Positions 1 to 64,000 of a stretch of 64,000 nt of DNA are shown here, one piece after another (the first letter of the stretch is position 1; every line of letters starts with the position of its first letter). A program made the position numbers and the translations under genes. The DNA is taken from the NCBI RefSeq assembly GCF_005503625.1, contig NZ_SCMX01000006.1:62001-126000 (forward strand), given 5' to 3'. Origin of the DNA: Cupriavidus sp. 2SB (GTDB taxonomy: Bacteria > Pseudomonadota > Gammaproteobacteria > Burkholderiales > Burkholderiaceae). Below the pieces are notes generated by a model, which worked only from the letters and a program-made list of their open reading frames with translations, had not been told where the DNA came from and did no database searches.

Positions 1-1
1 G

Positions 2-910
2 GTCTGCGGCCTGTCCGTGGTCCACGGCCTGATCCCGCCGCACCCGGCCGCGCTGCTGGCTGTGCAGGCGTATGGCGCCGACATCGGCAAGACCATCATG
101 TTCGCGCTGATCGTCGGTATTCCCACCGCGATCATCGCCGGACCGCTGTTCGCCAAGCTGATCGACAAGCATATCCAGCTGCCCGCCGTGAACCCGCTGG
201 CCGAGCAACTGACCGAGGAAGGAGAGAACGCGCGCGCGGGCAACCTGCCGGGCTTCGGCATCACGGTGCTGACCATCCTGCTGCCGGTGTTCCTGATGCT
301 GATCGGTAGCTGGGCAGACCTGATTGCCACGCCGAAGACCTTTGCCAACGACTTCCTGAAGCTCATCGGCAACTCGGTGATGGCCCTGCTGATCGCTACG
401 CTGTTCAGCTTCTACACGTTCGGCAAGATGCGCGGCTTTACCCGTGAGTCGATCCTGAAGTTCACCAACGAGTGCGTGGCCCCCACGGCCATCATCACGC
501 TGGTGGTAGGCGCAGGCGGCGGCTTCGGCCGCGTGCTGCGCGACTCGGGGATCTCCACGGCCATCGTCGACGTGGCCAACAACGCCCACGTCTCGGTACT
601 CGTGCTGGGCTGGCTGGTGGCGGTGATGATCCGCATCGCCACGGGTTCGGCCACGGTCGCCATGACCACTGCAGCCGGCATCGTTGCCCCCATCGCCGCC
701 AGCGTGCCGGGCACCCGCCCCGAACTGCTGGTGCTGACCACGGGCGCCGGCTCGCTGATCCTCTCGCACGTCAACGACGGCGGCTTCTGGCTGGTGAAGG
801 AATACTTCAACATGACCGTGGCGCAAACGTTCAAGACGTGGTCCGTGGCGGAAACGATTATCTCGGTGGTGGCGCTGTTGTTTACGCTGGCGTTGTCGAC
901 GGTGGTTTGA
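2..910 (+). CDS. GntP-family gluconate/organic acid permease, 5' end outside window
   Basis: The reading frame is open from the first bases, so the N-terminus lies upstream of the window. The visible 300 or so residues are hydrophobic with several membrane-spanning stretches, and end with a GntP-type C-terminal segment containing NDGGFWLVKEYF. This family imports gluconate and related sugar acids or hydroxy acids with protons across the inner membrane. The exact substrate cannot be told from the sequence. An internal GTG at 17 is not the true start. The gene ends just before a GC-rich palindromic repeat that may end transcription. The family assignment is by sequence resemblance and is fairly secure; the substrate is open. 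Confidence 0.85.
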   Translation, partial: VCGLSVVHGLIPPHPAALLAVQAYGADIGKTIMFALIVGIPTAIIAGPLFAKLIDKHIQLPAVNPLAEQLTEEGENARAGNLPGFGITVLTILLPVFLMLIGSWADLIATPKTFANDFLKLIGNSVMALLIATLFSFYTFGKMRGFTRESILKFTNECVAPTAIITLVVGAGGGFGRVLRDSGISTAIVDVANNAHVSVLVLGWLVAVMIRIATGSATVAMTTAAGIVAPIAASVPGTRPELLVLTTGAGSLILSHVNDGGFWLVKEYFNMTVAQTFKTWSVAETIISVVALLFTLALSTVV

Positions 911-938
911 AGCGTCTCTCCCGCTTCATGTTTTTGGT

Positions 939-983
939 TCCCCTCTCCCCCAGCCCCTCTCCCGCCATGCGGGAGAGGGGAGC
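939..983. repeat. REP-like GC-rich palindrome, short inverted copy
   Basis: This matches the first half of the repeats at 11957 and 13338, in inverted orientation. It contains the arms CCCTCTCCCGC and GCGGGAGAGGGG around a tiny loop, followed by a second CCCTCTCCCCCAGC block. It lies just past the stop of the permease gene and could fold as a hairpin in the mRNA. Confidence 0.7.
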
Positions 984-1099
984 AAACCGGCAGAGATTGC
1001 CGATAAAACACCGGGCAAACCCGATTGCCCGCCTCCCCTCCCCCCTCTACACTCCCCACTCGATGCAGCCCTACAACACTGCACTTTCGGGAGATCTCC

Positions 1100-2281
1100 A
1101 TGACGTTCAGTCTGCTGCGGCGCGCCATGCTGGCGTGCGGCGCCCTTGCCGTTCTCGCGCATTCCCCGTTGTCCCATGCTGCCGATCCCGTGAAGATCGG
1201 GTTGATTGCGCCGTTCTCGGGCAGCTTTGCCGACTACGGCAAACAGATGGAAGGCGGTATCAAGGCGTGGCAGCAGATCCACGGTGACACCGTGGCGGGC
1301 CGCAAGGTGCAGATCATCGTCAAGGACACCACCGGCCCCGTGCCCGAGGTAGCCAAGCGGCTGGCGCAAGAACTGGTGGTGCGCGACAAGGTGGACGTGC
1401 TCGCCGGTTTCGGCCTGACCCCCGAGGCGCTGGCCGTGGCGCCCGTGGCCGAGCAGGCCAAGAAGCCGATGGTGATCTTCAACGCTGCGTCCTCGATCAT
1501 CACCACGAAGTCGAACTACATTGCGCGCGTCTCGATGACGCTGCCGCAGATCTCCGCGCCGATGGCCACCTGGGCCGTGCGCAACAACGTGAAGAAGGTG
1601 GTCACGCTGGTGGCCGACTACGCGCCGGGCATCGATGCCGAGACCGCGTTCAAGACCAATTTCATCGGCGGTGGCGGCCAGATCGTGGAATCGATCCGCG
1701 TGCCGCTGCGCAATCCGGAATTCGCCCCGTTCATCCAGCGCATCAAGGACGCCAAACCCGAGGCGGTATTCCTGTTCCTGCCTGCTGGCGAGCAGGGCGT
1801 GGCCTTCATGAAGGGATTCCGCGAGCGCGGGCTGGCCGATGCCGGCATCCGCGTGATTGCCACGGGCGACCTGACCGACGACCACGTGCTGCCCGCCATG
1901 GGCGATGCCACGCTGGGCGTGATCACGTCGTTCCACTACTCCGCCGCGCATGATTCGAAGGAGAACCAGGCGTTCCTGAAGGCGTTCGCCACGGCCAATC
2001 CTGGCGCGGGCCGGCCCAACTTCATGGCAGTGGCCGCGTTCGACGGCATGGCTGCCATCTACGAGGCGCTGAAGAAGACTAACGGCGCCACGGACGGCGA
2101 CAAGTTCCTGGCTGCGCTCAAGGGCATGAAGCTGCAGAGCCCGCGCGGCACCATCACCATCGACCCCGCCACGCGCGACGTGGTGCAGACCGTCTACATC
2201 CGCAAGGTGGAAAAGCGCAACGGCGAGCTCTATAACGTGGAATTCGACAAGTTCGATGGCGTCAAGGACTCGGGCAAATAA
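1100..2281 (+). CDS. Branched-chain amino acid-type ABC transporter substrate-binding protein
   Basis: This is a periplasmic binding protein of the LivK/Peripla_BP_6 family, 393 residues. The ATG at 1100 follows GGGAGATCTCC and gives a classical signal peptide ending SHAA, so I prefer it to upstream in-frame codons. The mature part opens with VKIGLIAPFSGSFADYGKQ, the typical fold start. It delivers ligand to a LivHM-type permease. The matching livHMGF genes lie at 4034-7344 on the other strand, so transporter and receptor are divided by two redox genes. The ligand could be a branched-chain amino acid, an aromatic acid or another small organic acid; sequence alone does not decide. Confidence 0.85.
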   Translation: MTFSLLRRAMLACGALAVLAHSPLSHAADPVKIGLIAPFSGSFADYGKQMEGGIKAWQQIHGDTVAGRKVQIIVKDTTGPVPEVAKRLAQELVVRDKVDVLAGFGLTPEALAVAPVAEQAKKPMVIFNAASSIITTKSNYIARVSMTLPQISAPMATWAVRNNVKKVVTLVADYAPGIDAETAFKTNFIGGGGQIVESIRVPLRNPEFAPFIQRIKDAKPEAVFLFLPAGEQGVAFMKGFRERGLADAGIRVIATGDLTDDHVLPAMGDATLGVITSFHYSAAHDSKENQAFLKAFATANPGAGRPNFMAVAAFDGMAAIYEALKKTNGATDGDKFLAALKGMKLQSPRGTITIDPATRDVVQTVYIRKVEKRNGELYNVEFDKFDGVKDSGK

Positions 2282-2298
2282 TCCACCCGCCCTGCCAG

Positions 2299-2323
2299 CA
2301 GGGATAGCCAGCAACTATCCCTG
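2299..2323 (+). terminator. Hairpin after the binding-protein gene
   Basis: CAGGGATAG and CTATCCCTG form a perfect 9-bp stem around a 7-nt loop, 18 bases after the stop codon. There is only a weak T-rich tail further on, so termination may be partial. Confidence 0.5.
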
Positions 2324-2443
2324 TAGTAGAAATCTTTTATCGCGCCTTTGGGAATGTGAAATTCCCTTGTGACGAAAGCTGTCCTAACCTTGTCTGGCGG
2401 CGCCTGCGCGCTGCCACACGACAAGAACTCCGGAGACAGCACG

Positions 2444-3715
2444 ATGAAGCGCTCAGCCATCACCATGGCGGCGGCATTGTTCGTGGCCGCCGTATCTGCC
2501 AGCCCTGCCGCAGTCGCAGCACCCACCGATAACCTGCAAAAGCTCCAGAGTTTCAAGCAGACCGGCGCGCCCCCGCCCGAGAAGGTGGCGCAGACCGGCC
2601 AGAACGCCGACGCCATCCGCGAGAACCTCAAGGCGATCAAGCTGCCGCAGGGCTTCAAGATCGAGCTTTACGCCATCGTGCCCGAGGCCCGCCACATGGC
2701 CATCGAACCCTCGACGGGCGTGGTCTTCGTCGGCACGCGCAAGAACCGAGTCTGGCAGGTTACCGATCGCACCAAGCGCCGCGTGGCCGATGATGTGGTG
2801 CAGTTCGCCAGTTCCGTCACGTTCAAGGTACCCAACGGTGTCTGCTTCTCCCCCGACGGCATCCTCTACGTAGCCGAGCAGAACCGCGTGCTGGCCTTCC
2901 CGGCCGCCCAGTTCTTCGGCGAAGGCGGGCCCGATGTGGCCGCCGGCGTGGTGGTGCCGCAGGGCAAGCTCGTGCCAGCCGAGTTCGAGAGTTTCAACCA
3001 CGGCGCCCGGGCCTGCCGCGTGGGGCCGGACAAGATGCTCTATATCGCGCTGGGCCAGCCGTGGAACGTGCCGCCCAAGGACAAGCTTGCCGCGATGAAC
3101 AAGAGCGGCGTGTCCGGCATCATCCGCATCGGCCAGGACGGCAAGAATCGCGAGGTCTACGCGCTCGGCATCCGCAATTCCGTGGGGCTCGACTTCAACC
3201 CCGCCGACAAGACGCTCTGGTTCACGGACAACCAGGTGGACGGCATGGGTGACGACCAGCCGCCCGGCGAGCTGAACCGCGCCACCAAGGCCGGCCAGAA
3301 CTTCGGCTTCCCATGGTACGGCGGCGGCAAGGTCCGGACGGTGGAATACAAGGACGCCCAGCCGCCTGCGGACGTTGTGTTCCCGGTAGTGGATTACGCC
3401 CCGCATGCAGCGGACCTTGGCATGTCGTTCTACACGGGCAAGATGTTCCCGGCCAAGTATCAGGGCGGGGTTTTCGCCGCCGAGCACGGCTCCTGGAACC
3501 GCACCAAGCCCATCGGCGCGCGCATCGTTTACACGGCGGTGAACAAGGACGGCACGGCCGGAGCAACCGAGGTGTTTGCCGAGGGCTGGCTGACGCCGAA
3601 TGGCGAGTACATGGGCCGCCCGGTCGATGTGCAGCAATTGCAGGATGGCTCGCTGCTGGTGTCCGATGACTTTGCCGGCGCCATCTATCGCATCAGCTAC
3701 TCGGGAGCGAAATGA
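2444..3715 (+). CDS. PQQ-type sugar (sorbosone) dehydrogenase family protein
   Basis: A 423-residue exported protein of the soluble glucose/sorbosone dehydrogenase beta-propeller family. The start at ATG 2444 is preceded by CGGAGA and yields a signal peptide ending PAAVAA. The blocks FSPDGILYVAEQNRV, DEAD-free propeller repeats and AAEHGSWNRT are typical. Members oxidise aldoses or aldehydes in the periplasm with PQQ as cofactor. Its stop overlaps the start of the next gene, a small cytochrome c, by ATGA, which suggests that the two are translated together and that the cytochrome takes the electrons. The true substrate is unknown. The assignment to a propeller dehydrogenase is sound; PQQ dependence is from the family. 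Confidence 0.8.
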   Translation: MKRSAITMAAALFVAAVSASPAAVAAPTDNLQKLQSFKQTGAPPPEKVAQTGQNADAIRENLKAIKLPQGFKIELYAIVPEARHMAIEPSTGVVFVGTRKNRVWQVTDRTKRRVADDVVQFASSVTFKVPNGVCFSPDGILYVAEQNRVLAFPAAQFFGEGGPDVAAGVVVPQGKLVPAEFESFNHGARACRVGPDKMLYIALGQPWNVPPKDKLAAMNKSGVSGIIRIGQDGKNREVYALGIRNSVGLDFNPADKTLWFTDNQVDGMGDDQPPGELNRATKAGQNFGFPWYGGGKVRTVEYKDAQPPADVVFPVVDYAPHAADLGMSFYTGKMFPAKYQGGVFAAEHGSWNRTKPIGARIVYTAVNKDGTAGATEVFAEGWLTPNGEYMGRPVDVQQLQDGSLLVSDDFAGAIYRISYSGAK

Positions 3716-4026
3716 GAGGCGCAACCAATCTGACCGGCGCCTTGATTGTGGTGTGCCTCGGCCTGCCGGCCGGGGCCATCGCCGCCGACGTGCAGGCGGG
3801 CCGTGCCAAGGCGCTCCAATGCCAGACCTGTCATGGCATGGATGGCAAGTCGAAACTGCCCGAGGCCCCGCATCTGGCGGGGCAGGTCGAGTCCTACCTC
3901 GTGAAATCGCTCAAGGCGTACAAGACTGGCGCGCGCAAGGACGAGATGATGAACCTGATGGCGAAGCCGCTCAGCGATGCGGATATCGCCAACCTTGCCG
4001 CGTTTTACAGCAGCCTGAAGCCGTGA
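3712..4026 (+). CDS. Small periplasmic class I cytochrome c
   Basis: A 104-residue protein with a signal peptide ending AIAA and one haem-binding CQTCH motif at residues 37-41. Later methionines in MMNLMAKPLS may supply the sixth haem ligand. Its size and sequence are like half of a cytochrome c4 or c553. It overlaps the upstream dehydrogenase gene by four bases, which suggests translational coupling, and it is most simply the electron acceptor of that enzyme. It converges on livF, whose stop lies only seven bases away. Confidence 0.88.
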   Translation: MRGATNLTGALIVVCLGLPAGAIAADVQAGRAKALQCQTCHGMDGKSKLPEAPHLAGQVESYLVKSLKAYKTGARKDEMMNLMAKPLSDADIANLAAFYSSLKP

Positions 4027-4033
4027 CCTTTCG

Positions 4034-4733
<700 letters not shown>

Positions 4734-4741
<8 letters not shown>

Positions 4742-5486
4742 GGGCGGCCTCCCCGAGATACACCTCGCGCACGCGCGGATCGGCAGCGATCTCGGCTGGC
4801 GTGCCCTCGGTCAGCACGCGGCCCGCCACCAGCACGGTGATGCGTTCGGCGAATCGGAAGACCAGATCCATGTCGTGCTCGATAAAGACGATGGTGATAT
4901 CGCGCGGCAAAGCGGCGATAACCGCGAACAGTTCAGCGCTCTCCCCTGCAGGGATGCCAGCGGCAGGCTCATCGAGCAGCAGGATCGTCGGCCGCGTGGC
5001 CAGTGCCAGCGCCATCTCCAGCAGGCGCTGCTTGCCGTAGGGCAACGCACGCGTCTCCGCATCCGCATCGCGGTCGAGCCGCAGCATCGCCAGCACGCCC
5101 ATCGCCTCGTCCACCAGCGCCGTCTGCGACGCCACCGTGCGTGACCAGATGCCCGATGCGCCTGCACGCTCGGCCACGGCCAGCACCACCGATTCCAGCA
5201 CCGTCAGCCCCGGAAACAGCGTATTGATCTGGAACGTGCGCGTCATGCCGAGCTTCACCCGTGCGTGCTGCGGCAGCTTTGTGATGTCCCGGTCGCCAAG
5301 CCAGATGCGCCCCGCCGTCGGCGCCAGCGCGCCAGTCAGCAGGTTGATGAACGTAGTCTTGCCCGCGCCATTGGGCCCGATCAGCGCATGGCGCGAGCCC
5401 GGCGCGAACGTCAGCGAGACATCGCTATTGGCGGCAAACGCGCCCCAGGATTTGCAGAGTCCCTCGGTTCGCAAGGTGGCGGTCAT
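4734..5486 (-). CDS. livG: Branched-chain-type ABC transporter ATPase, LivG
   Basis: A 250-residue ABC ATPase with Walker A GPNGAGKTTFINLLTG and Walker B ILLLDEPAAGIPAGES. The signature is unusual, LPYGKQRLLEMALAL, in place of the usual LSYGxQR form. The frame is open far upstream, but the real start is the ATG at 5486, which overlaps the livM stop as ATGA. It pairs with LivF to power the transporter. The neighbouring genes on both sides confirm the role. Confidence 0.92.
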
Positions 5487-6478
5487 GCATCGGCTCCCTG
5501 TTTTTCGGCGATGGTGCGCCGTGCCGCCATGCGATCGCGGACGGTGCTGATGGCTCCCATCACCCCACCCTTCGCAAACAGCACCATGAGCACGAGCAGC
5601 AGGCCGATCCAGAACTGCCAGTAGACCGGATTGATGCCGGACAGCACATCCTGCGCAATCATGAACAGCGCCGCGCCGATCAGTGCCCCGTAGAGCCGTC
5701 CCGTGCCGCCCAGTACCAGCATCACCAGCAGCTCCGCCGAGCGCGGAAAGCCGAGCACGTCCATGCCGACGAACTGCGTGGTCTGCGCCAGCAGCCCGCC
5801 CGCCACACCCGCGATGGCCGCCGCCAGCGTGAACACGGCGCGCAAGCGTCCCGGCACGTTGGTGCCGATGGCCGGCATGCGTCGTGCGCCCTCCCGGATG
5901 CCGCGCAGCGACAGTCCGAATGGCGAGGACACGATGCGCCGCACCAGCAGAAACATGACGAACAGCACGGCGAGGCTGTAGAGATACGCCGTCTTGCCGA
6001 ACAGGTCGAACTCGAACACGCCAAGCACGCGATCCATCGTCACGCCCGACAATCCATCGACGCCGCCAGTCAGAAACGCGGCCTTGTTGGCGGCCTCGAA
6101 CAGCATCAGGCCAATGCCGAGCGTGACCATCAACCGCGTCAGGTCGCCGCCACGGATCACCAGGAAGCTGCACAGCCATCCGGCCAAGGCCGCCACCGCT
6201 GCGGCGGCCAGCAATCCGCTCAATGGTTCGCCCCAGCCGTGCGCGGCAAGCAGACCGGCCGCATAGGCGCCCAGTCCGAAGAACGCGGCATGGCCCAGCG
6301 AGACGATGCCCGCATAGCCGAGGATCAAGTCCAGCGACAACGCGAATAGTCCAACAATCAGAATCTGACTGCCGAGAATCAGGTAGCCGGGCAGCGCGAA
6401 GAACGCCACCACGGGAATGAGCCAGAACACGAACTCGGCCGGATGCCAGCGGCCATTGGGCAAGCGGTGCGATGTCAT
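5483..6478 (-). CDS. livM: Branched-chain-type ABC transporter permease, LivM
   Basis: A 331-residue inner-membrane permease with about ten hydrophobic segments and the LivM block GYAGIVSLGHAAFFGLGAY. It forms the channel with LivH. The start overlaps the livH stop by four bases (ATGA), so the four genes livH-M-G-F are tightly coupled. Confidence 0.93.
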   Translation of the reverse strand: MTSHRLPNGRWHPAEFVFWLIPVVAFFALPGYLILGSQILIVGLFALSLDLILGYAGIVSLGHAAFFGLGAYAAGLLAAHGWGEPLSGLLAAAAVAALAGWLCSFLVIRGGDLTRLMVTLGIGLMLFEAANKAAFLTGGVDGLSGVTMDRVLGVFEFDLFGKTAYLYSLAVLFVMFLLVRRIVSSPFGLSLRGIREGARRMPAIGTNVPGRLRAVFTLAAAIAGVAGGLLAQTTQFVGMDVLGFPRSAELLVMLVLGGTGRLYGALIGAALFMIAQDVLSGINPVYWQFWIGLLLVLMVLFAKGGVMGAISTVRDRMAARRTIAEKQGADA

Positions 6479-7344
6479 GCGGCTCGCCTCCCGTAAAGCC
6501 CGGCCGGAAACGCTACAAGCAGCAGCACCATCATCGCGTAGATCACGAAAGCCCCGATTTCAGGCACGTAGTATTTGCCCGCCACATCGGCAACGCCCAG
6601 CACCATCGCGGCCACCAGCGATCCCCGGATGCTGCCCGCGCCGCCCACCGCTACCACCAGCAGGAAATACACCATGTACTTGAGCGGGAAGGTGGGATCG
6701 AGACCGAGGACGTCGATGCCCAGTCCGCCACCCAGGCCCGCGAGTCCCGAGCCCAGCGCAAAGGTCAGGCTGAAGACGCGATCCACGTCGATACCCAGCC
6801 CGCGCGCGGCCTGCTGGTGATCCACGGCGGCGCGCACCTGGGCGCCGAAGCGCGTCCGTGCCACAAGCCAGCCCAGCACCAGCGTGATGGCGATCACCAC
6901 GGCCAGCAGGAACAGCCGGTAGGCGCCCAGTTCCAGTCCGGCCACCTTGACCTGGCCGATCAGGAAATCGGGCAACTGCACCGGCTGCTGCGAAGGTCCG
7001 AACCACCACGTCGCGCCAGCTATCGCCATGAACGTCAACCCAATCGAGAACAGCACCTGATCCAGATGACTGGCGCGGTAGAGACGTCGATAGAGCGTGC
7101 GCTCCAGCAACCCGCCCACGAGCGCGGCGCCGACAAAGGCAATCGGCAGGGCGGCCAGGAACGGCACGCCCAGGCGGTTCATCGTCACCACGGAGAGATA
7201 GCCGCCGAGCATGGCAAACGCACCGTGCGCGAGGTTGACGAAATTCATCAGCCCCATCGTCACGGACAGGCCGATGCTGATCAGGAATAGCAGGCTGCCG
7301 TATGTCACACCATCGAACAGCACGCCGGGCAAGCTCGATAACAC
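6475..7344 (-). CDS. livH: Branched-chain-type ABC transporter permease, LivH
   Basis: A membrane permease of 289 residues with the typical block LMNFVNLAHGAFAMLGGY. I choose the GTG at 7344 as start because AAGGA stands seven bases before it and the protein then begins VLSSLPGVLFDG, as in relatives. A longer frame to 7488 lacks homology-like sequence in its extra part. It is the first gene of the operon. The binding protein gene for the same system is probably that at 1100. Confidence 0.9.
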   Translation of the reverse strand: MLSSLPGVLFDGVTYGSLLFLISIGLSVTMGLMNFVNLAHGAFAMLGGYLSVVTMNRLGVPFLAALPIAFVGAALVGGLLERTLYRRLYRASHLDQVLFSIGLTFMAIAGATWWFGPSQQPVQLPDFLIGQVKVAGLELGAYRLFLLAVVIAITLVLGWLVARTRFGAQVRAAVDHQQAARGLGIDVDRVFSLTFALGSGLAGLGGGLGIDVLGLDPTFPLKYMVYFLLVVAVGGAGSIRGSLVAAMVLGVADVAGKYYVPEIGAFVIYAMMVLLLVAFPAGLYGRRAA

Positions 7345-7549
7345 GATCCGGTCCTTGTGAAGGGAGGGAATGCAGGGGATGGAAAGGTGCCGGGATTGTT
7401 CAGTGTGCGCCGCTTTTTTGCAATGGGGCGAGACCCGGCCCGGGCGTCGCGCCCAGTGCCGCGTCCGCAGTGGGTTCCGGCGCGGCATTTCGGTTTACAT
7501 CGTTCCATGCACGCGCTATGGTCAGCGCAATCGACCGCCGGGAATCGCC

Positions 7550-8488
7550 ATGCCAAGCCAACACCGTTGCATCGACCGCCGCACCTTCATGGGGTTGACC
7601 GCCGCACTGGCCACGCTGCCCGCGGGCCAGGCCCTGGCCGCCGCCGCGCAGGCCGCAACGGTGGAAGCGCCGCTGCGCCGCAAGATCCCCGGCACCAACG
7701 AGTCTCTGCCCGTGATCGGCATGGGCACGGCCGATACCTTCAACGTGGGGCGTGGCGCCGAGGAACGCGGTGCGCAGGCCGAGGTGCTGGCCATGCTGCT
7801 CCAGCGCATTCCCCATCCCGTGGTGGATACCGCGCCGAGCTACGGCAGTGCCGAGACCGTGACCGGAGACCTGCTGCAAGCCGTGCAGGCACGCGGCAAG
7901 GTGTTCCTGGCCACCAAGGTCTCGACCAACGCGGTCAATACCATGGCGCAATTCACCGAATCGCGCGTGGCGCTGCAGTCCGACAGCGTGGATTTGCTGC
8001 AGGTGCATAACCTGATCGACTGGCGCGAGAACCTGAAACTTCTGCGCCAATGGAAGGACCAGCGCAAGACGCGCTATATCGGCATTACCCATTACCGTGA
8101 GGACGCGCACCAGCAACTGGCCGACATCCTGCGCGCCGAGAAGGTGGACTTCCTGCAGGTCAATTATTCGCTGGCCGAGCGCAACGCCGAGAAAACACTG
8201 CTACCGCTCTGCCAGGAGCGCGGCGTGGCGGTGCTGATCAATCGCCCATTCCAGGACGGCCGGCTGTTTGCCGCCGTCAAGGGCAAGCCGGTGCCCGACT
8301 GGGCTGGCGAAATTGACTGCCAGTCCTGGGGCCAGTTGTTCCTCAAGTTCATCATCAGCCATCCCGCGGTGACAGCGGCGATTCCCGCGACATCCAAGCC
8401 GAAAAACATGGCCGACAACCTCGGCGCAGCGTTCGGGCGTATGCCGGACACTCGCGAGCGTGCCCGCATCGCAGCGGCGCTGGCGTGA
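7550..8488 (+). CDS. Tat-exported aldo/keto reductase
   Basis: A 312-residue protein of the aldo/keto reductase superfamily. It begins with a twin-arginine signal, DRRTFMGLTAAL, followed by a hydrophobic stretch and ALAAAAQA, so the folded enzyme is probably sent to the periplasm. The barrel part shows GMGTADTFNVG near the start, VDTAPSYGSAE with the catalytic Asp and Tyr, and TKVST. Export of a member of this family is a minority trait. The ATG at 7550 gives the signal; the frame is open further upstream without a likely start. Substrate unknown. It lies divergent from livH. Confidence 0.75.
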   Translation: MPSQHRCIDRRTFMGLTAALATLPAGQALAAAAQAATVEAPLRRKIPGTNESLPVIGMGTADTFNVGRGAEERGAQAEVLAMLLQRIPHPVVDTAPSYGSAETVTGDLLQAVQARGKVFLATKVSTNAVNTMAQFTESRVALQSDSVDLLQVHNLIDWRENLKLLRQWKDQRKTRYIGITHYREDAHQQLADILRAEKVDFLQVNYSLAERNAEKTLLPLCQERGVAVLINRPFQDGRLFAAVKGKPVPDWAGEIDCQSWGQLFLKFIISHPAVTAAIPATSKPKNMADNLGAAFGRMPDTRERARIAAALA

Positions 8489-8517
8489 CTGCATGACTAT
8501 CTGACACGACTGTCGGC

Positions 8518-9870
8518 ATGCCTCCGCCCGACAACCTCGATCCCCCGCCCTCCCCGCGCACCGGTCGCCTGCTCGGCGTGCGCGCCGGTGAGATGCCAGC
8601 GGTCATCGCCGCCTTCCTGTTCTTCTTCTGCCTGTTCGCGAGCTACTTCATGCTCCGCCCCGTGCGCGAGACGATGGGGATCGCCGGTGGCGTGAAGAAT
8701 CTGCAATGGCTGTTCACGGCCACCTTTGTGGTGATGCTCGTGGCGATTCCGTTCTACGGCGCATGCTGCAAATGGCTGCCACGCCGGCGCTTCGTGCCGT
8801 GGGTCTACGCGTTCTTTGTCGCCAACCTGCTTGGCTTTGCCTTTGCCACGCGCGCGATGCCCGACAACGTCTGGCTGGCGCGCGTGTTCTATGTCTGGCT
8901 GTCGGTGTTCAACCTGTTCGTGGTGTCGGTGGCGTGGAGCCTGATGGCCGATGTGTTTCGCCCCGAGCAGGCGCGCCGCCTGTTCGCGCTGATCGCGGCG
9001 GGTGCCAGTGCAGGCGGGCTCGCCGGTCCGGTGCTCGGCGGCTGGCTGGTCGGCAGCATCGGCCTGACCGGATTGATGCTGCTCTCTGCCGCGCTGCTCG
9101 CCGCCACGCTGCCGGGCACGGGCTACCTGTTCGGCTGGCGACGCCGGCACGGTGCAGGCGCCATCGATACCACGCAGGCGATGGACCCTTCCGAGCCAGT
9201 GGGCGGAGGATTGTGGGCCGGGCTGATGCTGGTGGCGCGCTCGCGCTATCTGCTGGGCGTGGGCCTGTTCGTGATCCTGCTGGCAACGGCAAGCACCTTC
9301 CTGTATTTCGAGCAGGCGCGGCTGGTGGCCGAGGCATTTCCATCGCGCCAGCAGCAGACGCAGGTCTTCAGCGCGCTCGATGCGACGGTGCAGGCGCTGA
9401 CCATCCTCGTGCAGGTCTTCTTCTCGGGCCGCGTGGCGCGCCGCTACGGCGTGAGCGCATTGCTGACGCTCGTGCCCCTGGCGGTGGCCGGCGGCTTCCT
9501 GCTGCTCGCGATGTGGCCCACGTTCGCCGTGCTGGCCGGCGTGATGATCCTGCGGCGCGTGGGCGAATACGCGATGCTGCGGCCCGGCCGCGAGATGCTG
9601 TTCACGGTGGTGGACCCCGAGACCAAGTACAAGGCCAAGAATGTCATCGACACGGCGGTCTACCGTGCGGGCGATGCCGTGAGCGCGTGGGTCAAGACCG
9701 CCATCGACGCGCTCTCGGGCCACCCCGCCACGGTGGCGCTGGCCGGTGCGATGCTGGCACTGGCCTGGGCGTGGCTCGGCTGGTGGCTGGGCCGGCGCCA
9801 CGAAGGACAATTGCCGACTACCGAAAACGCCGCGCCCCCTGCCACACCACGCACGACAGTCAGCCGATAA
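8518..9870 (+). CDS. MFS-type membrane transporter
   Basis: A 450-residue integral membrane protein with about twelve hydrophobic helices. The short charged N-terminus is followed by FLFFFCLFASYFMLRPVRETMG, typical of a branch of MFS-like proteins that resembles nucleotide and AAA-type transporters. No substrate can be assigned. The start at ATG 8518 comes 29 bases after the reductase stop, so the two may share a transcript. Real gene status is secure from length, membrane pattern and codon use. Confidence 0.75.
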   Translation: MPPPDNLDPPPSPRTGRLLGVRAGEMPAVIAAFLFFFCLFASYFMLRPVRETMGIAGGVKNLQWLFTATFVVMLVAIPFYGACCKWLPRRRFVPWVYAFFVANLLGFAFATRAMPDNVWLARVFYVWLSVFNLFVVSVAWSLMADVFRPEQARRLFALIAAGASAGGLAGPVLGGWLVGSIGLTGLMLLSAALLAATLPGTGYLFGWRRRHGAGAIDTTQAMDPSEPVGGGLWAGLMLVARSRYLLGVGLFVILLATASTFLYFEQARLVAEAFPSRQQQTQVFSALDATVQALTILVQVFFSGRVARRYGVSALLTLVPLAVAGGFLLLAMWPTFAVLAGVMILRRVGEYAMLRPGREMLFTVVDPETKYKAKNVIDTAVYRAGDAVSAWVKTAIDALSGHPATVALAGAMLALAWAWLGWWLGRRHEGQLPTTENAAPPATPRTTVSR

Positions 9871-9980
9871 TCGCTCATCCGTCTGGCCGCATCCCGCCGT
9901 TGCCCGTATAGTCTTGGCCTGTCGGCGGAAGGCGTGCCACGCACGCCTTCGCCCCACCTCATTCGCACAGGAGTTGCCCC

Positions 9981-11087
<1,107 letters not shown>

Positions 11088-11097
11088 GGATCGGCCC

Positions 11098-11946
11098 ATG
11101 GAACTGCTGAGCGAACACGGCTGCCACGGCGGCGTCCAGCGCTTCTACCAGCACCAGTCGGCGGCCATCGGGCTGCCGATGCGGTTCTCGGTGTTCCTGC
11201 CGCCGCAGGCACTGGTGCCAGGCGCGAAGGCGCTGCCGACGCTGTTCTACCTGGCCGGCCTGACGTGCACCGAAGAAACGTTCATGATCAAGGCCGGCGC
11301 ACAGCAGTTCGCAACCGAGCACGGCCTGATCCTCGTGGCGCCCGATACCAGCCCACGCGGCGCCCACGTGCCCGGCGAGGCCGATGCATGGGACTTCGGC
11401 GTGGGAGCCGGATTCTACGTCGATGCCACCGAAGCGCCGTGGCGCATGCACTGGCGCATGGAGAGCTACGTCGCCGACGAACTGTTCCATCTGGTTACCG
11501 CCGAACTCCCGGCGGACCCCGCACGCATCGGCATCTTCGGCCACTCGATGGGCGGCCACGGCGCACTGGTGCTCGCCCAGCGCTACCCGCAACGCTTCCG
11601 CTCGGTGTCGGCCTTCGCACCCATCGCTGCCCCTTCGCAATGTCCGTGGGGCGTGAAAGCCTTCACGGGCTATCTCGGCGAAGACCGCAACCGATGGGCC
11701 CAGCACGACGCGACGGCGTTGATGGCCGCGCAGGCTTCGGCACCCTTCCCTGCGGGCATCCTGATCGACCAGGGACTGGCGGACAAATTCCTGGCCGAGC
11801 AGCTTTATCCGGAAGCGTTCGAAGCGGCTTGCGCCAAAGTAGGCCAGCCCCTGACGCTACGGCGCCATGCAGGCTACGACCACGGGTATTACTTCATCTC
11901 GACGTTTGTGGCCGACCATGTGCGGCATCACGCGGAAAGGCTTTGA
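11098..11946 (+). CDS. frmB: S-formylglutathione hydrolase
   Basis: A 282-residue esterase D family protein. It splits S-formylglutathione to formate and glutathione, the second step of formaldehyde removal. It has the nucleophile elbow GHSMGGHGA, the LAGLTCTEETFMIKAG block that is diagnostic of the family, and a late YDHGYYF with the catalytic histidine. It begins ten bases after frmA and is surely in the same operon. A GC-rich REP-like repeat follows its stop. Confidence 0.95.
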   Translation: MELLSEHGCHGGVQRFYQHQSAAIGLPMRFSVFLPPQALVPGAKALPTLFYLAGLTCTEETFMIKAGAQQFATEHGLILVAPDTSPRGAHVPGEADAWDFGVGAGFYVDATEAPWRMHWRMESYVADELFHLVTAELPADPARIGIFGHSMGGHGALVLAQRYPQRFRSVSAFAPIAAPSQCPWGVKAFTGYLGEDRNRWAQHDATALMAAQASAPFPAGILIDQGLADKFLAEQLYPEAFEAACAKVGQPLTLRRHAGYDHGYYFISTFVADHVRHHAERL

Positions 11947-11956
11947 AGCGTTTTAG

Positions 11957-12082
11957 CTCCCCTCTCCCGCGAAGTGGGAGAGGGGTTGGGGGAGAGGGCC
12001 AGAGGGCCTGCTTGCCAGCCACATCGCAAGTTGAACCGCTTGCCCTCTCCCCTGCCCCTCTCCCGGAGGGAGAGGGGAAAAA
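11957..12082. repeat. REP-like 126-bp repeat, copy A
   Basis: Two GC-rich palindromes (CCCTCTCCCGC with GTGGGAGAGGGG, and CCCTCTCCCGG with GGAGAGGGG) separated by a unique linker. It agrees with the copy at 13338 at all but one inserted base. The two copies are direct repeats and bracket the toxin-antitoxin pair. It may also end transcripts from both sides. Confidence 0.9.
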
Positions 12083-12090
12083 CCGGGCCC

Positions 12091-12750
12091 TTACTTCAAC
12101 TGGCCAAGAAACTCCTCGGCCATTTCGAGACATTCCTCGTAACTTCGCCAGTACTCACGCCTACGGATCAGTGAGAACTGATCCCGCATCAGATCGGGAC
12201 GCGCTTTCAGTCGGGTGATGAATGCATCGGCGTACTTGAGCAGGTACGGTGCGGCACATCGCAGTGGTTGTGGATCTGCCTCGATAACGACCGCGAGATC
12301 GAAGAGATCTCGGGCAGTACCGCTGTATCCCCGATGGAACAGCTTCTTGGCCACGATTTCGGCCGCTGTCTCGACACGCACCTCTCGCCCCATGATCTCC
12401 CATATCTCATACGGGTTCTCAGTCAGGTTTGTGGCGGCCACGATATCGATCTCGCCTTCGGGCAACCTCAGGCGGATGTAGTTGGCCTGTTCGATATAGT
12501 CGTCGCTAATGGACTCCGCTATGGCACTGAGGCGGGGATTCACGTAGCCGAGGTACTGAGGATCCCGGACGAAGAGATCGATGTCATAGGACAGCCGATG
12601 CTGGTATCGCAGCATCAACACCGTTCCGCCACCAAAGGTCCAGAATGGTTCAACTCCGCCATGCGTCCTGACCTCATCCATCAGGGTGAACGCATGAGGA
12701 AACAGCGCCTCCCACGCTTCCCCCATCAGCGGTTGCACTCTCATTTCCAC
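12091..12750 (-). CDS. AbiEii/AbiGii-type nucleotidyltransferase toxin
   Basis: A 219-residue protein of the nucleotidyltransferase fold used by AbiEii and MenT-like toxins. The core motif is FGGGTVLMLRYQHR with GGGT at residues 40-43, followed by the metal-binding DID at 56-58, and a downstream ARDLFDL block. Such toxins transfer nucleotides to RNA or other targets and halt growth during phage attack until countered by the antitoxin. The start overlaps the end of the upstream XRE gene by ten bases, as expected for a toxin-antitoxin operon. The pair sits between two identical repeats, which hints at transfer as a unit. Activity is inferred. Confidence 0.8.
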   Translation of the reverse strand: MEMRVQPLMGEAWEALFPHAFTLMDEVRTHGGVEPFWTFGGGTVLMLRYQHRLSYDIDLFVRDPQYLGYVNPRLSAIAESISDDYIEQANYIRLRLPEGEIDIVAATNLTENPYEIWEIMGREVRVETAAEIVAKKLFHRGYSGTARDLFDLAVVIEADPQPLRCAAPYLLKYADAFITRLKARPDLMRDQFSLIRRREYWRSYEECLEMAEEFLGQLK

Positions 12751-13244
12751 AACCCATCACGTGTAGCGGAAGTCGATGCGGCGAGACGATGCAGATTCCG
12801 CCAGATCTCTGCCGGCTTGCGGTTGTGCCTCGCTGCAACTTCTGCCACAGCTTTCACAATCAGTTGCAGCGGCGCTTCATCGAGAACCTGCGCGACATGG
12901 GCACGATAGCCCTGCGGGGTTTCCCCCGTGGCGAGCGCGGCGTCGAGCAGCTCAGGCGTGAAATCCCCGGAGTAACTCACGTTCGCGCCTAGCGCTGCCA
13001 TTCGGAGCGCATTGGGAGGTTTGCCGGCCGCTGCGCGCGCGACATCGGGATCATCGATAGAGATGGAAAGTCCCAATACGTCGAGTAACCGAACGAGATT
13101 CTCCAGCGTAACGTTCACCGTTCCGCGTTCAATGCCATTCAAGGTTTGCCGGGATAGCCCAGCCAGATCAGCGAGGCGCTGCTGGGAAATGCCGAGCGAC
13201 TGCCGTTTGCGTTGGATAGCAAGCATAAGTGCCGATAGGTGCAT
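12741..13244 (-). CDS. XRE-family regulator, likely antitoxin of the AbiEii-type pair
   Basis: A 167-residue protein. The N-terminal Cro/CI helix-turn-helix runs through SQQRLADLAGLSRQTLNGIE at about residues 20-40. The C-terminal half is a separate helical domain that may bind the toxin. It is the first gene of the pair, in the usual antitoxin-first order, and overlaps the toxin gene. A perfect 11-bp inverted repeat lies just upstream and probably is its own operator. Classical AbiEi antitoxins carry a different winged-helix domain, so this pair is a variant. Starts at 13244 or 13226 are both possible. Confidence 0.75.
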   Translation of the reverse strand: MHLSALMLAIQRKRQSLGISQQRLADLAGLSRQTLNGIERGTVNVTLENLVRLLDVLGLSISIDDPDVARAAAGKPPNALRMAALGANVSYSGDFTPELLDAALATGETPQGYRAHVAQVLDEAPLQLIVKAVAEVAARHNRKPAEIWRNLHRLAASTSATRDGLWK

Positions 13245-13264
13245 AGCTCAGGGGCGACTTGCAG

Positions 13265-13292
13265 TTTTTTGTCAAGTATAGTTGACAAAAAA
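13265..13292. promoter_or_regulatory. Probable operator of the XRE-toxin operon
   Basis: TTTTTTGTCAA and TTGACAAAAAA are perfect 11-bp inverted arms around GTATAG. The site lies about 20 bases before the XRE start. Its position and symmetry suit autorepression by the XRE dimer. Confidence 0.65.
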
Positions 13293-13337
13293 TTCTATGC
13301 AAGTCTGCCTCAGGTTAGCGCCACGGCAGTCGCGTTA

Positions 13338-13462
13338 CTCCCCTCTCCCGCGAAGTGGGAGAGGGGTTGGGGGAGAGGGCCAGAGGGCCTGCTTGCCAGC
13401 CCATCGCAAGTTGAACCGCTTGCCCTCTCCCCTGCCCCTCTCCCGGAGGGAGAGGGGAAAAA
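13338..13462. repeat. REP-like 125-bp repeat, copy B
   Basis: A direct repeat of copy A at 11957, one base shorter in the linker. It lies between the XRE promoter and the end of the flavin reductase gene, and can serve as a terminator for the latter: on the minus strand its arms form a strong hairpin. Confidence 0.9.
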
Positions 13463-13481
13463 ACAATCAGGAAGGGTAGTC

Positions 13482-14066
13482 TCAAGCCACTCGCCGCAAC
13501 TGCCTTGCCGACGCCCCGAACAACGGCGCCGCGCGATCTACCGCGAGCTTGATGCGTTCCGCGAGCGCGCCGTTGCCAATCGCATAGCCATCGAAATCCG
13601 CAGTCGACGCATACACCCCGATCGGCAACGTCAATGCCTGCAGGAAGCCGAACAGCGGTCGCAACTGGTGTTCGAGCACCAGCGCATGGCGGTCACTGCC
13701 GCCGGTGGCGGCCAGCAGCACGGGCTTGTCGGCCAATGCGTTCATGCCGACCAGGTCGAACAGATGCTTGAAGTGTCCGGGGAACGAGCCGCGATATACC
13801 GGCGCGGCGGCGATCACGAGGTCGGCGGATTCGATGGCGGCGACCTGCGCCTCGATGTCGGCAGGAAGTTCGTCGCGGGTCAGTGCGGCGCCCAGTGGTC
13901 GGGCGATCTCGCTCAGGTCAACGATCTGCGTATCGAGCACGAGCCGCTGTTCCAGTTCGGCAAGCAGCGCCTGGATCAGCACCAGCGTGCGCGACGGTTG
14001 ATGGGCGCTGCCGTTGACGGCGACGACTTTCAGGGGCGTGGACACGATTTCTATCTCCGGCTTCAT
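13482..14066 (-). CDS. NADPH-dependent FMN reductase family protein
   Basis: A flavodoxin-fold protein of about 194 residues. It opens with LKVVAVNGSAHQPSRT, the phosphate-binding loop of FMN reductases such as MsuE/SsuE, and has AAPVYRGSFPGHFKHLFDLV in the dimer and flavin region. Such enzymes supply reduced flavin to two-component monooxygenases, including those for alkanesulfonates, or reduce quinones. I take ATG 14066 as start; a longer form from about 14093 is possible because the frame stays open. No partner monooxygenase is seen beside it. The general family is clear. Confidence 0.78.
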   Translation of the reverse strand: MKPEIEIVSTPLKVVAVNGSAHQPSRTLVLIQALLAELEQRLVLDTQIVDLSEIARPLGAALTRDELPADIEAQVAAIESADLVIAAAPVYRGSFPGHFKHLFDLVGMNALADKPVLLAATGGSDRHALVLEHQLRPLFGFLQALTLPIGVYASTADFDGYAIGNGALAERIKLAVDRAAPLFGASARQLRRVA

Positions 14067-14145
14067 CGAATAAACATGGGCGACCCTCACCATAAACGCC
14101 CCGCCCGGTCCACGCGAACGAAGCAATTCATCTATCCATAGATGC

Positions 14146-14173
14146 AAAAACGGCAGCCACGCGGGCTGCCGTT
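14146..14173 (-). terminator. Rho-independent terminator of metQ
   Basis: On the minus strand AACGGCAGCC and GGCTGCCGTT form a 10-bp stem with a 5-nt loop, followed by TTTTT. It begins about 34 bases after the metQ stop. Confidence 0.85.
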
Positions 14174-14206
14174 CTCACATCGGGTAAAAAGTGGCGTTCG
14201 TTCAGC

Positions 14207-15019
14207 TTAGAACGACGGCACCATTGCGCCCTTGAACTGGGTCTTCATGAACTGGCGCACTTCCTCGGACTGATAGGCGGCCACGAGCTTCTTGACCCAT
14301 GGCTTGTCCTTGTCCTGCGTACGTACGGCGATGATGTTGGCGTACGGGCTGTGGATGTCTTCCAGGCCGATGGCGTCCTTGGTGGGCTGCAGGCCACCTG
14401 CCAGCGCGTAGTTCGTGTTGATCACCGCAGCGGCCACGTCAGGCAGCGCACGGGCCAGCTGGGCGGCGTCCAGTTCCACGATCTTGAGCTTCTTCGGGTT
14501 CTCGGCGATATCCAGCGGCGTGGCGTTCACGCCATTCGTGCCCACGCCGGCCTTCAGCTTGATCACGCCTTGCGCGGCCAGCAGCAGCAACGCACGGTTC
14601 TCGTTCGACGGATCGTTCGGCACGGCCACCTTGGCGCCCTGCGGCAAGTCCTTCGGCGACTTCAGGTTCTTGGAATAGATGCCAAGCGGCGAGATGTAGG
14701 TGTAGCCCACGCTGACCATCTTGTAGCCGCGCTGCTTGATCTGGCTGTCGAGGTAAGGCTGGTGCTGGAAGCTGTTGGCGTCGAGATCGCCGGCATCCAG
14801 CGCGGCGTTGGGCTGCACGTAGTCGTTGAATTCCACGATCTTCACGTTCAGGCCATTCTTCTTGGCCACCTTCTGCACCACCTGCCAGACTTCGGCATCG
14901 GGGCCGCCAACAGTACCAAGGCGAACCGTCTGTTCCTGTGCCGAGGCAGACCCGGCAGCCATCACGCCAAGCGCCACGGTAGCGGCAGCCAGCGTCTTCG
15001 TGATCGAGAGCATTTTCAT
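14207..15019 (-). CDS. metQ: Methionine-binding protein, NlpA/MetQ family
   Basis: A 270-residue periplasmic binding protein of the NlpA lipoprotein family, which brings D- and L-methionine to the MetNI transporter. The signal peptide ends GSASAQEQ. There is no lipobox cysteine at the cleavage site, so this copy appears soluble, unlike the E. coli protein. The mature part shows VRLGTVGGPDAEVWQ, FNDYVQPNAALDAGDLDANSFQH and PNDPSNENRALLLL, all typical. No metN or metI is next to it, so the rest of the transporter must be elsewhere. A clear terminator follows. Confidence 0.88.
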   Translation of the reverse strand: MKMLSITKTLAAATVALGVMAAGSASAQEQTVRLGTVGGPDAEVWQVVQKVAKKNGLNVKIVEFNDYVQPNAALDAGDLDANSFQHQPYLDSQIKQRGYKMVSVGYTYISPLGIYSKNLKSPKDLPQGAKVAVPNDPSNENRALLLLAAQGVIKLKAGVGTNGVNATPLDIAENPKKLKIVELDAAQLARALPDVAAAVINTNYALAGGLQPTKDAIGLEDIHSPYANIIAVRTQDKDKPWVKKLVAAYQSEEVRQFMKTQFKGAMVPSF

Positions 15020-15243
15020 CGTTCTATATTCCTGGGAATCGAGGAGTACGGCCCGTCCCTCTGTGTGGATGGCCGGTGGGCCACACCGGATAAGGGGCGG
15101 CCGAGGCGAGAGCTTACCCTAATGCCTACGCGCGATTGCGGATCGACCGCTTCGTGGCGCACACTACACCGCCGGACTGACAGACCGGACTGCACGGATC
15201 AATGTAGCAGACAAACCAACAAGAAGACGTCTGGAAGCCACGC

Positions 15244-18200
15244 GTGGTCAATCAAGAGCGATACAGGGTGACGGTGCCGATGGGCGAGAGACTTCAGATT
15301 CTATGGGACGACGGCGAGCGCGTATTCTCGCGCGGGCCGGATCAGGCAGAAGGCAGCGACCGCAATTTCCTCTACGCGCATTCCGCCACCGAGCACCCCT
15401 TGCCCGCCAGCCTGGCTCGCTTTGCTCACGAGTTTGGCCTGAAAGACGCGCTCGATGCCACGTGGGCGGTACGTCCACTGAAGCTGACGCGCGCCGATGG
15501 CCGTACTGTGCTGACGCTCGAAGACCCGGGCGGCGAACCGCTTTCCCGGCTGGTCGGCTCGCCCATCGATACCGGAGACTTCCTGCGCACCGCCGTCGGC
15601 ATTGCCGCAGCGCTCGCCAAGCTCCACCAGCATGGCCTGGTTCACAAGGATCTCAAGCCTACCCACATCCTGGTGAACTGCGCCGACGGCCACGTGCGGC
15701 TGACCGGATTCGGCCTCACCACACGCCTGCCCCGCGAACGCCAGGCACCCCAGCCGCCCGAGACCATCGCCGGCACGCTGGCCTATATGGCACCGGAGCA
15801 GACTGGCCGGATGAATCGCTCGATAGATTCCCGCAGCGACCTCTATGCGCTGGGCGTCACGCTTTACCAGATGCTGACCGGTGCGCTGCCGTTCACGGCT
15901 ACCGACGCGATGGAATGGGTGCATTGCCATATCGCCCGCACCCCGGTGCCGCCTGGCTTGCGCGCGAACGTGCCTGCCGTGGTGTCGAACATCGTCATGA
16001 AGCTGCTGGCCAAGACTGCGGAGGAACGCTACCAGACGGCTGCGGGCGTGGCGCACGACCTTCAACGCTGCCTGGCGGATTGGCAGCGTCAGCACCGCAT
16101 CGACGATTTCCCGCTGGACGAGCATGGCACGCCGGATCGCCTGCTGATTCCCGAGAAACTGTACGGTCGCGAGCGCGACGTCAACCGGCTCTGCGCCACC
16201 TTTGCGCGCGTCATGCAAAGCAGCGTGCCGGAACTGGTACTGGTCTCCGGCTACTCGGGCATTGGCAAGTCATCGGTGGTCAACGAATTGCACAAGACGC
16301 TGGTAGCGTCGCGCGGCCTGTTCGCTTCCGGAAAGTTCGACCAGTACAAGCGTGACATCCCCTACGCTACGCTGGTGCAGGCATTTCGAAGCCTGGTGCG
16401 GTCACTGCTTGGCAAGCCCGATGCCGAACTCGCCGCCTGGCGTGACGCGTTGCGCGAAGCGCTGGCCCCCAATGCGCGACTGATGACAGACCTGATTCCG
16501 GAACTGAAGCTGATCATCGGAGAGCCGCCGCCGGTGCCGGAACTGGAGCCGCAGCAGGCGCAGCGCCGCTTCCTGCTGCTGTTCCGTCGCTTCATCGGCG
16601 TGTTCGCCCGGCCGGAACATCCGCTCGCCCTCTTCCTCGACGATCTGCAGTGGCTCGATGCGGCCACGCTGGACCTGATCGAGAGCCTGCTGACGGACCC
16701 TGATCTGCGTCACGTGCTGCTGATCGGCGCCTATCGCGATAACGAAGTGGATGCATCTCATCCGCTGTCGCGCAAGCTGCAGGCCATCCGCAGCGCGGGC
16801 GGCCGGATCGAGGACATCACGCTGGCGCCGCTGGGCACCGCCGACATCCAGCAGATGATTGCGGAGGCACTGTATCGCGACCCCGAACACATCGCGCCGC
16901 TGGCGCAACTGGTGGAAGAAAAGACCGGCGGCAATCCGTTCTTCGTGATCCAGTTCCTGCAGGCCCTGGTCGAGGAAGACCTGCTAACGTTCGACCATGA
17001 CGCGCGCGCCTGGCGCTGGCAGACCGATCGCATTCACGCCAAGGGCTACACCGACAACATCGTGGACCTGATGGTCGGCAAGCTGGCCCGCCTGCCGGCA
17101 CAGACGCAGCAGGCATTGCAGCAACTGGCCTGCCTGGGCAACGCCGCCGATCTGTCGGATTTATCGACCGTACTGGGTACCGACGATACACAGACGCATG
17201 CCGTGTTGTGGGAAGCCATTCGCCAGGAACTGCTCGAACGGCAGGACGATGCCTACGCGTTCGTACACGACCGCGTGCATGAAGCCGCCTACTCGCTGAT
17301 TCCGGAAGACACCCGTGCGGAAGCCCATCTGCGGATTGGCCGCTTGCTTGCTGCACGGATTCCGGCAGCGCGGCACGAGGAAGCAATCTTCGACATCGTC
17401 GGGCAGCTCAATCGCGGCGCGACGCTGATCACCGAATGGCCGGAGCGGGAGCAACTGGCAGCGTTCAATCTGGTGGCCGGACGGCGCGCCAAGGCATCCA
17501 CCGCCTACGGCTCGGCGCTCGCCTATGTCACCACGGGTGCCGAACTCTTGCGTGACGAATGCTGGGAACACCAGCATGAATTGATGTTCGCGCTGGAGTT
17601 GGACCGTGCCGAGTGCGAGTTCCTGACGGGACAACTGCCGCGCGCCGAAGCACGGCTGGCGGCGCTGTCCAGACGGGCCATCACCACGGTCGAGCGTGCG
17701 CGCGTGGCATGCTGGCAGATGAACCTGTACCTGATTCTTGCCCGATGCGATACGGCTGTGGCCGCGTGCCTGGACTTTCTTCGTAGCGTGGGCATCGAGT
17801 GGTCACCCCATCCCGATGGTGCCATGGTACGCAGCGAGTACGACGGCATCTTTGCCAGGTTGGGCGACCGGCAGATCGAGGATCTGATCGATCTGCCGCC
17901 GATGAAGGACGCAGACGTGCTGGCCACCGTGGATGCGCTCACCACGCTGCTCGCGCCGGCGGTGCTCACCGACAGCAATCTCGCATGCCTGACGATTTGC
18001 AAGGCCATCAACCTGAGTCTTGCACACGGACACGGCGATGCATCCTGCGTGGCGTACACCAACTTTCCCCGCTTTGCCGGACGGCTGTTTGGCGACTATC
18101 AACCCGGATTCGCCTTCGGCCGGCTCGGCCGCGAACTGGTGGAACGCCGTGGCCTCGAACGATACGAAGCCAATACACGTCATTCGTTTTCGATCTTTGT

Positions 18201-20784
18201 CGCACACTGGACGCAACCGTTGCGCGGCTGCCTGGATCAGCTGCGCCACGTGTTCGACACGGCCAACCGGATCGGGGACATCCCGTTTGGCGCGTTCTCC
18301 TGTAACTGCCAGGTCTCGAACCTGCTCTTCATCGGCGAACCGCTGCCCGAGGTGCAACGCGAGGCCGAACTTGGCCTGGCATTCGCCAGGAAAGTGCAGT
18401 TCGGCATCGTCGTCGCGTTTCTGGAGAGCCAGCTCGCACTGATCCGGATGCTCCGCGGTGCAACGCCGGCATTCGGCAGGCTGGACAACGAACCATACAG
18501 TGAAGCGCATGCCGAGCAGCATCTGGCGCAGCCATCGCTGGAGATTGCGGCCTGCTGGTACTGGGTCCGCAAGCTGCAGGCGCGCTATCTCGCTGGCGAC
18601 CTTGCGGCGGCCCTGGATGCCGCATCCAAGGTGCATGGGCTGCTCTGGACCGCGCACGGCTTTCTCGAAGAAACCGAGTACCACTTTTATGCCGCGCTGA
18701 CCCATGCTGCGCTGTGCGATACCGCACCGGCCAATCGGCGCCAACAGCATCTGGAAACACTGGTCGCCCATCATGGGGAATTACGCATCTGGGAAGCACT
18801 CTGCCCGGAGAACTTCGCCAGCCACACCATGCTGGTGGGCGCCGAAATCGCCCGCCTGGACGGCCGGTTGATTGACGCCGAGTTGCTCTACGAGCAGGCC
18901 ATCGACACGGCAAGGCAAAACAGTTTCATCCACGTCGAAGCCCTTGCCAATGAACTCGCGGCAGGCTTCTTTGCGCAGCGGCATCTGGAAAAGATCGCGC
19001 GCGTGTACCGGCAGGATGCACGCTACGCCTATCTGCGCTGGGGCGCCGATGGCAAGGTTCGGCAGCTCGAAGCGGCCCATCCGCACCTGCGCACGGAGGC
19101 CGCCGCACTTCGCCCGACCAGCACGATGGCAGCGCCGGTCGAGCATCTTGACCTCGCCACGGTCATCAAGGTGTCGCAAGCCACTTCCGGGGCAATCGTC
19201 CTGGACGAACTGATCGACATGGTGATGCGCACGGCCATCGAGCAGGCGGGCGCGGAACGGGGTCTGCTGATCCTGTCTGGCGAGGATGCGCACCGCATTG
19301 CCGCAGAAGCCACCACCGGCGCCGACGGCATCGCGCTGCGCATCCACGATTTGCCCGTGAGCGCGGCCACGTTGCCGGAGTCTGTGCTCTACCACGTGCT
19401 GCGCACCCATGAGCACGTGGCGCTCGACGACGCACTGACAGATCCCCTGTTCGCGGCAGATCCGTACATCCGCCAGCATCGCGTGCGATCGGTACTGTGC
19501 CTGCTGCTGGTGAGCCACGCCAAGCTGACCGGCGTGCTCTACCTGGAGAACAACCTGGCGCCGCGTGCCTTCAGCCCGGCCCGGATTGCCGTGCTCAGGC
19601 TCGTGGCCGCGCAAGCCGCCAACTCGCTGGAGAACGCCAGGCTCTACCGCGATATCGCCGCGCGGGAAGCCAAGATCCTGCGTCTGGTGGAGTCGAACAT
19701 CATCGGCATCGTTGTGTGGGATGTGGACGGCAGTGTCCGCGAAGCCAACGACGTGTTCCTTGGCATGGTGGGCTACGACCGCGACGATCTGGTCTCGGGC
19801 CGGGTGCGGTGGCAGGCGCTGACGCCTCCGGAGTTCCAGCATCTCAACGCGCGTGCGCAGGCGGCGGCCAGGGAAACCGGCCGCGCCGAGCCCTTCGAAA
19901 AAGAGTACATCCGCAAGGATGGCAGCCGCGTGCCGGTCATCGTCGGTCTGGCTACCTTCGACGGCAATCGGACCGAAGGGGTGGCCTTCGTGCTCGACCT
20001 CACCGAACGCAAGCAGGCGGAGGAAAATTTCCGCGAAAGCGAGCGGCGCTATCGCGAGGTGCAGACGGAACTGGCGCATGCCAACCGCGTATCGACGATG
20101 GGTCAGCTCGTGGCGTCGATTGCGCACGAAGTCAACCAGCCCATCGCAGCCACCCTGACTAACGCGCAGGCTGCAACGCGATGGCTGGGCGCGCAACCGC
20201 CCAATGTCGACGAAGCGGTACAAGCGCTGGGCCGCATCGTCAAGGATGCAAACCGCGCCGGCGATGTGCTCGGCCGGATACGCGGCATGATCAAGAAGGC
20301 GCCGCCGCGGAAAGCCCCCGTGGACATCAACGCGGCCATCCGCGAGGTAGTCGCGCTCACGCACGGAGAAGCCAGCAAGAGTGGTGCCTCGGTGGAGATC
20401 GCACTCGCAGAACACCTGCCCAGCGTCGAAGGCGATCGCGTGGAGTTGCAGCAGGTGCTGCTGAATCTGATCCTGAATGCGCTGGAAGCGATGGGCACGA
20501 CCACCGACGGTGCCCGGACCCTTCAGATCATCACGCGTGTGGAGGAAGGCGCCGGCGTGCATGTCGCTGTGCGCGACTCGGGCCCCGGCTTCGGCCAGGA
20601 GGGTGCCAGGCGCGTATTCGATCCGTTCTACACCACCAAGCCCACGGGCCTGGGGATGGGACTCTCGATCTGCCGCTCCATCATCGACGCCCATGGCGGC
20701 CGGCTATGGGCAAGCCCCAATGAGCCGCGCGGTGCGGTGGTCGAATTCATTGTGCCTGGGAGGCAGGACGATTCGCCTTCCTAA
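15244..20784 (+). CDS. Giant hybrid: kinase-like domain, ATPase, GAF, PAS and sensor histidine kinase
   Basis: A 1846-residue cytoplasmic signalling protein. Domains in order: Ser/Thr kinase-like, residues about 1-280; AAA-type ATPase with P-loop GYSGIGKSS at 336-344 and Walker B LALFLDDLQWLD; a long helical, TPR-like linker; GAF about 1300-1465; PAS about 1476-1595; HisKA with phosphoacceptor His1628 in IAHEVNQPIAA; HATPase with LNLILNALEAM and GLGMGLSICR. The kinase domain keeps HKDLKP (134-139) but the following Asn is His141, and DFG is GFG (Gly155), so metal binding seems lost and it is likely a pseudokinase. The histidine kinase looks intact. No response regulator is adjacent. Start at GTG 15244 is uncertain. 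Confidence 0.88.
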   Translation: MVNQERYRVTVPMGERLQILWDDGERVFSRGPDQAEGSDRNFLYAHSATEHPLPASLARFAHEFGLKDALDATWAVRPLKLTRADGRTVLTLEDPGGEPLSRLVGSPIDTGDFLRTAVGIAAALAKLHQHGLVHKDLKPTHILVNCADGHVRLTGFGLTTRLPRERQAPQPPETIAGTLAYMAPEQTGRMNRSIDSRSDLYALGVTLYQMLTGALPFTATDAMEWVHCHIARTPVPPGLRANVPAVVSNIVMKLLAKTAEERYQTAAGVAHDLQRCLADWQRQHRIDDFPLDEHGTPDRLLIPEKLYGRERDVNRLCATFARVMQSSVPELVLVSGYSGIGKSSVVNELHKTLVASRGLFASGKFDQYKRDIPYATLVQAFRSLVRSLLGKPDAELAAWRDALREALAPNARLMTDLIPELKLIIGEPPPVPELEPQQAQRRFLLLFRRFIGVFARPEHPLALFLDDLQWLDAATLDLIESLLTDPDLRHVLLIGAYRDNEVDASHPLSRKLQAIRSAGGRIEDITLAPLGTADIQQMIAEALYRDPEHIAPLAQLVEEKTGGNPFFVIQFLQALVEEDLLTFDHDARAWRWQTDRIHAKGYTDNIVDLMVGKLARLPAQTQQALQQLACLGNAADLSDLSTVLGTDDTQTHAVLWEAIRQELLERQDDAYAFVHDRVHEAAYSLIPEDTRAEAHLRIGRLLAARIPAARHEEAIFDIVGQLNRGATLITEWPEREQLAAFNLVAGRRAKASTAYGSALAYVTTGAELLRDECWEHQHELMFALELDRAECEFLTGQLPRAEARLAALSRRAITTVERARVACWQMNLYLILARCDTAVAACLDFLRSVGIEWSPHPDGAMVRSEYDGIFARLGDRQIEDLIDLPPMKDADVLATVDALTTLLAPAVLTDSNLACLTICKAINLSLAHGHGDASCVAYTNFPRFAGRLFGDYQPGFAFGRLGRELVERRGLERYEANTRHSFSIFVAHWTQPLRGCLDQLRHVFDTANRIGDIPFGAFSCNCQVSNLLFIGEPLPEVQREAELGLAFARKVQFGIVVAFLESQLALIRMLRGATPAFGRLDNEPYSEAHAEQHLAQPSLEIAACWYWVRKLQARYLAGDLAAALDAASKVHGLLWTAHGFLEETEYHFYAALTHAALCDTAPANRRQQHLETLVAHHGELRIWEALCPENFASHTMLVGAEIARLDGRLIDAELLYEQAIDTARQNSFIHVEALANELAAGFFAQRHLEKIARVYRQDARYAYLRWGADGKVRQLEAAHPHLRTEAAALRPTSTMAAPVEHLDLATVIKVSQATSGAIVLDELIDMVMRTAIEQAGAERGLLILSGEDAHRIAAEATTGADGIALRIHDLPVSAATLPESVLYHVLRTHEHVALDDALTDPLFAADPYIRQHRVRSVLCLLLVSHAKLTGVLYLENNLAPRAFSPARIAVLRLVAAQAANSLENARLYRDIAAREAKILRLVESNIIGIVVWDVDGSVREANDVFLGMVGYDRDDLVSGRVRWQALTPPEFQHLNARAQAAARETGRAEPFEKEYIRKDGSRVPVIVGLATFDGNRTEGVAFVLDLTERKQAEENFRESERRYREVQTELAHANRVSTMGQLVASIAHEVNQPIAATLTNAQAATRWLGAQPPNVDEAVQALGRIVKDANRAGDVLGRIRGMIKKAPPRKAPVDINAAIREVVALTHGEASKSGASVEIALAEHLPSVEGDRVELQQVLLNLILNALEAMGTTTDGARTLQIITRVEEGAGVHVAVRDSGPGFGQEGARRVFDPFYTTKPTGLGMGLSICRSIIDAHGGRLWASPNEPRGAVVEFIVPGRQDDSPS

Positions 20785-21521
20785 GGCTGCGAGAACGTAA
20801 ATTCGTGGTGAGTCGTATTGAGCTTGGATACCCGATACTCGATACGCTCATCATGATAGGAGTAGGCGACGCGCAAGACTTGTAGCAAGGCGCTACCCTC
20901 TTTTACGCCCATCAGTTCGGCATCCTCCGTGTTCGCCAGCGTCGCGCGGAGCTTCTCGTCCGTACGAATGATGTTGATGCCGAACTCGTCCTGGTAGAAG
21001 TTGTAGAGCGTATTCGGACGCTCGCGAAGCCGCGCCTCGGTCAGGGTCGGGAATCTTTCGACCGGCACTGCGATGTCATCGATCATGACCGGTGTGCGCT
21101 CCAGCGAAAGCACGTTGGAGAACCGGAACACGGCATCCCCCGGCGACAATCCCAGAGCGGCTGCTTCAGCCTTGTCCGCTTTGGCACGGCGGAATTTTGC
21201 AAGACGCACGGTCGGATAGTCCCGGTGTCCGTCCTGGCGCACGACGCGGAAGAACCGGAAGAAGTGGTCTTCCATCCGATGCGTTGCCACGTACGTGCCC
21301 CGACCCTGGTGGCGAATCAGGATGTTCTCCGCCACCAGCTCGTCGATCGCCTTGCGCAATGTCCCGACGGAAACGCCGAACCGTTCGATCAGCCTGCGCT
21401 CGGACGGAATCGCCTCGGCCGGCTTCCACTCGCCTTCCGAGAGCGCGGCCAGCAGGGCCCGCTTCACATCCTTGTAGAGAACGCCACCAATGGAAGCGCT
21501 AGCGTCGAATCTGGAACCCAC
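20781..21521 (-). CDS. GntR/HutC-family transcriptional regulator
   Basis: A 246-residue regulator. The winged helix lies near residues 15-80 (IPSERRLIERFGVSVGTLRKAI), followed by a UTRA ligand-binding domain. HutC-type regulators usually repress catabolic genes until a small effector binds. It is the last gene on the minus strand of the sulfolactate half of the cluster and ends with a four-base convergent overlap with the giant kinase gene. A palindrome near 26254 upstream of suyA could be its operator, but this is inference. Confidence 0.85.
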   Translation of the reverse strand: MGSRFDASASIGGVLYKDVKRALLAALSEGEWKPAEAIPSERRLIERFGVSVGTLRKAIDELVAENILIRHQGRGTYVATHRMEDHFFRFFRVVRQDGHRDYPTVRLAKFRRAKADKAEAAALGLSPGDAVFRFSNVLSLERTPVMIDDIAVPVERFPTLTEARLRERPNTLYNFYQDEFGINIIRTDEKLRATLANTEDAELMGVKEGSALLQVLRVAYSYHDERIEYRVSKLNTTHHEFTFSQP

Positions 21522-21628
21522 GTTGGAAATATCCTCAAGTTATGCGGCTGCGAAGGCACTGGTCGGTGGCCGGGCGCAATTCATATGGATAACCTGCATG
21601 ATACTGAAGTTGCGCCGGGCAGCCGAAG

Positions 21629-22642
21629 TCATTCCACGCGGATACGCTTCTCTTCGATGACCTTGGCCCACCGGGTCACCTCCGTACCGAAGTACTCCGC
21701 AAACGGCGGTCCGCCTTGCGGAGCCGGTGTGAAACCGGCGGCCGTGATGCGTTGACGCACCGAATCGGATGCCAGCATGCGCACCACGGACGCCGATATC
21801 TTTTCCACGATGGGTCGTGGCGTGCCCGCCGGCACCATCAGGCCCGTCCAGTTCTCGACGATCAGGTCTGGGTATCCGGCCTCCGCGACGGTGGGCACGT
21901 CCGGGAGCAAGGGATGGCGCTCGCGCGTCGTGACAGCCAGGGCGCGCAGCTTGCCCGACTTCACATACGCCAGCGACTCGGGAAAGTTGGAAAACACCAC
22001 GTCGATCTGCCCACCAATCAGGTCCGTCATCGATGGCGCCCCACCCTTGTACGGCACATGCGTCATGTTGGCCTTGCTCTGACTCTCGAAAAGCGCCAGT
22101 GTCAGATGGGGCGGCGTGCCATTTCCGCTGGAACCGGCATTCAACGTGGATTTCTGCGCGGCTGCCGCCAGCTCCTTCAGGGATTTGATCGGAGAGTTGA
22201 CCGGCACCACAACCACCATGGGCGACGATGCCACCCGCACGACCGGCAGCAGATCCTTCTGCATGCTGAATGGCAAGGAGGGAAACAGCGTCACGTTCGA
22301 CGCGTGCGTCAGCGTCACAGCCAGCCACGTGTACCCATCGGCAGGCGCCTTGGCAACCTGGTCCGCGCCAATATTGGCATTCCCGCCGGGCTTGTTCTCG
22401 ACGACGATCGTCTTCTTCCATTCCTCCGTCAGTTGCTGGGCAACCGTACGCGCCATGAGGTCCGTCAGTCCGCCTGCGGCGAACGGCACCACATACCGGA
22501 TCGGCTTGTCCGGATAACTCGCCATGACATCCGGCGGTGCCGCGGCCACGGTTCGCGGCCCCGCCAGGGTAGTGATCACTGCCAACGTCGCGAACGCACA
22601 GCAGATGCCTCTGCGCGTACCAAGGTGAAAGCGTCGATGCAT
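21629..22642 (-). CDS. Bug/TctC-family periplasmic binding protein
   Basis: A 337-residue binding protein of the Bug family, which expanded greatly in Bordetella and Cupriavidus. It has a signal peptide ending GPRTVAAAPP and the family hallmark YPDKPIRYVVPFAAGG, followed by later blocks such as YKGGAPSMTDLIGGQID. These proteins capture carboxylates for tripartite TctAB carriers or act as sensors. No tctA or tctB gene is near. The position downstream of comC suggests a ligand such as sulfolactate, but this is inferred from context only. Confidence 0.88.
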   Translation of the reverse strand: MHRRFHLGTRRGICCAFATLAVITTLAGPRTVAAAPPDVMASYPDKPIRYVVPFAAGGLTDLMARTVAQQLTEEWKKTIVVENKPGGNANIGADQVAKAPADGYTWLAVTLTHASNVTLFPSLPFSMQKDLLPVVRVASSPMVVVVPVNSPIKSLKELAAAAQKSTLNAGSSGNGTPPHLTLALFESQSKANMTHVPYKGGAPSMTDLIGGQIDVVFSNFPESLAYVKSGKLRALAVTTRERHPLLPDVPTVAEAGYPDLIVENWTGLMVPAGTPRPIVEKISASVVRMLASDSVRQRITAAGFTPAPQGGPPFAEYFGTEVTRWAKVIEEKRIRVE

Positions 22643-22711
22643 GGGTTGTCTCCTTTGTGGTCGTCAGCCTGTCTTTGCGCAGGCTAGCCGCTGTACGGAT
22701 GAGGGATTGCG

Positions 22712-23728
22712 TTAAGCTTCGATGGACTCTCCTGCCAAGGCGCGTAGTTCGTTCCACAACGCCTCCGGTACTTCTACTCCGCGTTCTGCCGCTTCCATTC
22801 GGGCGCGATGCCGCCGCTCGCCTGGCACGCGCGCGCCATCGTCGTCCAGCATGGCACCGAGCAGCGCTTCGACACGCTCCGCATAGGCCGCGCTTCCTGC
22901 AAACGCCCCCGGGTCCATCACCAGGAACAACTGGCCAATGCGCGGTCGATTCCCTGCGTCGTCGAAAAAGGAATCGGCTTCCGCACCGAACTGCGCACCG
23001 GCCAGCGATGTGACCAGCAGTTCGACCATGAGCGCCAGCATCGCGCCCTTGACGCCGCCTGCCGGCAGCATGGACCCGCGCAGCGCTGCCTTCGCGTCCG
23101 TGGTTGGCTGGCCGGCTTCGTCCAGCGCCCAGCCCAGCGGGATCGGCTTTCCCTGCTTTGCCGCGACCATGATCTTGCCGCGCGCCACCTCGGATAGAGA
23201 CAGGTCGATGACGACCGGCGGCTTGCCGCGCCGTGGGAACACCGCCGCGATCGGGTTGGTGCCGAACAGCGGGCGCTTGCCACCCCATGCAGGCATCGCA
23301 GCCGGAGAGTTGCCCATTGCAATGCCGACCATGCCCGCTTCGGCAACCGCCTCCAGCGGCAACGCCGCAGCGCCAAAGTGATGGCTGTTGGTCACGGCCG
23401 CAATGCCCACTCCCGTCACACGCGCACACGCAATCGCCTCCTTGACGGCGAGATCGCACGCTGCAAACGCGAAGCCGCAGGCCGCATCGACCAGAAGCGA
23501 GCTTGCGCGCTGGCCGCTGGCCACTGGCTCCGCGTGACCGTCAACCCGGTCATGACGAAGGTGCGCCACATACATGGGAATGCGCGAGACACCGTGCGAT
23601 GGCAGCCCTACGGCGTCTGCACGTACCAGCGCCGAGGCCGTAGCCGAGGCTTGCGCCTCGCTTGCACCCGCACGGCGCAAGGCAGCCGTTGCCGTACGCG
23701 CCAGGGCGTCCAGGCGAACAAGAGTCAT
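22712..23728 (-). CDS. comC: Malate/L-lactate dehydrogenase-family enzyme, likely (R)-sulfolactate dehydrogenase
   Basis: A 338-residue member of the NAD(P)-dependent Ldh2/MDH2/ComC family, distinct from the usual lactate dehydrogenases. It shows VGLPSHGVSRIPMYV near the N-terminus, NSHHFGAAALPLE with the catalytic histidines, and FGTNPIAAVFP. In known sulfolactate degraders ComC reduces sulfopyruvate to (R)-sulfolactate, the form that SuyAB cleaves. The start overlaps the slcC stop by four bases (ATGA). With slcC it would invert the stereocentre of sulfolactate. The family is clear; the substrate rests on the neighbours. Confidence 0.8.
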   Translation of the reverse strand: MTLVRLDALARTATAALRRAGASEAQASATASALVRADAVGLPSHGVSRIPMYVAHLRHDRVDGHAEPVASGQRASSLLVDAACGFAFAACDLAVKEAIACARVTGVGIAAVTNSHHFGAAALPLEAVAEAGMVGIAMGNSPAAMPAWGGKRPLFGTNPIAAVFPRRGKPPVVIDLSLSEVARGKIMVAAKQGKPIPLGWALDEAGQPTTDAKAALRGSMLPAGGVKGAMLALMVELLVTSLAGAQFGAEADSFFDDAGNRPRIGQLFLVMDPGAFAGSAAYAERVEALLGAMLDDDGARVPGERRHRARMEAAERGVEVPEALWNELRALAGESIEA

Positions 23729-24663
23729 GTGCTGGCCTCCAGTGTTTTGCGTACTTCATTGGCGATCATCATCGACACCCGCGCGTTGGCTTCCTGCGTG
23801 ACGCCGCCGATATGCGGCGTCAGAATCAGGTTGGGCGCGTTTGCCAGTGGGCTGCCTGCCGGCAACGGCTCGTTGCCAAATACGTCCAGCGCAGCACCGC
23901 CGATATGGCCCGCACGCAAGGCATCGGCCAATGCCGCCTCATCCACCACGCCACCTCGGGCGGTGTTGATCAGCACAGCGCCGGATTTCATCGATGCCAG
24001 ACGGCCCACATCGAGAAGATTCCGCGTGGCATCGACCAGCGGCACATGCAGGCTCACTGCATCGGCCTGGGCCAGCAGCTCGTCAAGCGGCACGCAGCGC
24101 ACGCCAGTAGCACGCCATACGGGATCATCGGCGGAGAGCATCGGATCATGGGCGATCACCTGCATGCCGAAGGCTTGTGCCAATGCCGCCGTGCGCCTGC
24201 CGATATCGCCGAAACCCACAAGGCCCAGCGTCTTGTCCAGCGCTTCCCGGCCATCGGACAGCCGGGCACGTGGCCATTTTCCGGCGGCTACCTCCGCCGT
24301 GGACAGATAGGCGCCGCGCAGCAGCACCGCAGCCGTGGTCACCACGTATTCGGCAACGGATCGCGCGTTCGCACCGAATGCCGGGATCACGCGAATCCCG
24401 CGTTGACGACAGGAATCGACATCGATGTTGTCCAGACCCACGCCCAGCCGCCCAATCACCTTGAGATGGCTGGCCGCGTCCAGGAGCGCCCCATCCACCT
24501 GGGTGCGATTGCGCACGATCAGTCCGTGCGCACCGCCCAGTCCTTCCAGCAGATCGGCGCGCTGGTCCACCCACCCCGGTTCGTATCGCACATCGAAACC
24601 CGGGGTGAGGGTCTGCACCGCTGCCGAGTCCATGAACTCGCTGATGCAGATCTGCTTCATCAT
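23725..24663 (-). CDS. slcC: D-2-hydroxyacid dehydrogenase-family enzyme, likely (S)-sulfolactate dehydrogenase
   Basis: A 312-residue protein of the D-isomer-specific 2-hydroxyacid dehydrogenase (PGDH-like) family. The NAD site is [17 protein letters not shown]; the catalytic residues appear in [11 protein letters not shown] and LTPHIGG, with the earlier [13 protein letters not shown]. In Chromohalobacter and relatives SlcC oxidises (S)-sulfolactate to sulfopyruvate. The start overlaps the suyB stop (ATGATG), and its stop overlaps comC. The frame stays open to 25407 but the extra part is the shadow of suyB. Function assigned from family plus context. Confidence 0.82.
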
Positions 24664-25835
24664 GCGGACTCGTGGATGCGGGTCAGCACGAACTCGCGGT
24701 GACCGAGTGCCTCGGCAGCCGTCCAGCGACCATTGATGGTGGCCATCATGCATTCGAGCAGCTTGTCGCCCGTCTGGTCCAGCGTCTGTTCGCGCTGCAG
24801 CAGCCCCGAGCAGTCCACGTCCATGTGCTCGCTCATGAGACGCACGGTGCGCGGATTGGCACACAGCTTGATCACCGGAACAATCGGGTTGCCGATCACG
24901 TTGCCCTGCCCGGTGGGGAAAAAGTGGACCACGTAACCTGCGGCGGCGCACAGCGTCACCATCTCGGCGGCGGCCGACGACGAATCCATGAACCAGAGGC
25001 CCGGATGGGTCGGCTCTTCCGCCTTGTCCAGCACGCCATCGACGGTGCACTTCTTGCCGATTTTCTGGATGTTGCCCAGCGCCTTCTCTTCGATCGTGGT
25101 GAGCCCACCGGCGATATTGCCCTTGGTCGGCTGCGACTCCGACAGGTCGGAGGTCTTCCAGCGGTCGATCATGCCCTGGTAGCGCTCGAACATCGCCATG
25201 AACTTGTGACGCACCTCGTCGTTTGCGCAGCGGTTGGCCACGATGTGCTCGCCGCCAGTCAGCTCCGAGGTTTCGCCGAACACCAGCGTCGTGCCCAGCG
25301 GATGAAGCTTGTCGAACGCATTGCCAACCGTGGGGTTCGCGCCGCAGCCCGACGTGGTATCCGATTCGCCGCACTTGGTGGAAATCCACAGGTCGCCGAT
25401 CGGGCATTCCACACGGTGCTGCGCCGTGGCGTACTGGACGAACTCCTTGGCGGCCTTCGACGCACGCATGATGGTGTTGTGGTCGCCATGGCCTTCGATG
25501 CCGAAGCCCACCACAGGCTTGCCCGTCTTGGCAATGCCGTCAACCACCTTCTTGGTCCAGCCATCTTCGATGCCAATCACCACCACGGCGGCCACGTTCG
25601 GGTTGCTGCCTGCACCAATCAACGTGCGGAAGTGCAGGTCCAGATCGGGACCGAACTGGAGTCGGCCATAGGGGTGCGGAATCGCCATGGTCCCCTTGAT
25701 GGCCACCGCAACGGCTTCTGCCGCAGCGTTGGAGAGATCGTCCAGCGGCAGGATGATGACGTGGTTGCGAACACCGACGCGACCATTGTCGCGGCGATAT
25801 CCCCAGAACGTGGTGTTTTGATCGATGACAGACAT
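24660..25835 (-). CDS. suyB: Sulfolactate sulfo-lyase large subunit
   Basis: A 391-residue protein of the altronate dehydratase (UxaA C-terminal) family. It carries [20 protein letters not shown], and the region [22 protein letters not shown]. Together with SuyA it removes sulfite from (R)-sulfolactate, leaving pyruvate. The enzyme is iron-dependent in characterised bacteria. The split into a short SAF subunit and this large one is typical both of SuyAB and of some sugar acid dehydratases; the presence of hpsN, slcC and comC beside it favours SuyB. ATG 25835 follows a GAGGA-like sequence. It is followed directly by slcC. Confidence 0.85.
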
Positions 25836-25903
25836 GACGGGTCCTCAGAGTCTTGGAAAGGGGGAGCGGAATCGCGATGGACTGACGTGCGGGACGTAGC
25901 GGC

Positions 25904-26185
25904 TTACCAGCGCTTCGTCTTGATGTTGTGCACGTGAGCGTGTTCGCCAGCCTTGATGGGCGCGACGACCTTGCCAATGTCGATGCCGTACTTGTAGACG
26001 GTTTCGTTCAGCGCCATGTCGCGCAGCGCCACCTTGTGCCCAATGGGAATCGGTTGCAGCGCAGTCACCGTCACCACCTTGTCTTCATCCATGATCCAGG
26101 CGTTGAGCTTCGTGCCCGGCTCGATCCCTTCGACCACGGCCACCGCAACGGTGTCCTTGGCGTCATGCAGTACGACGTGAATCAT
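25904..26185 (-). CDS. suyA: Sulfolactate sulfo-lyase small (SAF-domain) subunit
   Basis: A 93-residue SAF-domain protein, equal to the N-terminal part of altronate dehydratases. The end carries AGEHAHVHNIKTKRW, and the middle IPIGHKVALRDMA, both typical. It forms the sulfo-lyase with SuyB, whose gene begins 68 bases downstream. GGAGACAAAAA precedes the ATG at 26185. It is the first gene of the second half of the cluster, with a palindrome and its own upstream space, and so probably has its own promoter. Confidence 0.85.
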   Translation of the reverse strand: MIHVVLHDAKDTVAVAVVEGIEPGTKLNAWIMDEDKVVTVTALQPIPIGHKVALRDMALNETVYKYGIDIGKVVAPIKAGEHAHVHNIKTKRW

Positions 26186-26253
26186 TTTTTGTCTCCTTCG
26201 TGTGGGTCAAGCGTGAAACCATCGTAGGCGTTGAATTCATCCATGTCAACTAG

Positions 26254-26267
26254 CTCATATATATGAG
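26254..26267. promoter_or_regulatory. Palindrome in the suyA upstream region
   Basis: CTCATATATATGAG is a perfect 14-bp palindrome about 70 bases before the suyA start. It sits among AT-rich bases within a GC-rich cluster, and is flanked by CATCC at 26238 and GGATG at 26270 in inverted order. This is where an operator for the GntR regulator at 20781 would be expected. Confidence 0.45.
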
Positions 26268-26277
26268 TTGGATGGGC

Positions 26278-26313
26278 AAAAAAATCCGGAGCACCCGTGC
26301 GGGCGTGCCCCGG
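26278..26313 (-). terminator. Terminator ending the hps half of the cluster
   Basis: Minus-strand reading: CCGGGGCACGCCC pairs with GGGTGCTCCGG around a short loop, followed by seven T. It lies just past the stop of the zinc dehydrogenase gene at 26322, so the cluster is divided into two transcription units here. Confidence 0.75.
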
Positions 26314-26321
26314 TGTTCAAC

Positions 26322-27350
26322 TCAGTTGAATTCCGGCAGCAGCACGACCTTTCCGGCGGCAACGCGTCCCGCAGCAAGGTCGGCAAAGGCCGCCGGCGCA
26401 TCGGAGAGCGCGCGGGTTTCCACCCAATCCAGCGCCCCGAAACTGCCGGCCTCCAGCGCTCGCACCGTGGCGTGCATGTCTGCCATCGTGTAGGTGTAAG
26501 TACCGAGTAGCGTGATCTCGGCCAGCGTCAGCTTTCGCATGTCGATCTCGCTCGACCACGCCTGCAACCCGATATGCATGATCACACCCCCGGGTCGTAT
26601 GGCTGCCATGGCGAGGTTGCGAGTGGGTGCCGCACCCACGGCGTCGATGACCACATCGAAGCTGGAATCGGCGGGTGGATCGGCCAGGGGATCGATGACA
26701 TCGCACCCCAGATGGCGGCGAACGGAGGCTTGCCGCAGCGCATTGGTTTCCGCGATGCACAAATGCCGGCATCCGTAGGCACTGACCAACGCCCCCGTCA
26801 GCATCCCGATGGCCCCGCCCCCGATGATCAGCACACGGGCCTCGGGCAATGGCCGGGACATGGCGCGCATGGTCAGGTTGACAGCATGAAGCGCCGTGGC
26901 CGCCGGCTCGGTCAACGCTGCGCTGACGCTTGCCATGGCGTCCGGGATGGGAATCGCGCAGCGTATGGGGATCGCAAGATACTCCGAGAGCGCCCCGGGC
27001 CGGTTCATGCCGACCATGCCCCGGTTTGCGCAGAGGTTGTCTCGCCCTTGCAGGCAATAGTCGCAATGGCCGCAGGTAATAAGCGGGTTCGCCGTGACGC
27101 GCTGCCCCACGCGCATGCGGGATTCGTCGGAGGAAGCGACGACGGTGCCTGCAAACTCGTGGCCCAAAACGAGGCCAGGTTTGCGGCGCGGGTCGTGCCC
27201 ATGATAGGCGTGAAGATCCGAGCCACATATTCCGCTCGCATCAATACGCAGCAGAAGCTCGCCAGGCACCAGCGCTGGCATGTCCCGATCCAGCATTGCG
27301 ACGGCATCGGGCTGTGTGTAAACGATGGCTTTCATGGATTTTCTCTTCAT
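26322..27350 (-). CDS. Zinc-dependent medium-chain dehydrogenase, HpsO/HpsP-like role
   Basis: A 342-residue medium-chain alcohol dehydrogenase. It has catalytic-zinc residues in GICGSDLHAYHG and GHEFAGTVV, structural-zinc cysteines in CGHCDYCLQGRDNLC, and a nucleotide site VLIIGGGAIGML. ATG 27350 overlaps the transporter stop as TGATG; ATG 27335 is a shorter alternative. In Cupriavidus DHPS degraders two DHPS 2-dehydrogenases (HpsO and HpsP) invert the stereocentre of dihydroxypropanesulfonate before oxidation by HpsN. This gene and the SDR at 28814 could be that pair. The specific role is inferred. Confidence 0.75.
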   Translation of the reverse strand: MKRKSMKAIVYTQPDAVAMLDRDMPALVPGELLLRIDASGICGSDLHAYHGHDPRRKPGLVLGHEFAGTVVASSDESRMRVGQRVTANPLITCGHCDYCLQGRDNLCANRGMVGMNRPGALSEYLAIPIRCAIPIPDAMASVSAALTEPAATALHAVNLTMRAMSRPLPEARVLIIGGGAIGMLTGALVSAYGCRHLCIAETNALRQASVRRHLGCDVIDPLADPPADSSFDVVIDAVGAAPTRNLAMAAIRPGGVIMHIGLQAWSSEIDMRKLTLAEITLLGTYTYTMADMHATVRALEAGSFGALDWVETRALSDAPAAFADLAAGRVAAGKVVLLPEFN

Positions 27351-28696
27351 CAGGTTTTCGACGGTTCCAATCCGACCGCGCCGCCGTGCGAGGCGCGACT
27401 GGCAATCCACATCGTGCAGCCCGCGCTCATGATGCCGATCGCCAGCACATAGGCGCACAGGTACCACGGCTGTCCGCCGGCCTTGGCACTCAGCCAGGTA
27501 GCGATGATGGGGGTCAGTCCTCCCGCAAAGACACCTGCGAACTGATACACGAACGAGATGCCCGTGTATCGCACACTGGGATCGAATACTTCCGAAAACA
27601 TCGAGGACATCGTCCCGAAGACGGCGGCATGGAAGATGCCAAAAGGAATGATGATGGCGGCCCAGACCAACCACACGTTGCCCCCGGAATGCTGCATCAG
27701 CCAGAACGCCGGGAACGCGGACAGCCCGGCCAGCAGCGCCCCGGTGCCGTAGACAATTGGCCTGCCCACGCGGTCGGAGACGGCGCCCCACAGGGGAATG
27801 AAGAAGGTCATCACGAAGGCGCCAATCAGCACTCCCAGCAGCGCATGGTCTCGCGTCAGCTTCAGCGTCTGTGTCAGATACGACAACGAATACACGCCGA
27901 ACACATTGAAGAAGACGCCGTCGATAAACCGCGCGCCCATGCAGGCCATCACGACGCCGGGGTAGCGGCGCAGCATGACCATGAATGGCAGGCCGGGCGT
28001 TTTTTCGCGGCTGTGCTGCGCGGCGGCAAATTCCGGAGATTCCTCCACATGGGTACGCATGTAGGAGCCGATCAGCACCATCGCCGCACTGAGAAGAAAA
28101 GCAATGCGCCATCCCCAGGCCAGGAAGTCCTCGTCCGAGAGGAGCAACGACAGAACGGCAATCACGCCACTGGCCAGGACGAGTCCGAGCGACATGCCGG
28201 TCTGTGGCAGGCTGGCGAAGAAGCCACGGCGTCTGGCCGGCGCGCTTTCAAAGGTCATCAGGACGGCCCCGCCCCACTCCCCGCCCAGTCCGATGCCCTG
28301 CGCCACCCGGCATACCAGCAGCAGAATGGGCGCCCATACGCCGATCTGATCGTAGGTGGGGATGAGACCAATCGCAGTGGTAGCCACGCCCATGATCATC
28401 AGCGTCAGCACCAGCATCTTCTTGCGCCCGAGCGTGTCTCCGAAGTGTCCGAAGATGATGCCACCCAGCGGACGCGCCACGAATCCCGCCGCGAATGTGG
28501 CGTAGGCCAGCAGCGTGCCAACCATCGGATCGCTCGATGGGAAGTACAGCTTGTTGAATACGAGGCCGGCCACCACGCCATACAGAAAGAAGTCGTACCA
28601 CTCCACCATCGCGCCGATGGTGCTCGACGTGACGACTTGCCGCAGCTTGCGTCGCGCGTCCGTTGCGGAATGCGGCGCCGTTGTCTGCTTCCTCAT
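27350..28696 (-). CDS. MFS metabolite:proton symporter, likely sulfonate importer
   Basis: A 448-residue member of the metabolite:H+ symporter (ShiA/ProP-like) group, with twelve hydrophobic segments. The typical blocks are TIGAMVEWYDFFLYG, RPLGGIIFGHFGDTLGRKKML and GLGGEWGGAVLM. It stands within the run of dehydrogenase genes and is the only complete transporter in the cluster, so uptake of DHPS (the HpsU role) is the natural reading. Substrate is inferred from position. Confidence 0.8.
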   Translation of the reverse strand: MRKQTTAPHSATDARRKLRQVVTSSTIGAMVEWYDFFLYGVVAGLVFNKLYFPSSDPMVGTLLAYATFAAGFVARPLGGIIFGHFGDTLGRKKMLVLTLMIMGVATTAIGLIPTYDQIGVWAPILLLVCRVAQGIGLGGEWGGAVLMTFESAPARRRGFFASLPQTGMSLGLVLASGVIAVLSLLLSDEDFLAWGWRIAFLLSAAMVLIGSYMRTHVEESPEFAAAQHSREKTPGLPFMVMLRRYPGVVMACMGARFIDGVFFNVFGVYSLSYLTQTLKLTRDHALLGVLIGAFVMTFFIPLWGAVSDRVGRPIVYGTGALLAGLSAFPAFWLMQHSGGNVWLVWAAIIIPFGIFHAAVFGTMSSMFSEVFDPSVRYTGISFVYQFAGVFAGGLTPIIATWLSAKAGGQPWYLCAYVLAIGIMSAGCTMWIASRASHGGAVGLEPSKT

Positions 28697-28813
28697 GCTT
28701 GTCTCCTGTGAAGTCTCTGCCCGGTGGCGCGCTTTTCCTGCCGCGCTCTGTCTCGGGCTTTCAGACGGCTGCCACGTGCGCGTCGCACGCCGTCATCGGA
28801 TGGTTTGCGTGCG

Positions 28814-29599
28814 CTATCTGGCCGTATATCCTCCATCCACCATGAAGGTCTGTCCGGTAATGTAGGCCGCCATGTCGCTGGCAAGGAATGCCGCGAGGCC
28901 ATGCAGATCCACGAGTTCGCCATTCCGCCCCACGCACGTGCGGCTTGCATGGTGCTGTGCGAGCGACTCGTCTGCGAAGACCGGGCCTGTCAGTGCAGTG
29001 GGAAAGAAACCTGGTCCGATGGCATTGCAGGTGATGCCATGGCTCGACCACGCCTCGGCGATGGCGCGTGTGAGTTGGACAATGCCTCCCTTGGCTGCGC
29101 CATACGGCGCGCTGTTGGCAAACGCCCGATAGGACTGCAGCGATGCGATGTTCAGTATGCGTCCCCAACCCCGGGCCTTCATGGCCGGCGCAAGCGCTTG
29201 CGTCAGAAAGAACGGTGCGCCCAGGTGGGTATCGAGCTGGAGGCGCCACGATGCCGGGGTGACGGCGCCAAACGCCTCGCGCAAATTCATGCCGGCCGCA
29301 TTGACCAAAATATCAATCGCTCCATGCTTGCGCTGCAATCCGTCGGCCGACGCGACAATGGTGTCGAGATCGGAAACGTCGCACGAGTACGTATCGACCG
29401 CAATGCCCTGGGCATCGAGCCGTGCCGCCGCGGCGTCGAGTTGTGCCCGCCGCCTGGCCGCCAGAATCACACGCGCACCGCACGTGCCCAGTGCCACGGC
29501 GATGGCTTCACCTATACCGGAACTTCCGCCCGTCACCAGCGCCTGGCGCCCCGAAAGATCAGGTGCCGGCCGCGCGGCTGCAATGGTCAATTGGCTCAC
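28814..29599 (-). CDS. Short-chain dehydrogenase, HpsO/HpsP-like role
   Basis: A classical SDR of 261 residues. Cofactor site [15 protein letters not shown], structural NAAG, catalytic Ser in NIASLQSY, then Tyr and Lys in YGAAKGG. The last residues DGGYTAR are typical. GTG 29599 comes two bases after the hpsN stop, which argues for tight coupling with that gene. In the pathway it may oxidise or reduce the C2 hydroxyl of DHPS together with the zinc enzyme at 26322. Substrate not shown by the sequence itself. Confidence 0.78.
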
Positions 29600-29601
29600 G
29601 A

Positions 29602-30954
<1,353 letters not shown>

Positions 30955-30996
30955 TTTCTGGATAAAGCTGCCCAAGAACACATTCGTGAAAAGCAA

Positions 30997-31010
30997 TGCA
31001 AGCGCTTACA
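30997..31010. promoter_or_regulatory. LacI-family operator, lacI-proximal
   Basis: TGCAAGCGCTTACA, whose reverse complement TGTAAGCGCTTGCA differs from the first operator at a single base. The centres of the two sites are 56 bp apart. The regulator gene starts at 31146. Confidence 0.8.
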
Positions 31011-31145
31011 TGGAGGATAGGAGACAGTGCGCAGGGCGCAAGGAAGGGTATTCCCGCAGACTTGCCAACAGACGCAATGGCGGTGAGTGACACCCACCCC
31101 GGCGCATATGGGTCACAATTCAGCATTCGACGGCGGAGCCATGAA

Positions 31146-32150
31146 GTGCCGAAATCAAGACTGGAGGATGTAGCGAAACTTGCGGGAGTCTCCACCGCGA
31201 CCGTGTCGCGGGCGCTCACCTCCCCTTCGCTGGTGCGGGAAGATACGCTGGCCCGCGTGCGCGACGCGATCGATGCGCTGGGCTATGTTCCCGATGCGTC
31301 GGCCAGGACGCTGGCCTCGGGACGCTCACACACCATTGCGGCTGTGGTGCCCACTCTCGATAACGCCATCTTCTCGCACGCCATCCAGGGGATGCAGGAA
31401 GTGCTCGCCGCTGCGGGGTATCAGCTTCTTCTCGGGTCTCACAATTACGACTCGAATACGGAAACCGATGTCGTGAGGGCCCTGTCAGAGCGAGCCGTCG
31501 ATGCCATGGTGTTGGTCGGCGCCGACCACGCCCCGGAAACGCTCTCGATACTCAAGCAATCACAAACCCGCACCATCGTCACCTGGGCGCTGTCCAACGC
31601 GCTTCCCTGCATCGGATTCGACAACTTCGAGATCGGCGCACTGGCTGCCAGATACCTGTTCGACCTGGGGCACCGTCATTTCGGCATGATTTCCGGGATT
31701 GCACGGCACAACGACCGCGCTCGATTGCGCACAGAGGGCTTTGTCACCGCGCTGCGCGCCTTGCGCGCCGAGTTACCGCCACAAGCTGCATGCGAGCAGC
31801 CCTACTCTTTCGCCGGTGGACGCGCCGGACTGCAAGACATCCTGCGTAATTCCCCGACCAGGCCAACCGCTGTATTTTGCGGCAACGACGTGCTGGCGCT
31901 TGGATGCCTCTTCGAAGCCGCTGCCCTCGGTATCAGCGTCCCGTCCCAACTGTCGATCGTCGGCTGCGACGACTTGCCGATCTCCGCCGAGATCGCGCCA
32001 GGTCTTACCACGGTGGGCCTGCAAAGCAGCCTGCTGGGGAAAAAAACCGCAATTGCGTTGCTGCGCTGGCTGCAGGATGGCGTCGAGCCGGGACGGACCG
32101 AGATGCCGATCTCGCTGATCGAGCGCGGCACTACGGCGCCACCGCGTTAA
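31146..32150 (+). CDS. LacI-family regulator of the sulfonate cluster
   Basis: A 334-residue LacI/GalR protein. GTG 31146 is chosen because GGAG lies seven bases before it and the protein then starts VPKSRLEDVAKLAGVSTATV, the canonical headpiece. A longer frame from 30996 would run through an operator. The effector domain shows FDNFEIGALAARYLFDLGHRH and FCGNDVLALGCLFEAAALG. The gene diverges from hpsN with two AAGCGCTT operators between, so it likely represses the operon and itself until a pathway compound binds. Confidence 0.88.
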   Translation: MPKSRLEDVAKLAGVSTATVSRALTSPSLVREDTLARVRDAIDALGYVPDASARTLASGRSHTIAAVVPTLDNAIFSHAIQGMQEVLAAAGYQLLLGSHNYDSNTETDVVRALSERAVDAMVLVGADHAPETLSILKQSQTRTIVTWALSNALPCIGFDNFEIGALAARYLFDLGHRHFGMISGIARHNDRARLRTEGFVTALRALRAELPPQAACEQPYSFAGGRAGLQDILRNSPTRPTAVFCGNDVLALGCLFEAAALGISVPSQLSIVGCDDLPISAEIAPGLTTVGLQSSLLGKKTAIALLRWLQDGVEPGRTEMPISLIERGTTAPPR

Positions 32151-32221
32151 GTTGTGACCGGCAAACTCAATGCTTCCGATCACCCACCGGACGGCTGGCA
32201 ATTGCGGCCGGGGAATACGGT

Positions 32222-32382
32222 TTGTCAAAGAAGCGCGATTCCTTGGTCTTCGCCACAAATTCCCAGAATAATCAAGGCTATAGCTGACCTTCCGGCTTCT
32301 TTGTCAAATGGATCCGAAACGAAGATGGCAAGATTTCCGTCGAATGACGGATTGAGAGGCTTACGAGATTACGGTTTGTCAA
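32222..32382 (+). repeat. Three TTGTCAA repeats, probable transposase-binding end of the Tn7-like element
   Basis: TTGTCAAA occurs in the same direction at 32222, 32301 and 32376, spaced by 79 and 75 bases; the first and third share the longer ACGGTTTGTCAAA. Spaced direct repeats of this kind next to the tnsB gene are what a TnsB-binding end looks like. The outer end may be the TGTCAAAG at 32223. No inverted counterpart was found on the far side. The 360 bases from 32151 to 32510 hold no gene. Confidence 0.5.
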
Positions 32383-32510
32383 ACGCAGTGTGCAGCGCGC
32401 GCCGCCTCGCAGCGAAGCCAACATGATGCTTATCCTAGCAAGTAGTCAGGCCGCTCCGTAAATGCATCCAGTAAAGTCGCGTCTCAGCTTCTGTGCCCGC
32501 GCGCCCAAAA

Positions 32511-34952
32511 TCAACGGGGGCTCTTGCGGAAGCGTGCAAGGTACTCTTGCAGATCGAACTTCTGGCCGCCAATGCCACGAGAATTCGTCGATTTTTTCGA
32601 TGCCGAGAGTTCCTCGTCGAACTCGAGATCCGTATCCTGCGCGGAATCATCGACTTCTGCCCCCTCCGCGCCATCGACCACGGTCATCACGGATGACTGC
32701 TGGTCCGCCCTATCCGACTTCCTACGGCGTCGTTTCAGTCCGTTGGCCTCCTCTAGTCCCGCGTTTTCGCCGTAGGACCTTAAGGTCGCCTGCGTCGGCG
32801 GCAGGTCGAGGTAATCAACCCGGAGCTCTCCATCCGCACCGTTATACACTCTCTTCCATTTTGCTTGCAGCCGGAATGGACTTGGAACAAGCGCCAGCTC
32901 TACGACGAAGTCTTTGCCAGGATAGCTTTCCGCCCACGACTTAGCATCTTCAAGAAGAAGCCGAGCGTTTTTTCGTTCATCCTTTGTGCCCTCGGCACCC
33001 GCTCCGAAACGCATTCTGTCATCCCAAACTTCCCCCTCGATCAACGTGCGTGGTTCGAACTTCAGTATCTGCGCAGCAAGCCTATCCAAATCAACTGGCT
33101 CAGCCGCGTCGCCCACGAGTTCGCTTTGCCGCGCCCTGTGGATTTCGGCGCGCGTCGGCGCAACCTCCTCCAGGTTCATGTCTCGCGTCAATGCCAGCTC
33201 GTCTGTCCTGCGCTTAAGATTCAAGTCGTTAACCGCATTGGCGACGATCCTAACAAGCGATCGCATCTCCAACTCTACTTCGCCATGCTTGTGCTTGACT
33301 GCTACCGCATTTCGAGTGCTACGTTCCTTCTCTTTAGCCTTTTCCTCGGCGGTCGCCCGCCGCTCTCTGCCCACTAGCTGCTTCATCGTAACAAAGCCGC
33401 GGGGAAGCGCGGCATATGTTTCCAAGAGTGCATCCTCAAGTTGAGCTGACGAAGCAATCTTCTTTTTTACACCTGCGCGTTCGTTTACGGCGGCCTTCAA
33501 AGGCTTGTGCACACCTTCCACCGTCCCCTTGTCGACAGCAACATAGGGACGCGTAACCGCAATATCCATGAAGGCTGCTCCCGTGACGTAGACCTGCATG
33601 AACTCAGTGCAACCCGGCCCCCTGTCAACCAAAACCTCACCATAGAGGCCTGACACTATCCCGTGCATCTTTTTGGGGTCGAGACCAACAGCTTCCAACA
33701 GCGTCTTCTTGTCAGCCAGCGCCCAATAGAGACACTTCCTATAGGCTTGCGTCGTTTCTCGCCCGATCATTACGTAGAACCCGACAATCGCGCCTGTAGA
33801 GCGACTGCACGCGACAATAACCGTTGCATATCCCAGTCGCTTTCGAACTCCGTTTTTGCTGCGGCCCACGACGATGATCTTACGGAATTCCGTGGCATCC
33901 ATCTCGATAGTCTCGATAATGTCCGCATTGCGATCGCGCGCCCGCCCGCCGGGTATCTTCATCTTCGCTGTGCCATGCGCAGCAGCATTTATAGCGTGAA
34001 GCTTCGCCCTAATTTCGCCCTCACGCGCCTTCAGTATTCGCTTACGGTGGTAAGCGACCATAAACTCTGTCGGCCTGTTGTTGATCTCACTGAAACTAGC
34101 GGGCCCCACATAGAACCGATTTCGGAACGTGGTCCAAAACTTGCCTCGGCTTCTGAGCAAAGCGACAGTTGCGTCAACGTCGATTGCCCCGTTTTCATAA
34201 AGCTTGGGCGCATCAACTATGCTGTTGATCAGCGTCTCCACGCAGGTACGCCACCTTGCAGTCATCCCTTTTCGCGTTCGAGGCGTCCAGGACTCCAACT
34301 CCTTGGCATCCATCGGACCGACTCGCACACCGGTCTCACTCGAAACTCGGGGGGTGCCAGGAGGGTCGCTCGCCCCACCCCTAGGAATCAGGGCAGCATC
34401 ATCGCCTCCCATTCGAATCCAGCGAAAGAAGAGTCGCTTGAGTTCGGCTTTGTCCACACCCGTCCGTTCGGCCTCATCATGTAGGACATCATCCCGAAAT
34501 CGGGAGTCCAAGAACATCGCGTCGAGACCTCTCTCACGAAGGCGCGGATTGCGTTGATCGCGGGTGCCGATAATTCCGCGTAGCGCGTAGCGTGCCGAAT
34601 CCCATCCGCTCCCAATTTCCCCAATGAGGGGGGGAGGACAAAGGCCCAGCGCAGGTTTATGCTTCAATCGTTCTGCCCGGAGACACTCTGCCACCCAGGT
34701 ACGCTGGGCCACCATGCGAGGATGGGACCAAGTGTCTGGAACAAACTCCACAGACTCGCGCATCGCTGGTGAGATTTTCGGATCGTCAGGAAGAATCAAA
34801 CTTTGGCGACGGCGATTCTGTGGCTGCGCCAAGTCATACAACACAAATTGCCCAACATACTGATCCAACGGGATTAAGCGGTAGAAGGACTCACAACCGC
34901 TCTCATCGACCATGCGGACAGGCCTAAACGGCGGGTTGACATCCTCGGTCAT
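32511..34952 (-). CDS. tnsB: Tn7-like transposase TnsB (DDE family)
   Basis: An 813-residue Mu/Tn7-type DDE transposase that cuts and joins the 3' ends of the element. The central rve-like core holds Asp352 in IEMDATEF, Asp443 in LVDRGPG and Glu479 in KGTVEGVHK; the last two are exactly 35 residues apart, so the active site looks whole. N-terminal DNA-binding and C-terminal charged regions match TnsB layout. It is the last gene of the module and closest to the repeat-bearing end. A broken piece of a second tnsB lies just upstream. Base composition is closer to the core than that of tniQ. Confidence 0.88.
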   Translation of the reverse strand: MTEDVNPPFRPVRMVDESGCESFYRLIPLDQYVGQFVLYDLAQPQNRRRQSLILPDDPKISPAMRESVEFVPDTWSHPRMVAQRTWVAECLRAERLKHKPALGLCPPPLIGEIGSGWDSARYALRGIIGTRDQRNPRLRERGLDAMFLDSRFRDDVLHDEAERTGVDKAELKRLFFRWIRMGGDDAALIPRGGASDPPGTPRVSSETGVRVGPMDAKELESWTPRTRKGMTARWRTCVETLINSIVDAPKLYENGAIDVDATVALLRSRGKFWTTFRNRFYVGPASFSEINNRPTEFMVAYHRKRILKAREGEIRAKLHAINAAAHGTAKMKIPGGRARDRNADIIETIEMDATEFRKIIVVGRSKNGVRKRLGYATVIVACSRSTGAIVGFYVMIGRETTQAYRKCLYWALADKKTLLEAVGLDPKKMHGIVSGLYGEVLVDRGPGCTEFMQVYVTGAAFMDIAVTRPYVAVDKGTVEGVHKPLKAAVNERAGVKKKIASSAQLEDALLETYAALPRGFVTMKQLVGRERRATAEEKAKEKERSTRNAVAVKHKHGEVELEMRSLVRIVANAVNDLNLKRRTDELALTRDMNLEEVAPTRAEIHRARQSELVGDAAEPVDLDRLAAQILKFEPRTLIEGEVWDDRMRFGAGAEGTKDERKNARLLLEDAKSWAESYPGKDFVVELALVPSPFRLQAKWKRVYNGADGELRVDYLDLPPTQATLRSYGENAGLEEANGLKRRRRKSDRADQQSSVMTVVDGAEGAEVDDSAQDTDLEFDEELSASKKSTNSRGIGGQKFDLQEYLARFRKSPR

Positions 34953-34967
34953 GTGTAGTGCGCGTAG

Positions 34968-35338
34968 TCAGATGCGATCTGCACGATATCTTGCGCGGAC
35001 AATTCCCAGTCCGCCGCGCGCCCGCGGTTTCTCCGAGGCCTGCGCTGAAGAACTTATTGCGTTAAGCTTAGTCCTGATTTCCATTTCGCGCCCCTTAAGT
35101 ATTTGTCTGCGGTGATAGTCGATCATAGTTTCCGTCGGCCTGTCGTCGATCTCCGAGGGGCTGACAGGGCCGACATAGAACCGAGTCCGAAAAAGCTCCC
35201 AGAATGCTCGTCGAGTTCTGAGCAACGCCAAGGTCGCATCGACGTCGACTGCCCCGTTTTCGGTACGAGTCGACTTATCACGATATCTTCAAACAGCATT
35301 TCGATACAGGAACGCCATCTCGCATTCATAACCGGCAT
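34968..35338 (-). pseudogene. Remnant of a second, diverged tnsB
   Basis: Two overlapping minus-strand frames together match about residues 230-345 of the intact TnsB. One frame gives NARWRSCIEMLFEDIV (compare TARWRTCVETLINSIV); after a frameshift the other gives ALLRTRRAFWELF and FYVGPVSPSEIDDRPTETM (compare FYVGPASFSEINNRPTEFM). It stops just before the catalytic core. The mismatch level shows a diverged copy, not a recent duplication. Confidence 0.8.
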
Positions 35339-35408
35339 TATTCCCCCTCACATCGCGATACCGATTGAGTTGTGCGGCATAGGACGCACCCATCTCGATT
35401 ACGCTCAT

Positions 35409-37004
35409 TTATTCATCGACTCCAAATATCTTAAAATTTTCTAACCCTTGAAAACTTACACGACGAGCAAAAAATTCCACATCTGTTTCCACCATGTTTC
35501 TTGCTATCGCGGCAATACGCTTACTGTCCTTCTCAGCCTTTGACATCGCATTATTCGTCACCCCGATCTCCCTCAGTATCAATGCGCGCGAACACCGAAC
35601 TGGTGGAAGTCTGCTTTTAATTTCAAACACGACTTTATTAATCCTTTTAGCAAGGATCTCCCTTTCCTTAGAAAGCATAGAAATACGCTTCCTCTCTTTC
35701 CTTGAATCCATACTTCTTTTTAACTCAAACATCCAATTTTTATCATTTTCCCATAGCCAGCTACGTGCAGAAGATCCGCCATTTCTATTTATCTCTGTTA
35801 TGCTACTAGCACCTGCGTTGACTAGCGCCATAACCAAAGCTCTATGCTTATCCCGTCGGCACTCAAACTGCCGACGGCAGTATGTCGCTTCTAGTCCGTG
35901 TTGATATTTAATGTACCTACATACATCCCTGAGCTCCCACCCCCCAATCTCGGCAATCTTAACCTTCGAATAACCCTCATCGATGAGGATCCGGACATCA
36001 GATATAACATACTGGTGATCCATTTCGAAGATTGCCGGTTTAATCGAGCGCTCCACAGCACCACAAATAATATCCATCTGCTGCGTTACATTGACGACTT
36101 CTTCTCCGCTCAATTTTTGCTTATCGCCCCCTTGCGCTCCAATTTTCTCAAGGAAGTAGTCAAACAAAATTAAGAAAATCGGATTAATAGTCTTTTTGTA
36201 ACTCGATTTTATCCACGCAACAATATGATTCATTCTGTACGACGATAGAGACAACTCACGGAGAGCTGGGGTAGGCAGTGACCCTCTGCAGAAATTGCGA
36301 TAATCCAATTCTAGTCGACCGACATTAAATTGCAGTTCGGTGTCCACGTAATCTGCTGCCCGTAAAGCACGCTGCAGCCGAATGCGTATTGCATCAGGAT
36401 CCCGTGCTTCCGTTGCCATCCGTGCTCCCACCTGAGCAAACGCCCTCGCGCTTTCGCTTGCCAGCCTCTCCCTGGGGGGCGGCGGTGCGCCACCGGGTAC
36501 TCGGCGGGTCAACACATTGCCACAATCAAAACACGCCGTCATGAATGGAATCTGATCTTGACAGACCAATACTCTCACGCCGAAAAGCTTCCATCGCTTC
36601 CATTCGCATGGTTTGCAAGTTAGCGCCGGATGTTTGGATTCGCAAACCCAAAGTGGTAGGGAGAACCGCGAGAGAGCGGCTTCTTGTCCCGCTACCGCAC
36701 GCGTGATTAAGTTTTCGCGTCGATCCGGGGGAAGCCCTAGACTAGCCAGCGCACAAAGCGTGTGCTTCTCGAGAAGTTCCTCCACCGTGTACATGCCCTG
36801 GGACATACATTCCAGCTGCGACAGTGGAATGGTCACGGTCGAAAAAGCTAGGTAGGATTGGTCCGCCCACGTCAACAAGCTAGAGGTGTTGTCGCCACCG
36901 CTCCATGATGTCCCGAGAAGCAAATCCGCAATACTTCCAGCCGTCGCGTTGGGCGGCAACTCGACGATGGGTACTGCAACTATCCTCTCAGATGCCGGTT
37001 TCAT
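35409..37004 (-). CDS. TniQ/TnsD-family target selector, copy 1
   Basis: A 531-residue protein of the TniQ/TnsD family, which links a target site to the TnsC-transposase complex. The N-terminal domain begins VPIVELPPNATAGSIADLL. A zinc-ribbon-like region has TCKPCEW, VLVCQDQIPF and ACFDCGNVL. The C-terminal third is AT-rich, lysine-rich and less conserved, where site-recognition helices would sit. GAAGG precedes the ATG at 37004. It is clearly paralogous to the TniQ at 37884, above all in the N-terminal 100 residues. Low GC at 35,400-36,200 marks this as foreign. Confidence 0.8.
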   Translation of the reverse strand: MKPASERIVAVPIVELPPNATAGSIADLLLGTSWSGGDNTSSLLTWADQSYLAFSTVTIPLSQLECMSQGMYTVEELLEKHTLCALASLGLPPDRRENLITRAVAGQEAALSRFSLPLWVCESKHPALTCKPCEWKRWKLFGVRVLVCQDQIPFMTACFDCGNVLTRRVPGGAPPPPRERLASESARAFAQVGARMATEARDPDAIRIRLQRALRAADYVDTELQFNVGRLELDYRNFCRGSLPTPALRELSLSSYRMNHIVAWIKSSYKKTINPIFLILFDYFLEKIGAQGGDKQKLSGEEVVNVTQQMDIICGAVERSIKPAIFEMDHQYVISDVRILIDEGYSKVKIAEIGGWELRDVCRYIKYQHGLEATYCRRQFECRRDKHRALVMALVNAGASSITEINRNGGSSARSWLWENDKNWMFELKRSMDSRKERKRISMLSKEREILAKRINKVVFEIKSRLPPVRCSRALILREIGVTNNAMSKAEKDSKRIAAIARNMVETDVEFFARRVSFQGLENFKIFGVDE

Positions 37005-37013
37005 AGGGCACCT

Positions 37014-37835
37014 TCACCCGCGCGTTTCCTGCAATTTTCCCATCTCCCGCGTGACCAACTTTATCGGCAAGTGCGGCTGAATCCGTTCGCGAAGGTCGAC
37101 GTGCAGGTATCCCAAAACTATGGCTGCCACGACCCAGCGATACAGATCGTTCAAGCTAACTGGGTCCCCTGGCATGAGCCCGAATTTTTCCCGTAGCGCA
37201 TTGTCCTCACGAATAGCCAAGTGCAGGCGCTCAAGGCGGGTCTTCAGCGGCGTCTCCGATTTGCGCATGAGCCTTTGGGCTATCGTCTGCGCGGGGACTC
37301 GCATAAGCTCAACGTTACTGTGACGCACTGTTTCGTAAAGCCAAATCGCGTTCTTTTGTTCGGTGACGGAGAAGACCTCCAGATCGGCCTTCTCCATCGT
37401 GAAGCCGAGTTCAGCGAGCTTCGACGCCTTTTGTGCTGCGATGGTCCGAGTGAACAGCGCATGAAAATGACACTCACCCCTGGCGTTCTTGGCTTCCAGC
37501 GTCAGCACGCGGGGTATCGTTACATCTGGTCTCAGCGCCACTCTCGCGGCTTCCGTGAAGTAGATCGGCACGTAGCAACGTAGGTCGATGACATACGCGC
37601 ACGTCTTCAGAGGAAAATCGAGTTGCCGCAGCGTCTCAGCTTGGTAGCAAAGTCGACTACCCCCGCGAATGCTACGACTGGACCCATAGGTTGAATTGAT
37701 GGACGGCTTGGGAGCGAAGGTGTTGTGCATATACCCTACACCCGTCGCATTGCCGAACCGATCTATGGGCGGCATGTCTAGGGTTGGTCCACGGACACAA
37801 GTAGCAGCCAACGTTTTTAGCGAGATTGGTGGCAT
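37014..37835 (-). CDS. TnsA-like endonuclease of the Tn7-like module
   Basis: A protein of 273 residues when started at ATG 37835, which follows a strong GAGGAGG. The middle has the pattern of a TnsA-type restriction-like nuclease: Glu67 in YQAETLRQLDF, Asp104 in LRPDVTI and Glu114-x-Lys116 in LTLEAKN. TnsA cuts the 5' ends, so that transposition is cut-and-paste. The C-terminal part is helical, as in TnsA. It sits between two tniQ genes, not beside tnsB, which is odd. The assignment rests on motif and context, with weak overall likeness. Confidence 0.62.
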   Translation of the reverse strand: MPPISLKTLAATCVRGPTLDMPPIDRFGNATGVGYMHNTFAPKPSINSTYGSSRSIRGGSRLCYQAETLRQLDFPLKTCAYVIDLRCYVPIYFTEAARVALRPDVTIPRVLTLEAKNARGECHFHALFTRTIAAQKASKLAELGFTMEKADLEVFSVTEQKNAIWLYETVRHSNVELMRVPAQTIAQRLMRKSETPLKTRLERLHLAIREDNALREKFGLMPGDPVSLNDLYRWVVAAIVLGYLHVDLRERIQPHLPIKLVTREMGKLQETRG

Positions 37836-37883
37836 CGCATCCTCCTCTGTGGATCGAGCGCCTGCCTGGCGCAACAGGTGACT

Positions 37884-39452
37884 TTAAATTGTCTTTCTCA
37901 CGCGAAACGCATCGTGAGACTCGACCACGCAACGCACAACGAGCTCAATGGCAGGTTGCGCTCTGGCTTTGCTCCATGCCTGCACGGTCAATCCCGTCTC
38001 ACGACGGATGGCCTCGAGCGAGGCACGTGTTGGCGGCATCCGCCGCCGAATCCTTCGTGCAGCAGTCCCAATGCGACGTGCCAAGAGCGTGTACTGCCCC
38101 GACTCGGGCATGCTGTCGCAACGCGGCCGATGTGCTGCTCGATGCCGTTTTGCCGCCAGCGCGGTCGCGAACGACTGGATCCATGGCCCATCATTTGCAT
38201 AAAGCCATTGAATCGCACTGTTTCCCCCCAGCTTGCGCAGCATCGACAAGCTGGCGTCAGGCCATCGTTCGCTCAGCTCCAACAATACCGCTCGCGCTTC
38301 AGTGAGATGGACATTGCGTTGCACCGCGCGATATTGGTCAGAAAGACCGCTCACTCGCACATAATCATGGACTGCGTCGTAGGTTGTCTGAAGGAGCCGG
38401 CTCATCTGTGTACGCGTACAGCCAACAGCAAGAAGGCGGGGAATATCGTCGAACGCATAGTGCCTTCTTGGATCAACCGGCAGAATTCGTGCCGATTCCA
38501 CTCGCGCATGCCAGACGCTCGCCTGCGATTCTGGGATACTCGGCTTCGCCTTCGTATTGCCCACCGGTACAGGAGGACTTACCCCATATGCGCCACCAAT
38601 GTTGAGAAAGCAGTCCAGCAGCATGACGAAGACCGGGTGGATTGTCCTTGCTTCTGACCGCAGCCAACCTAGTATGTGGGCCATACGAAGCGGATACTGT
38701 GATACCTCGCGTAGGCCGGGATGCGAGACGAAGCTCTGACAGAAGGTGTTGAAATCCTTCTGCAAGGGGCTGATTCGGTAATACGTTGTAGATGCATAGC
38801 CAGCCGCATTCAGAGCATCACTTAGCCTTGCACGCACCGCTTTTGGCGAAGCAGATTCCTTTGCCAACCTCTGCGCAATCTGTGCGAAAACGACGGCGTT
38901 GCCCTGAGCGGCTTGCCCATGTGGCCTCGGTGGCGCGGGCCCCGCAATCCGGCGACTAAGTAGGTTTCCACAGTCAGCACAGGCCGTATTGAAAGGGATC
39001 TGATTGCGACAATCCAGCGCCCTCACCCCATACTGCTGCCATCTCGCCCACTCACACGGCCCGCATGTCATTGTCGGCTTCTTGTCATCGTGTAACCAGT
39101 TTTGCAGCCGAGGTGGTGCGTAAGTAGTTGCGCTACCGTTCACTGCCCGCGATACGAGATTGGCGCGGTTGGCCTCCGACAATCCGAGTCCAGCCAGCGC
39201 ACACAACGTGTTGTTCTCGAGTAGACGAGCAACCGAATACATACCCTCAGAACGCAATTCGATCTGCGATAGTGGCAGCGTGACTGTAGCGAATGCCAGT
39301 GGCGAGCGATCAGCAAGAGAAAGCTCGTCCGAGGTATAGTCTCCGCCGCTCCAAGCACGCCCAACCAGCATGTCAGCGATACTGGCGGCAGTTGCGTGAG
39401 GAGGCAATTCCACGATCGGTACAGACAAGCGACTACTAACGTTGGCACTCAC
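37884..39452 (-). CDS. TniQ/TnsD-family target selector, copy 2
   Basis: A 522-residue paralogue of the TniQ at 35409. The N-terminus SVPIVELPPHATAASIADML and the block MYSVARLLENNTLCALAGLG agree closely. The zinc-ribbon-like cysteines are in TCGPCEW, ALDCRNQIPF and ACADCGNLL. I use GTG 39452 as start, since AGGAG lies eight bases before it and the conserved part follows at once; a longer form to 39491 is open. Only four bases separate it from the TnsC-like gene. Differences in the C-terminal half suggest a different target site. Confidence 0.8.
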   Translation of the reverse strand: MSANVSSRLSVPIVELPPHATAASIADMLVGRAWSGGDYTSDELSLADRSPLAFATVTLPLSQIELRSEGMYSVARLLENNTLCALAGLGLSEANRANLVSRAVNGSATTYAPPRLQNWLHDDKKPTMTCGPCEWARWQQYGVRALDCRNQIPFNTACADCGNLLSRRIAGPAPPRPHGQAAQGNAVVFAQIAQRLAKESASPKAVRARLSDALNAAGYASTTYYRISPLQKDFNTFCQSFVSHPGLREVSQYPLRMAHILGWLRSEARTIHPVFVMLLDCFLNIGGAYGVSPPVPVGNTKAKPSIPESQASVWHARVESARILPVDPRRHYAFDDIPRLLAVGCTRTQMSRLLQTTYDAVHDYVRVSGLSDQYRAVQRNVHLTEARAVLLELSERWPDASLSMLRKLGGNSAIQWLYANDGPWIQSFATALAAKRHRAAHRPRCDSMPESGQYTLLARRIGTAARRIRRRMPPTRASLEAIRRETGLTVQAWSKARAQPAIELVVRCVVESHDAFRVRKTI

Positions 39453-39456
39453 GACG

Positions 39457-40698
39457 TCATCTCCTGCGAGCCAATGCGAGCGGTAGTGCATCGCGAAACT
39501 GGGCGAGCAGCGGCCTTGTTACTTGGCCTTTCTGGCACATCATCTCGAATGCTACGAGAGCACCGCTATACTCCTGCCTGATCGTGCTAGCTACATCGCC
39601 GATGACCTTCTTGGGCTGCAATCCTTCTACATGGATACCCCGCGCTATCAGTCCCGCTGCAGCGTCAACAAGATCTCGACGCCCGTACAGGGAACCGATC
39701 ATTTCCGTTAGCGGATCCAGTAACGACTCGTCGAGTTCGAGCGTGTTGACTAGACACTTGGCCACATTGGCCGCGTCGTCCTGGTCGATGGGGCCAATTT
39801 CGATGACATTCGCGGGAAAAGCGCGCCGAAATTCGGCACTGCCTTCGCAGTCAGCAATGGCTCCCGATGCGACAAGCACCGGAACGATCCCCGCTAAGCG
39901 CAATGCATACGCGATCTTCCAAAGGTCCTCGCCCTTGCAATGGATATCGCCCCAATCATAGATCACCACCATAGCGACGCTCGACATCTGTAGGTGCCGT
40001 ATCACGTCCAGCGTTCCAAGGCGACCTCTTCCGCATTCGATTCCAAGTCTGGCTCGTACATCCAGTCCTCCGACCTGGTCCAACGCTTTCACAATCGCAT
40101 CGAGAATCTCAGATTCTGCATTGCTTCGTGGCATCGCCACCGGCAACAGCGGAACCTGACGATAGATCAGCTTACGTACGTCCACAACATTCCCGGCATC
40201 GTCAACATCGGTCCACGAACCATGGGGAATGGGAGTTCCCAGGAATTTGCAGAGCGCCTTCACGCCCTTTTCGAACTGTACATACGTCGGCGCGCATATC
40301 GCGAGACTTGCGCAGATCGGCGAGGTCGGAACTATCACCTCACGACTAGCAGCGATGGCAGCCACTTTATGACACCAGTCGATGTACCGGCGCGTCATTG
40401 AACCCGTGACGACGCGAACAAGCGTCAACATTTCGAATAGGACTTCAGCATCGAGCCTGGTGCAGGGGTAGTGAGTGTGGATTCGTTCAAGCAATCTTTC
40501 GTATGGGGACTGCCTGCTGTCCACCTCCTGCCGTGGCGTGGGCAAAGACTTGCCATACAGTTCATCTGCAAATTCAAGAACTGAAGTCGTTGGCTTCGGC
40601 AGTTCCCGCAGCAATTGGCCAGGTGCGGCACTAAGCATCATTTCGAGCTGCTGCAGATCCATCAACCGCCCATTTGGTCCTTTGACTTTCATCGGCAT
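39457..40698 (-). CDS. TnsC-like regulator with degenerate Walker motifs
   Basis: A 413-residue protein whose order of segments follows TnsC: YERLLERIH, a strand and loop at the Walker A position, LPVAMPRSNAESEIL, then a Walker B strand and a sensor strand VPVLVASGAI. The Walker A position (about 133-147) reads AICAPTYVQFEKGVK, without the GK[ST] of ATP-binding loops, and the Walker B position reads VVIYDWGDI in place of a DE pair. ATP use therefore seems unlikely. TnsC normally uses ATP to assemble on DNA and license the transposase. Start 40698 follows GGGGA. Family call is by motif order and context. Confidence 0.6.
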   Translation of the reverse strand: MPMKVKGPNGRLMDLQQLEMMLSAAPGQLLRELPKPTTSVLEFADELYGKSLPTPRQEVDSRQSPYERLLERIHTHYPCTRLDAEVLFEMLTLVRVVTGSMTRRYIDWCHKVAAIAASREVIVPTSPICASLAICAPTYVQFEKGVKALCKFLGTPIPHGSWTDVDDAGNVVDVRKLIYRQVPLLPVAMPRSNAESEILDAIVKALDQVGGLDVRARLGIECGRGRLGTLDVIRHLQMSSVAMVVIYDWGDIHCKGEDLWKIAYALRLAGIVPVLVASGAIADCEGSAEFRRAFPANVIEIGPIDQDDAANVAKCLVNTLELDESLLDPLTEMIGSLYGRRDLVDAAAGLIARGIHVEGLQPKKVIGDVASTIRQEYSGALVAFEMMCQKGQVTRPLLAQFRDALPLALARRR

Positions 40699-41010
40699 CG
40701 CATTCCCCAAATGGGTGCAAAATCTGCTACGTCTCGAAGGATTCTTTGCCCGGCAAATCGTACTGAGCATCGATACTCGATGCCGTCAGCGGAGGAAGCA
40801 CGAAGGATTCGCCTGTCGCGGGAAGCGAGACCCAAACCCGTACACACGAAGGAAAGAATGAACGATGATCCCGCACGCCTTCGCTGCAGCAGTACGCTGT
40901 TCTCAGGATTGCCTCCAGAGCCGAATGCCGGAATCAAAGCCTTCTGGGCAGGCTACGAGCAGCGCAGCGTCCAGCCAGCCGTGCCAGCTAGCGACGAATG
41001 CCGGAATTTT
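40699..41010. other. Intergenic gap inside the transposition module
   Basis: About 310 bases between the TnsC-like gene and the next minus-strand gene. A short plus-strand frame from about 40780 to 41040 exists but has no recognisable sequence. Nothing else is seen. Confidence 0.4.
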
Positions 41011-41829
41011 CTAGGTGTGCCTGACACCGCGATACCCTGACGCTGCGCAGCCCCGTGCTACTACGTCCGACCGATGAACTTTGCATTGTCTGGGAGAAAA
41101 TTGCATCGCGTCTGTAGGTGAACTCTTCGCGCATTGGGATCGCCAGGCGAGCACGGCTTGCGAACGCCATTCGAAGCGCCTTAAAGTTTCCTCTGCTTGA
41201 CGGTCCCGAATCCTGTCCAAATGCCAATCGACGTACCTTCGAAGGAACCGATTATCAAGGATATGGTGTAGCCCGCCGATTCCAATTTCGACGAGCTCTA
41301 AGAATTCCCAGCCTTGGACCTGCGACACGCAACTCCGCCGCCGGGCAGAGTGGTCGAAAATGGTATCGTGACGATGCACATCCCAGCTCATATGCAGGGC
41401 ATTTGGCGCAGGAGATACCTTGCCGATCAACGGCTTCCCGAGAGACCACGGCTCACCCGTCAGACCCATTAGCGACACAAAGGACCAAGATTGACGCCTT
41501 CCTCGGGGTTTCATGATGGCCTGCCGGAGCATTGTTGCAAGCTGGCTCGACTTTCCAGCATCGCTGATGTGGCGCCCGGCACCGCAAGTCGCAAGATTCG
41601 AGGGCAGCCCGTCTGAGTCGTAATGCCCGGATGGGCTCGTCCCAAAGCAGCGGTTCCAAAGCGCGAATTTTGCGAGCCACAGCCGTCGAACATGGCCAGC
41701 AAACTGGGAAGCATCTGGAGCGGATTCCCATCCTACGCCGGGGAAACGATCCTGCACCGCAGCAGTCAATTTTGAATGTGCTACTGGCGCGCCTACCAAC
41801 CGAATGTGAGAAACCGTTGACGCATGCAT
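41011..41829 (-). CDS. Protein of unknown function at the head of the Tn7-like module
   Basis: I do not recognise this 272-residue protein. The ATG at 41829 has a very good ribosome site, GGAGGAG seven bases before it, which favours a real gene. The sequence is basic, with a clear helical part, FLRRYVDWHLDRIRDRQAEE, and a tail rich in Cys and Arg. It lies in the same direction as and upstream of the TnsC-like gene, separated by 310 bases. It could be an accessory transposition or cargo gene. The last 30 residues look irregular and may be out of a true frame. Confidence 0.45.
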   Translation of the reverse strand: MHASTVSHIRLVGAPVAHSKLTAAVQDRFPGVGWESAPDASQFAGHVRRLWLAKFALWNRCFGTSPSGHYDSDGLPSNLATCGAGRHISDAGKSSQLATMLRQAIMKPRGRRQSWSFVSLMGLTGEPWSLGKPLIGKVSPAPNALHMSWDVHRHDTIFDHSARRRSCVSQVQGWEFLELVEIGIGGLHHILDNRFLRRYVDWHLDRIRDRQAEETLRRFEWRSQAVLAWRSQCAKSSPTDAMQFSPRQCKVHRSDVVARGCAASGYRGVRHT

Positions 41830-42071
41830 GGCTCAACTCCTCCGAGGCTCGCCCCTTCCAGATGCGGTGGCAATTTGCCTGATTCGGACTGAACCATAGA
41901 GCACGTAAATTTTTTTTCAAGGGCCAACATCAACGGAGTACGACGTCACACATCAATAGCGCCCACCGACATCATCGCATTATGATTTTTCATTTAATAT
42001 AATTAACGCTATACGGTTTATATAACCTAGTAAGTTAACACGCAATATTCACTACGTTCTTCTTGTTAACT

Positions 42072-43952
42072 TTAGAAGATACCAGTCCGCTCCAACTCCT
42101 GTGCTCGGCGCTCGGCCTCTGCGCGTACGTACACCGATGTGGTGGCGAGCGATGCGTGACCCAGCTGGCTCTGCACGACATCCAACGCGACGCCATGTGC
42201 GACCGCATGGTTGCCAAAGGAATGGCGCAGCCAGTGCGCCGTAGCGCTAGCTAGACGCCGCGCCCCTTCGGGGTCATCGCTCTCCAACGCACGCGCTGCA
42301 TCCTCAAAGAAGCCCTTATAAATCGCGTGGACCTGTTCGACTGACAGGTTCCCCACTTTTCCATCGGCCTTCACGCGACCAATCAAAGGCGTTGCTGGAT
42401 GCAGACGCCCAACGTCTTCTGCCAGACCGCGATTCTTCAGATATCGTGTCAGCTGCCACATGACCGTATGGGAGACATGAACCTCTCGTTCAATCGTTCC
42501 CTTTCCAATGAACACTAACGACCAGGTTCCACGGGGATTGTCGGGAAGGTCGTGATGCACAAGCTGGCCCACAGTGGCCCTAGCTTGCTCAGAGATACGC
42601 AGCCCTGTCGCGTACGCAAATCGCAGCATGAACTGAAGTCGCATGCTGCGCGGATCTTCTTCCGGCAGCTCTGCGGCATATCGTTGCAGGAACGCCCATT
42701 GCGACTTCGTAAAGCTTCGCGAGATCTGAATTCTCGTACCCGCCGCCTTTGGTTTCGGCAGCAAAGAGAATGGGTTGTAACGCAGATATTGCGCGTCGAC
42801 TAGCCAGTGGCAAAGATTGCTCACCACCGTGTAGCTCTGGCGGATGCTGGTTGGTGACAGCGGACCAGCGAACGGTCTCCAGTCATACCGAAAGCGTGGC
42901 ACGCCGCGCGGGCCGACCCATCGCTCTGTCGGCTGTGGATCGGCAAGGAAGTCGAGGAATGCGGAGCAATCCTCTACGGTCAGGTCGGATAGCGCCTTTC
43001 CTCGTTCGAAGACAGCCCATAGCAGCAACCTCTCTGCATGACAGCGGTAGGTCTTCCATGTAGCGCTTCCCTCCGGACCATGCACACCCAGCCAAGCTCG
43101 TATAGCACTCAAATCATTTTGAGCGTTTGTTCTCGCAGGCGTACCTGGCGGCGGCCGGTTTTGACCATCACGGCCGTCATATGCTGTCGGCAATTGAAGT
43201 GACTCCAAGGGGGCGACCATGGCGGCAGCCGGCCGGAGGCTGGCGAGCATTTCACGAGATGCTGTACGGCGCGATGCCAGTGCCGCAGGCGGCATGTCGC
43301 CCAACGAAGACCCCGCATCAATGAGCCAGGCCGTCAACCGGCGCCCCGTGGTCGGTCCAATGCCATGTGCGAGGGTGTACCACCGCGGCCCGCGTAACAC
43401 CACTTGCTGCTTCAGGTCCTGTAGGGTTGGTAGCCCAGCTCGGGTAAGCCGGGCGGCGACCGCCGGCGAAAACCAGGCCGCAACGGAATCCTCGGGAGCT
43501 GGCGCCCTGGTCAGGTACGGCCGCACTAGGTCAAGCGCCGCCAGTTGTCGAGCACGCCGCTTTCGTTGGCCGTCTGAGTGCTCCCCAACGACGGCAAACA
43601 ACTCCTTCCACGTGCCTTCGTCGAGCACATCGCCAAGCCCATCGGCTGATTCCGCAGCTGATTCCGTACTGGCAAGCTCGGATTGCAGGCATCGCACACC
43701 ACGGAGCAGTTCCGCTTCTATCACCCGCAGTTCTGCGGTAGCCGCTCGCCGGTCTGCCCCGGTCTCCAGGTAGCGCGCGCCAAGGTCCGCCAAGTCCAAG
43801 CCTTCGACGACGCCTTTATAGAACGCAAAGTGCTGGGCGCCCAGATATCGCACAGGAGAAATCGGCGCCCCCGGGCCCCGACGACGCTTAGCCGGTGCTT
43901 GGAGAGTCTCCCCGTCGGCCGTCCCTTTTTCCTCTGGCTTTTTGTTCGCCAT
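42072..43952 (-). CDS. Large tyrosine recombinase/integrase
   Basis: A 626-residue phage-integrase-family protein. The C-terminal catalytic domain has Arg in ATGLRISEQA, the HxxR box in TAHWLRHSFG, and LGHASLATTSVYVR with the last His and the Tyr nucleophile. A SAM-like N-binding domain lies near residues 280-370. The N-terminal 250 residues are an added domain, typical of long integrases of genomic islands. It is the natural mover of the island that runs to the right. A striking inverted repeat stands 60 bases before its start. Confidence 0.9.
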   Translation of the reverse strand: MANKKPEEKGTADGETLQAPAKRRRGPGAPISPVRYLGAQHFAFYKGVVEGLDLADLGARYLETGADRRAATAELRVIEAELLRGVRCLQSELASTESAAESADGLGDVLDEGTWKELFAVVGEHSDGQRKRRARQLAALDLVRPYLTRAPAPEDSVAAWFSPAVAARLTRAGLPTLQDLKQQVVLRGPRWYTLAHGIGPTTGRRLTAWLIDAGSSLGDMPPAALASRRTASREMLASLRPAAAMVAPLESLQLPTAYDGRDGQNRPPPGTPARTNAQNDLSAIRAWLGVHGPEGSATWKTYRCHAERLLLWAVFERGKALSDLTVEDCSAFLDFLADPQPTERWVGPRGVPRFRYDWRPFAGPLSPTSIRQSYTVVSNLCHWLVDAQYLRYNPFSLLPKPKAAGTRIQISRSFTKSQWAFLQRYAAELPEEDPRSMRLQFMLRFAYATGLRISEQARATVGQLVHHDLPDNPRGTWSLVFIGKGTIEREVHVSHTVMWQLTRYLKNRGLAEDVGRLHPATPLIGRVKADGKVGNLSVEQVHAIYKGFFEDAARALESDDPEGARRLASATAHWLRHSFGNHAVAHGVALDVVQSQLGHASLATTSVYVRAEAERRAQELERTGIF

Positions 43953-44720
43953 GGCGCGCCCTCCTTCGCATCAACGACATCGGGAGGCCCGCTGGGATTC
44001 GTACCACAATCGCCTATCCAGATATCCGTTGATATCTTGATAGGTGAATTTGCTCCGCAATACGAGCGGCATTTTTGAGCAGGAGTTGACGAAGGCGTCT
44101 GCGCGACATGCGGACGGCGGCAGCCCGTTGCAGGGCCCTCTTCCTTAGAGCGGCAACATCCTGCCGCTTAAGCAGAAAAGCCATCGTAAGCGCCGCATTT
44201 TTGAGCCTTACGGCAAACGATCAGCTTCGGAACACCAAGTCGCACGGAGGTATCGGCGGCCAACGACACTCCGAAGGTGAGAGATTTTTCCAGGCTCTCT
44301 CACCTTTGAAGTCCTTGACAACGGAGTTCGCCTTGTCGTTGCTCGATTCAAATGAGGGAGAACGAAATGCCATCCAGGAACTCTGCGACAGCGCAGATCA
44401 CGGACGGTTAGCAAAGCCCCATTTTTCCAAGAAGGAGACAAGCGCGCCGCTAGCTGCCCGCACTGCAGAACGGTTGTTGGAACGACCTTGCACCGCCGAG
44501 ATGCCCCGTTCAGCGACAGGAAAGGTTTGGCGAAGAGCATCCTCGCCGCAGTTTGCGACGTTTGCGGGACGGTGTCGCGACACCCGCGCAATCCACGTCG
44601 GCCATCCTTGCGGCTCGCCGCTGAGAAGCCTGCACGACGCCCGGCTCTCGCTCCTCTGCCGACAAGAAAAACGAGCACCACAGAGGGCGCCCGTTAGGAG
44701 AGGTGTTTGCGACTATCCCA
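43953..44720. other. Non-coding region upstream of the integrase
   Basis: No convincing gene in about 770 bases. Open frames on both strands lack ribosome sites and read as low-grade sequence. GCATTTTTGAGC occurs twice, near 44069 and 44192. The island's attachment or recombination site could lie here. Confidence 0.45.
44013..44044. repeat. Compound inverted repeat before the integrase gene
   Basis: CCTATC-CA-GATATC-CGTT-GATATC-TT-GATAGG: two nested perfect pairs around a 4-base centre. It could be a recombinase core site or an operator for the integrase promoter. Confidence 0.7.
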
Positions 44721-45371
44721 TCAGATAAGCTGCTCACCCTCCTGGTCGAGGCCGAGCACCGGCTCGCCATAGGGAGGGAGTTCATCCATCCAGAAGTTCC
44801 ACCTGAATGGAAAGACCACCATACCGCTCTCGCCTGCATGGGCAAAGCACCGGCGAAGCTCCATGTGATACTCATAGAACTTGTCTTCACCCACCGACTT
44901 GACGGCCTCCTCCCACGCGTCGAAGTCTGCGACCAGCTTCGCACAGGCCACCGGACCGAACGTCGCGCCGGTCATGCCGTATCGGAACAGCTCCCAGAAC
45001 GGACCGCGTCCGCCGGTCTCGGGATACTTCTCTTCGTCCTCGACCAAAGCTGCCACCGCTTTGAACCACTCCGCGGGCGTCCTGCGACCTTGCAGCGGCT
45101 TTCCTGGTGAAATCAGGACAGTGAGCTTTCGGCAGTAGTTGTAGAACCACGGATTATTGCCATCGTCGTAGCAGAACATCTCCCGGCTGCTCGGCTCGAA
45201 TTCGTAGGCAGCCTCAGAAAGCATACCCTCTGCGAGTTGCGGATACGAACTCGGCGCGACCACTGCAACCGTGGAGCATTTCTTTGCCAACAGCGAATAG
45301 TGAAAGCTAAGGGGGTCAGGGGTCCTGGCCAAATTCGAGATGGCAATGAAACAGCAATAGCGCACACCCAT
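44721..45371 (-). CDS. Hypothetical protein, island gene
   Basis: I do not recognise this 216-residue protein. The ATG at 45371 has GGAG seven bases before it. The interior reads like a folded soluble protein rich in aromatic residues (FCYDDGNNPWFYNYCRK, GPFWELFRYGMTGATFGP, FRWNFWMDELPPYG) and ends in an acidic tail. A shorter start at 45224 is possible. No enzyme motif is seen. It lies alone on the island between the integrase and a damaged membrane gene. Confidence 0.55.
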   Translation of the reverse strand: MGVRYCCFIAISNLARTPDPLSFHYSLLAKKCSTVAVVAPSSYPQLAEGMLSEAAYEFEPSSREMFCYDDGNNPWFYNYCRKLTVLISPGKPLQGRRTPAEWFKAVAALVEDEEKYPETGGRGPFWELFRYGMTGATFGPVACAKLVADFDAWEEAVKSVGEDKFYEYHMELRRCFAHAGESGMVVFPFRWNFWMDELPPYGEPVLGLDQEGEQLI

Positions 45372-45841
45372 AGGAAAACTCCAGCGAAGCTAGCATTGGA
45401 AGATGGCGTGTCAAACATGAGGCCAGCTTCCGCAGCGATGTTGTTGAGCAGGTCTTTGACCTCGGTTCTTGCCTGCCGACAGAGCGGCTTGCAGAGAGGT
45501 ATATCGCGGAGTTGCTTAAGGACGGCTCGCTGGAGGAACGCTCCGACGGAAATCACCGTTGATTCGCAGGCGGATATTTATTTTGTAACAGAGGAAAGGA
45601 AGGCCGGCAGGCAGCTGTCCCGCTGCGGCGCATTGGAGAGATCGGGTTCGGCGAAGGTGGAAAGTCGAGAAATGTAGCGGGCGCATTGAGCGTTGCCCAG
45701 AGCTACCGGGAGCGGAGCTACGCCGGCATTGTGCCGTGGCACTTTGCGCTTACCGACCAGCACGCGCATTGTCTATGGCGTACCAGCGCGGGACGCGCAG
45801 CCAAGCGAACATCGCATGTCCGCAGCATCTGCTCAACCGTG

Positions 45842-46576
45842 TCAGTCCTCCTGGGTAAGAGAACGCAAGGATCGTCCGCTTGTTTCCTCTATTCTGACTT
45901 CGCCCTTCCACCAGAGGGCGATGGTCTTCTCGCTATGAGCGATTGGGAATCCTCTGGCCACCTCTTCGCCCTTGTCCAGCAGGACGTAGCAATAGTCGTG
46001 CTTCTCGGCTGCGGCCTTGCAGCCCCTTTCGTAGTTCTTCCGCCTTGCTTCGGCGGCTCTGGTGCCTGCATAGTTGCCTAGGGACGGCGCCAATATGAGA
46101 ACAATAAGCAAGACCAAGGGAACGTAGAACGAGACGCCGATGGCAAAAGCGTTCGCGGCAAGCCAGTGCGCCACGCTAGCGGCCAGCTTGCTATCGCGCA
46201 ATTTCTGCGGGTCAAGGCGAATTTCGTTAGCGAGCTTACGCAGAATCGTCGGTGCAAACCAGACTAGGCTGGTCACCCCGCAAAGAATCAGCAGAGGGAG
46301 AAAGCTGCTGCTCGCATACTCTACCCAGCCTGACAAGCCGAAGACTGCGGCTGAATACGCCCCTACGTAAAGATCTCTGTCCCCTAGCGCAAAAAGAAAC
46401 GCCTTCAACTTGAAGACATTGTTGTAAGCCTCGTTGTATGCCAAGCCATTCAGATAGGCGACCTTTAGGCCTACGCCCCCGGAGATGATCGCCTTGAGAA
46501 TCTATTGCGCTCGCTGAAACCAAAGCTGATTGCCGTTCTCTTGGGGAACGAGATTCTTGTACTCCACGAGGTCCAT
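45842..46576 (-). pseudogene. Small membrane protein gene interrupted by an in-frame TAG
   Basis: From ATG 46576, preceded by AAGAGGAAAT, the frame gives MDLVEYKNLVPQENGNQLWF, then TAG at 46502-46504 (codon 25), then continues in the same frame as ILKAIISGGVGLKVAYLNG and the long part to 45842. The later part has at least two membrane segments (LPLLILCGVTSLVWF and VSFYVPLVLLIVLILAP) and a charged C-terminus with WWKGEVRIEE. Without readthrough, translation could restart only at the TTG at 46444. A CAG-to-TAG change in an old gene is the simplest reading. Confidence 0.6.
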
Positions 46577-46927
46577 ATTTCCTCTTACGATTGCGGAATG
46601 TTGGGACGAGACGCCACCGACTATACAGGCTGCTTGCTCATACTCTTATTGCCTCCGCATCTCCTGTTGCAGTTCGTGGACGTTTGCGGCCGTCCACCCA
46701 AACATCTCTTCTGCAATTGCAGTTTCAGCCTATTCCGTGGCTGCACCTGCAGCCGAACTACCCCGTTAGCATTCCACGGAACACAGGCCAACCTTTGCGA
46801 AGGGTGCTTGCACCTAGTTGGCAGCATCACTCCCTGGCTGCACTCCTCATCCATGGAATCCAAACCCACTCAATGCTGAAATCTCCCCCACCACGGGGAG
46901 ACGTCATGGAAATCACCCAGAATCGTT

Positions 46928-47095
46928 GTGTGCGAGTGTGGGGTACCGGCCCGAGTCCGCGAGATTCTCTACGACCTGGGTGGCACGACCCTGCGCGATT
47001 GGGCGCCGTGTCCGTGGTGCTACCGAAAGCTGCATCAGATGGAAGGTGAAGGCATCGTCCTTGTCGAGCTGGTGACCGCAGAGGAATGGGACTGA
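46928..47095 (+). CDS. Tiny zinc-ribbon protein, possible
   Basis: A 55-residue frame from GTG 46928. It reads CECGVPARVREILYDL then APCPWCYRK and ends VELVTAEEWD. The CxC and CxxC pairs about 27 residues apart look like a small zinc ribbon. The ribosome site is poor, so the gene is uncertain. It precedes the other zinc-ribbon gene at 47243. Confidence 0.4.
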   Translation: MCECGVPARVREILYDLGGTTLRDWAPCPWCYRKLHQMEGEGIVLVELVTAEEWD

Positions 47096-47207
47096 GCCCC
47101 CCGTAGCCGCCATTCGTAGGAGTGCCGAATAAGTTACTCGAAGAGTGTGCTGACCACCCAAGCCGGAGCAACTTGCCGCGGGCTTCTTTTTTGTCGAGCG
47201 TCGTATA

Positions 47208-47227
47208 TACTGTATAAATATACAGTA
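47208..47227. promoter_or_regulatory. LexA (SOS) box
   Basis: TACTGTATAAATATACAGTA has the CTGT-N8-ACAG core and differs from the classical SOS consensus at one base. It ends 15 bases before the ATG at 47243, so LexA would block transcription there until DNA damage. Confidence 0.8.
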
Positions 47228-47242
47228 TCTTTGACATCAACC

Positions 47243-47542
47243 ATGCTTCCTGAGCCAGCAAACTGCCCGTTGTGCGGCGCTGCCGCGGAGCGGATTCGGT
47301 CGTCCGCGCTCCGCGGATACCAATACACCTGCCCGAGGTGCGGCTCGTTCGGCATCGAAACGGCGGCCCTGGCTGACCTGGAAGCAGCCACCTCGGCAAG
47401 GCAGGCCGTAGCTCGACTGCGGTCGTATGGCCATCTGCCAGTCATCCAACGCGACAAGCAGGGAGTTCAAGTAGCACCCGACACGTCTGGGAAATTGCGA
47501 CAGCCGATGTCGCGGGACGAGGCGCGGCATCATGGGAAATAG
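47243..47542 (+). CDS. SOS-boxed zinc-ribbon protein
   Basis: A 99-residue soluble protein. The N-terminus is a four-cysteine zinc ribbon: NCPLCGAAA at about residue 7 and YTCPRCGSFG 20 residues later. The rest is helical with many Ala and Arg residues. I chose ATG 47243, since it follows the LexA box and leaves the ribbon at the start; the frame is open for 32 more codons upstream through the box. I do not recognise the family. Regulation by DNA damage is suggested strongly by the site. It may help a mobile element respond to SOS. Confidence 0.62.
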   Translation: MLPEPANCPLCGAAAERIRSSALRGYQYTCPRCGSFGIETAALADLEAATSARQAVARLRSYGHLPVIQRDKQGVQVAPDTSGKLRQPMSRDEARHHGK

Positions 47543-47834
47543 CCGCCTGGCTGCGAGATGCCATCTCCCTAGAGAGCGATCAAACGAGCCCTCGGCGCCA
47601 GGAGCCAATGGGATTCTTGGTCGTATCCAGGGTCATTACGTCTCTGCCGCAATTCTGACGCTTCCTCCCGCGGCATCTTCCGTTGAGGAGCACCTGGAGG
47701 TCGAAATAGAGGCAGGTCCGGACGGCCGAGTAAGGTTCTTCGCACAGAAGAAACAGGCCAGACATCATCGGCACTCGCACTATTTTTGGTCTGTGTATCG
47801 AGCTGAGCCTGTGAAGGCTGACGATTTGCTGTAG
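47532..47834 (+). CDS. Hypothetical protein behind the SOS-boxed gene
   Basis: A 100-residue frame that overlaps the zinc-ribbon gene by 11 bases and so could be in its operon. The first 40 residues look irregular; the rest is more protein-like, with EEHLEVEIEAGPDGRVRFFA and HYFWSVYRAEPVKADDLL. No family is recognised. A later start is possible. Confidence 0.4.
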   Translation: MGNSRLAARCHLPRERSNEPSAPGANGILGRIQGHYVSAAILTLPPAASSVEEHLEVEIEAGPDGRVRFFAQKKQARHHRHSHYFWSVYRAEPVKADDLL

Positions 47835-47988
47835 TCCTTGGCAGCCAGGTAGCTGCGCCACCGTGTGGAGTGCTTCGTCAAGTCGGGAACTTACAGTGAC
47901 GCCCCTTTTGCTGTGACTTCTCTGCAACGGGATTACGGCGGCATCAGAGCGCCTTGTGTATGCTTGCCCCGAGTCGTTACATAAAAAT

Positions 47989-48237
47989 ATGCTCCATCGC
48001 TGGATTCGACTTCTCGCACAACTCTTCGCTATCACGATCATCATCGTGGTGGCCGCCGCCGTGTCGCGCATAATCTATCTTCGGTTTGCGCCACCGCCAG
48101 CGGCAGAACTGGAAGACGTGAGCGATATCGACCGCCCTTCCCCTGGCTGCCCAACTCCCCATTGGGAGCAGAAACCTCAGCAACCTCAAGACACTGAACG
48201 AGAAATGACTAGGCCCGCTGGCTGCCTAGAGTCGTAA
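47989..48237 (+). CDS. Small single-pass membrane protein, hypothetical
   Basis: An 82-residue frame from ATG 47989. Residues about 7-26 form one membrane helix (LLAQLFAITIIIVVAAAVSR), followed by a proline-rich, acidic tail. The frame is open for eleven further codons upstream. No family is recognised. No convincing ribosome site is present, so this is a tentative gene. Confidence 0.4.
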   Translation: MLHRWIRLLAQLFAITIIIVVAAAVSRIIYLRFAPPPAAELEDVSDIDRPSPGCPTPHWEQKPQQPQDTEREMTRPAGCLES

Positions 48238-48999
48238 CGTTCTGCTTTCCCGGCCGCTGCCTGCAACTGGTTGCATTTGTCCAGAGTTGATTAGGAGCAA
48301 TTGCCCGCAATCTGAACACGCTTCCCGGGTACAGGCTTCCCTGGAAAACGCCGTTACTTCTAGTCTGGCTGCGAACCCCGCTCCAGTACTTCTATGGGCG
48401 GGCGGTACTGTCGTGCTGCTCGCCTCTTTTCCGAACCGCGGACCTGTTGGTTGACCACTCCAATCAAAAAAGAAGCCCATCACATACGATGATGGGCCCG
48501 TCCATAACCGGATGCAGAACGCCAGCGTTGCTCGTAGAGCCTAGAAATCTCCTGTGCGTAGCGCGACGTAGTGGCCGCCAACCGATGTCCGTTGAATGCG
48601 CGCCGCGACGTTGCGAATGCGTTCCTACCCTTTCTGAAACGCTTCGCCTATTGCCACATCTCGTTGCTGTGGTGTCATCCCTGTTGGATTGAGGCCGAGT
48701 GGTCCTCAAGCGCTTGCCGCGTGACTACGAACGTTTGGCTACGTCCCGCAATCAGGTAGCTGAACTGGACTGCCACGTCTCCTTTGACGTGAAGAAATCT
48801 TGGGCTCAATTGGATAGACCATCCCGCCTCCGTGGATTGGCGACCCAGTTAGAATACCCTGGCGGGAACGGCGGCAGGCATGACCCTTGAGACGCGACCA
48901 ACATTCACCGCACTGTGGGCCTACCACCCGGTTTCACTGCCCTCCCCTGCTCGACGCCCTGACGACGGCATCCGGAAGGCGCCAAACTTGCACACCCAA
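48238..48999. other. Island stretch without a clear gene
   Basis: About 760 bases. Short open frames on both strands show no ribosome site or recognisable protein. A palindrome-like CATCACATACGATGATGGG near 48479 is the only pattern noted. Confidence 0.4.
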
Positions 49000-49302
49000 A
49001 TGGCCAGCTTCCACAATCCTGCGCAACTCTCAATTTTTCACGATTCCGAGGCTCAAACGCTTCGGGAGCGTGCTGCGGCCATTCTTTGGGTGAAATCGCA
49101 AATGGCCAGGCATGGCGTCACCGCAGACGACCTAGTTTCAGCGGGTTGTTTCGGGGAGCAGTTCGTGAAACCGAAGGCAGCAGTGCGTGCTCAGTACAAA
49201 GATGCCGTTGGCCACTCTTGGGATGGGGAAGGCACGCTTCCGGAATGGCTCCAGCGCGCGGTGAACGCAGGACAGAACATAGAGCATTTCAGAATTACAT
49301 AG
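49000..49302 (+). CDS. H-NS family DNA-binding protein, short
   Basis: A 100-residue protein from ATG 49000. The last part, HSWDGEGTLPEWLQRAVNAG, is the H-NS/BprA-type DNA-binding motif (usual pattern TWSGRGxxPxWL), and AAILWVKSQMARHGVTADDL is the linker typical of beta-proteobacterial relatives. The Arg of the usual RG hook is replaced by Glu (DGEG), which may weaken binding to AT-rich DNA. The N-terminal oligomerisation domain is short. Such proteins silence foreign DNA; on an island they may tame its own genes or counter the host's H-NS. Confidence 0.7.
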   Translation: MASFHNPAQLSIFHDSEAQTLRERAAAILWVKSQMARHGVTADDLVSAGCFGEQFVKPKAAVRAQYKDAVGHSWDGEGTLPEWLQRAVNAGQNIEHFRIT

Positions 49303-49813
49303 CAGCGTCCAATAGACGCCGTGATGCGCTGATCGAGACGCCCTTTTTTATCTTTAATGAGCATAGCCCGAGAAGCAGCGGCCTTGCTTCCAAAACTACG
49401 GCTCGGCGGGTCCGTCGTTTGGCTATTCGCCGCTCCCAATTGTCGCCGCCCCACATTGCACTCTGCCAGTTAGAGAGCGAAAAGAAGGGCGAAGTGGCAG
49501 CCCGAGTAATGACGCTCCTCGGACTCCTGCCTGCCTCGAATCACAGGCGGACGGCCCGATCCTGTGAAAAAATGCCCACCAGCGAACTGGCGGGCTACAG
49601 GGGGTGTCGGGACGGGTCAATATCCCGACGCCGAGGGTACGGAGTCAGTGCTTCGCGTGGTGTCAGAGTTTGTCTGATACGTGCTGAGAGTTTCTGAACT
49701 CAGACTTCAAAAAGGACAGACAACAAAGCCGATGACAACGGCAGCGTCAAGCTCTCATCCACATTGCCCGCTGCGAGGTCAGACTTCAAACAGATCCGGA
49801 GCAGTCGTGCCGA
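49303..49813. other. Gap at the right margin of the island
   Basis: About 510 bases with no convincing gene. GTCGGGACGGGTC and AATATCCCGAC near 49608 form an imperfect hairpin. The change from atypical to core-like sequence happens here, so an island or transposon end may be hidden in it, but I found no copy of the 32222 repeats. Confidence 0.35.
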
Positions 49814-51241
49814 TTAGCTCTCCACTCCGGCTAGCGGCGGCATAACATTCGCGGGGATCGGGCACACGTAAGGCTTGCCACCGAGGCGTTGATTGAGCTC
49901 CTGTCGCGCCTCTTCGATCAATTCAGGATTTCGGAACAATTCCATTGCCGATCCTGCCATGGTCTTGGCTGCCAGCAGCATGCCCTTATGCGCGATAGAA
50001 CTCTTTCCTTGAGCAACCCATTGCCACGAGTGCGGCGATGTGCCAAACGCAAAACAGGCCGTCATGCACTGGGCGGTGGGCGTGACCCAACTGACATCGC
50101 CAACGTCCGTGGATCCGTGCATGCGAATGGGGCGCTTGCTGTCCAGCGCTTCGACTCCGTCGTAGAGGGGCTTCGGATCCTTCCAGGCGCTCTGCAGCAT
50201 ACGTCCAGCCATCTCGACTTCTTCAGGTCGCGTGGTGCCGTGCATCGACGCCGCGAAGCCAAGCTCGTCGCGCTCATACGACGGCACGCCAAAATGAGAG
50301 AGCTGCCCGTGCATGACGCGGTTGAGTACATCATTCAGCATGATGTTGGAGCAAGCGGAATGCATCTCAATCTGCAACTCGCAGCCCGTCATCAGTGCCG
50401 CGCCACGTGCGATATCGCACACGCGGGCATAGACTTCCGATGCATCGGAGTTGCGCGGTGCGCGGATCATGTACAGCGCTTCCGCCTTCGGTTGCACTAC
50501 ATTCGGCGCCACTCCGCCAGCGTCAGTAATCGCGTAGTGGACGCGCGCGTCCGGAATCATGTGCTCACGCAGGAAGTTCGTACCGACGTTCATCAGTTCA
50601 AGCGCATCGAGCGCGCTCCGCCCAAGATGCGGCGCGGCACCGGCATGTGCCGAAATGCCGGTGAATCGGAAGTACGCTTGCACGACGGCCAGCGACTCGA
50701 GGTTCATGATGCCGTTGAAGACTCCCGGGTGCCACGTCAGAGCAGCACCCAAGTCGTCGAAAAGACCTGCCCGTGCCATGTAGGTCTTGCCCCAACCTCC
50801 CTCTTCCGCCGGGCAACCATAAAAGCGGACCCGCCCCGGCAGCCCGGCATCGTCTAGCATCTGCTTAACGGTGACCGCCGCCAGGTGCGCGCTTGTTCCC
50901 AGCAGATGGTGGCCACAGCCATGCCCGTTCCCGTTGGTAATCTCCGAAGACGGTTGACAGCTCAGCGCCAGGCTTTCCTGGCTCAGCCCCGACAACGCAT
51001 CGAATTCACCCAGGATGCCGATGACTGGCCCACCCTCTCCGGCCTCCGCGACAAATGCCGTCGGTATCCCGGCCACGCCCTCGCGCACGGCAAAGCCGGC
51101 CTCTTTCAGATAGTCGACATGCAGGCGTGCCGAATGGCGTTCCTGATAGCCGAGTTCCGCATAGCGCCAAATCTCGTCAGAGAGTATTGCGTAGCGCTGT
51201 CCATGCTCGTCGACGAACCGGCCGATGTTTGCTGCATTCAT
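49814..51241 (-). CDS. M20-family amidohydrolase, AbgB-like
   Basis: A 475-residue metal-dependent amidohydrolase of peptidase family M20, closest in pattern to AbgB, a subunit that splits p-aminobenzoyl-glutamate. It shows GHGCGHHLLGTSAHLAAV with metal ligands, FYGCPAEEGGWGKTYMA with the catalytic Glu region, LTWHPGVFN, and ISAHAGAAPHLGRSALDA in the dimer domain. ATG 51241 follows GAGGAG at a good distance, so I prefer it to the longer frame. With the porin, LysR and MFS genes upstream on the same strand it forms a module for import and cleavage of an amide-linked compound. Confidence 0.85.
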   Translation of the reverse strand: MNAANIGRFVDEHGQRYAILSDEIWRYAELGYQERHSARLHVDYLKEAGFAVREGVAGIPTAFVAEAGEGGPVIGILGEFDALSGLSQESLALSCQPSSEITNGNGHGCGHHLLGTSAHLAAVTVKQMLDDAGLPGRVRFYGCPAEEGGWGKTYMARAGLFDDLGAALTWHPGVFNGIMNLESLAVVQAYFRFTGISAHAGAAPHLGRSALDALELMNVGTNFLREHMIPDARVHYAITDAGGVAPNVVQPKAEALYMIRAPRNSDASEVYARVCDIARGAALMTGCELQIEMHSACSNIMLNDVLNRVMHGQLSHFGVPSYERDELGFAASMHGTTRPEEVEMAGRMLQSAWKDPKPLYDGVEALDSKRPIRMHGSTDVGDVSWVTPTAQCMTACFAFGTSPHSWQWVAQGKSSIAHKGMLLAAKTMAGSAMELFRNPELIEEARQELNQRLGGKPYVCPIPANVMPPLAGVES

Positions 51242-51324
51242 GCGTTTGACTCCTCGTGTAGTTGGAGGGGAAAAGGCCGGGATACCATTGCCATCCTGCA
51301 TCCCGGTGCGAAACAGATTCCCAT

Positions 51325-52488
51325 TTAGAAGTGATGGGTGATACCGAGCGTCACGCTGGTAACCGTGCGTCCCAGCGCACCTCCGAACGCACCGTTGTCG
51401 TAGTTGTAGGTAAGGCTGGCGTCCGGCCCGTTGCGCATTAGGCCGGCTCGCCCGTAAAAGGCCGTGCGCTTCGAAAGAAAATGGTCAATGCCGACGGTGC
51501 TGCCGTAGCTGTAGTTGCCATCACGCGTGGTACGCCGATAGCCGAGCGACAGTCGAAACAGGTTGTTGCGCCAGATCTTCTGCAACCCGAGCAAGTACAT
51601 GTTCGCGATATCTGTGCCGTCGTGCTTTGGGACGATGCGGATATAGGCGGCCTGGCCGATCAGTGGACCAAAGTCATACATCGCACTGGCCAGATAGGTA
51701 TCGGTACGTTGCGACGCGGCTTCAGTGGCGTTTCCATTACAGCTTCCCTTCACGCTGGGGTCGCACCAGTTCTGACCAAATGCCATCGTTGCCGCAAACC
51801 GGCCATCGTTGTATGACCCCATAGCGGTCCGCGCCAAAACTGCCGGTCCGACGGTCTGATCCGACTTGAACGAATAGCTGAGATCGCCTGCGAACGGGCC
51901 AAACCGTGGTGTCGCATAGCGAATGGTCTTGTTCAACCGCGCAAGCGCATCACCGCTTGCACCCACGCCCAGGTCAGATACGCCGAGCATGTACGTGTAG
52001 ACCGATTCGTGAGCCGTCCCCAGGAAAGGATCGGCATAGAGTGCCGCCACACCCAATGACGTGTACTGGCGGCCCATCATCAACTGCCCAAAACTGCTGT
52101 GATGCAAGCCGATGTAGGAAGCGCGGTTGAAGAACGAGTTGCTGTCCTGGACAGCTCCGGAGTCTGACAAAAATCCATTCTCCAGACGGAAGAATGCAGT
52201 CCAGCCGCCGCCCAGCGCCTCTTGCCCATAGATACCGAACTTGGATGTGTAAGATCCTCCGCTCTGCAGCCTGGCCACACCATCACTGCCGGAGCGTGTG
52301 TAGTTAATCCCAATGTCCACCGTGCCGTACAGAGACAGCATCGATTGCTGCGGTGCCACGCCGATGGACCGCGCACCCAAGCCCGTTCCCAGGTATGAAA
52401 TCAGTTGTTCGTTCTGCGATGGTGTAGCGTTGGCTGATCCGACCGCGCCAATTAGTACCGCAAGTCCTGCAAGATATTTCTTGAACAT
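51325..52488 (-). CDS. Gram-negative porin (Burkholderia type)
   Basis: A 387-residue outer-membrane porin. The signal peptide is KKYLAGLAVLIGAVGSANA. The mature part has SMLSLYGTVDIGINYTRSG, the typical first strand, and the chain ends TLGITHHF with the C-terminal Phe needed for outer-membrane assembly. A 16-strand trimer is expected. The signal peptide and strand 1 are separated by about 30 unusual residues. The gene lies between the LysR regulator and the amidohydrolase, so it may be the entry route for the same substrate. Confidence 0.9.
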   Translation of the reverse strand: MFKKYLAGLAVLIGAVGSANATPSQNEQLISYLGTGLGARSIGVAPQQSMLSLYGTVDIGINYTRSGSDGVARLQSGGSYTSKFGIYGQEALGGGWTAFFRLENGFLSDSGAVQDSNSFFNRASYIGLHHSSFGQLMMGRQYTSLGVAALYADPFLGTAHESVYTYMLGVSDLGVGASGDALARLNKTIRYATPRFGPFAGDLSYSFKSDQTVGPAVLARTAMGSYNDGRFAATMAFGQNWCDPSVKGSCNGNATEAASQRTDTYLASAMYDFGPLIGQAAYIRIVPKHDGTDIANMYLLGLQKIWRNNLFRLSLGYRRTTRDGNYSYGSTVGIDHFLSKRTAFYGRAGLMRNGPDASLTYNYDNGAFGGALGRTVTSVTLGITHHF

Positions 52489-52598
52489 TGAAGTGCTCTG
52501 AAAAATGCTTGATTAGTGAATGGGCACAACCAAAAGGCAATACGAATCCCCGGCACGCCAGCGGCGTGCCTTACGTAATCATCCTGAGATAGAAGCCG

Positions 52599-53507
52599 TT
52601 AGGCGGCGCGGCGAGACTGTGCGGCGAAGCCCTGAAGCACGGCGTTATGGAGTCGTTCTGCCGGGCCGGTGAGAACGTGGTGGTTGTGCCGGACTAGGCA
52701 AATCGGCTGGGCAGGCAACGGTTCAGTGATGTCGAGGAAAGCCACGCGTTGGCTCAATAGTTCACTGCGCATCGACTCACTCGACAGTACAAGCAGCACA
52801 TCGGCACGCCAGCAAAGTTCCATGGCAAGGTGAATCGACGCACATTCCGTGACACGTAGCGGCAGCTCCAGTCCATTGTCGGAAAACAACCGGCTGAATG
52901 AGGACTGCCGATCTGGCAGTGGATCGAGCGAAATCCAGTCGGCCTGCTGCAAGACGCGCAATGAACGAGCGTGGCGTAGCGGGTGCTCGGGTCTGGAAAC
53001 GATGACGCTTGACAGCCGGCTGACCTCGATGGATTGAAAGAAACGGTCTGGTGAATGCAAGTGCGACGTGATGGCCATGTCGATAGCACCTTGGCGCAAC
53101 TGCTCGACCAACTGATTCGGTCGCATCTCCTGAACACGCAGACGAACATCAGGGTAGGCGCTGCGGAACGCGTCAAGCGTGTCAATCATCGGATGTAGCA
53201 TTGCCGTCAGTGGCGTGGTGCCGAGTGTCACGACACCACCTACCCCATCCTTCAATTCGTCCAGGTCCATCTTGGCATGCTGGACACTCTCCATGATGAG
53301 TCGAGCGTGAGCCAGCATTCGGTGCCCTATTGGCGTAAGGCGCGTTCCGGTGCTCGAACGTTCCAGCAATGTGGTTCCGACACTCGATTCCAACTCCTGC
53401 ACCGTCTTGCTCAAGGCAGGCTGCGTCACGTGGAGTTGGCGCGCCGCTTCGTGGATACTTTGGCATTCGGCGATGGTGATCAAAGCGCGTAACTGGTTCA
53501 ATTTCAT
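52599..53507 (-). CDS. LysR-family transcriptional regulator
   Basis: A 302-residue LysR regulator. ATG 53507 gives the canonical start MKLNQLRALITIAECQSIHE, with the recognition helix in VTQPALSKTVQELE. The effector domain shows GTTPLTAML and MAITSHLHSPDRF. It starts one base after the MFS stop, in the same direction, unlike the usual divergent layout of LysR genes. It probably controls the transporter, porin and hydrolase. The frame is open upstream without a better start. Confidence 0.9.
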   Translation of the reverse strand: MKLNQLRALITIAECQSIHEAARQLHVTQPALSKTVQELESSVGTTLLERSSTGTRLTPIGHRMLAHARLIMESVQHAKMDLDELKDGVGGVVTLGTTPLTAMLHPMIDTLDAFRSAYPDVRLRVQEMRPNQLVEQLRQGAIDMAITSHLHSPDRFFQSIEVSRLSSVIVSRPEHPLRHARSLRVLQQADWISLDPLPDRQSSFSRLFSDNGLELPLRVTECASIHLAMELCWRADVLLVLSSESMRSELLSQRVAFLDITEPLPAQPICLVRHNHHVLTGPAERLHNAVLQGFAAQSRRAA

Positions 53508-53508
53508 C

Positions 53509-54825
53509 TCAGCGCCCCGCTGCCGTCGCGTTGCTACGGCCCGTTTCCTGAATGTTCGACAGCGCCACCAGCGTAACCACGCCACAGGCCATCATGTAGA
53601 GCGCAGGAGCCATCGGGTTACCGGTTACTCCAATCAACCAGGTCACCACTGCCTGCGAAGAGCCGCCGAATATCGTGACACCAATGCTGTAGATCACCGA
53701 CAAGCCGCTGGCTCGGACGCCGGGAGGCAGCATTTCCATGAGCAGCAGCAACATTGGCGCAGAGCCGATATTGCCCAGCGCAGTCAAAACCGCCGTAACG
53801 ACCAGCACCAGCGGCACGCTCGGGTACGTGTTGATCAGCCAGAACGCCGGGTAGATGAGAATCGTTGTGGCAACCAGGGCAGCCAGCGCGATGGGCTTGC
53901 GACGCATCAGACGGTCGGCGAGTCGTCCGGCCAGCAGAGAGGAGACAATCATCGTGGCACCGGCTACGCATCCCGACAACAGAGATAGCGACGAAGGCAT
54001 GCGCAACACGCGAATCATGTACGTCGGCATGTAGAACACCACCAGATACATCGCCACCGTACCCGCAGTAATGGACAGCACGCCCTTGACCACGCTGCGC
54101 CCATGCTCACGGAACAGCGTCCGCAGCGGGCTGGCCTCGTGGGCGTGCTCAGGTAACGTTTCGTCGAGATTGGCGCGGATATACAGTCCCACGGGCGCAA
54201 TCAGCAGGCCAAGCAGGAACGGCAGCCGCCAACCCCAAGACTCGAGCGACTCCGCTGGCAGGAACGCGTAGAGCGCCGTGCCGGTAGCAGCGCCGAGCAG
54301 TGCCGCCGCACCCTGGCTGGCCGCCTGCCAACTGATGCGGTAGCCGCGGCGCTGCACGCCTCCCGCCTCCATCAACATTGACGTCGACGCGCCAATTTCA
54401 CCGCCGAGGGAAAATCCCTGCAGCAGACGACCCGCTACGATCAGCAACGGCCCCAATGCACCTGCCGCGGCGTACGTCGGCGCACAAGCAATGCACATCG
54501 TGCCCACCACCATCAAGGCGATGGTCAGGGTCATGGCTGCCTTGCGGCCTTTACGGTCGGCAAAGCTGCCAATCACAAATCCTCCCAACGGGCGCATGAC
54601 GAAGCCGATGCCGAAAGTGGCGACGGCCAGCAGCAGCGACCCGTATGAACTGGTAGTGGGAAAAAACAGCTTGCCGATCAGGACCGCAAAGAAGCTGTAG
54701 ACGGTGAAGTCGTACATTTCGAGCGCATTGCCAACCGAACACGCGGCAATCACGCGCGACTGGTTGTTCGGGACGGCGGCTGCGGATGCAAGTGTAGCTC
54801 GGGCGCCAAGGGTTACGTCATTCAT
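53509..54825 (-). CDS. MFS metabolite:proton symporter
   Basis: A 438-residue transporter of the metabolite:H+ symporter group, with twelve hydrophobic helices. The hallmarks are CSVGNALEMYDFTVYSFFA, RPLGGFVIGSFADRKGRKAA and GFSLGGEIGASTSML. ATG 54825 leaves a normal N-terminus; the frame is open to 55056. It likely brings in the amide or its parts that the AbgB-like enzyme handles. It is the first gene of the four-gene module. Confidence 0.88.
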   Translation of the reverse strand: MNDVTLGARATLASAAAVPNNQSRVIAACSVGNALEMYDFTVYSFFAVLIGKLFFPTTSSYGSLLLAVATFGIGFVMRPLGGFVIGSFADRKGRKAAMTLTIALMVVGTMCIACAPTYAAAGALGPLLIVAGRLLQGFSLGGEIGASTSMLMEAGGVQRRGYRISWQAASQGAAALLGAATGTALYAFLPAESLESWGWRLPFLLGLLIAPVGLYIRANLDETLPEHAHEASPLRTLFREHGRSVVKGVLSITAGTVAMYLVVFYMPTYMIRVLRMPSSLSLLSGCVAGATMIVSSLLAGRLADRLMRRKPIALAALVATTILIYPAFWLINTYPSVPLVLVVTAVLTALGNIGSAPMLLLLMEMLPPGVRASGLSVIYSIGVTIFGGSSQAVVTWLIGVTGNPMAPALYMMACGVVTLVALSNIQETGRSNATAAGR

Positions 54826-55389
54826 GAGAATTGTCGGTAGCAGGTCTACGAAACACTGAATCGCATCTCGCGTCCAGCGAATGGCCACTTCTACTAGCAA
54901 GGCGCATACCTCTGCGTCCTTGGCACCAGTATTCGTGGAATTAACGCACCTGGAAAATCGATAATTCTCATCGCGAAAACCTTTTGTTATCGCGACTCCG
55001 CGGCACCCGAACAGAGGTCCTTTGGGCACCAATTCCGTGCCCGGGTCACCAATCACAAGCAGCCAACCGGGACGTCATTCCCACGGAGGGGGCACAGACG
55101 CGCCTCCCATCGCCGCAAATGAATCGGTTCGCCATTTTCGCCGGGATGCACCCCATCAAGCTCGCTGGACTACGCTAGAGGCGCTGGAATGGATCGAGCG
55201 CCTGACCCTCAATTGAGAAAAATGAAGCCCCTCACGTGGCAATGACGGACTCAAAACCTCGGAGGTGAAGAAAGGCACGATCCTGAAGACGTGCGCCGCC
55301 TCCAATGTAAGGCTTCAGCAGTGAGCCGAGATGTAGGTCTTCCGTTGATTCAGCATCGCACCGTCTTGGCTGCCAATTGCGCACCAGCG
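54826..55389. other. Gap between the MFS gene and the methyltransferase
   Basis: About 560 bases. It must hold the promoter of the MFS-LysR-porin-hydrolase module. TCGCGA occurs twice around an AT-rich segment near 54971-54997. No gene is recognised. Confidence 0.4.
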
Positions 55390-55434
55390 ATGTCTCCATA
55401 CGCGTCATCACCCCCGCGCGCACCTATACTGAGG

Positions 55435-56313
55435 ATGCAAAAACATCCTCAACCTCACGCCGCAGAAGCCGGCACCCCTCCCTCCACCAATATCCCAGCT
55501 CAGGCTGGGCCGATTTTGAAGTGGCCCGGTGGCAAGACCCAGTTGCTGCCCATGCTCCGAGAACTGCTGCCCGCCGGAAATCGCCTCGTAGAGCCGTTTC
55601 TTGGCGGTGCCAGCGTGTTTCTCGGAACAGATTTTCCGAGCTATCTGCTGCTCGATGCGCACGCAGACCTCATCGGCATGTACAAGCAGATTGTCCAGCA
55701 ACCCGAGCGCGTCATCGAGCTAGCACGACCGCTGTTCTCCCCACATGCTGCGAACGAAGAGATCTACTCCTTCGTCCGGGATGCATTCAATCGAGCTAGC
55801 CCAGCCGACGTTCGCGCCGCCTACTTCCTGTATCTCAACAAGTTCGGATTCAATGGACTTTCTCGATACTCGGCCAAGGGCAACTTCAATGTGCCATGGA
55901 ATCGCTCCGCCAAGACTCCGGCGTTGCCGGAAGATAATATTCGAGCGTTCAGTCAACGGGCGCGAGAAATGGCGGTCATCGTGCAAGGCGACTTCACCGA
56001 TGCGTTCAAACTCGCGGTGCCCGGAGACGTCATCTACTGTGACCCACCGTATGTGGATCGTGAGGACGCGCCATCTTTTACGAAATACACTGCCGAAGGG
56101 TTCCCGCGAGAACGTCAGTGGGAATTGGCAGATTTGGCGCGCGCCACGGCGACACGAGGCATTCCTGTGGTCATCTCAAATCACCTGACCGGCGAGACGC
56201 GGGAGCTCTATCGCGATGCTGAGTGTCACGAAGTCGAAGTACGCCGGTCTGTGGCAGCCAGGGCGGGCGCTCGCAGGAAGGTTTCCGAAGGAATCTTCGT
56301 CTTCAAGGCTTAG
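55435..56313 (+). CDS. Solitary D12-class N6-adenine DNA methyltransferase
   Basis: A 292-residue methyltransferase of the Dam/D12 class. Motif I region LKWPGGKTQLLPML near the start binds AdoMet; EPFLGGASVFLG follows; the catalytic DPPY is in IYCDPPYVDRED. The layout agrees with Dam or phage-type enzymes that methylate adenine, often in GATC. No restriction gene is next to it. A start at ATG 55390 is also open. A perfect 7-bp inverted repeat, GAGGATG and CATCCTC, encloses the chosen start codon and could fold over it in the mRNA. Confidence 0.85.
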   Translation: MQKHPQPHAAEAGTPPSTNIPAQAGPILKWPGGKTQLLPMLRELLPAGNRLVEPFLGGASVFLGTDFPSYLLLDAHADLIGMYKQIVQQPERVIELARPLFSPHAANEEIYSFVRDAFNRASPADVRAAYFLYLNKFGFNGLSRYSAKGNFNVPWNRSAKTPALPEDNIRAFSQRAREMAVIVQGDFTDAFKLAVPGDVIYCDPPYVDREDAPSFTKYTAEGFPRERQWELADLARATATRGIPVVISNHLTGETRELYRDAECHEVEVRRSVAARAGARRKVSEGIFVFKA

Positions 56314-56324
56314 GTGGCTAGCCC

Positions 56325-56606
56325 CTAGACTGCTTCAGCCGGCTTCTGACAAAGCACAATCGCAGTTGACGTCTCGAATGAGTCACTGTCCAGCTTGACA
56401 AGACCCCGACGGATCATCGCCGAGACACTGCACCAAGGAATGAACTCATCAATGTTACGTGCAGCATTGAAAACGCGGACATACCCCGTGAACCTTCCAG
56501 ATAGCGGAGACACCTGCAATATCGCTTTGTGCCCTTGCTTTAGGCTTGCCAAGACCATTTTTTGGCGTTCCGTGATGTTGTCCGGCCGCTTGATGAGTGC
56601 TGGCAC
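56325..56606 (-). CDS. Small hypothetical protein, convergent with the methyltransferase
   Basis: A 93-residue protein. GTG 56606 is chosen because AGGAGG stands six bases before it, a near-ideal ribosome site; the frame is open further. The sequence ends DSDSFETSTAIVLCQKPAEAV and has VRVFNAARNIDEFIPWCSVS in the middle. The charged start, ITERQKMVLASL, may be a helix. No family is recognised. It stops eleven bases from the methyltransferase gene. Confidence 0.55.
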   Translation of the reverse strand: MPALIKRPDNITERQKMVLASLKQGHKAILQVSPLSGRFTGYVRVFNAARNIDEFIPWCSVSAMIRRGLVKLDSDSFETSTAIVLCQKPAEAV

Positions 56607-56876
56607 TCCGCTCCTCCTAGACAGGCTCGTGTAGCCCAGAAATATGCCAAACTGGGCTACGTCGACAATACCCGTTTGGGTGAGCAAGGCAAAATGAATG
56701 CACTCACTGATATCGCTTCGTTGGCCATTTTTTGCGCTTCACCATGGCAGCGCAGTCGCCTGTCGTTCCAGATGCAGCCGACGCATGACGAGGAATAGTG
56801 TTGGTGGCGAGCGCAAGGCATGGCCCAGTTCTGCCTGGTCGCCACCATCGTGCGCTCCGTGGAAACCACTCGCTGT

Positions 56877-57368
56877 CTATTTCTCAAACTTCAACGACAT
56901 GTGTCGCCGTGCCTTGCGAAGTGCGTTGACGTCGCCTGCTGCCAAGGCCGGGCCTTTAAATTCCCCTGCCCGGATCCGCGACAGTACCCGCTCCGCATTA
57001 GTCACGCAGTCAACCTCCGCTGGCTTCGCTTCGATTTCGGCCAACAATGCGTTGATGTGCGACTTGCTTTGCGCGAGTCGCCTCTCCAGCGCTTCAATGT
57101 CCCGCACCTTGTTGCGGAGCGTCTCGAGCAGCGAGTCATGGACCCACAGTGTCAAGTCGGGTGGAAGCACCGCGCGAATCTCATCGAGCGTAAATCCTGC
57201 GTGTTGCGCAGTCGCGATCAGGTCGAGGATCAGGACCGTTTGCGGTGGATAGGTGCGATAGCCGTTTGCCTGACGTTCGACCTTCAACAAGCCGATGTCC
57301 TCGTAAAAGCGGATTCTCGAAGTAGCGAGGCCAGTGCGTTCCGCCAGTTCCCCAATCCTCATGTTCAT
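56877..57368 (-). CDS. MerR-family transcriptional regulator
   Basis: A 163-residue MerR regulator. The N-terminal helix-turn-helix and wing are MRIGELAERTGLATSRIRFY and LLKVERQANGYRTY; a long coiled coil for dimerisation follows (residues about 85-125). One cysteine is present near the C-terminal end, and no paired metal-binding cysteines, so a small organic or redox signal is more likely than a metal. A 31-bp MerR-type box lies before this gene and a near copy before the Old Yellow Enzyme gene at 57604. It probably activates both. Confidence 0.88.
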   Translation of the reverse strand: MNMRIGELAERTGLATSRIRFYEDIGLLKVERQANGYRTYPPQTVLILDLIATAQHAGFTLDEIRAVLPPDLTLWVHDSLLETLRNKVRDIEALERRLAQSKSHINALLAEIEAKPAEVDCVTNAERVLSRIRAGEFKGPALAAGDVNALRKARRHMSLKFEK

Positions 57369-57417
57369 TGCTGACCTCTCTCGATAGCTGATGCACCCGA
57401 GGTGCCTTCAACCGACA

Positions 57418-57448
57418 CTCTAAGGTTAAAGTCAACCTTAAGGTCAAG
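57418..57448 (-). promoter_or_regulatory. MerR box before the merR gene
   Basis: On the minus strand TTGACC (-35 type) is followed by the dyad TAAGGTT-GACTTT-AACCTTA, with a long spacer as usual for MerR-activated promoters. It matches the site at 58867 in 26 of 31 positions. Confidence 0.8.
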
Positions 57449-57603
57449 TCTCTCCTGCGCATAGTGCGTTCCAGCCCCATGCTTGGCGGCCCGTGCGGCG
57501 CTGACATCTCTCCCAGAGCTCGTGTGGCAGTGATTGTCAGTAGACCGTGCGCGGGCGCTCGGAATGTGTCGACAGCGGCTTGATAAATTGTGTGCTCGGT
57601 CTG

Positions 57604-58839
57604 TCAGCCATGACCGCGCAGGGTCATCCAGCGTCGGTACTGGCGGGCGCGGCGTGCGTCGGACAATTGCTGCAGGATCAGCGCGCGCAGTGCCGATACC
57701 TTCGGATTGGTCGCCTTGCCGCGACTGAGCTTGCGTAGTTGGAACTTGACTGCCGCCATATTGGCCAGTGAGGCCAGTGGCTTGTTCTTCCACGTGATTG
57801 GCGATAACGCGGGAGCGCTGTCTTTACCGGCGCGCCAATCGCGTGGCAGATTGGGATCGATCGCCAGAGCAGTGCCGATACCAACCATGTCCACGCCGCT
57901 CCTGACTACTTCCTCGACTATCGGCCAACGGCGGATGCCGCCCGTGACCATCACTGGCATCTTCGCCACCACCCGAATGTCGCGGGCGAACTCTAGAAAG
58001 TAGGCCTCGCGGGCAAGCGTACTGCCGTCGCGTGCGTCGCCTTGCATGGCCGGCGCTTCATAGCTGCCTCCCGACAGCTCGACCAGATCGACAGCCAACG
58101 CATTGAGCAGTTGCACAACCTGTCGGGCATCTTCCGCGCTGACTCCGCCCCGCTGAAAGTCTGCCGAGTTCAGCTTGACGGCAACCGCGAAATCAGGCGA
58201 CACCGCGGCGCGTACGGCCTTGACGATCTCGATGAGCAGCCGAGCGCGGTTCTTCAGCGAGCCACCCCACTCATCCGTCCTCTGGTTGCTCAGAGGCGAG
58301 AGGAACTGGCTTAGCAGATATCCATGTGCCGCATGAAGCTCGACGCCCGTGAAACCGGCCTGTTCGCCCAGTTGAGCCGTGTGAGCAAAACGCCGAATCA
58401 CATCCTCGATGACTCTGTGCGTCATCGCCTTTGGCGAGTTGAAATGCTTAGACATGTTGCCCAAGTTCAAAGGCACAGCAGACGGAGCCCAAGTGAGCTG
58501 CCCCAGATTGGCGGGCATCTGGCGGCCGGGATGGTTGATCTGCAACCAGATCTGCGCCTTGTTGGCTCTTCCGACCTCCGCCCAGCGCTTGAACCGGTCC
58601 AGGTGCCTGGCATCTTCCAATACCACGCCTCCAGGCCCCGTCATGGCGCGGCTGTCCACCATCACGTTGCCAGTGATAAGAAGACCTGCGCCTCCCTCTG
58701 CCCAAGCCCTGTAGAGCTGAATCAGCTCCTCGGAGGGCGCGTGGTCCTCGTCTGCCATGTTTTCTTCCATGGCGGCTTTGGCGATGCGGTTCGGAATCGT
58801 CGAACCATTGGGGAGTGCAAGCTTTTCGAAGACGTTCAT
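57604..58839 (-). CDS. Old Yellow Enzyme family NADH:flavin oxidoreductase
   Basis: A 411-residue flavoenzyme of the OYE family. The N-terminus LPNGSTIPNRIAKAAMEENM, the active-site GVELHAAHGYLLSQFLSPL with the conserved His pair, and LSGGSYEAP are seen. These enzymes reduce activated C=C bonds of enals, enones, quinones or nitro compounds. The closest pattern is the NADH oxidase-like subgroup. A MerR box stands upstream, so the gene seems to be switched on by the regulator encoded just downstream, perhaps as a reply to electrophiles. Confidence 0.88.
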   Translation of the reverse strand: MNVFEKLALPNGSTIPNRIAKAAMEENMADEDHAPSEELIQLYRAWAEGGAGLLITGNVMVDSRAMTGPGGVVLEDARHLDRFKRWAEVGRANKAQIWLQINHPGRQMPANLGQLTWAPSAVPLNLGNMSKHFNSPKAMTHRVIEDVIRRFAHTAQLGEQAGFTGVELHAAHGYLLSQFLSPLSNQRTDEWGGSLKNRARLLIEIVKAVRAAVSPDFAVAVKLNSADFQRGGVSAEDARQVVQLLNALAVDLVELSGGSYEAPAMQGDARDGSTLAREAYFLEFARDIRVVAKMPVMVTGGIRRWPIVEEVVRSGVDMVGIGTALAIDPNLPRDWRAGKDSAPALSPITWKNKPLASLANMAAVKFQLRKLSRGKATNPKVSALRALILQQLSDARRARQYRRWMTLRGHG

Positions 58840-58866
58840 GGGGTCACCTCATTGATCGTGCTTCGA

Positions 58867-58897
58867 CTCTAAGATTAAAGTCAGCTTGAAGGTCAAC
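58867..58897 (-). promoter_or_regulatory. MerR box before the Old Yellow Enzyme gene
   Basis: Minus-strand reading: TTGACCTTCAAGCTGACTTT then AATCTTAGAG. It has the same layout as the box at 57418, 28 bases before the gene start. Confidence 0.8.
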
Positions 58898-59051
58898 CCC
58901 ATTCTTTACGCGACTGCGGTCATCTATCAACATGAAATGCTCTTCGAGTATTTCTTCTTGCGCCAAGCAGTCGCCACTCGCAGCGCCAATAGGACGATGA
59001 TGAGCAAAGGGAGCTGCAACCCTTCACTCCGTAAAGCAAACGCGAAGCACG

Positions 59052-59579
59052 TCACGCCTCTCCGACGACAATGAGACGGCTGCAGTCAAGACCCGCCTGC
59101 GCGCAAAGCGACCGATAAATGGTGAGGATTGCATGCGCGTCGAGGACCGCTGTGACATTCTGCTGCCCATCCAAATTAACATTGGCCCCCCAAATGGCAA
59201 ACCATGTCAGCATTGACCCCTCTTGGTCCTCAGGCGCATGTAGCGTGTGCACGGAGCTAGCGGGTTCGAACAAATAGGAACCGGGAGTATTAACCTGATT
59301 GGGGCTTTCTAGGTAATGCCAACTCCCCTCAAGCGTTACCGCGAGCACCATGCCTGTGTGGAAATGAGTGGGGACCGTTGTTCCGGGCCGAAGGCGGGTA
59401 CGATTGATCCACATGCCGACATTGAGGTCGACATGGAGAAGTTGCAATTCGACACCCTCGGCAACTTCGACGAAGGGCACTTCGTTGATGCCAATGTGCG
59501 TTGTTTCCGCTCCGATGGCAAAGCCGACGGGGAAAACGCCGATATGACTTTCGTTGTGTGACGCAATCTCTTGATTCAT
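59052..59579 (-). CDS. Cupin-domain protein, dihydroxyacetophenone dioxygenase-like
   Basis: A 175-residue protein of the cupin fold. The metal-binding part is PGTTVPTHFHTGMVLAVTLE with two His and a Glu-like position, then FEPASSVHTLHAP with the last His. The pattern is similar to 2,4'-dihydroxyacetophenone dioxygenases and ChrR-type cupins. AAAGGAGAAGAC is an excellent ribosome site before ATG 59579. It lies on the same strand as an SDR and a hydrolase, 91 bases downstream of the SDR. Substrate unknown. Confidence 0.78.
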   Translation of the reverse strand: MNQEIASHNESHIGVFPVGFAIGAETTHIGINEVPFVEVAEGVELQLLHVDLNVGMWINRTRLRPGTTVPTHFHTGMVLAVTLEGSWHYLESPNQVNTPGSYLFEPASSVHTLHAPEDQEGSMLTWFAIWGANVNLDGQQNVTAVLDAHAILTIYRSLCAQAGLDCSRLIVVGEA

Positions 59580-59670
59580 GTCTTCTCCTTTTTTTAATAT
59601 TCCGATTTGATCAACTAAGTCGATCACCTAAAGTCTGATTATTTATAGCCAAGCGAAGCTCGAATCCGCG

Positions 59671-60504
59671 TTATCGGTAGCTCGCCAGATCAATCGCCTC
59701 TGTGATGTTTTTTTGCTTAAATCCAAATTTTTCAATAACACCTCGGAACAACCCAGGAGCTCGCACAGGAAGGTTGTTCGAGGAGGGAATCACGATCGTT
59801 TGACTGCGCCGCTCGATGCCGCGAACAATTCCGTCGACCACCACTTCAGGGGTGATCGACTTGAAAAATAGGCTCTTATTTCCCTCCCAGAGCTTGAGAC
59901 CAGCGGGGTCGGCGTGCATGTTCGCCAACATGGCCGTATTGACGAACGTCGGGTGAACGCTTCCGACACCGACGCCCAGATGTTTCACCTCCATTCGGAT
60001 GCTGTTGCACAGAGCCCAGACGCCGGCTTTGCTGGCGGTGTAAGACGCTTGCAACGGCGAGTGAAAGAATGCCGCCAGGGAAGAAACACCGAGCAGATAC
60101 CCTTTTTCCCGCTGAACGTATGGAAGCCCAGCGCGGAACGTTCGCCAAACGCCATTCAGATTGATGTCGATGACACGTTCGAAGGTCTTGGGATCGGTCT
60201 TAGCCATAGGTGCCACAACTTCGACGCCAGCGTTGGCAATCACGACGTCGATACGTCCAAAATGATTGGCGGCGCCTTCCATGGCGAGGCTAAGGTCCTC
60301 AAATGATCGGACGTCAGCGCGCCAACCCTTCGCATGATTTTCCCCGCCCAAATCTTCCGCCTGTTTGTTGACAGCATCCTGATCCAGATCAAACAAAGCA
60401 AGGCGAGCGCCACGTGCCCGAAGCTGACTCGCGAGCCCAGATCCAAGACCGCCGGTTGATCCCGTGATGGCAACTACGCGGCCAGCAAAATTGAAATTTG
60501 GCAC
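59671..60504 (-). CDS. Short-chain dehydrogenase/reductase
   Basis: A 277-residue classical SDR. Cofactor motif TGSTGGLGSGLASQL; then NAGVEV; catalytic Ser in GVSSLAAFF and YTASKAG. I prefer GTG 60504 as start, with GGAGAG just before it; the frame reaches back to a TTG at 60549 that overlaps the hydrolase stop. It probably belongs with the hydrolase and the cupin in one operon. Substrate not evident. Confidence 0.82.
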   Translation of the reverse strand: MPNFNFAGRVVAITGSTGGLGSGLASQLRARGARLALFDLDQDAVNKQAEDLGGENHAKGWRADVRSFEDLSLAMEGAANHFGRIDVVIANAGVEVVAPMAKTDPKTFERVIDINLNGVWRTFRAGLPYVQREKGYLLGVSSLAAFFHSPLQASYTASKAGVWALCNSIRMEVKHLGVGVGSVHPTFVNTAMLANMHADPAGLKLWEGNKSLFFKSITPEVVVDGIVRGIERRSQTIVIPSSNNLPVRAPGLFRGVIEKFGFKQKNITEAIDLASYR

Positions 60505-60545
60505 TTCTCTCTCCAATATTTTATGGAAATTTTTGGAACTAACGA

Positions 60546-61454
60546 TCAACTGGCGGAAGGCATCGGGACGTTACGCCGAAGAAATGCCAGCTGATCGGCG
60601 ATGACTCGCTCAAATGGTTCGCCGACGTAGATGTCGAAGTGCCCTTCGCGATATAGATTGATCTGAGCTTTAGGGGCGTTCAGTGCGTGCTTGATGGTTG
60701 CCTTCGATGGCGCAATCGTGTCGGGCTCACAAACGCAAAAGAGGACGGGACATGCGAGCTCGCGGGCTTTGCGACCAGGGAAGGAATTGACGATACGCAA
60801 GGCCACGCGTGCAGCGACTTTGTTCGTAAAATTCAAGTCTGTCGGCACTAGTTGCAGATAGCCGGCCAGGGCGTCATTCGCTGTCATCAGCCCGGCCGAG
60901 TGTGGCTTACCTGCAAGCGCAACAAGGAGCGGCTTGGCCCCAAACCATGCCCCCACTTGATCCATGATGGCCAAGGCCGTCACCTGAATGGAAGAAACGG
61001 GACTCGACGCCATCGCCGATGCAAGTCCATCGGTAAACGGACATTGCGAAATGACGGCGACCACCTGCTTGTTGTTAGCTCCTGTAGCGATAACATGCCC
61101 GCCGGCAAACGATGTGCCCCACAGAACAACCTTACTTCCATCCACTTCGGGTTGCTTCTGTATGAAGTCGATCGCCGCCTGCCAATCCTCGCGCTGCTTC
61201 TTGATGTCCAGTAGTTGACGGGGCTGCCCTTCGCTGTCGCCGAAGTGGCGATAGTCGAATACGAGGCAGGCATAGCCTGCTGCTTGGAAACGTTCTGCGT
61301 AGGCGGAGAGGCGCATTGCGCGAACCGCACCTAGCCCGTGCCCCATCACAATCACGGGGGCTGGTTGCTGCTTCCCGTCAGGCAGGTAGAGCCATGCGCT
61401 GCATTTCTGGCCTCCAGACGGAAAAGTGACGTCTAACCGGTCTGCTGTGGTCAT
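60546..61454 (-). CDS. Alpha/beta hydrolase
   Basis: A 302-residue cytoplasmic hydrolase of the dienelactone-hydrolase/YqkD-like branch. Oxyanion region VIVMGHGLGAVRAM, nucleophile elbow WGTSFAGGHV, acid in CEPDTIAPS and catalytic His in YREGHFDIYVGEPFE. No signal peptide. It is the first gene of the set that includes the SDR and cupin. A large palindrome just before it resembles the DNA before the tetR gene at 62656, so both seem to be under the same TetR repressor. Confidence 0.85.
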   Translation of the reverse strand: MTTADRLDVTFPSGGQKCSAWLYLPDGKQQPAPVIVMGHGLGAVRAMRLSAYAERFQAAGYACLVFDYRHFGDSEGQPRQLLDIKKQREDWQAAIDFIQKQPEVDGSKVVLWGTSFAGGHVIATGANNKQVVAVISQCPFTDGLASAMASSPVSSIQVTALAIMDQVGAWFGAKPLLVALAGKPHSAGLMTANDALAGYLQLVPTDLNFTNKVAARVALRIVNSFPGRKARELACPVLFCVCEPDTIAPSKATIKHALNAPKAQINLYREGHFDIYVGEPFERVIADQLAFLRRNVPMPSAS

Positions 61455-61457
61455 GTG

Positions 61458-61497
61458 TATATAGAGTTAGCTCCAATGTTGTAATTAACTCTATATA
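61458..61497. promoter_or_regulatory. TetR-type operator before the hydrolase operon
   Basis: TATAGAGTTA and TAACTCTATA are perfect arms, extended to 12 bases, with a 16-base centre holding CTCCAATGTTG. The same centre, TTA(A/G)CTCCAATGTTG, occurs upstream of tetR at 62690. Confidence 0.7.
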
Positions 61498-61500
61498 TGG

Positions 61501-62020
61501 GGCATATTACAGTCAAGTACATGAAATCCCTTACTCGCACACAGCACCCCACAACGATGAGGGTCGGTGCTGGCGGCAACACGAAATGGGGTGATCATGC
61601 TTGCCACCTAGCGAGAGAGCGAGAGACGGCCTGTTGACCCGCCAGCGCTCCTGAAGTTACTCACGCAGGACGGATTGCTCCCCCCAAAAAAGGGACCTCG
61701 AGCCAGGGGACAAAGTGTGGGCAGCGCAGACGATCAGCGCTCAAACAGATCGACCATGACAGCCGGAATCGATCTCGAAGAGATTTAGATGTGAACTTCG
61801 TTGAGTTCTAGTAAGACTCACACAATTGCCATGCAGGGCCATAGGCCATAGCGGGCGCACGCATAGCCCGCAGGCAGAACATGCGGAGCGTAGGACCTGC
61901 AGCTTTTAGGGCACTAGGCCTTGCTCGCAATTTACAAGGGTACGCAGACAGGGAAAGTAGCCCGCCTACTTGAGGAATGCTCTATTCCTTCTACGTCCCT
62001 AAACGGTGAGGTTAGTTCTT
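61501..62020. other. Gap between the hydrolase operon and the tetR gene
   Basis: About 520 bases without a gene that I can support. Several short frames are present with no ribosome site. It may hold worn remains of a mobile element, but nothing readable was found. Confidence 0.4.
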
Positions 62021-62656
62021 TTAATTTTGCTTGCTGCCCTTTGGGGATTGCAGGCCTTGTCGGATCAAAGTAATAGCGGTATCGATTACCCTGTCCCTCA
62101 TATTGTCATCAATGCGAAGTGAATCAGTACGTACAGCAAGATTCAGTACGCCATTCATCATCCCCCACATGGCAATCGCTGCTGCCTCCGCATCAAGTCC
62201 CTCTTCGGCCTCTCCGGCCTGGACGGCCTCCCGCAAAGCTGCGGCCAACCTTCCAGTTTGCTCTCGAATAAGGCCGACAACGCGGCTTATAGACGCAGGA
62301 TCATCAGGTGGATTAGACATCACCCGAAATTGATGTGGACGTTCTAGCGCAAAACGTACATAGGCAACGCCGGCGCGCTCAATCCGCTCATTTGCAGTGC
62401 CCTGACTATCGTAGGCCTCATCAACGAACTTCCTGTTTTCTTCAAGCGCCAGCTCGGTAATGGCCAAAAGAAGCGCAGGCTTGCCGCCGACCCGATTGTA
62501 GACAGTCTGCAATGCTACATCTGCGCGCCTAGCCACTTCTTCAGTGGTGAGCGCTGCAGCACCTTGTTCAGCAACCAGCGCAGCGGCTACGTCAATGATG
62601 CTTCGCCGCATCTCGGCTGCACGGCGCTGGGTGCGCGTAAGTGGCTTCGAATTCAT
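62021..62656 (-). CDS. TetR-family transcriptional repressor
   Basis: A 211-residue TetR regulator. ATG 62656 gives a short basic lead, then the helix-turn-helix ALTTEEVARRADVALQTVYNRV at about residues 38-59. The C-terminal ligand domain contains AIAMWGMMNGVLNLAV. A palindrome TTGGAATTAACTCCAA lies 27 bases upstream, and shares sequence with the operator before the hydrolase gene. It therefore likely represses itself and the hydrolase-SDR-cupin set. The frame open to 62821 is a chance extension through the operator. Confidence 0.87.
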   Translation of the reverse strand: MNSKPLTRTQRRAAEMRRSIIDVAAALVAEQGAAALTTEEVARRADVALQTVYNRVGGKPALLLAITELALEENRKFVDEAYDSQGTANERIERAGVAYVRFALERPHQFRVMSNPPDDPASISRVVGLIREQTGRLAAALREAVQAGEAEEGLDAEAAAIAMWGMMNGVLNLAVRTDSLRIDDNMRDRVIDTAITLIRQGLQSPKGSKQN

Positions 62657-62682
62657 GCGTTTGACTCTACCACACTCCATTG

Positions 62683-62698
62683 TTGGAATTAACTCCAA
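62683..62698. promoter_or_regulatory. Operator before tetR
   Basis: TTGGAATTAACTCCAA, near-perfect palindrome followed by TGTTGG. It shares TTAACTCCAATGTTG with the site near 61467 apart from one base. Confidence 0.65.
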
Positions 62699-62828
62699 TG
62701 TTGGTGGGCGCCCGGTGAAGTCTTTTTTGACAGACACCAGTTGTCCACGACAACAATCGAGAGTTCGTACCGAACAACGGTCTGTGGTGAGGCGGCGGTG
62801 CAATTCAGTCGACCGAGACATGGCAGAT

Positions 62829-63021
62829 CCTGGTCTGCTAGCCGGTGTTTAAGTTCGCCGACCATTCGCTCCATCGGCAATCGGTCATCTACGCACGTGA
62901 GCGTGTGGAACTCGACCGCTCGCTGATTGCATTTGCGAACGACTTGGTTGGCAACCGTGTGGCAGACACGCCTCGACCGGTCGGCGCTTCTCCTTACGGT
63001 GAAAGTCTCGTTTTCCGTTGA
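62829..63021 (+). pseudogene. Remnant of an IS66-type TnpC transposase
   Basis: The plus strand reads PGLLAGV, a stop, then after a frame change KFADHSLHRQSVIYARERVE and LDRSLIA. This matches the IS66 transposase stretch with KFADHLPLYRQ. Only about 60 codons are left and the rest has decayed, so no active element is present. Confidence 0.7.
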
Positions 63022-63140
63022 AGCGAACACGGATCACCCATTGGGGGCGCTTCGTGCTCGCGGATGAACTGGTTCGTCGCCGTTCTCGACTACCCAACCT
63101 GCATTACCCGACAGTCCGGCCAAGATACGCCTGCCTGCCC

Positions 63141-63911
63141 TCACTGGAAGTTATTCTTCCATTCGCGAAGCGCGGCGAATACCGACACATCATCGACTGC
63201 ATCTGCCATGCGTCCAGCTACTGCCGCCCGTACCGCTGCATGACGGGAGCGCAGGAAAGGATTAACCTGCAATTCCAGCCCCAGCCGGCTGGGGACGGTA
63301 GGCTGGCCATTTGCGCGAAGTAATTCACATTGCTGCCTGTAGTGGGCTAGCGCATGGTTGGTAGGTTCCACTGTCTGTGCAAAACGCAAGTTGCTCAGCG
63401 TGTATTCATGGGCGCAGCAAACTTCAGTTTGCGGTGGAAGCCTTGCCAGCTTGTCGAGCGAAGCGAGCATCTGTGCGGGTGTCCCTTCGAACAACCTTCC
63501 GCAGCCACCAGAAAATAGCGTATCACCGCAAAACAGCACGGGCGAACCTGCCATCTCGTCAATGTAGTAGGCAATATGCCCCGCTGTATGGCCCGGCACT
63601 TCGATCACAACAAGTTGCTGCCCCAGCACCTCAAGCCGATCGCCTTCCCGCAATCGCTGCGCGGGCTCGGGAATGGACTCCAGAAACGGACCATAGACGG
63701 CAGCGCCGGTGTGTAGCCGCAACGTTTCCACCCCACCTGTGTGGTCCAGATGGTGGTGCGTTATCAGTATTCCTACCAAGACCAGTTCATGCAGCTTGAG
63801 GTAATCCAGCACCACTTGAGCATCACCAGGGTCTACTGCCCACGCTTGTCGCTCGTCATGCATTACCCAAATGTAGTTGTCGGCAAACGCGTGAAGAGGT
63901 AATAGCGTCAT
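63141..63911 (-). CDS. gloB: Hydroxyacylglutathione hydrolase (glyoxalase II)
   Basis: A 256-residue metallo-beta-lactamase-fold enzyme that splits S-lactoylglutathione to lactate and glutathione, the second step of methylglyoxal removal. The metal site is THHHLDHTGG; other ligands are in VPGHTAGHIAYY and CGDTLFSGGCGRLFEG; the glutathione side has CCAHEYTLSN. The C-terminal block with NPFLRSRHAAVR is diagnostic of glyoxalase II. ATG 63911 overlaps the stop of the preceding gene by one base, so the two are coupled. Confidence 0.93.
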   Translation of the reverse strand: MTLLPLHAFADNYIWVMHDERQAWAVDPGDAQVVLDYLKLHELVLVGILITHHHLDHTGGVETLRLHTGAAVYGPFLESIPEPAQRLREGDRLEVLGQQLVVIEVPGHTAGHIAYYIDEMAGSPVLFCGDTLFSGGCGRLFEGTPAQMLASLDKLARLPPQTEVCCAHEYTLSNLRFAQTVEPTNHALAHYRQQCELLRANGQPTVPSRLGLELQVNPFLRSRHAAVRAAVAGRMADAVDDVSVFAALREWKNNFQ

Positions 63912-64000
63912 TATTCGATCGTCTCATCTAGGCAGAATCTCACGTCATTGGCCCGAAGACAGGTGGCTTCGAGCTCGTAGCTCGCGGCGAGTGCGGCCAA
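63911..64000 (-). CDS. C-terminal end of an unidentified protein, coupled to gloB
   Basis: The minus-strand frame is open from the window edge for 29 codons to a TAA at 63911-63913 that overlaps the gloB start as TAATG. It reads LAALAASYELEATCLRANDV and RFCLDETIE. Too little is seen to name it. Confidence 0.55.
   Translation of the reverse strand: MAALAASYELEATCLRANDVRFCLDETIE

Follow-up and report, generated by a model that had tools for sequence, protein, structure and literature searches.

A conserved family of TnsC-like proteins lacking canonical ATP-binding motifs in Tn7-like elements of Burkholderiaceae

Analysis of a 64,000-nucleotide stretch of Cupriavidus sp. 2SB DNA (the window, by which we mean this whole stretch) found a Tn7-like gene cassette on the minus strand. 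In order of transcription, the cassette comprises a tyrosine recombinase gene with a DUF3701 domain (42072..43952; Pfam Phage_integrase 1.2e-18, DUF3701 2.1e-18), a 1.3-kb gap, a tnsC-like gene (39457..40770), a gene for a first candidate TniQ/TnsD-like target selector (37884..39491; Pfam TnsD 2.7e-8), which is a conserved neighbour and overlaps the tnsC-like stop, a gene for a TnsA-like protein without the catalytic lysine (37014..37874; 27-30% identity to the TnsA-like proteins of four relatives), a gene for a second TnsD-like protein (35409..37004; Pfam TnsD 6.3e-12; 38% identical to the first), a tnsB fragment (34968..35231; 58% identity to the full TnsB over its residues 263-336) and a gene for a TnsB-like DDE transposase (32511..34952), all on the minus strand. 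With Pfam TnsD matched by two ORFs, TniQ/TnsD is present next to the tnsC-like gene. The earlier note on this DNA had described an intact TnsB beside a degenerate TnsC, and D352, D443 and E479 are indeed conserved in the transposase; it was silent on the degeneracy of TnsA and on the tyrosine recombinase gene accompanying the cassette. The TnsB fragment appears from its sequence to be the remnant of a duplication, and because the fragment and the second TnsD-like gene are 58% and 38% identical to their counterparts, they suggest that the region was duplicated in tandem or is a mosaic derived from two related elements. The gap between the recombinase and tnsC-like genes (40771-42071) holds no convincing gene and includes an AT-rich stretch near 41970-42070. 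Elsewhere in the window, an ORF at 55291-56313 resembles a DNA adenine methylase by eye.

Two kinds of putative DNA site flank these genes. Just beyond tnsB lie three exact copies of TTTGTCAAA (32221..32383, plus strand; starts 32221, 32300 and 32375), found nowhere else in the window, where 0.18 copies are expected and 0 of 100 shuffles reach three; they are probably a TnsB-binding array of the tnsB-side transposon end. Upstream of the recombinase gene by 61 bp, a 32-bp near-palindrome recognized by eye (44013..44044) is a proposed recombination site. Comparison with two relatives (L017/L018) places the tnsB-side boundary: the lacI-like gene beyond tnsB aligns to both until a few bases from its stop, the alignments ending at 32144-32145, and since they extend no further the element probably begins near the lacI stop. 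The far end and the target duplication were not found in end searches, and the empty-site comparison with the same two relatives gave the tnsB-side boundary only.

The tnsC-like ORF encodes 437 amino acids from its first ATG, and an alternative start at 40698 is also possible, giving 413 amino acids. The sequence at its Walker A position is ICAPTYVQFEKG; the P-loop position itself reads ICAPTYVQFEKGVKAL, where TnsC has GxSGxGKS/T, and the Walker B position (VVIYDWGDI, within MVVIYDWGDIH) stands against LLIDELQNL in TnsC. Neither Walker A GxxxxGK[ST] nor Walker B hhhhDE is present at the expected position. No family was matched at cut-off or at E 0.05 in Pfam, NCBIfam, PHROGs or PADLOC; as Pfam controls, two TnsCs with GK[ST] match AAA_22 and TniB, and two relatives lacking the P-loop match nothing. 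A GKS triplet does occur in the N-terminal part of the protein (ADELYGKSLPTP) and is not conserved. As a displaced P-loop it was rejected, since it lies off the P-loop position and the aligned residues in the related loci L006 and L007 are LYACSA and LYTHSS. The gene is present as a single copy in its own genome.

Homology to TnsC is supported by profiles and by structure prediction. Searched against the PDB, a profile of ten P-loop-less proteins matched Tn7 TnsC alone at E<=0.1 (2.6e-4). In hhalign comparisons, the five-member group of the window aligned with four TnsCs carrying GK[ST] at a probability of 94.1% (E 1.2e-7) and with the P-loop-less group free of recombinase at 98.1% (E 1.2e-13). 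The AAA+ fold of TnsC is predicted for a homologue, L137, whose AlphaFold2 model (pLDDT 76.2, pTM 0.79) had E. coli Tn7 TnsC entries as all of its best 20 PDB matches (E down to 5.7e-14, TM 0.5-0.7), followed by TnsCs of CAST systems; for the window protein, a model built with six aligned sequences reached pLDDT 40 and is evidence in neither direction. Because that model failed, the fold of the window protein is taken from its homologues. The possibility that the protein is unrelated to TnsC was rejected on the L137 fold match, the hhalign result and the PDB profile match. The ORF is a TnsC relative with neither a P-loop nor an intact Walker B pair, in agreement with the earlier note, whose two motif sequences were confirmed and whose assignment to TnsC is upheld by profile homology.

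The motif loss extends well beyond this genome. Searching 299 genomes from the family with this one protein found, besides the genome of origin, four distant relatives (23-27% identity), all without both motifs and all beside tniQ. Profile searches gave matches in 8 of 60 genomes of the genus and, with the alignment searches at family, class and phylum level scoring 4-5 candidates in each genome, in 25 of 398 genomes of the family, spread over 7 of 25 genera, some of these 25 matches being TniB or TnsC with GK[ST]. The earlier note had proposed looking for relatives with the same lost motifs, and GK[ST] is absent at the P-loop position in 25 of 25 TnsC-like proteins at 24 Burkholderiaceae loci (24 of the 25 were recounted, the remaining one being L150), counts that are distinct from an unbiased census, the relatives having been found with profiles built from P-loop-less proteins, and that come from phylogenetically non-independent loci, of which L033 and L034 share 99.8% identity along 16.6 kb. 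The genera concerned are Cupriavidus, Paraburkholderia, Caballeronia, Burkholderia and others, with members in Cupriavidus sp. EM10, C. campinensis MJ1, Paraburkholderia sp. 22B1P, C. necator SHC 2-3, Caballeronia calidae, Caballeronia sp. and Burkholderia sp. BCC0506. Decay confined to this one copy was rejected, as close relatives also lack GKT, and because relatives have lost the motif at the same position, the loss in the window protein is more than chance.

Beyond Burkholderiaceae, the genomes sampled yielded only TnsCs with GK[ST] (2 matches in 340 class genomes and 8 in 398 phylum genomes); the two degenerate matches of the phylum search, G011 and G020, belong to the same family as the window. 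A class search with a five-row alignment matched the genome of origin only (1 of 369), a single-sequence search of genome contigs found no relative, and neither a plasmid search with the window protein nor two scans of viral contigs yielded a lead. In a tree of 31 sequences, to which L150 and the loci of the class and phylum searches do not belong, the seven TnsC/TniB proteins with GK[ST] fall on one side of one branch with bootstrap 98, which fits a single loss, and some early branches carry weak support (42-63).

Among the P-loop-less proteins the motif is lost to different degrees, with GPLGIGKG in L134, GRSQSGRT in L150, ARTGRG in L125, AYMGRT in L123 and VSMGCRR in L035, and most of the recombinase-carrying Cupriavidus group has hhAPxSMxxx(K/R) at this position. 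Several P-loop-less members keep one acidic Walker B residue; L111 and L117 have EE instead of DE, and in L146 the first P-loop G is replaced by A. Because some members keep parts of the motifs (L134, L150, the Walker B acidic residue), weak nucleotide binding may persist in parts of the P-loop-less group. We weighed a reading in which nucleotide is still used, either with other residues taking the place of the canonical ones or by rings that also contain an intact TnsC or TniB acting in trans. GxxGxGKG or GxxxxGRT loops are kept in some members, as this would predict, and partners can be imagined: the genome of origin encodes an intact TniB-type ATPase of 343 aa with GVSGAGKST on another contig (L141, C100), adjoining TniA- and TniQ-like genes in a Tni-type locus, and L126 (L138, Caballeronia calidae) encodes two different TnsC-like proteins (8637-10049 and 12138-13361) flanking a tniQ gene. 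However, both L126 proteins are P-loop-less, no intact TnsC lies in the stretches examined around P-loop-less loci, and the TniB of the genome of origin resembles the profile of GK[ST] TnsCs only distantly (E 7e-7). A second Tn7-type TnsC in that genome was rejected, this TniB-type protein with its intact P-loop being the sole profile match. We consider continued nucleotide use unlikely, and help in trans from the TniB of the same genome unlikely too.

The degenerate tnsC genes are under purifying selection, with dN/dS of 0.14-0.28 in seven pairs (an eighth being saturated), as the earlier note had suggested checking. For tnsB, dN/dS is 0.12-0.18 in six pairs (a seventh being saturated). The DDE triad is kept in 24 of 24 aligned TnsBs, 20 of them from P-loop-less elements and L009 and L033 being omitted for their broken frames, and a TnsB family profile matches Tn7 TnsB in the PDB at 3.3e-41, the alignment including one canonical TnsB. 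These data bear on the view that these are elements in decay whose TnsC is a remnant akin to a pseudogene, to which the tnsB fragment in the window, the broken frames of L009 and L033 and the one unaccounted end of the window element lend some support. Set against it are the low dN/dS of the pseudo-tnsC genes, full-length open frames in most loci, motif loss of the same kind across several genera, and a 16.6-kb stretch, 99.8% identical between C. campinensis (L034) and Cupriavidus sp. EM10 (L033), that ends near the predicted terminus and beyond which the right flanks differ, although a local rearrangement is possible, as a sequence related to the C. campinensis flank occurs in EM10 about 19 kb away from the element there. 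We judge decay highly improbable, and the dead element that the earlier note had offered as an option is unlikely for the family because dN/dS is low and frames are open in most loci. Flank searches found no clean empty site for L033/L034. The first 33 or so bases of the two right flanks are similar and could encode ASHPVxxEH followed by a stop, perhaps a shared target motif.

Gene order also sets these loci apart. The tnsC gene lies upstream of tnsA-tnsB in 22 of 22 P-loop-less loci with tnsB in view, and tnsB comes before tnsC in 11 of 11 GK[ST] relatives of TnsC type with tnsB in view (L036, L072, L133, L136, L143, L145-L149 and L151), the GK[ST] relatives having come from the same profiles, from TnsB or from the recombinase. 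Only tnsC-tniQ is visible in L127 (contig end), L150 (short flank) and L142 (GK[ST], outside the 11). The usual order in P-loop-less loci is tnsC-tniQ-tniQ-tnsA-tnsB, with variants in the window (second TnsD-like gene between tnsA and tnsB), L035 (one tniQ) and L126 (second tnsC). The P-loop is kept in the Tni-type elements L068 and L078.

Within this family, a Cupriavidus sub-lineage that includes the window carries a tyrosine recombinase gene upstream of tnsC (10 of 10 loci of the window's Cupriavidus group, the gene being broken in L009 and L033); none was found in the stretches examined at the other P-loop-less loci with flanks searched. By alignment, all 11 recombinase-carrying elements compared, the window's included, lack the catalytic lysine of TnsA; among these 11, the TnsC of L072 has GK[ST] and no TnsC was seen in L085, the table omitting L033 with its broken frame. 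The lysine is present in 15 of 15 elements without recombinase, meaning none at E 1e-5 in the stretch examined; L036 has a short upstream ORF annotated as integrase. The TnsA family profile matches TnsA in the PDB at 1.4e-12, the alignment including one canonical TnsA. Members of the recombinase-carrying group, and several P-loop-less elements that retain the lysine, have a conserved HxH motif immediately ahead of the lysine position. With the nuclease lysine of TnsA lost, the product of transposition should be a cointegrate.

The recombinase of the window has the active-site residues R-K-HxxR-H-Y and is 34-36% identical to the full recombinases of L006, L007 and L008. The family is common in the genus, with a match at E 1e-20 in 59 of 60 genomes. 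An inverted-repeat site upstream of the recombinase gene was found once each in L006, L008, L009, L030, L031, L032, L067 and L078 (five of these eight matches exact, one with 1 mismatch and two with 8 of 36) and was unmatched at the threshold used in L007, L033, L034, L068, L072 and L085; the window has its own, different 32-bp version, the near-palindrome described above, which occurs once across the window and the scanned flanking stretches. Four of 20 further recombinase copies precede other transposition genes (L068, L072, L078 and L085). Two of these loci, L068 and L078, are Tni-type elements (TniA, TniB, TniQ) preceded by the recombinase gene, which is broken in L078. The recombinase gene and about 70-190 bp upstream share 78-84% DNA identity among L008, L031 and L078, and the transposition genes of the three are not alike at the DNA level.

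We propose that the recombinase is a cointegrate resolvase; two other readings were considered. The recombinase could instead be a target selector or integrase, comparable to TnsF in Tn6022 or to Tsy. Tn6022 targets via the tyrosine-recombinase-derived TnsF, according to the excerpted text of PMC10293859, and the recombinase is better conserved than the tns genes, the L008/L009 comparison giving 69-72% for the recombinase against 24-30% for the tns genes, a difference in rate of divergence that a separate module or a target gene would also explain. Yet its active-site residues are intact, whereas Tn6022 TnsF is inactivated; a like recombinase and upstream site also accompany a Tni module (L078); each matched locus has one copy of the site and no flanking pair; and the presence of the recombinase is linked to loss of the TnsA lysine. 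We regard a selector or integrase role as unlikely.

Alternatively, the recombinase gene might be the insertion target, with the transposon merely adjoining it. Tn5053-type elements are known res-site hunters, and different transposon types do lie downstream of related recombinase genes, in the four of 20 further loci already named. Several other recombinases adjoin ParA-/RepA-like genes, as judged by eye: DUF3701 recombinases have such neighbours in Cupriavidus, including L069, L074 and L081 (13 of the 20 copies being listed), a neighbourhood that would be as for a multimer resolvase. The element ends speak against this possibility. Tn7-type termini were recognized in 5 of 24 sequences scanned (with one mononucleotide shuffle each), the window not among the five. 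In four of these loci the terminus lies beside tnsB. In L031 it reads TGT-N6-ACAATAAAG-N14-ACAATAAAG and is situated upstream of the recombinase gene; this would place that gene inside the element, although searches did not locate the right end of L031, one candidate having fallen inside a gene. Moreover, no Tn7-type terminus lies between the recombinase and tnsC in the loci scanned, and the similarity between unlike elements reaches only some 70-190 bp beyond the recombinase gene on its upstream side. We regard an insertion target as rather improbable.

The reading that we favour, and consider probable, is that of an ATP-independent TnsC adaptor, combined in the Cupriavidus sub-lineage with replicative transposition whose cointegrates are resolved by the tyrosine recombinase. 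In this scheme, the TnsC-family protein would keep the AAA+ body of Tn7 TnsC without the residues for canonical ATP binding and hydrolysis. TnsB, by known Tn7 biology and its intact residues, would bind the end repeats and join the 3′ ends. Target-bound TniQ/TnsD would recruit the pseudo-TnsC, which as an ATP-independent adaptor would pass the target to TnsB, assembly being licensed by contact with TniQ instead of an ATP cycle. Within the Cupriavidus sub-lineage of the window, TnsA would no longer cut the 5′ strands, so that cointegrates form, and the co-encoded tyrosine recombinase would resolve them at the inverted-repeat site just upstream of its gene. We infer the adaptor role, a lack of ATP binding in vitro, the cointegrates and the resolvase role, and it is reasonable to infer that target licensing works differently from control by ATP state. 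A broader version, in which the whole mobile clade would be ATP-free at the TnsC step through TniQ/TnsD contact and one branch would have become replicative with a captured recombinase, has in our view an even chance of being right. That a pseudo-ATPase TnsC family forms a conserved, new variant in Tn7-like elements of Burkholderiaceae is well supported.

The ATP state of TnsC is generally regarded as the switch by which Tn7, CAST, Mu and IS21 systems link transposition to the choice of target. Natural, conserved TnsCs without an ATP site make the role of ATP directly testable, and the related elements that share the loss suggest a transposition control without the standard ATP switch. The graded intermediates show how that switch may have been lost, and TnsCs free of an ATP site could give simpler parts for targeted DNA insertion. 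Among the titles and abstract openings listed from open-licence literature, none describes a Walker-less TnsC or a Tn7-like element whose resolvase is a tyrosine recombinase. The excerpted text of PMC3384475 reports a Tn7-like island of C. metallidurans that carries two tnsD genes. As stated in the accessible part of Faure et al. 2023 (PMC10293859), the TnsC tree of that Tn7 survey was built after discarding sequences with gaps at the Walker positions, and Walker-less TnsC elements may therefore be under-counted there.

Several known systems offer points of comparison. Tn7 TnsC of E. coli (PDB 7mbw, 7mcs, 8glw) is alike in the predicted fold of the homologue, in its place in the system with TnsA, TnsB and TnsD/TniQ as neighbours, and as the sole PDB relative by profile; the window protein differs from it in having neither GK[ST] nor the DE pair, and the window-type tnsC lies upstream of tnsA-tnsB, in contrast to the Tn7 gene, which follows tnsB. 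TniB of Tn5053/Tn402-type elements, the AAA+ partner of a DDE transposase, is detected by the same profile, but the TniB copies found keep their P-loop, and the window element has a TnsA-like gene and two TnsD-like genes. Genomic islands of the GInt type share a tyrosine recombinase at one island end, but their ginABC genes all encode recombinases, with no tns-type genes described in the excerpted text (PMC5385486). Tn6022 likewise joins Tn7-like machinery to a protein of tyrosine-recombinase descent; its TnsF is, in the part of Faure et al. 2023 available (PMC10293859), an inactivated recombinase without the catalytic chamber, whereas in the window the active site of the recombinase is intact and it is TnsC that lacks the Walker motifs.
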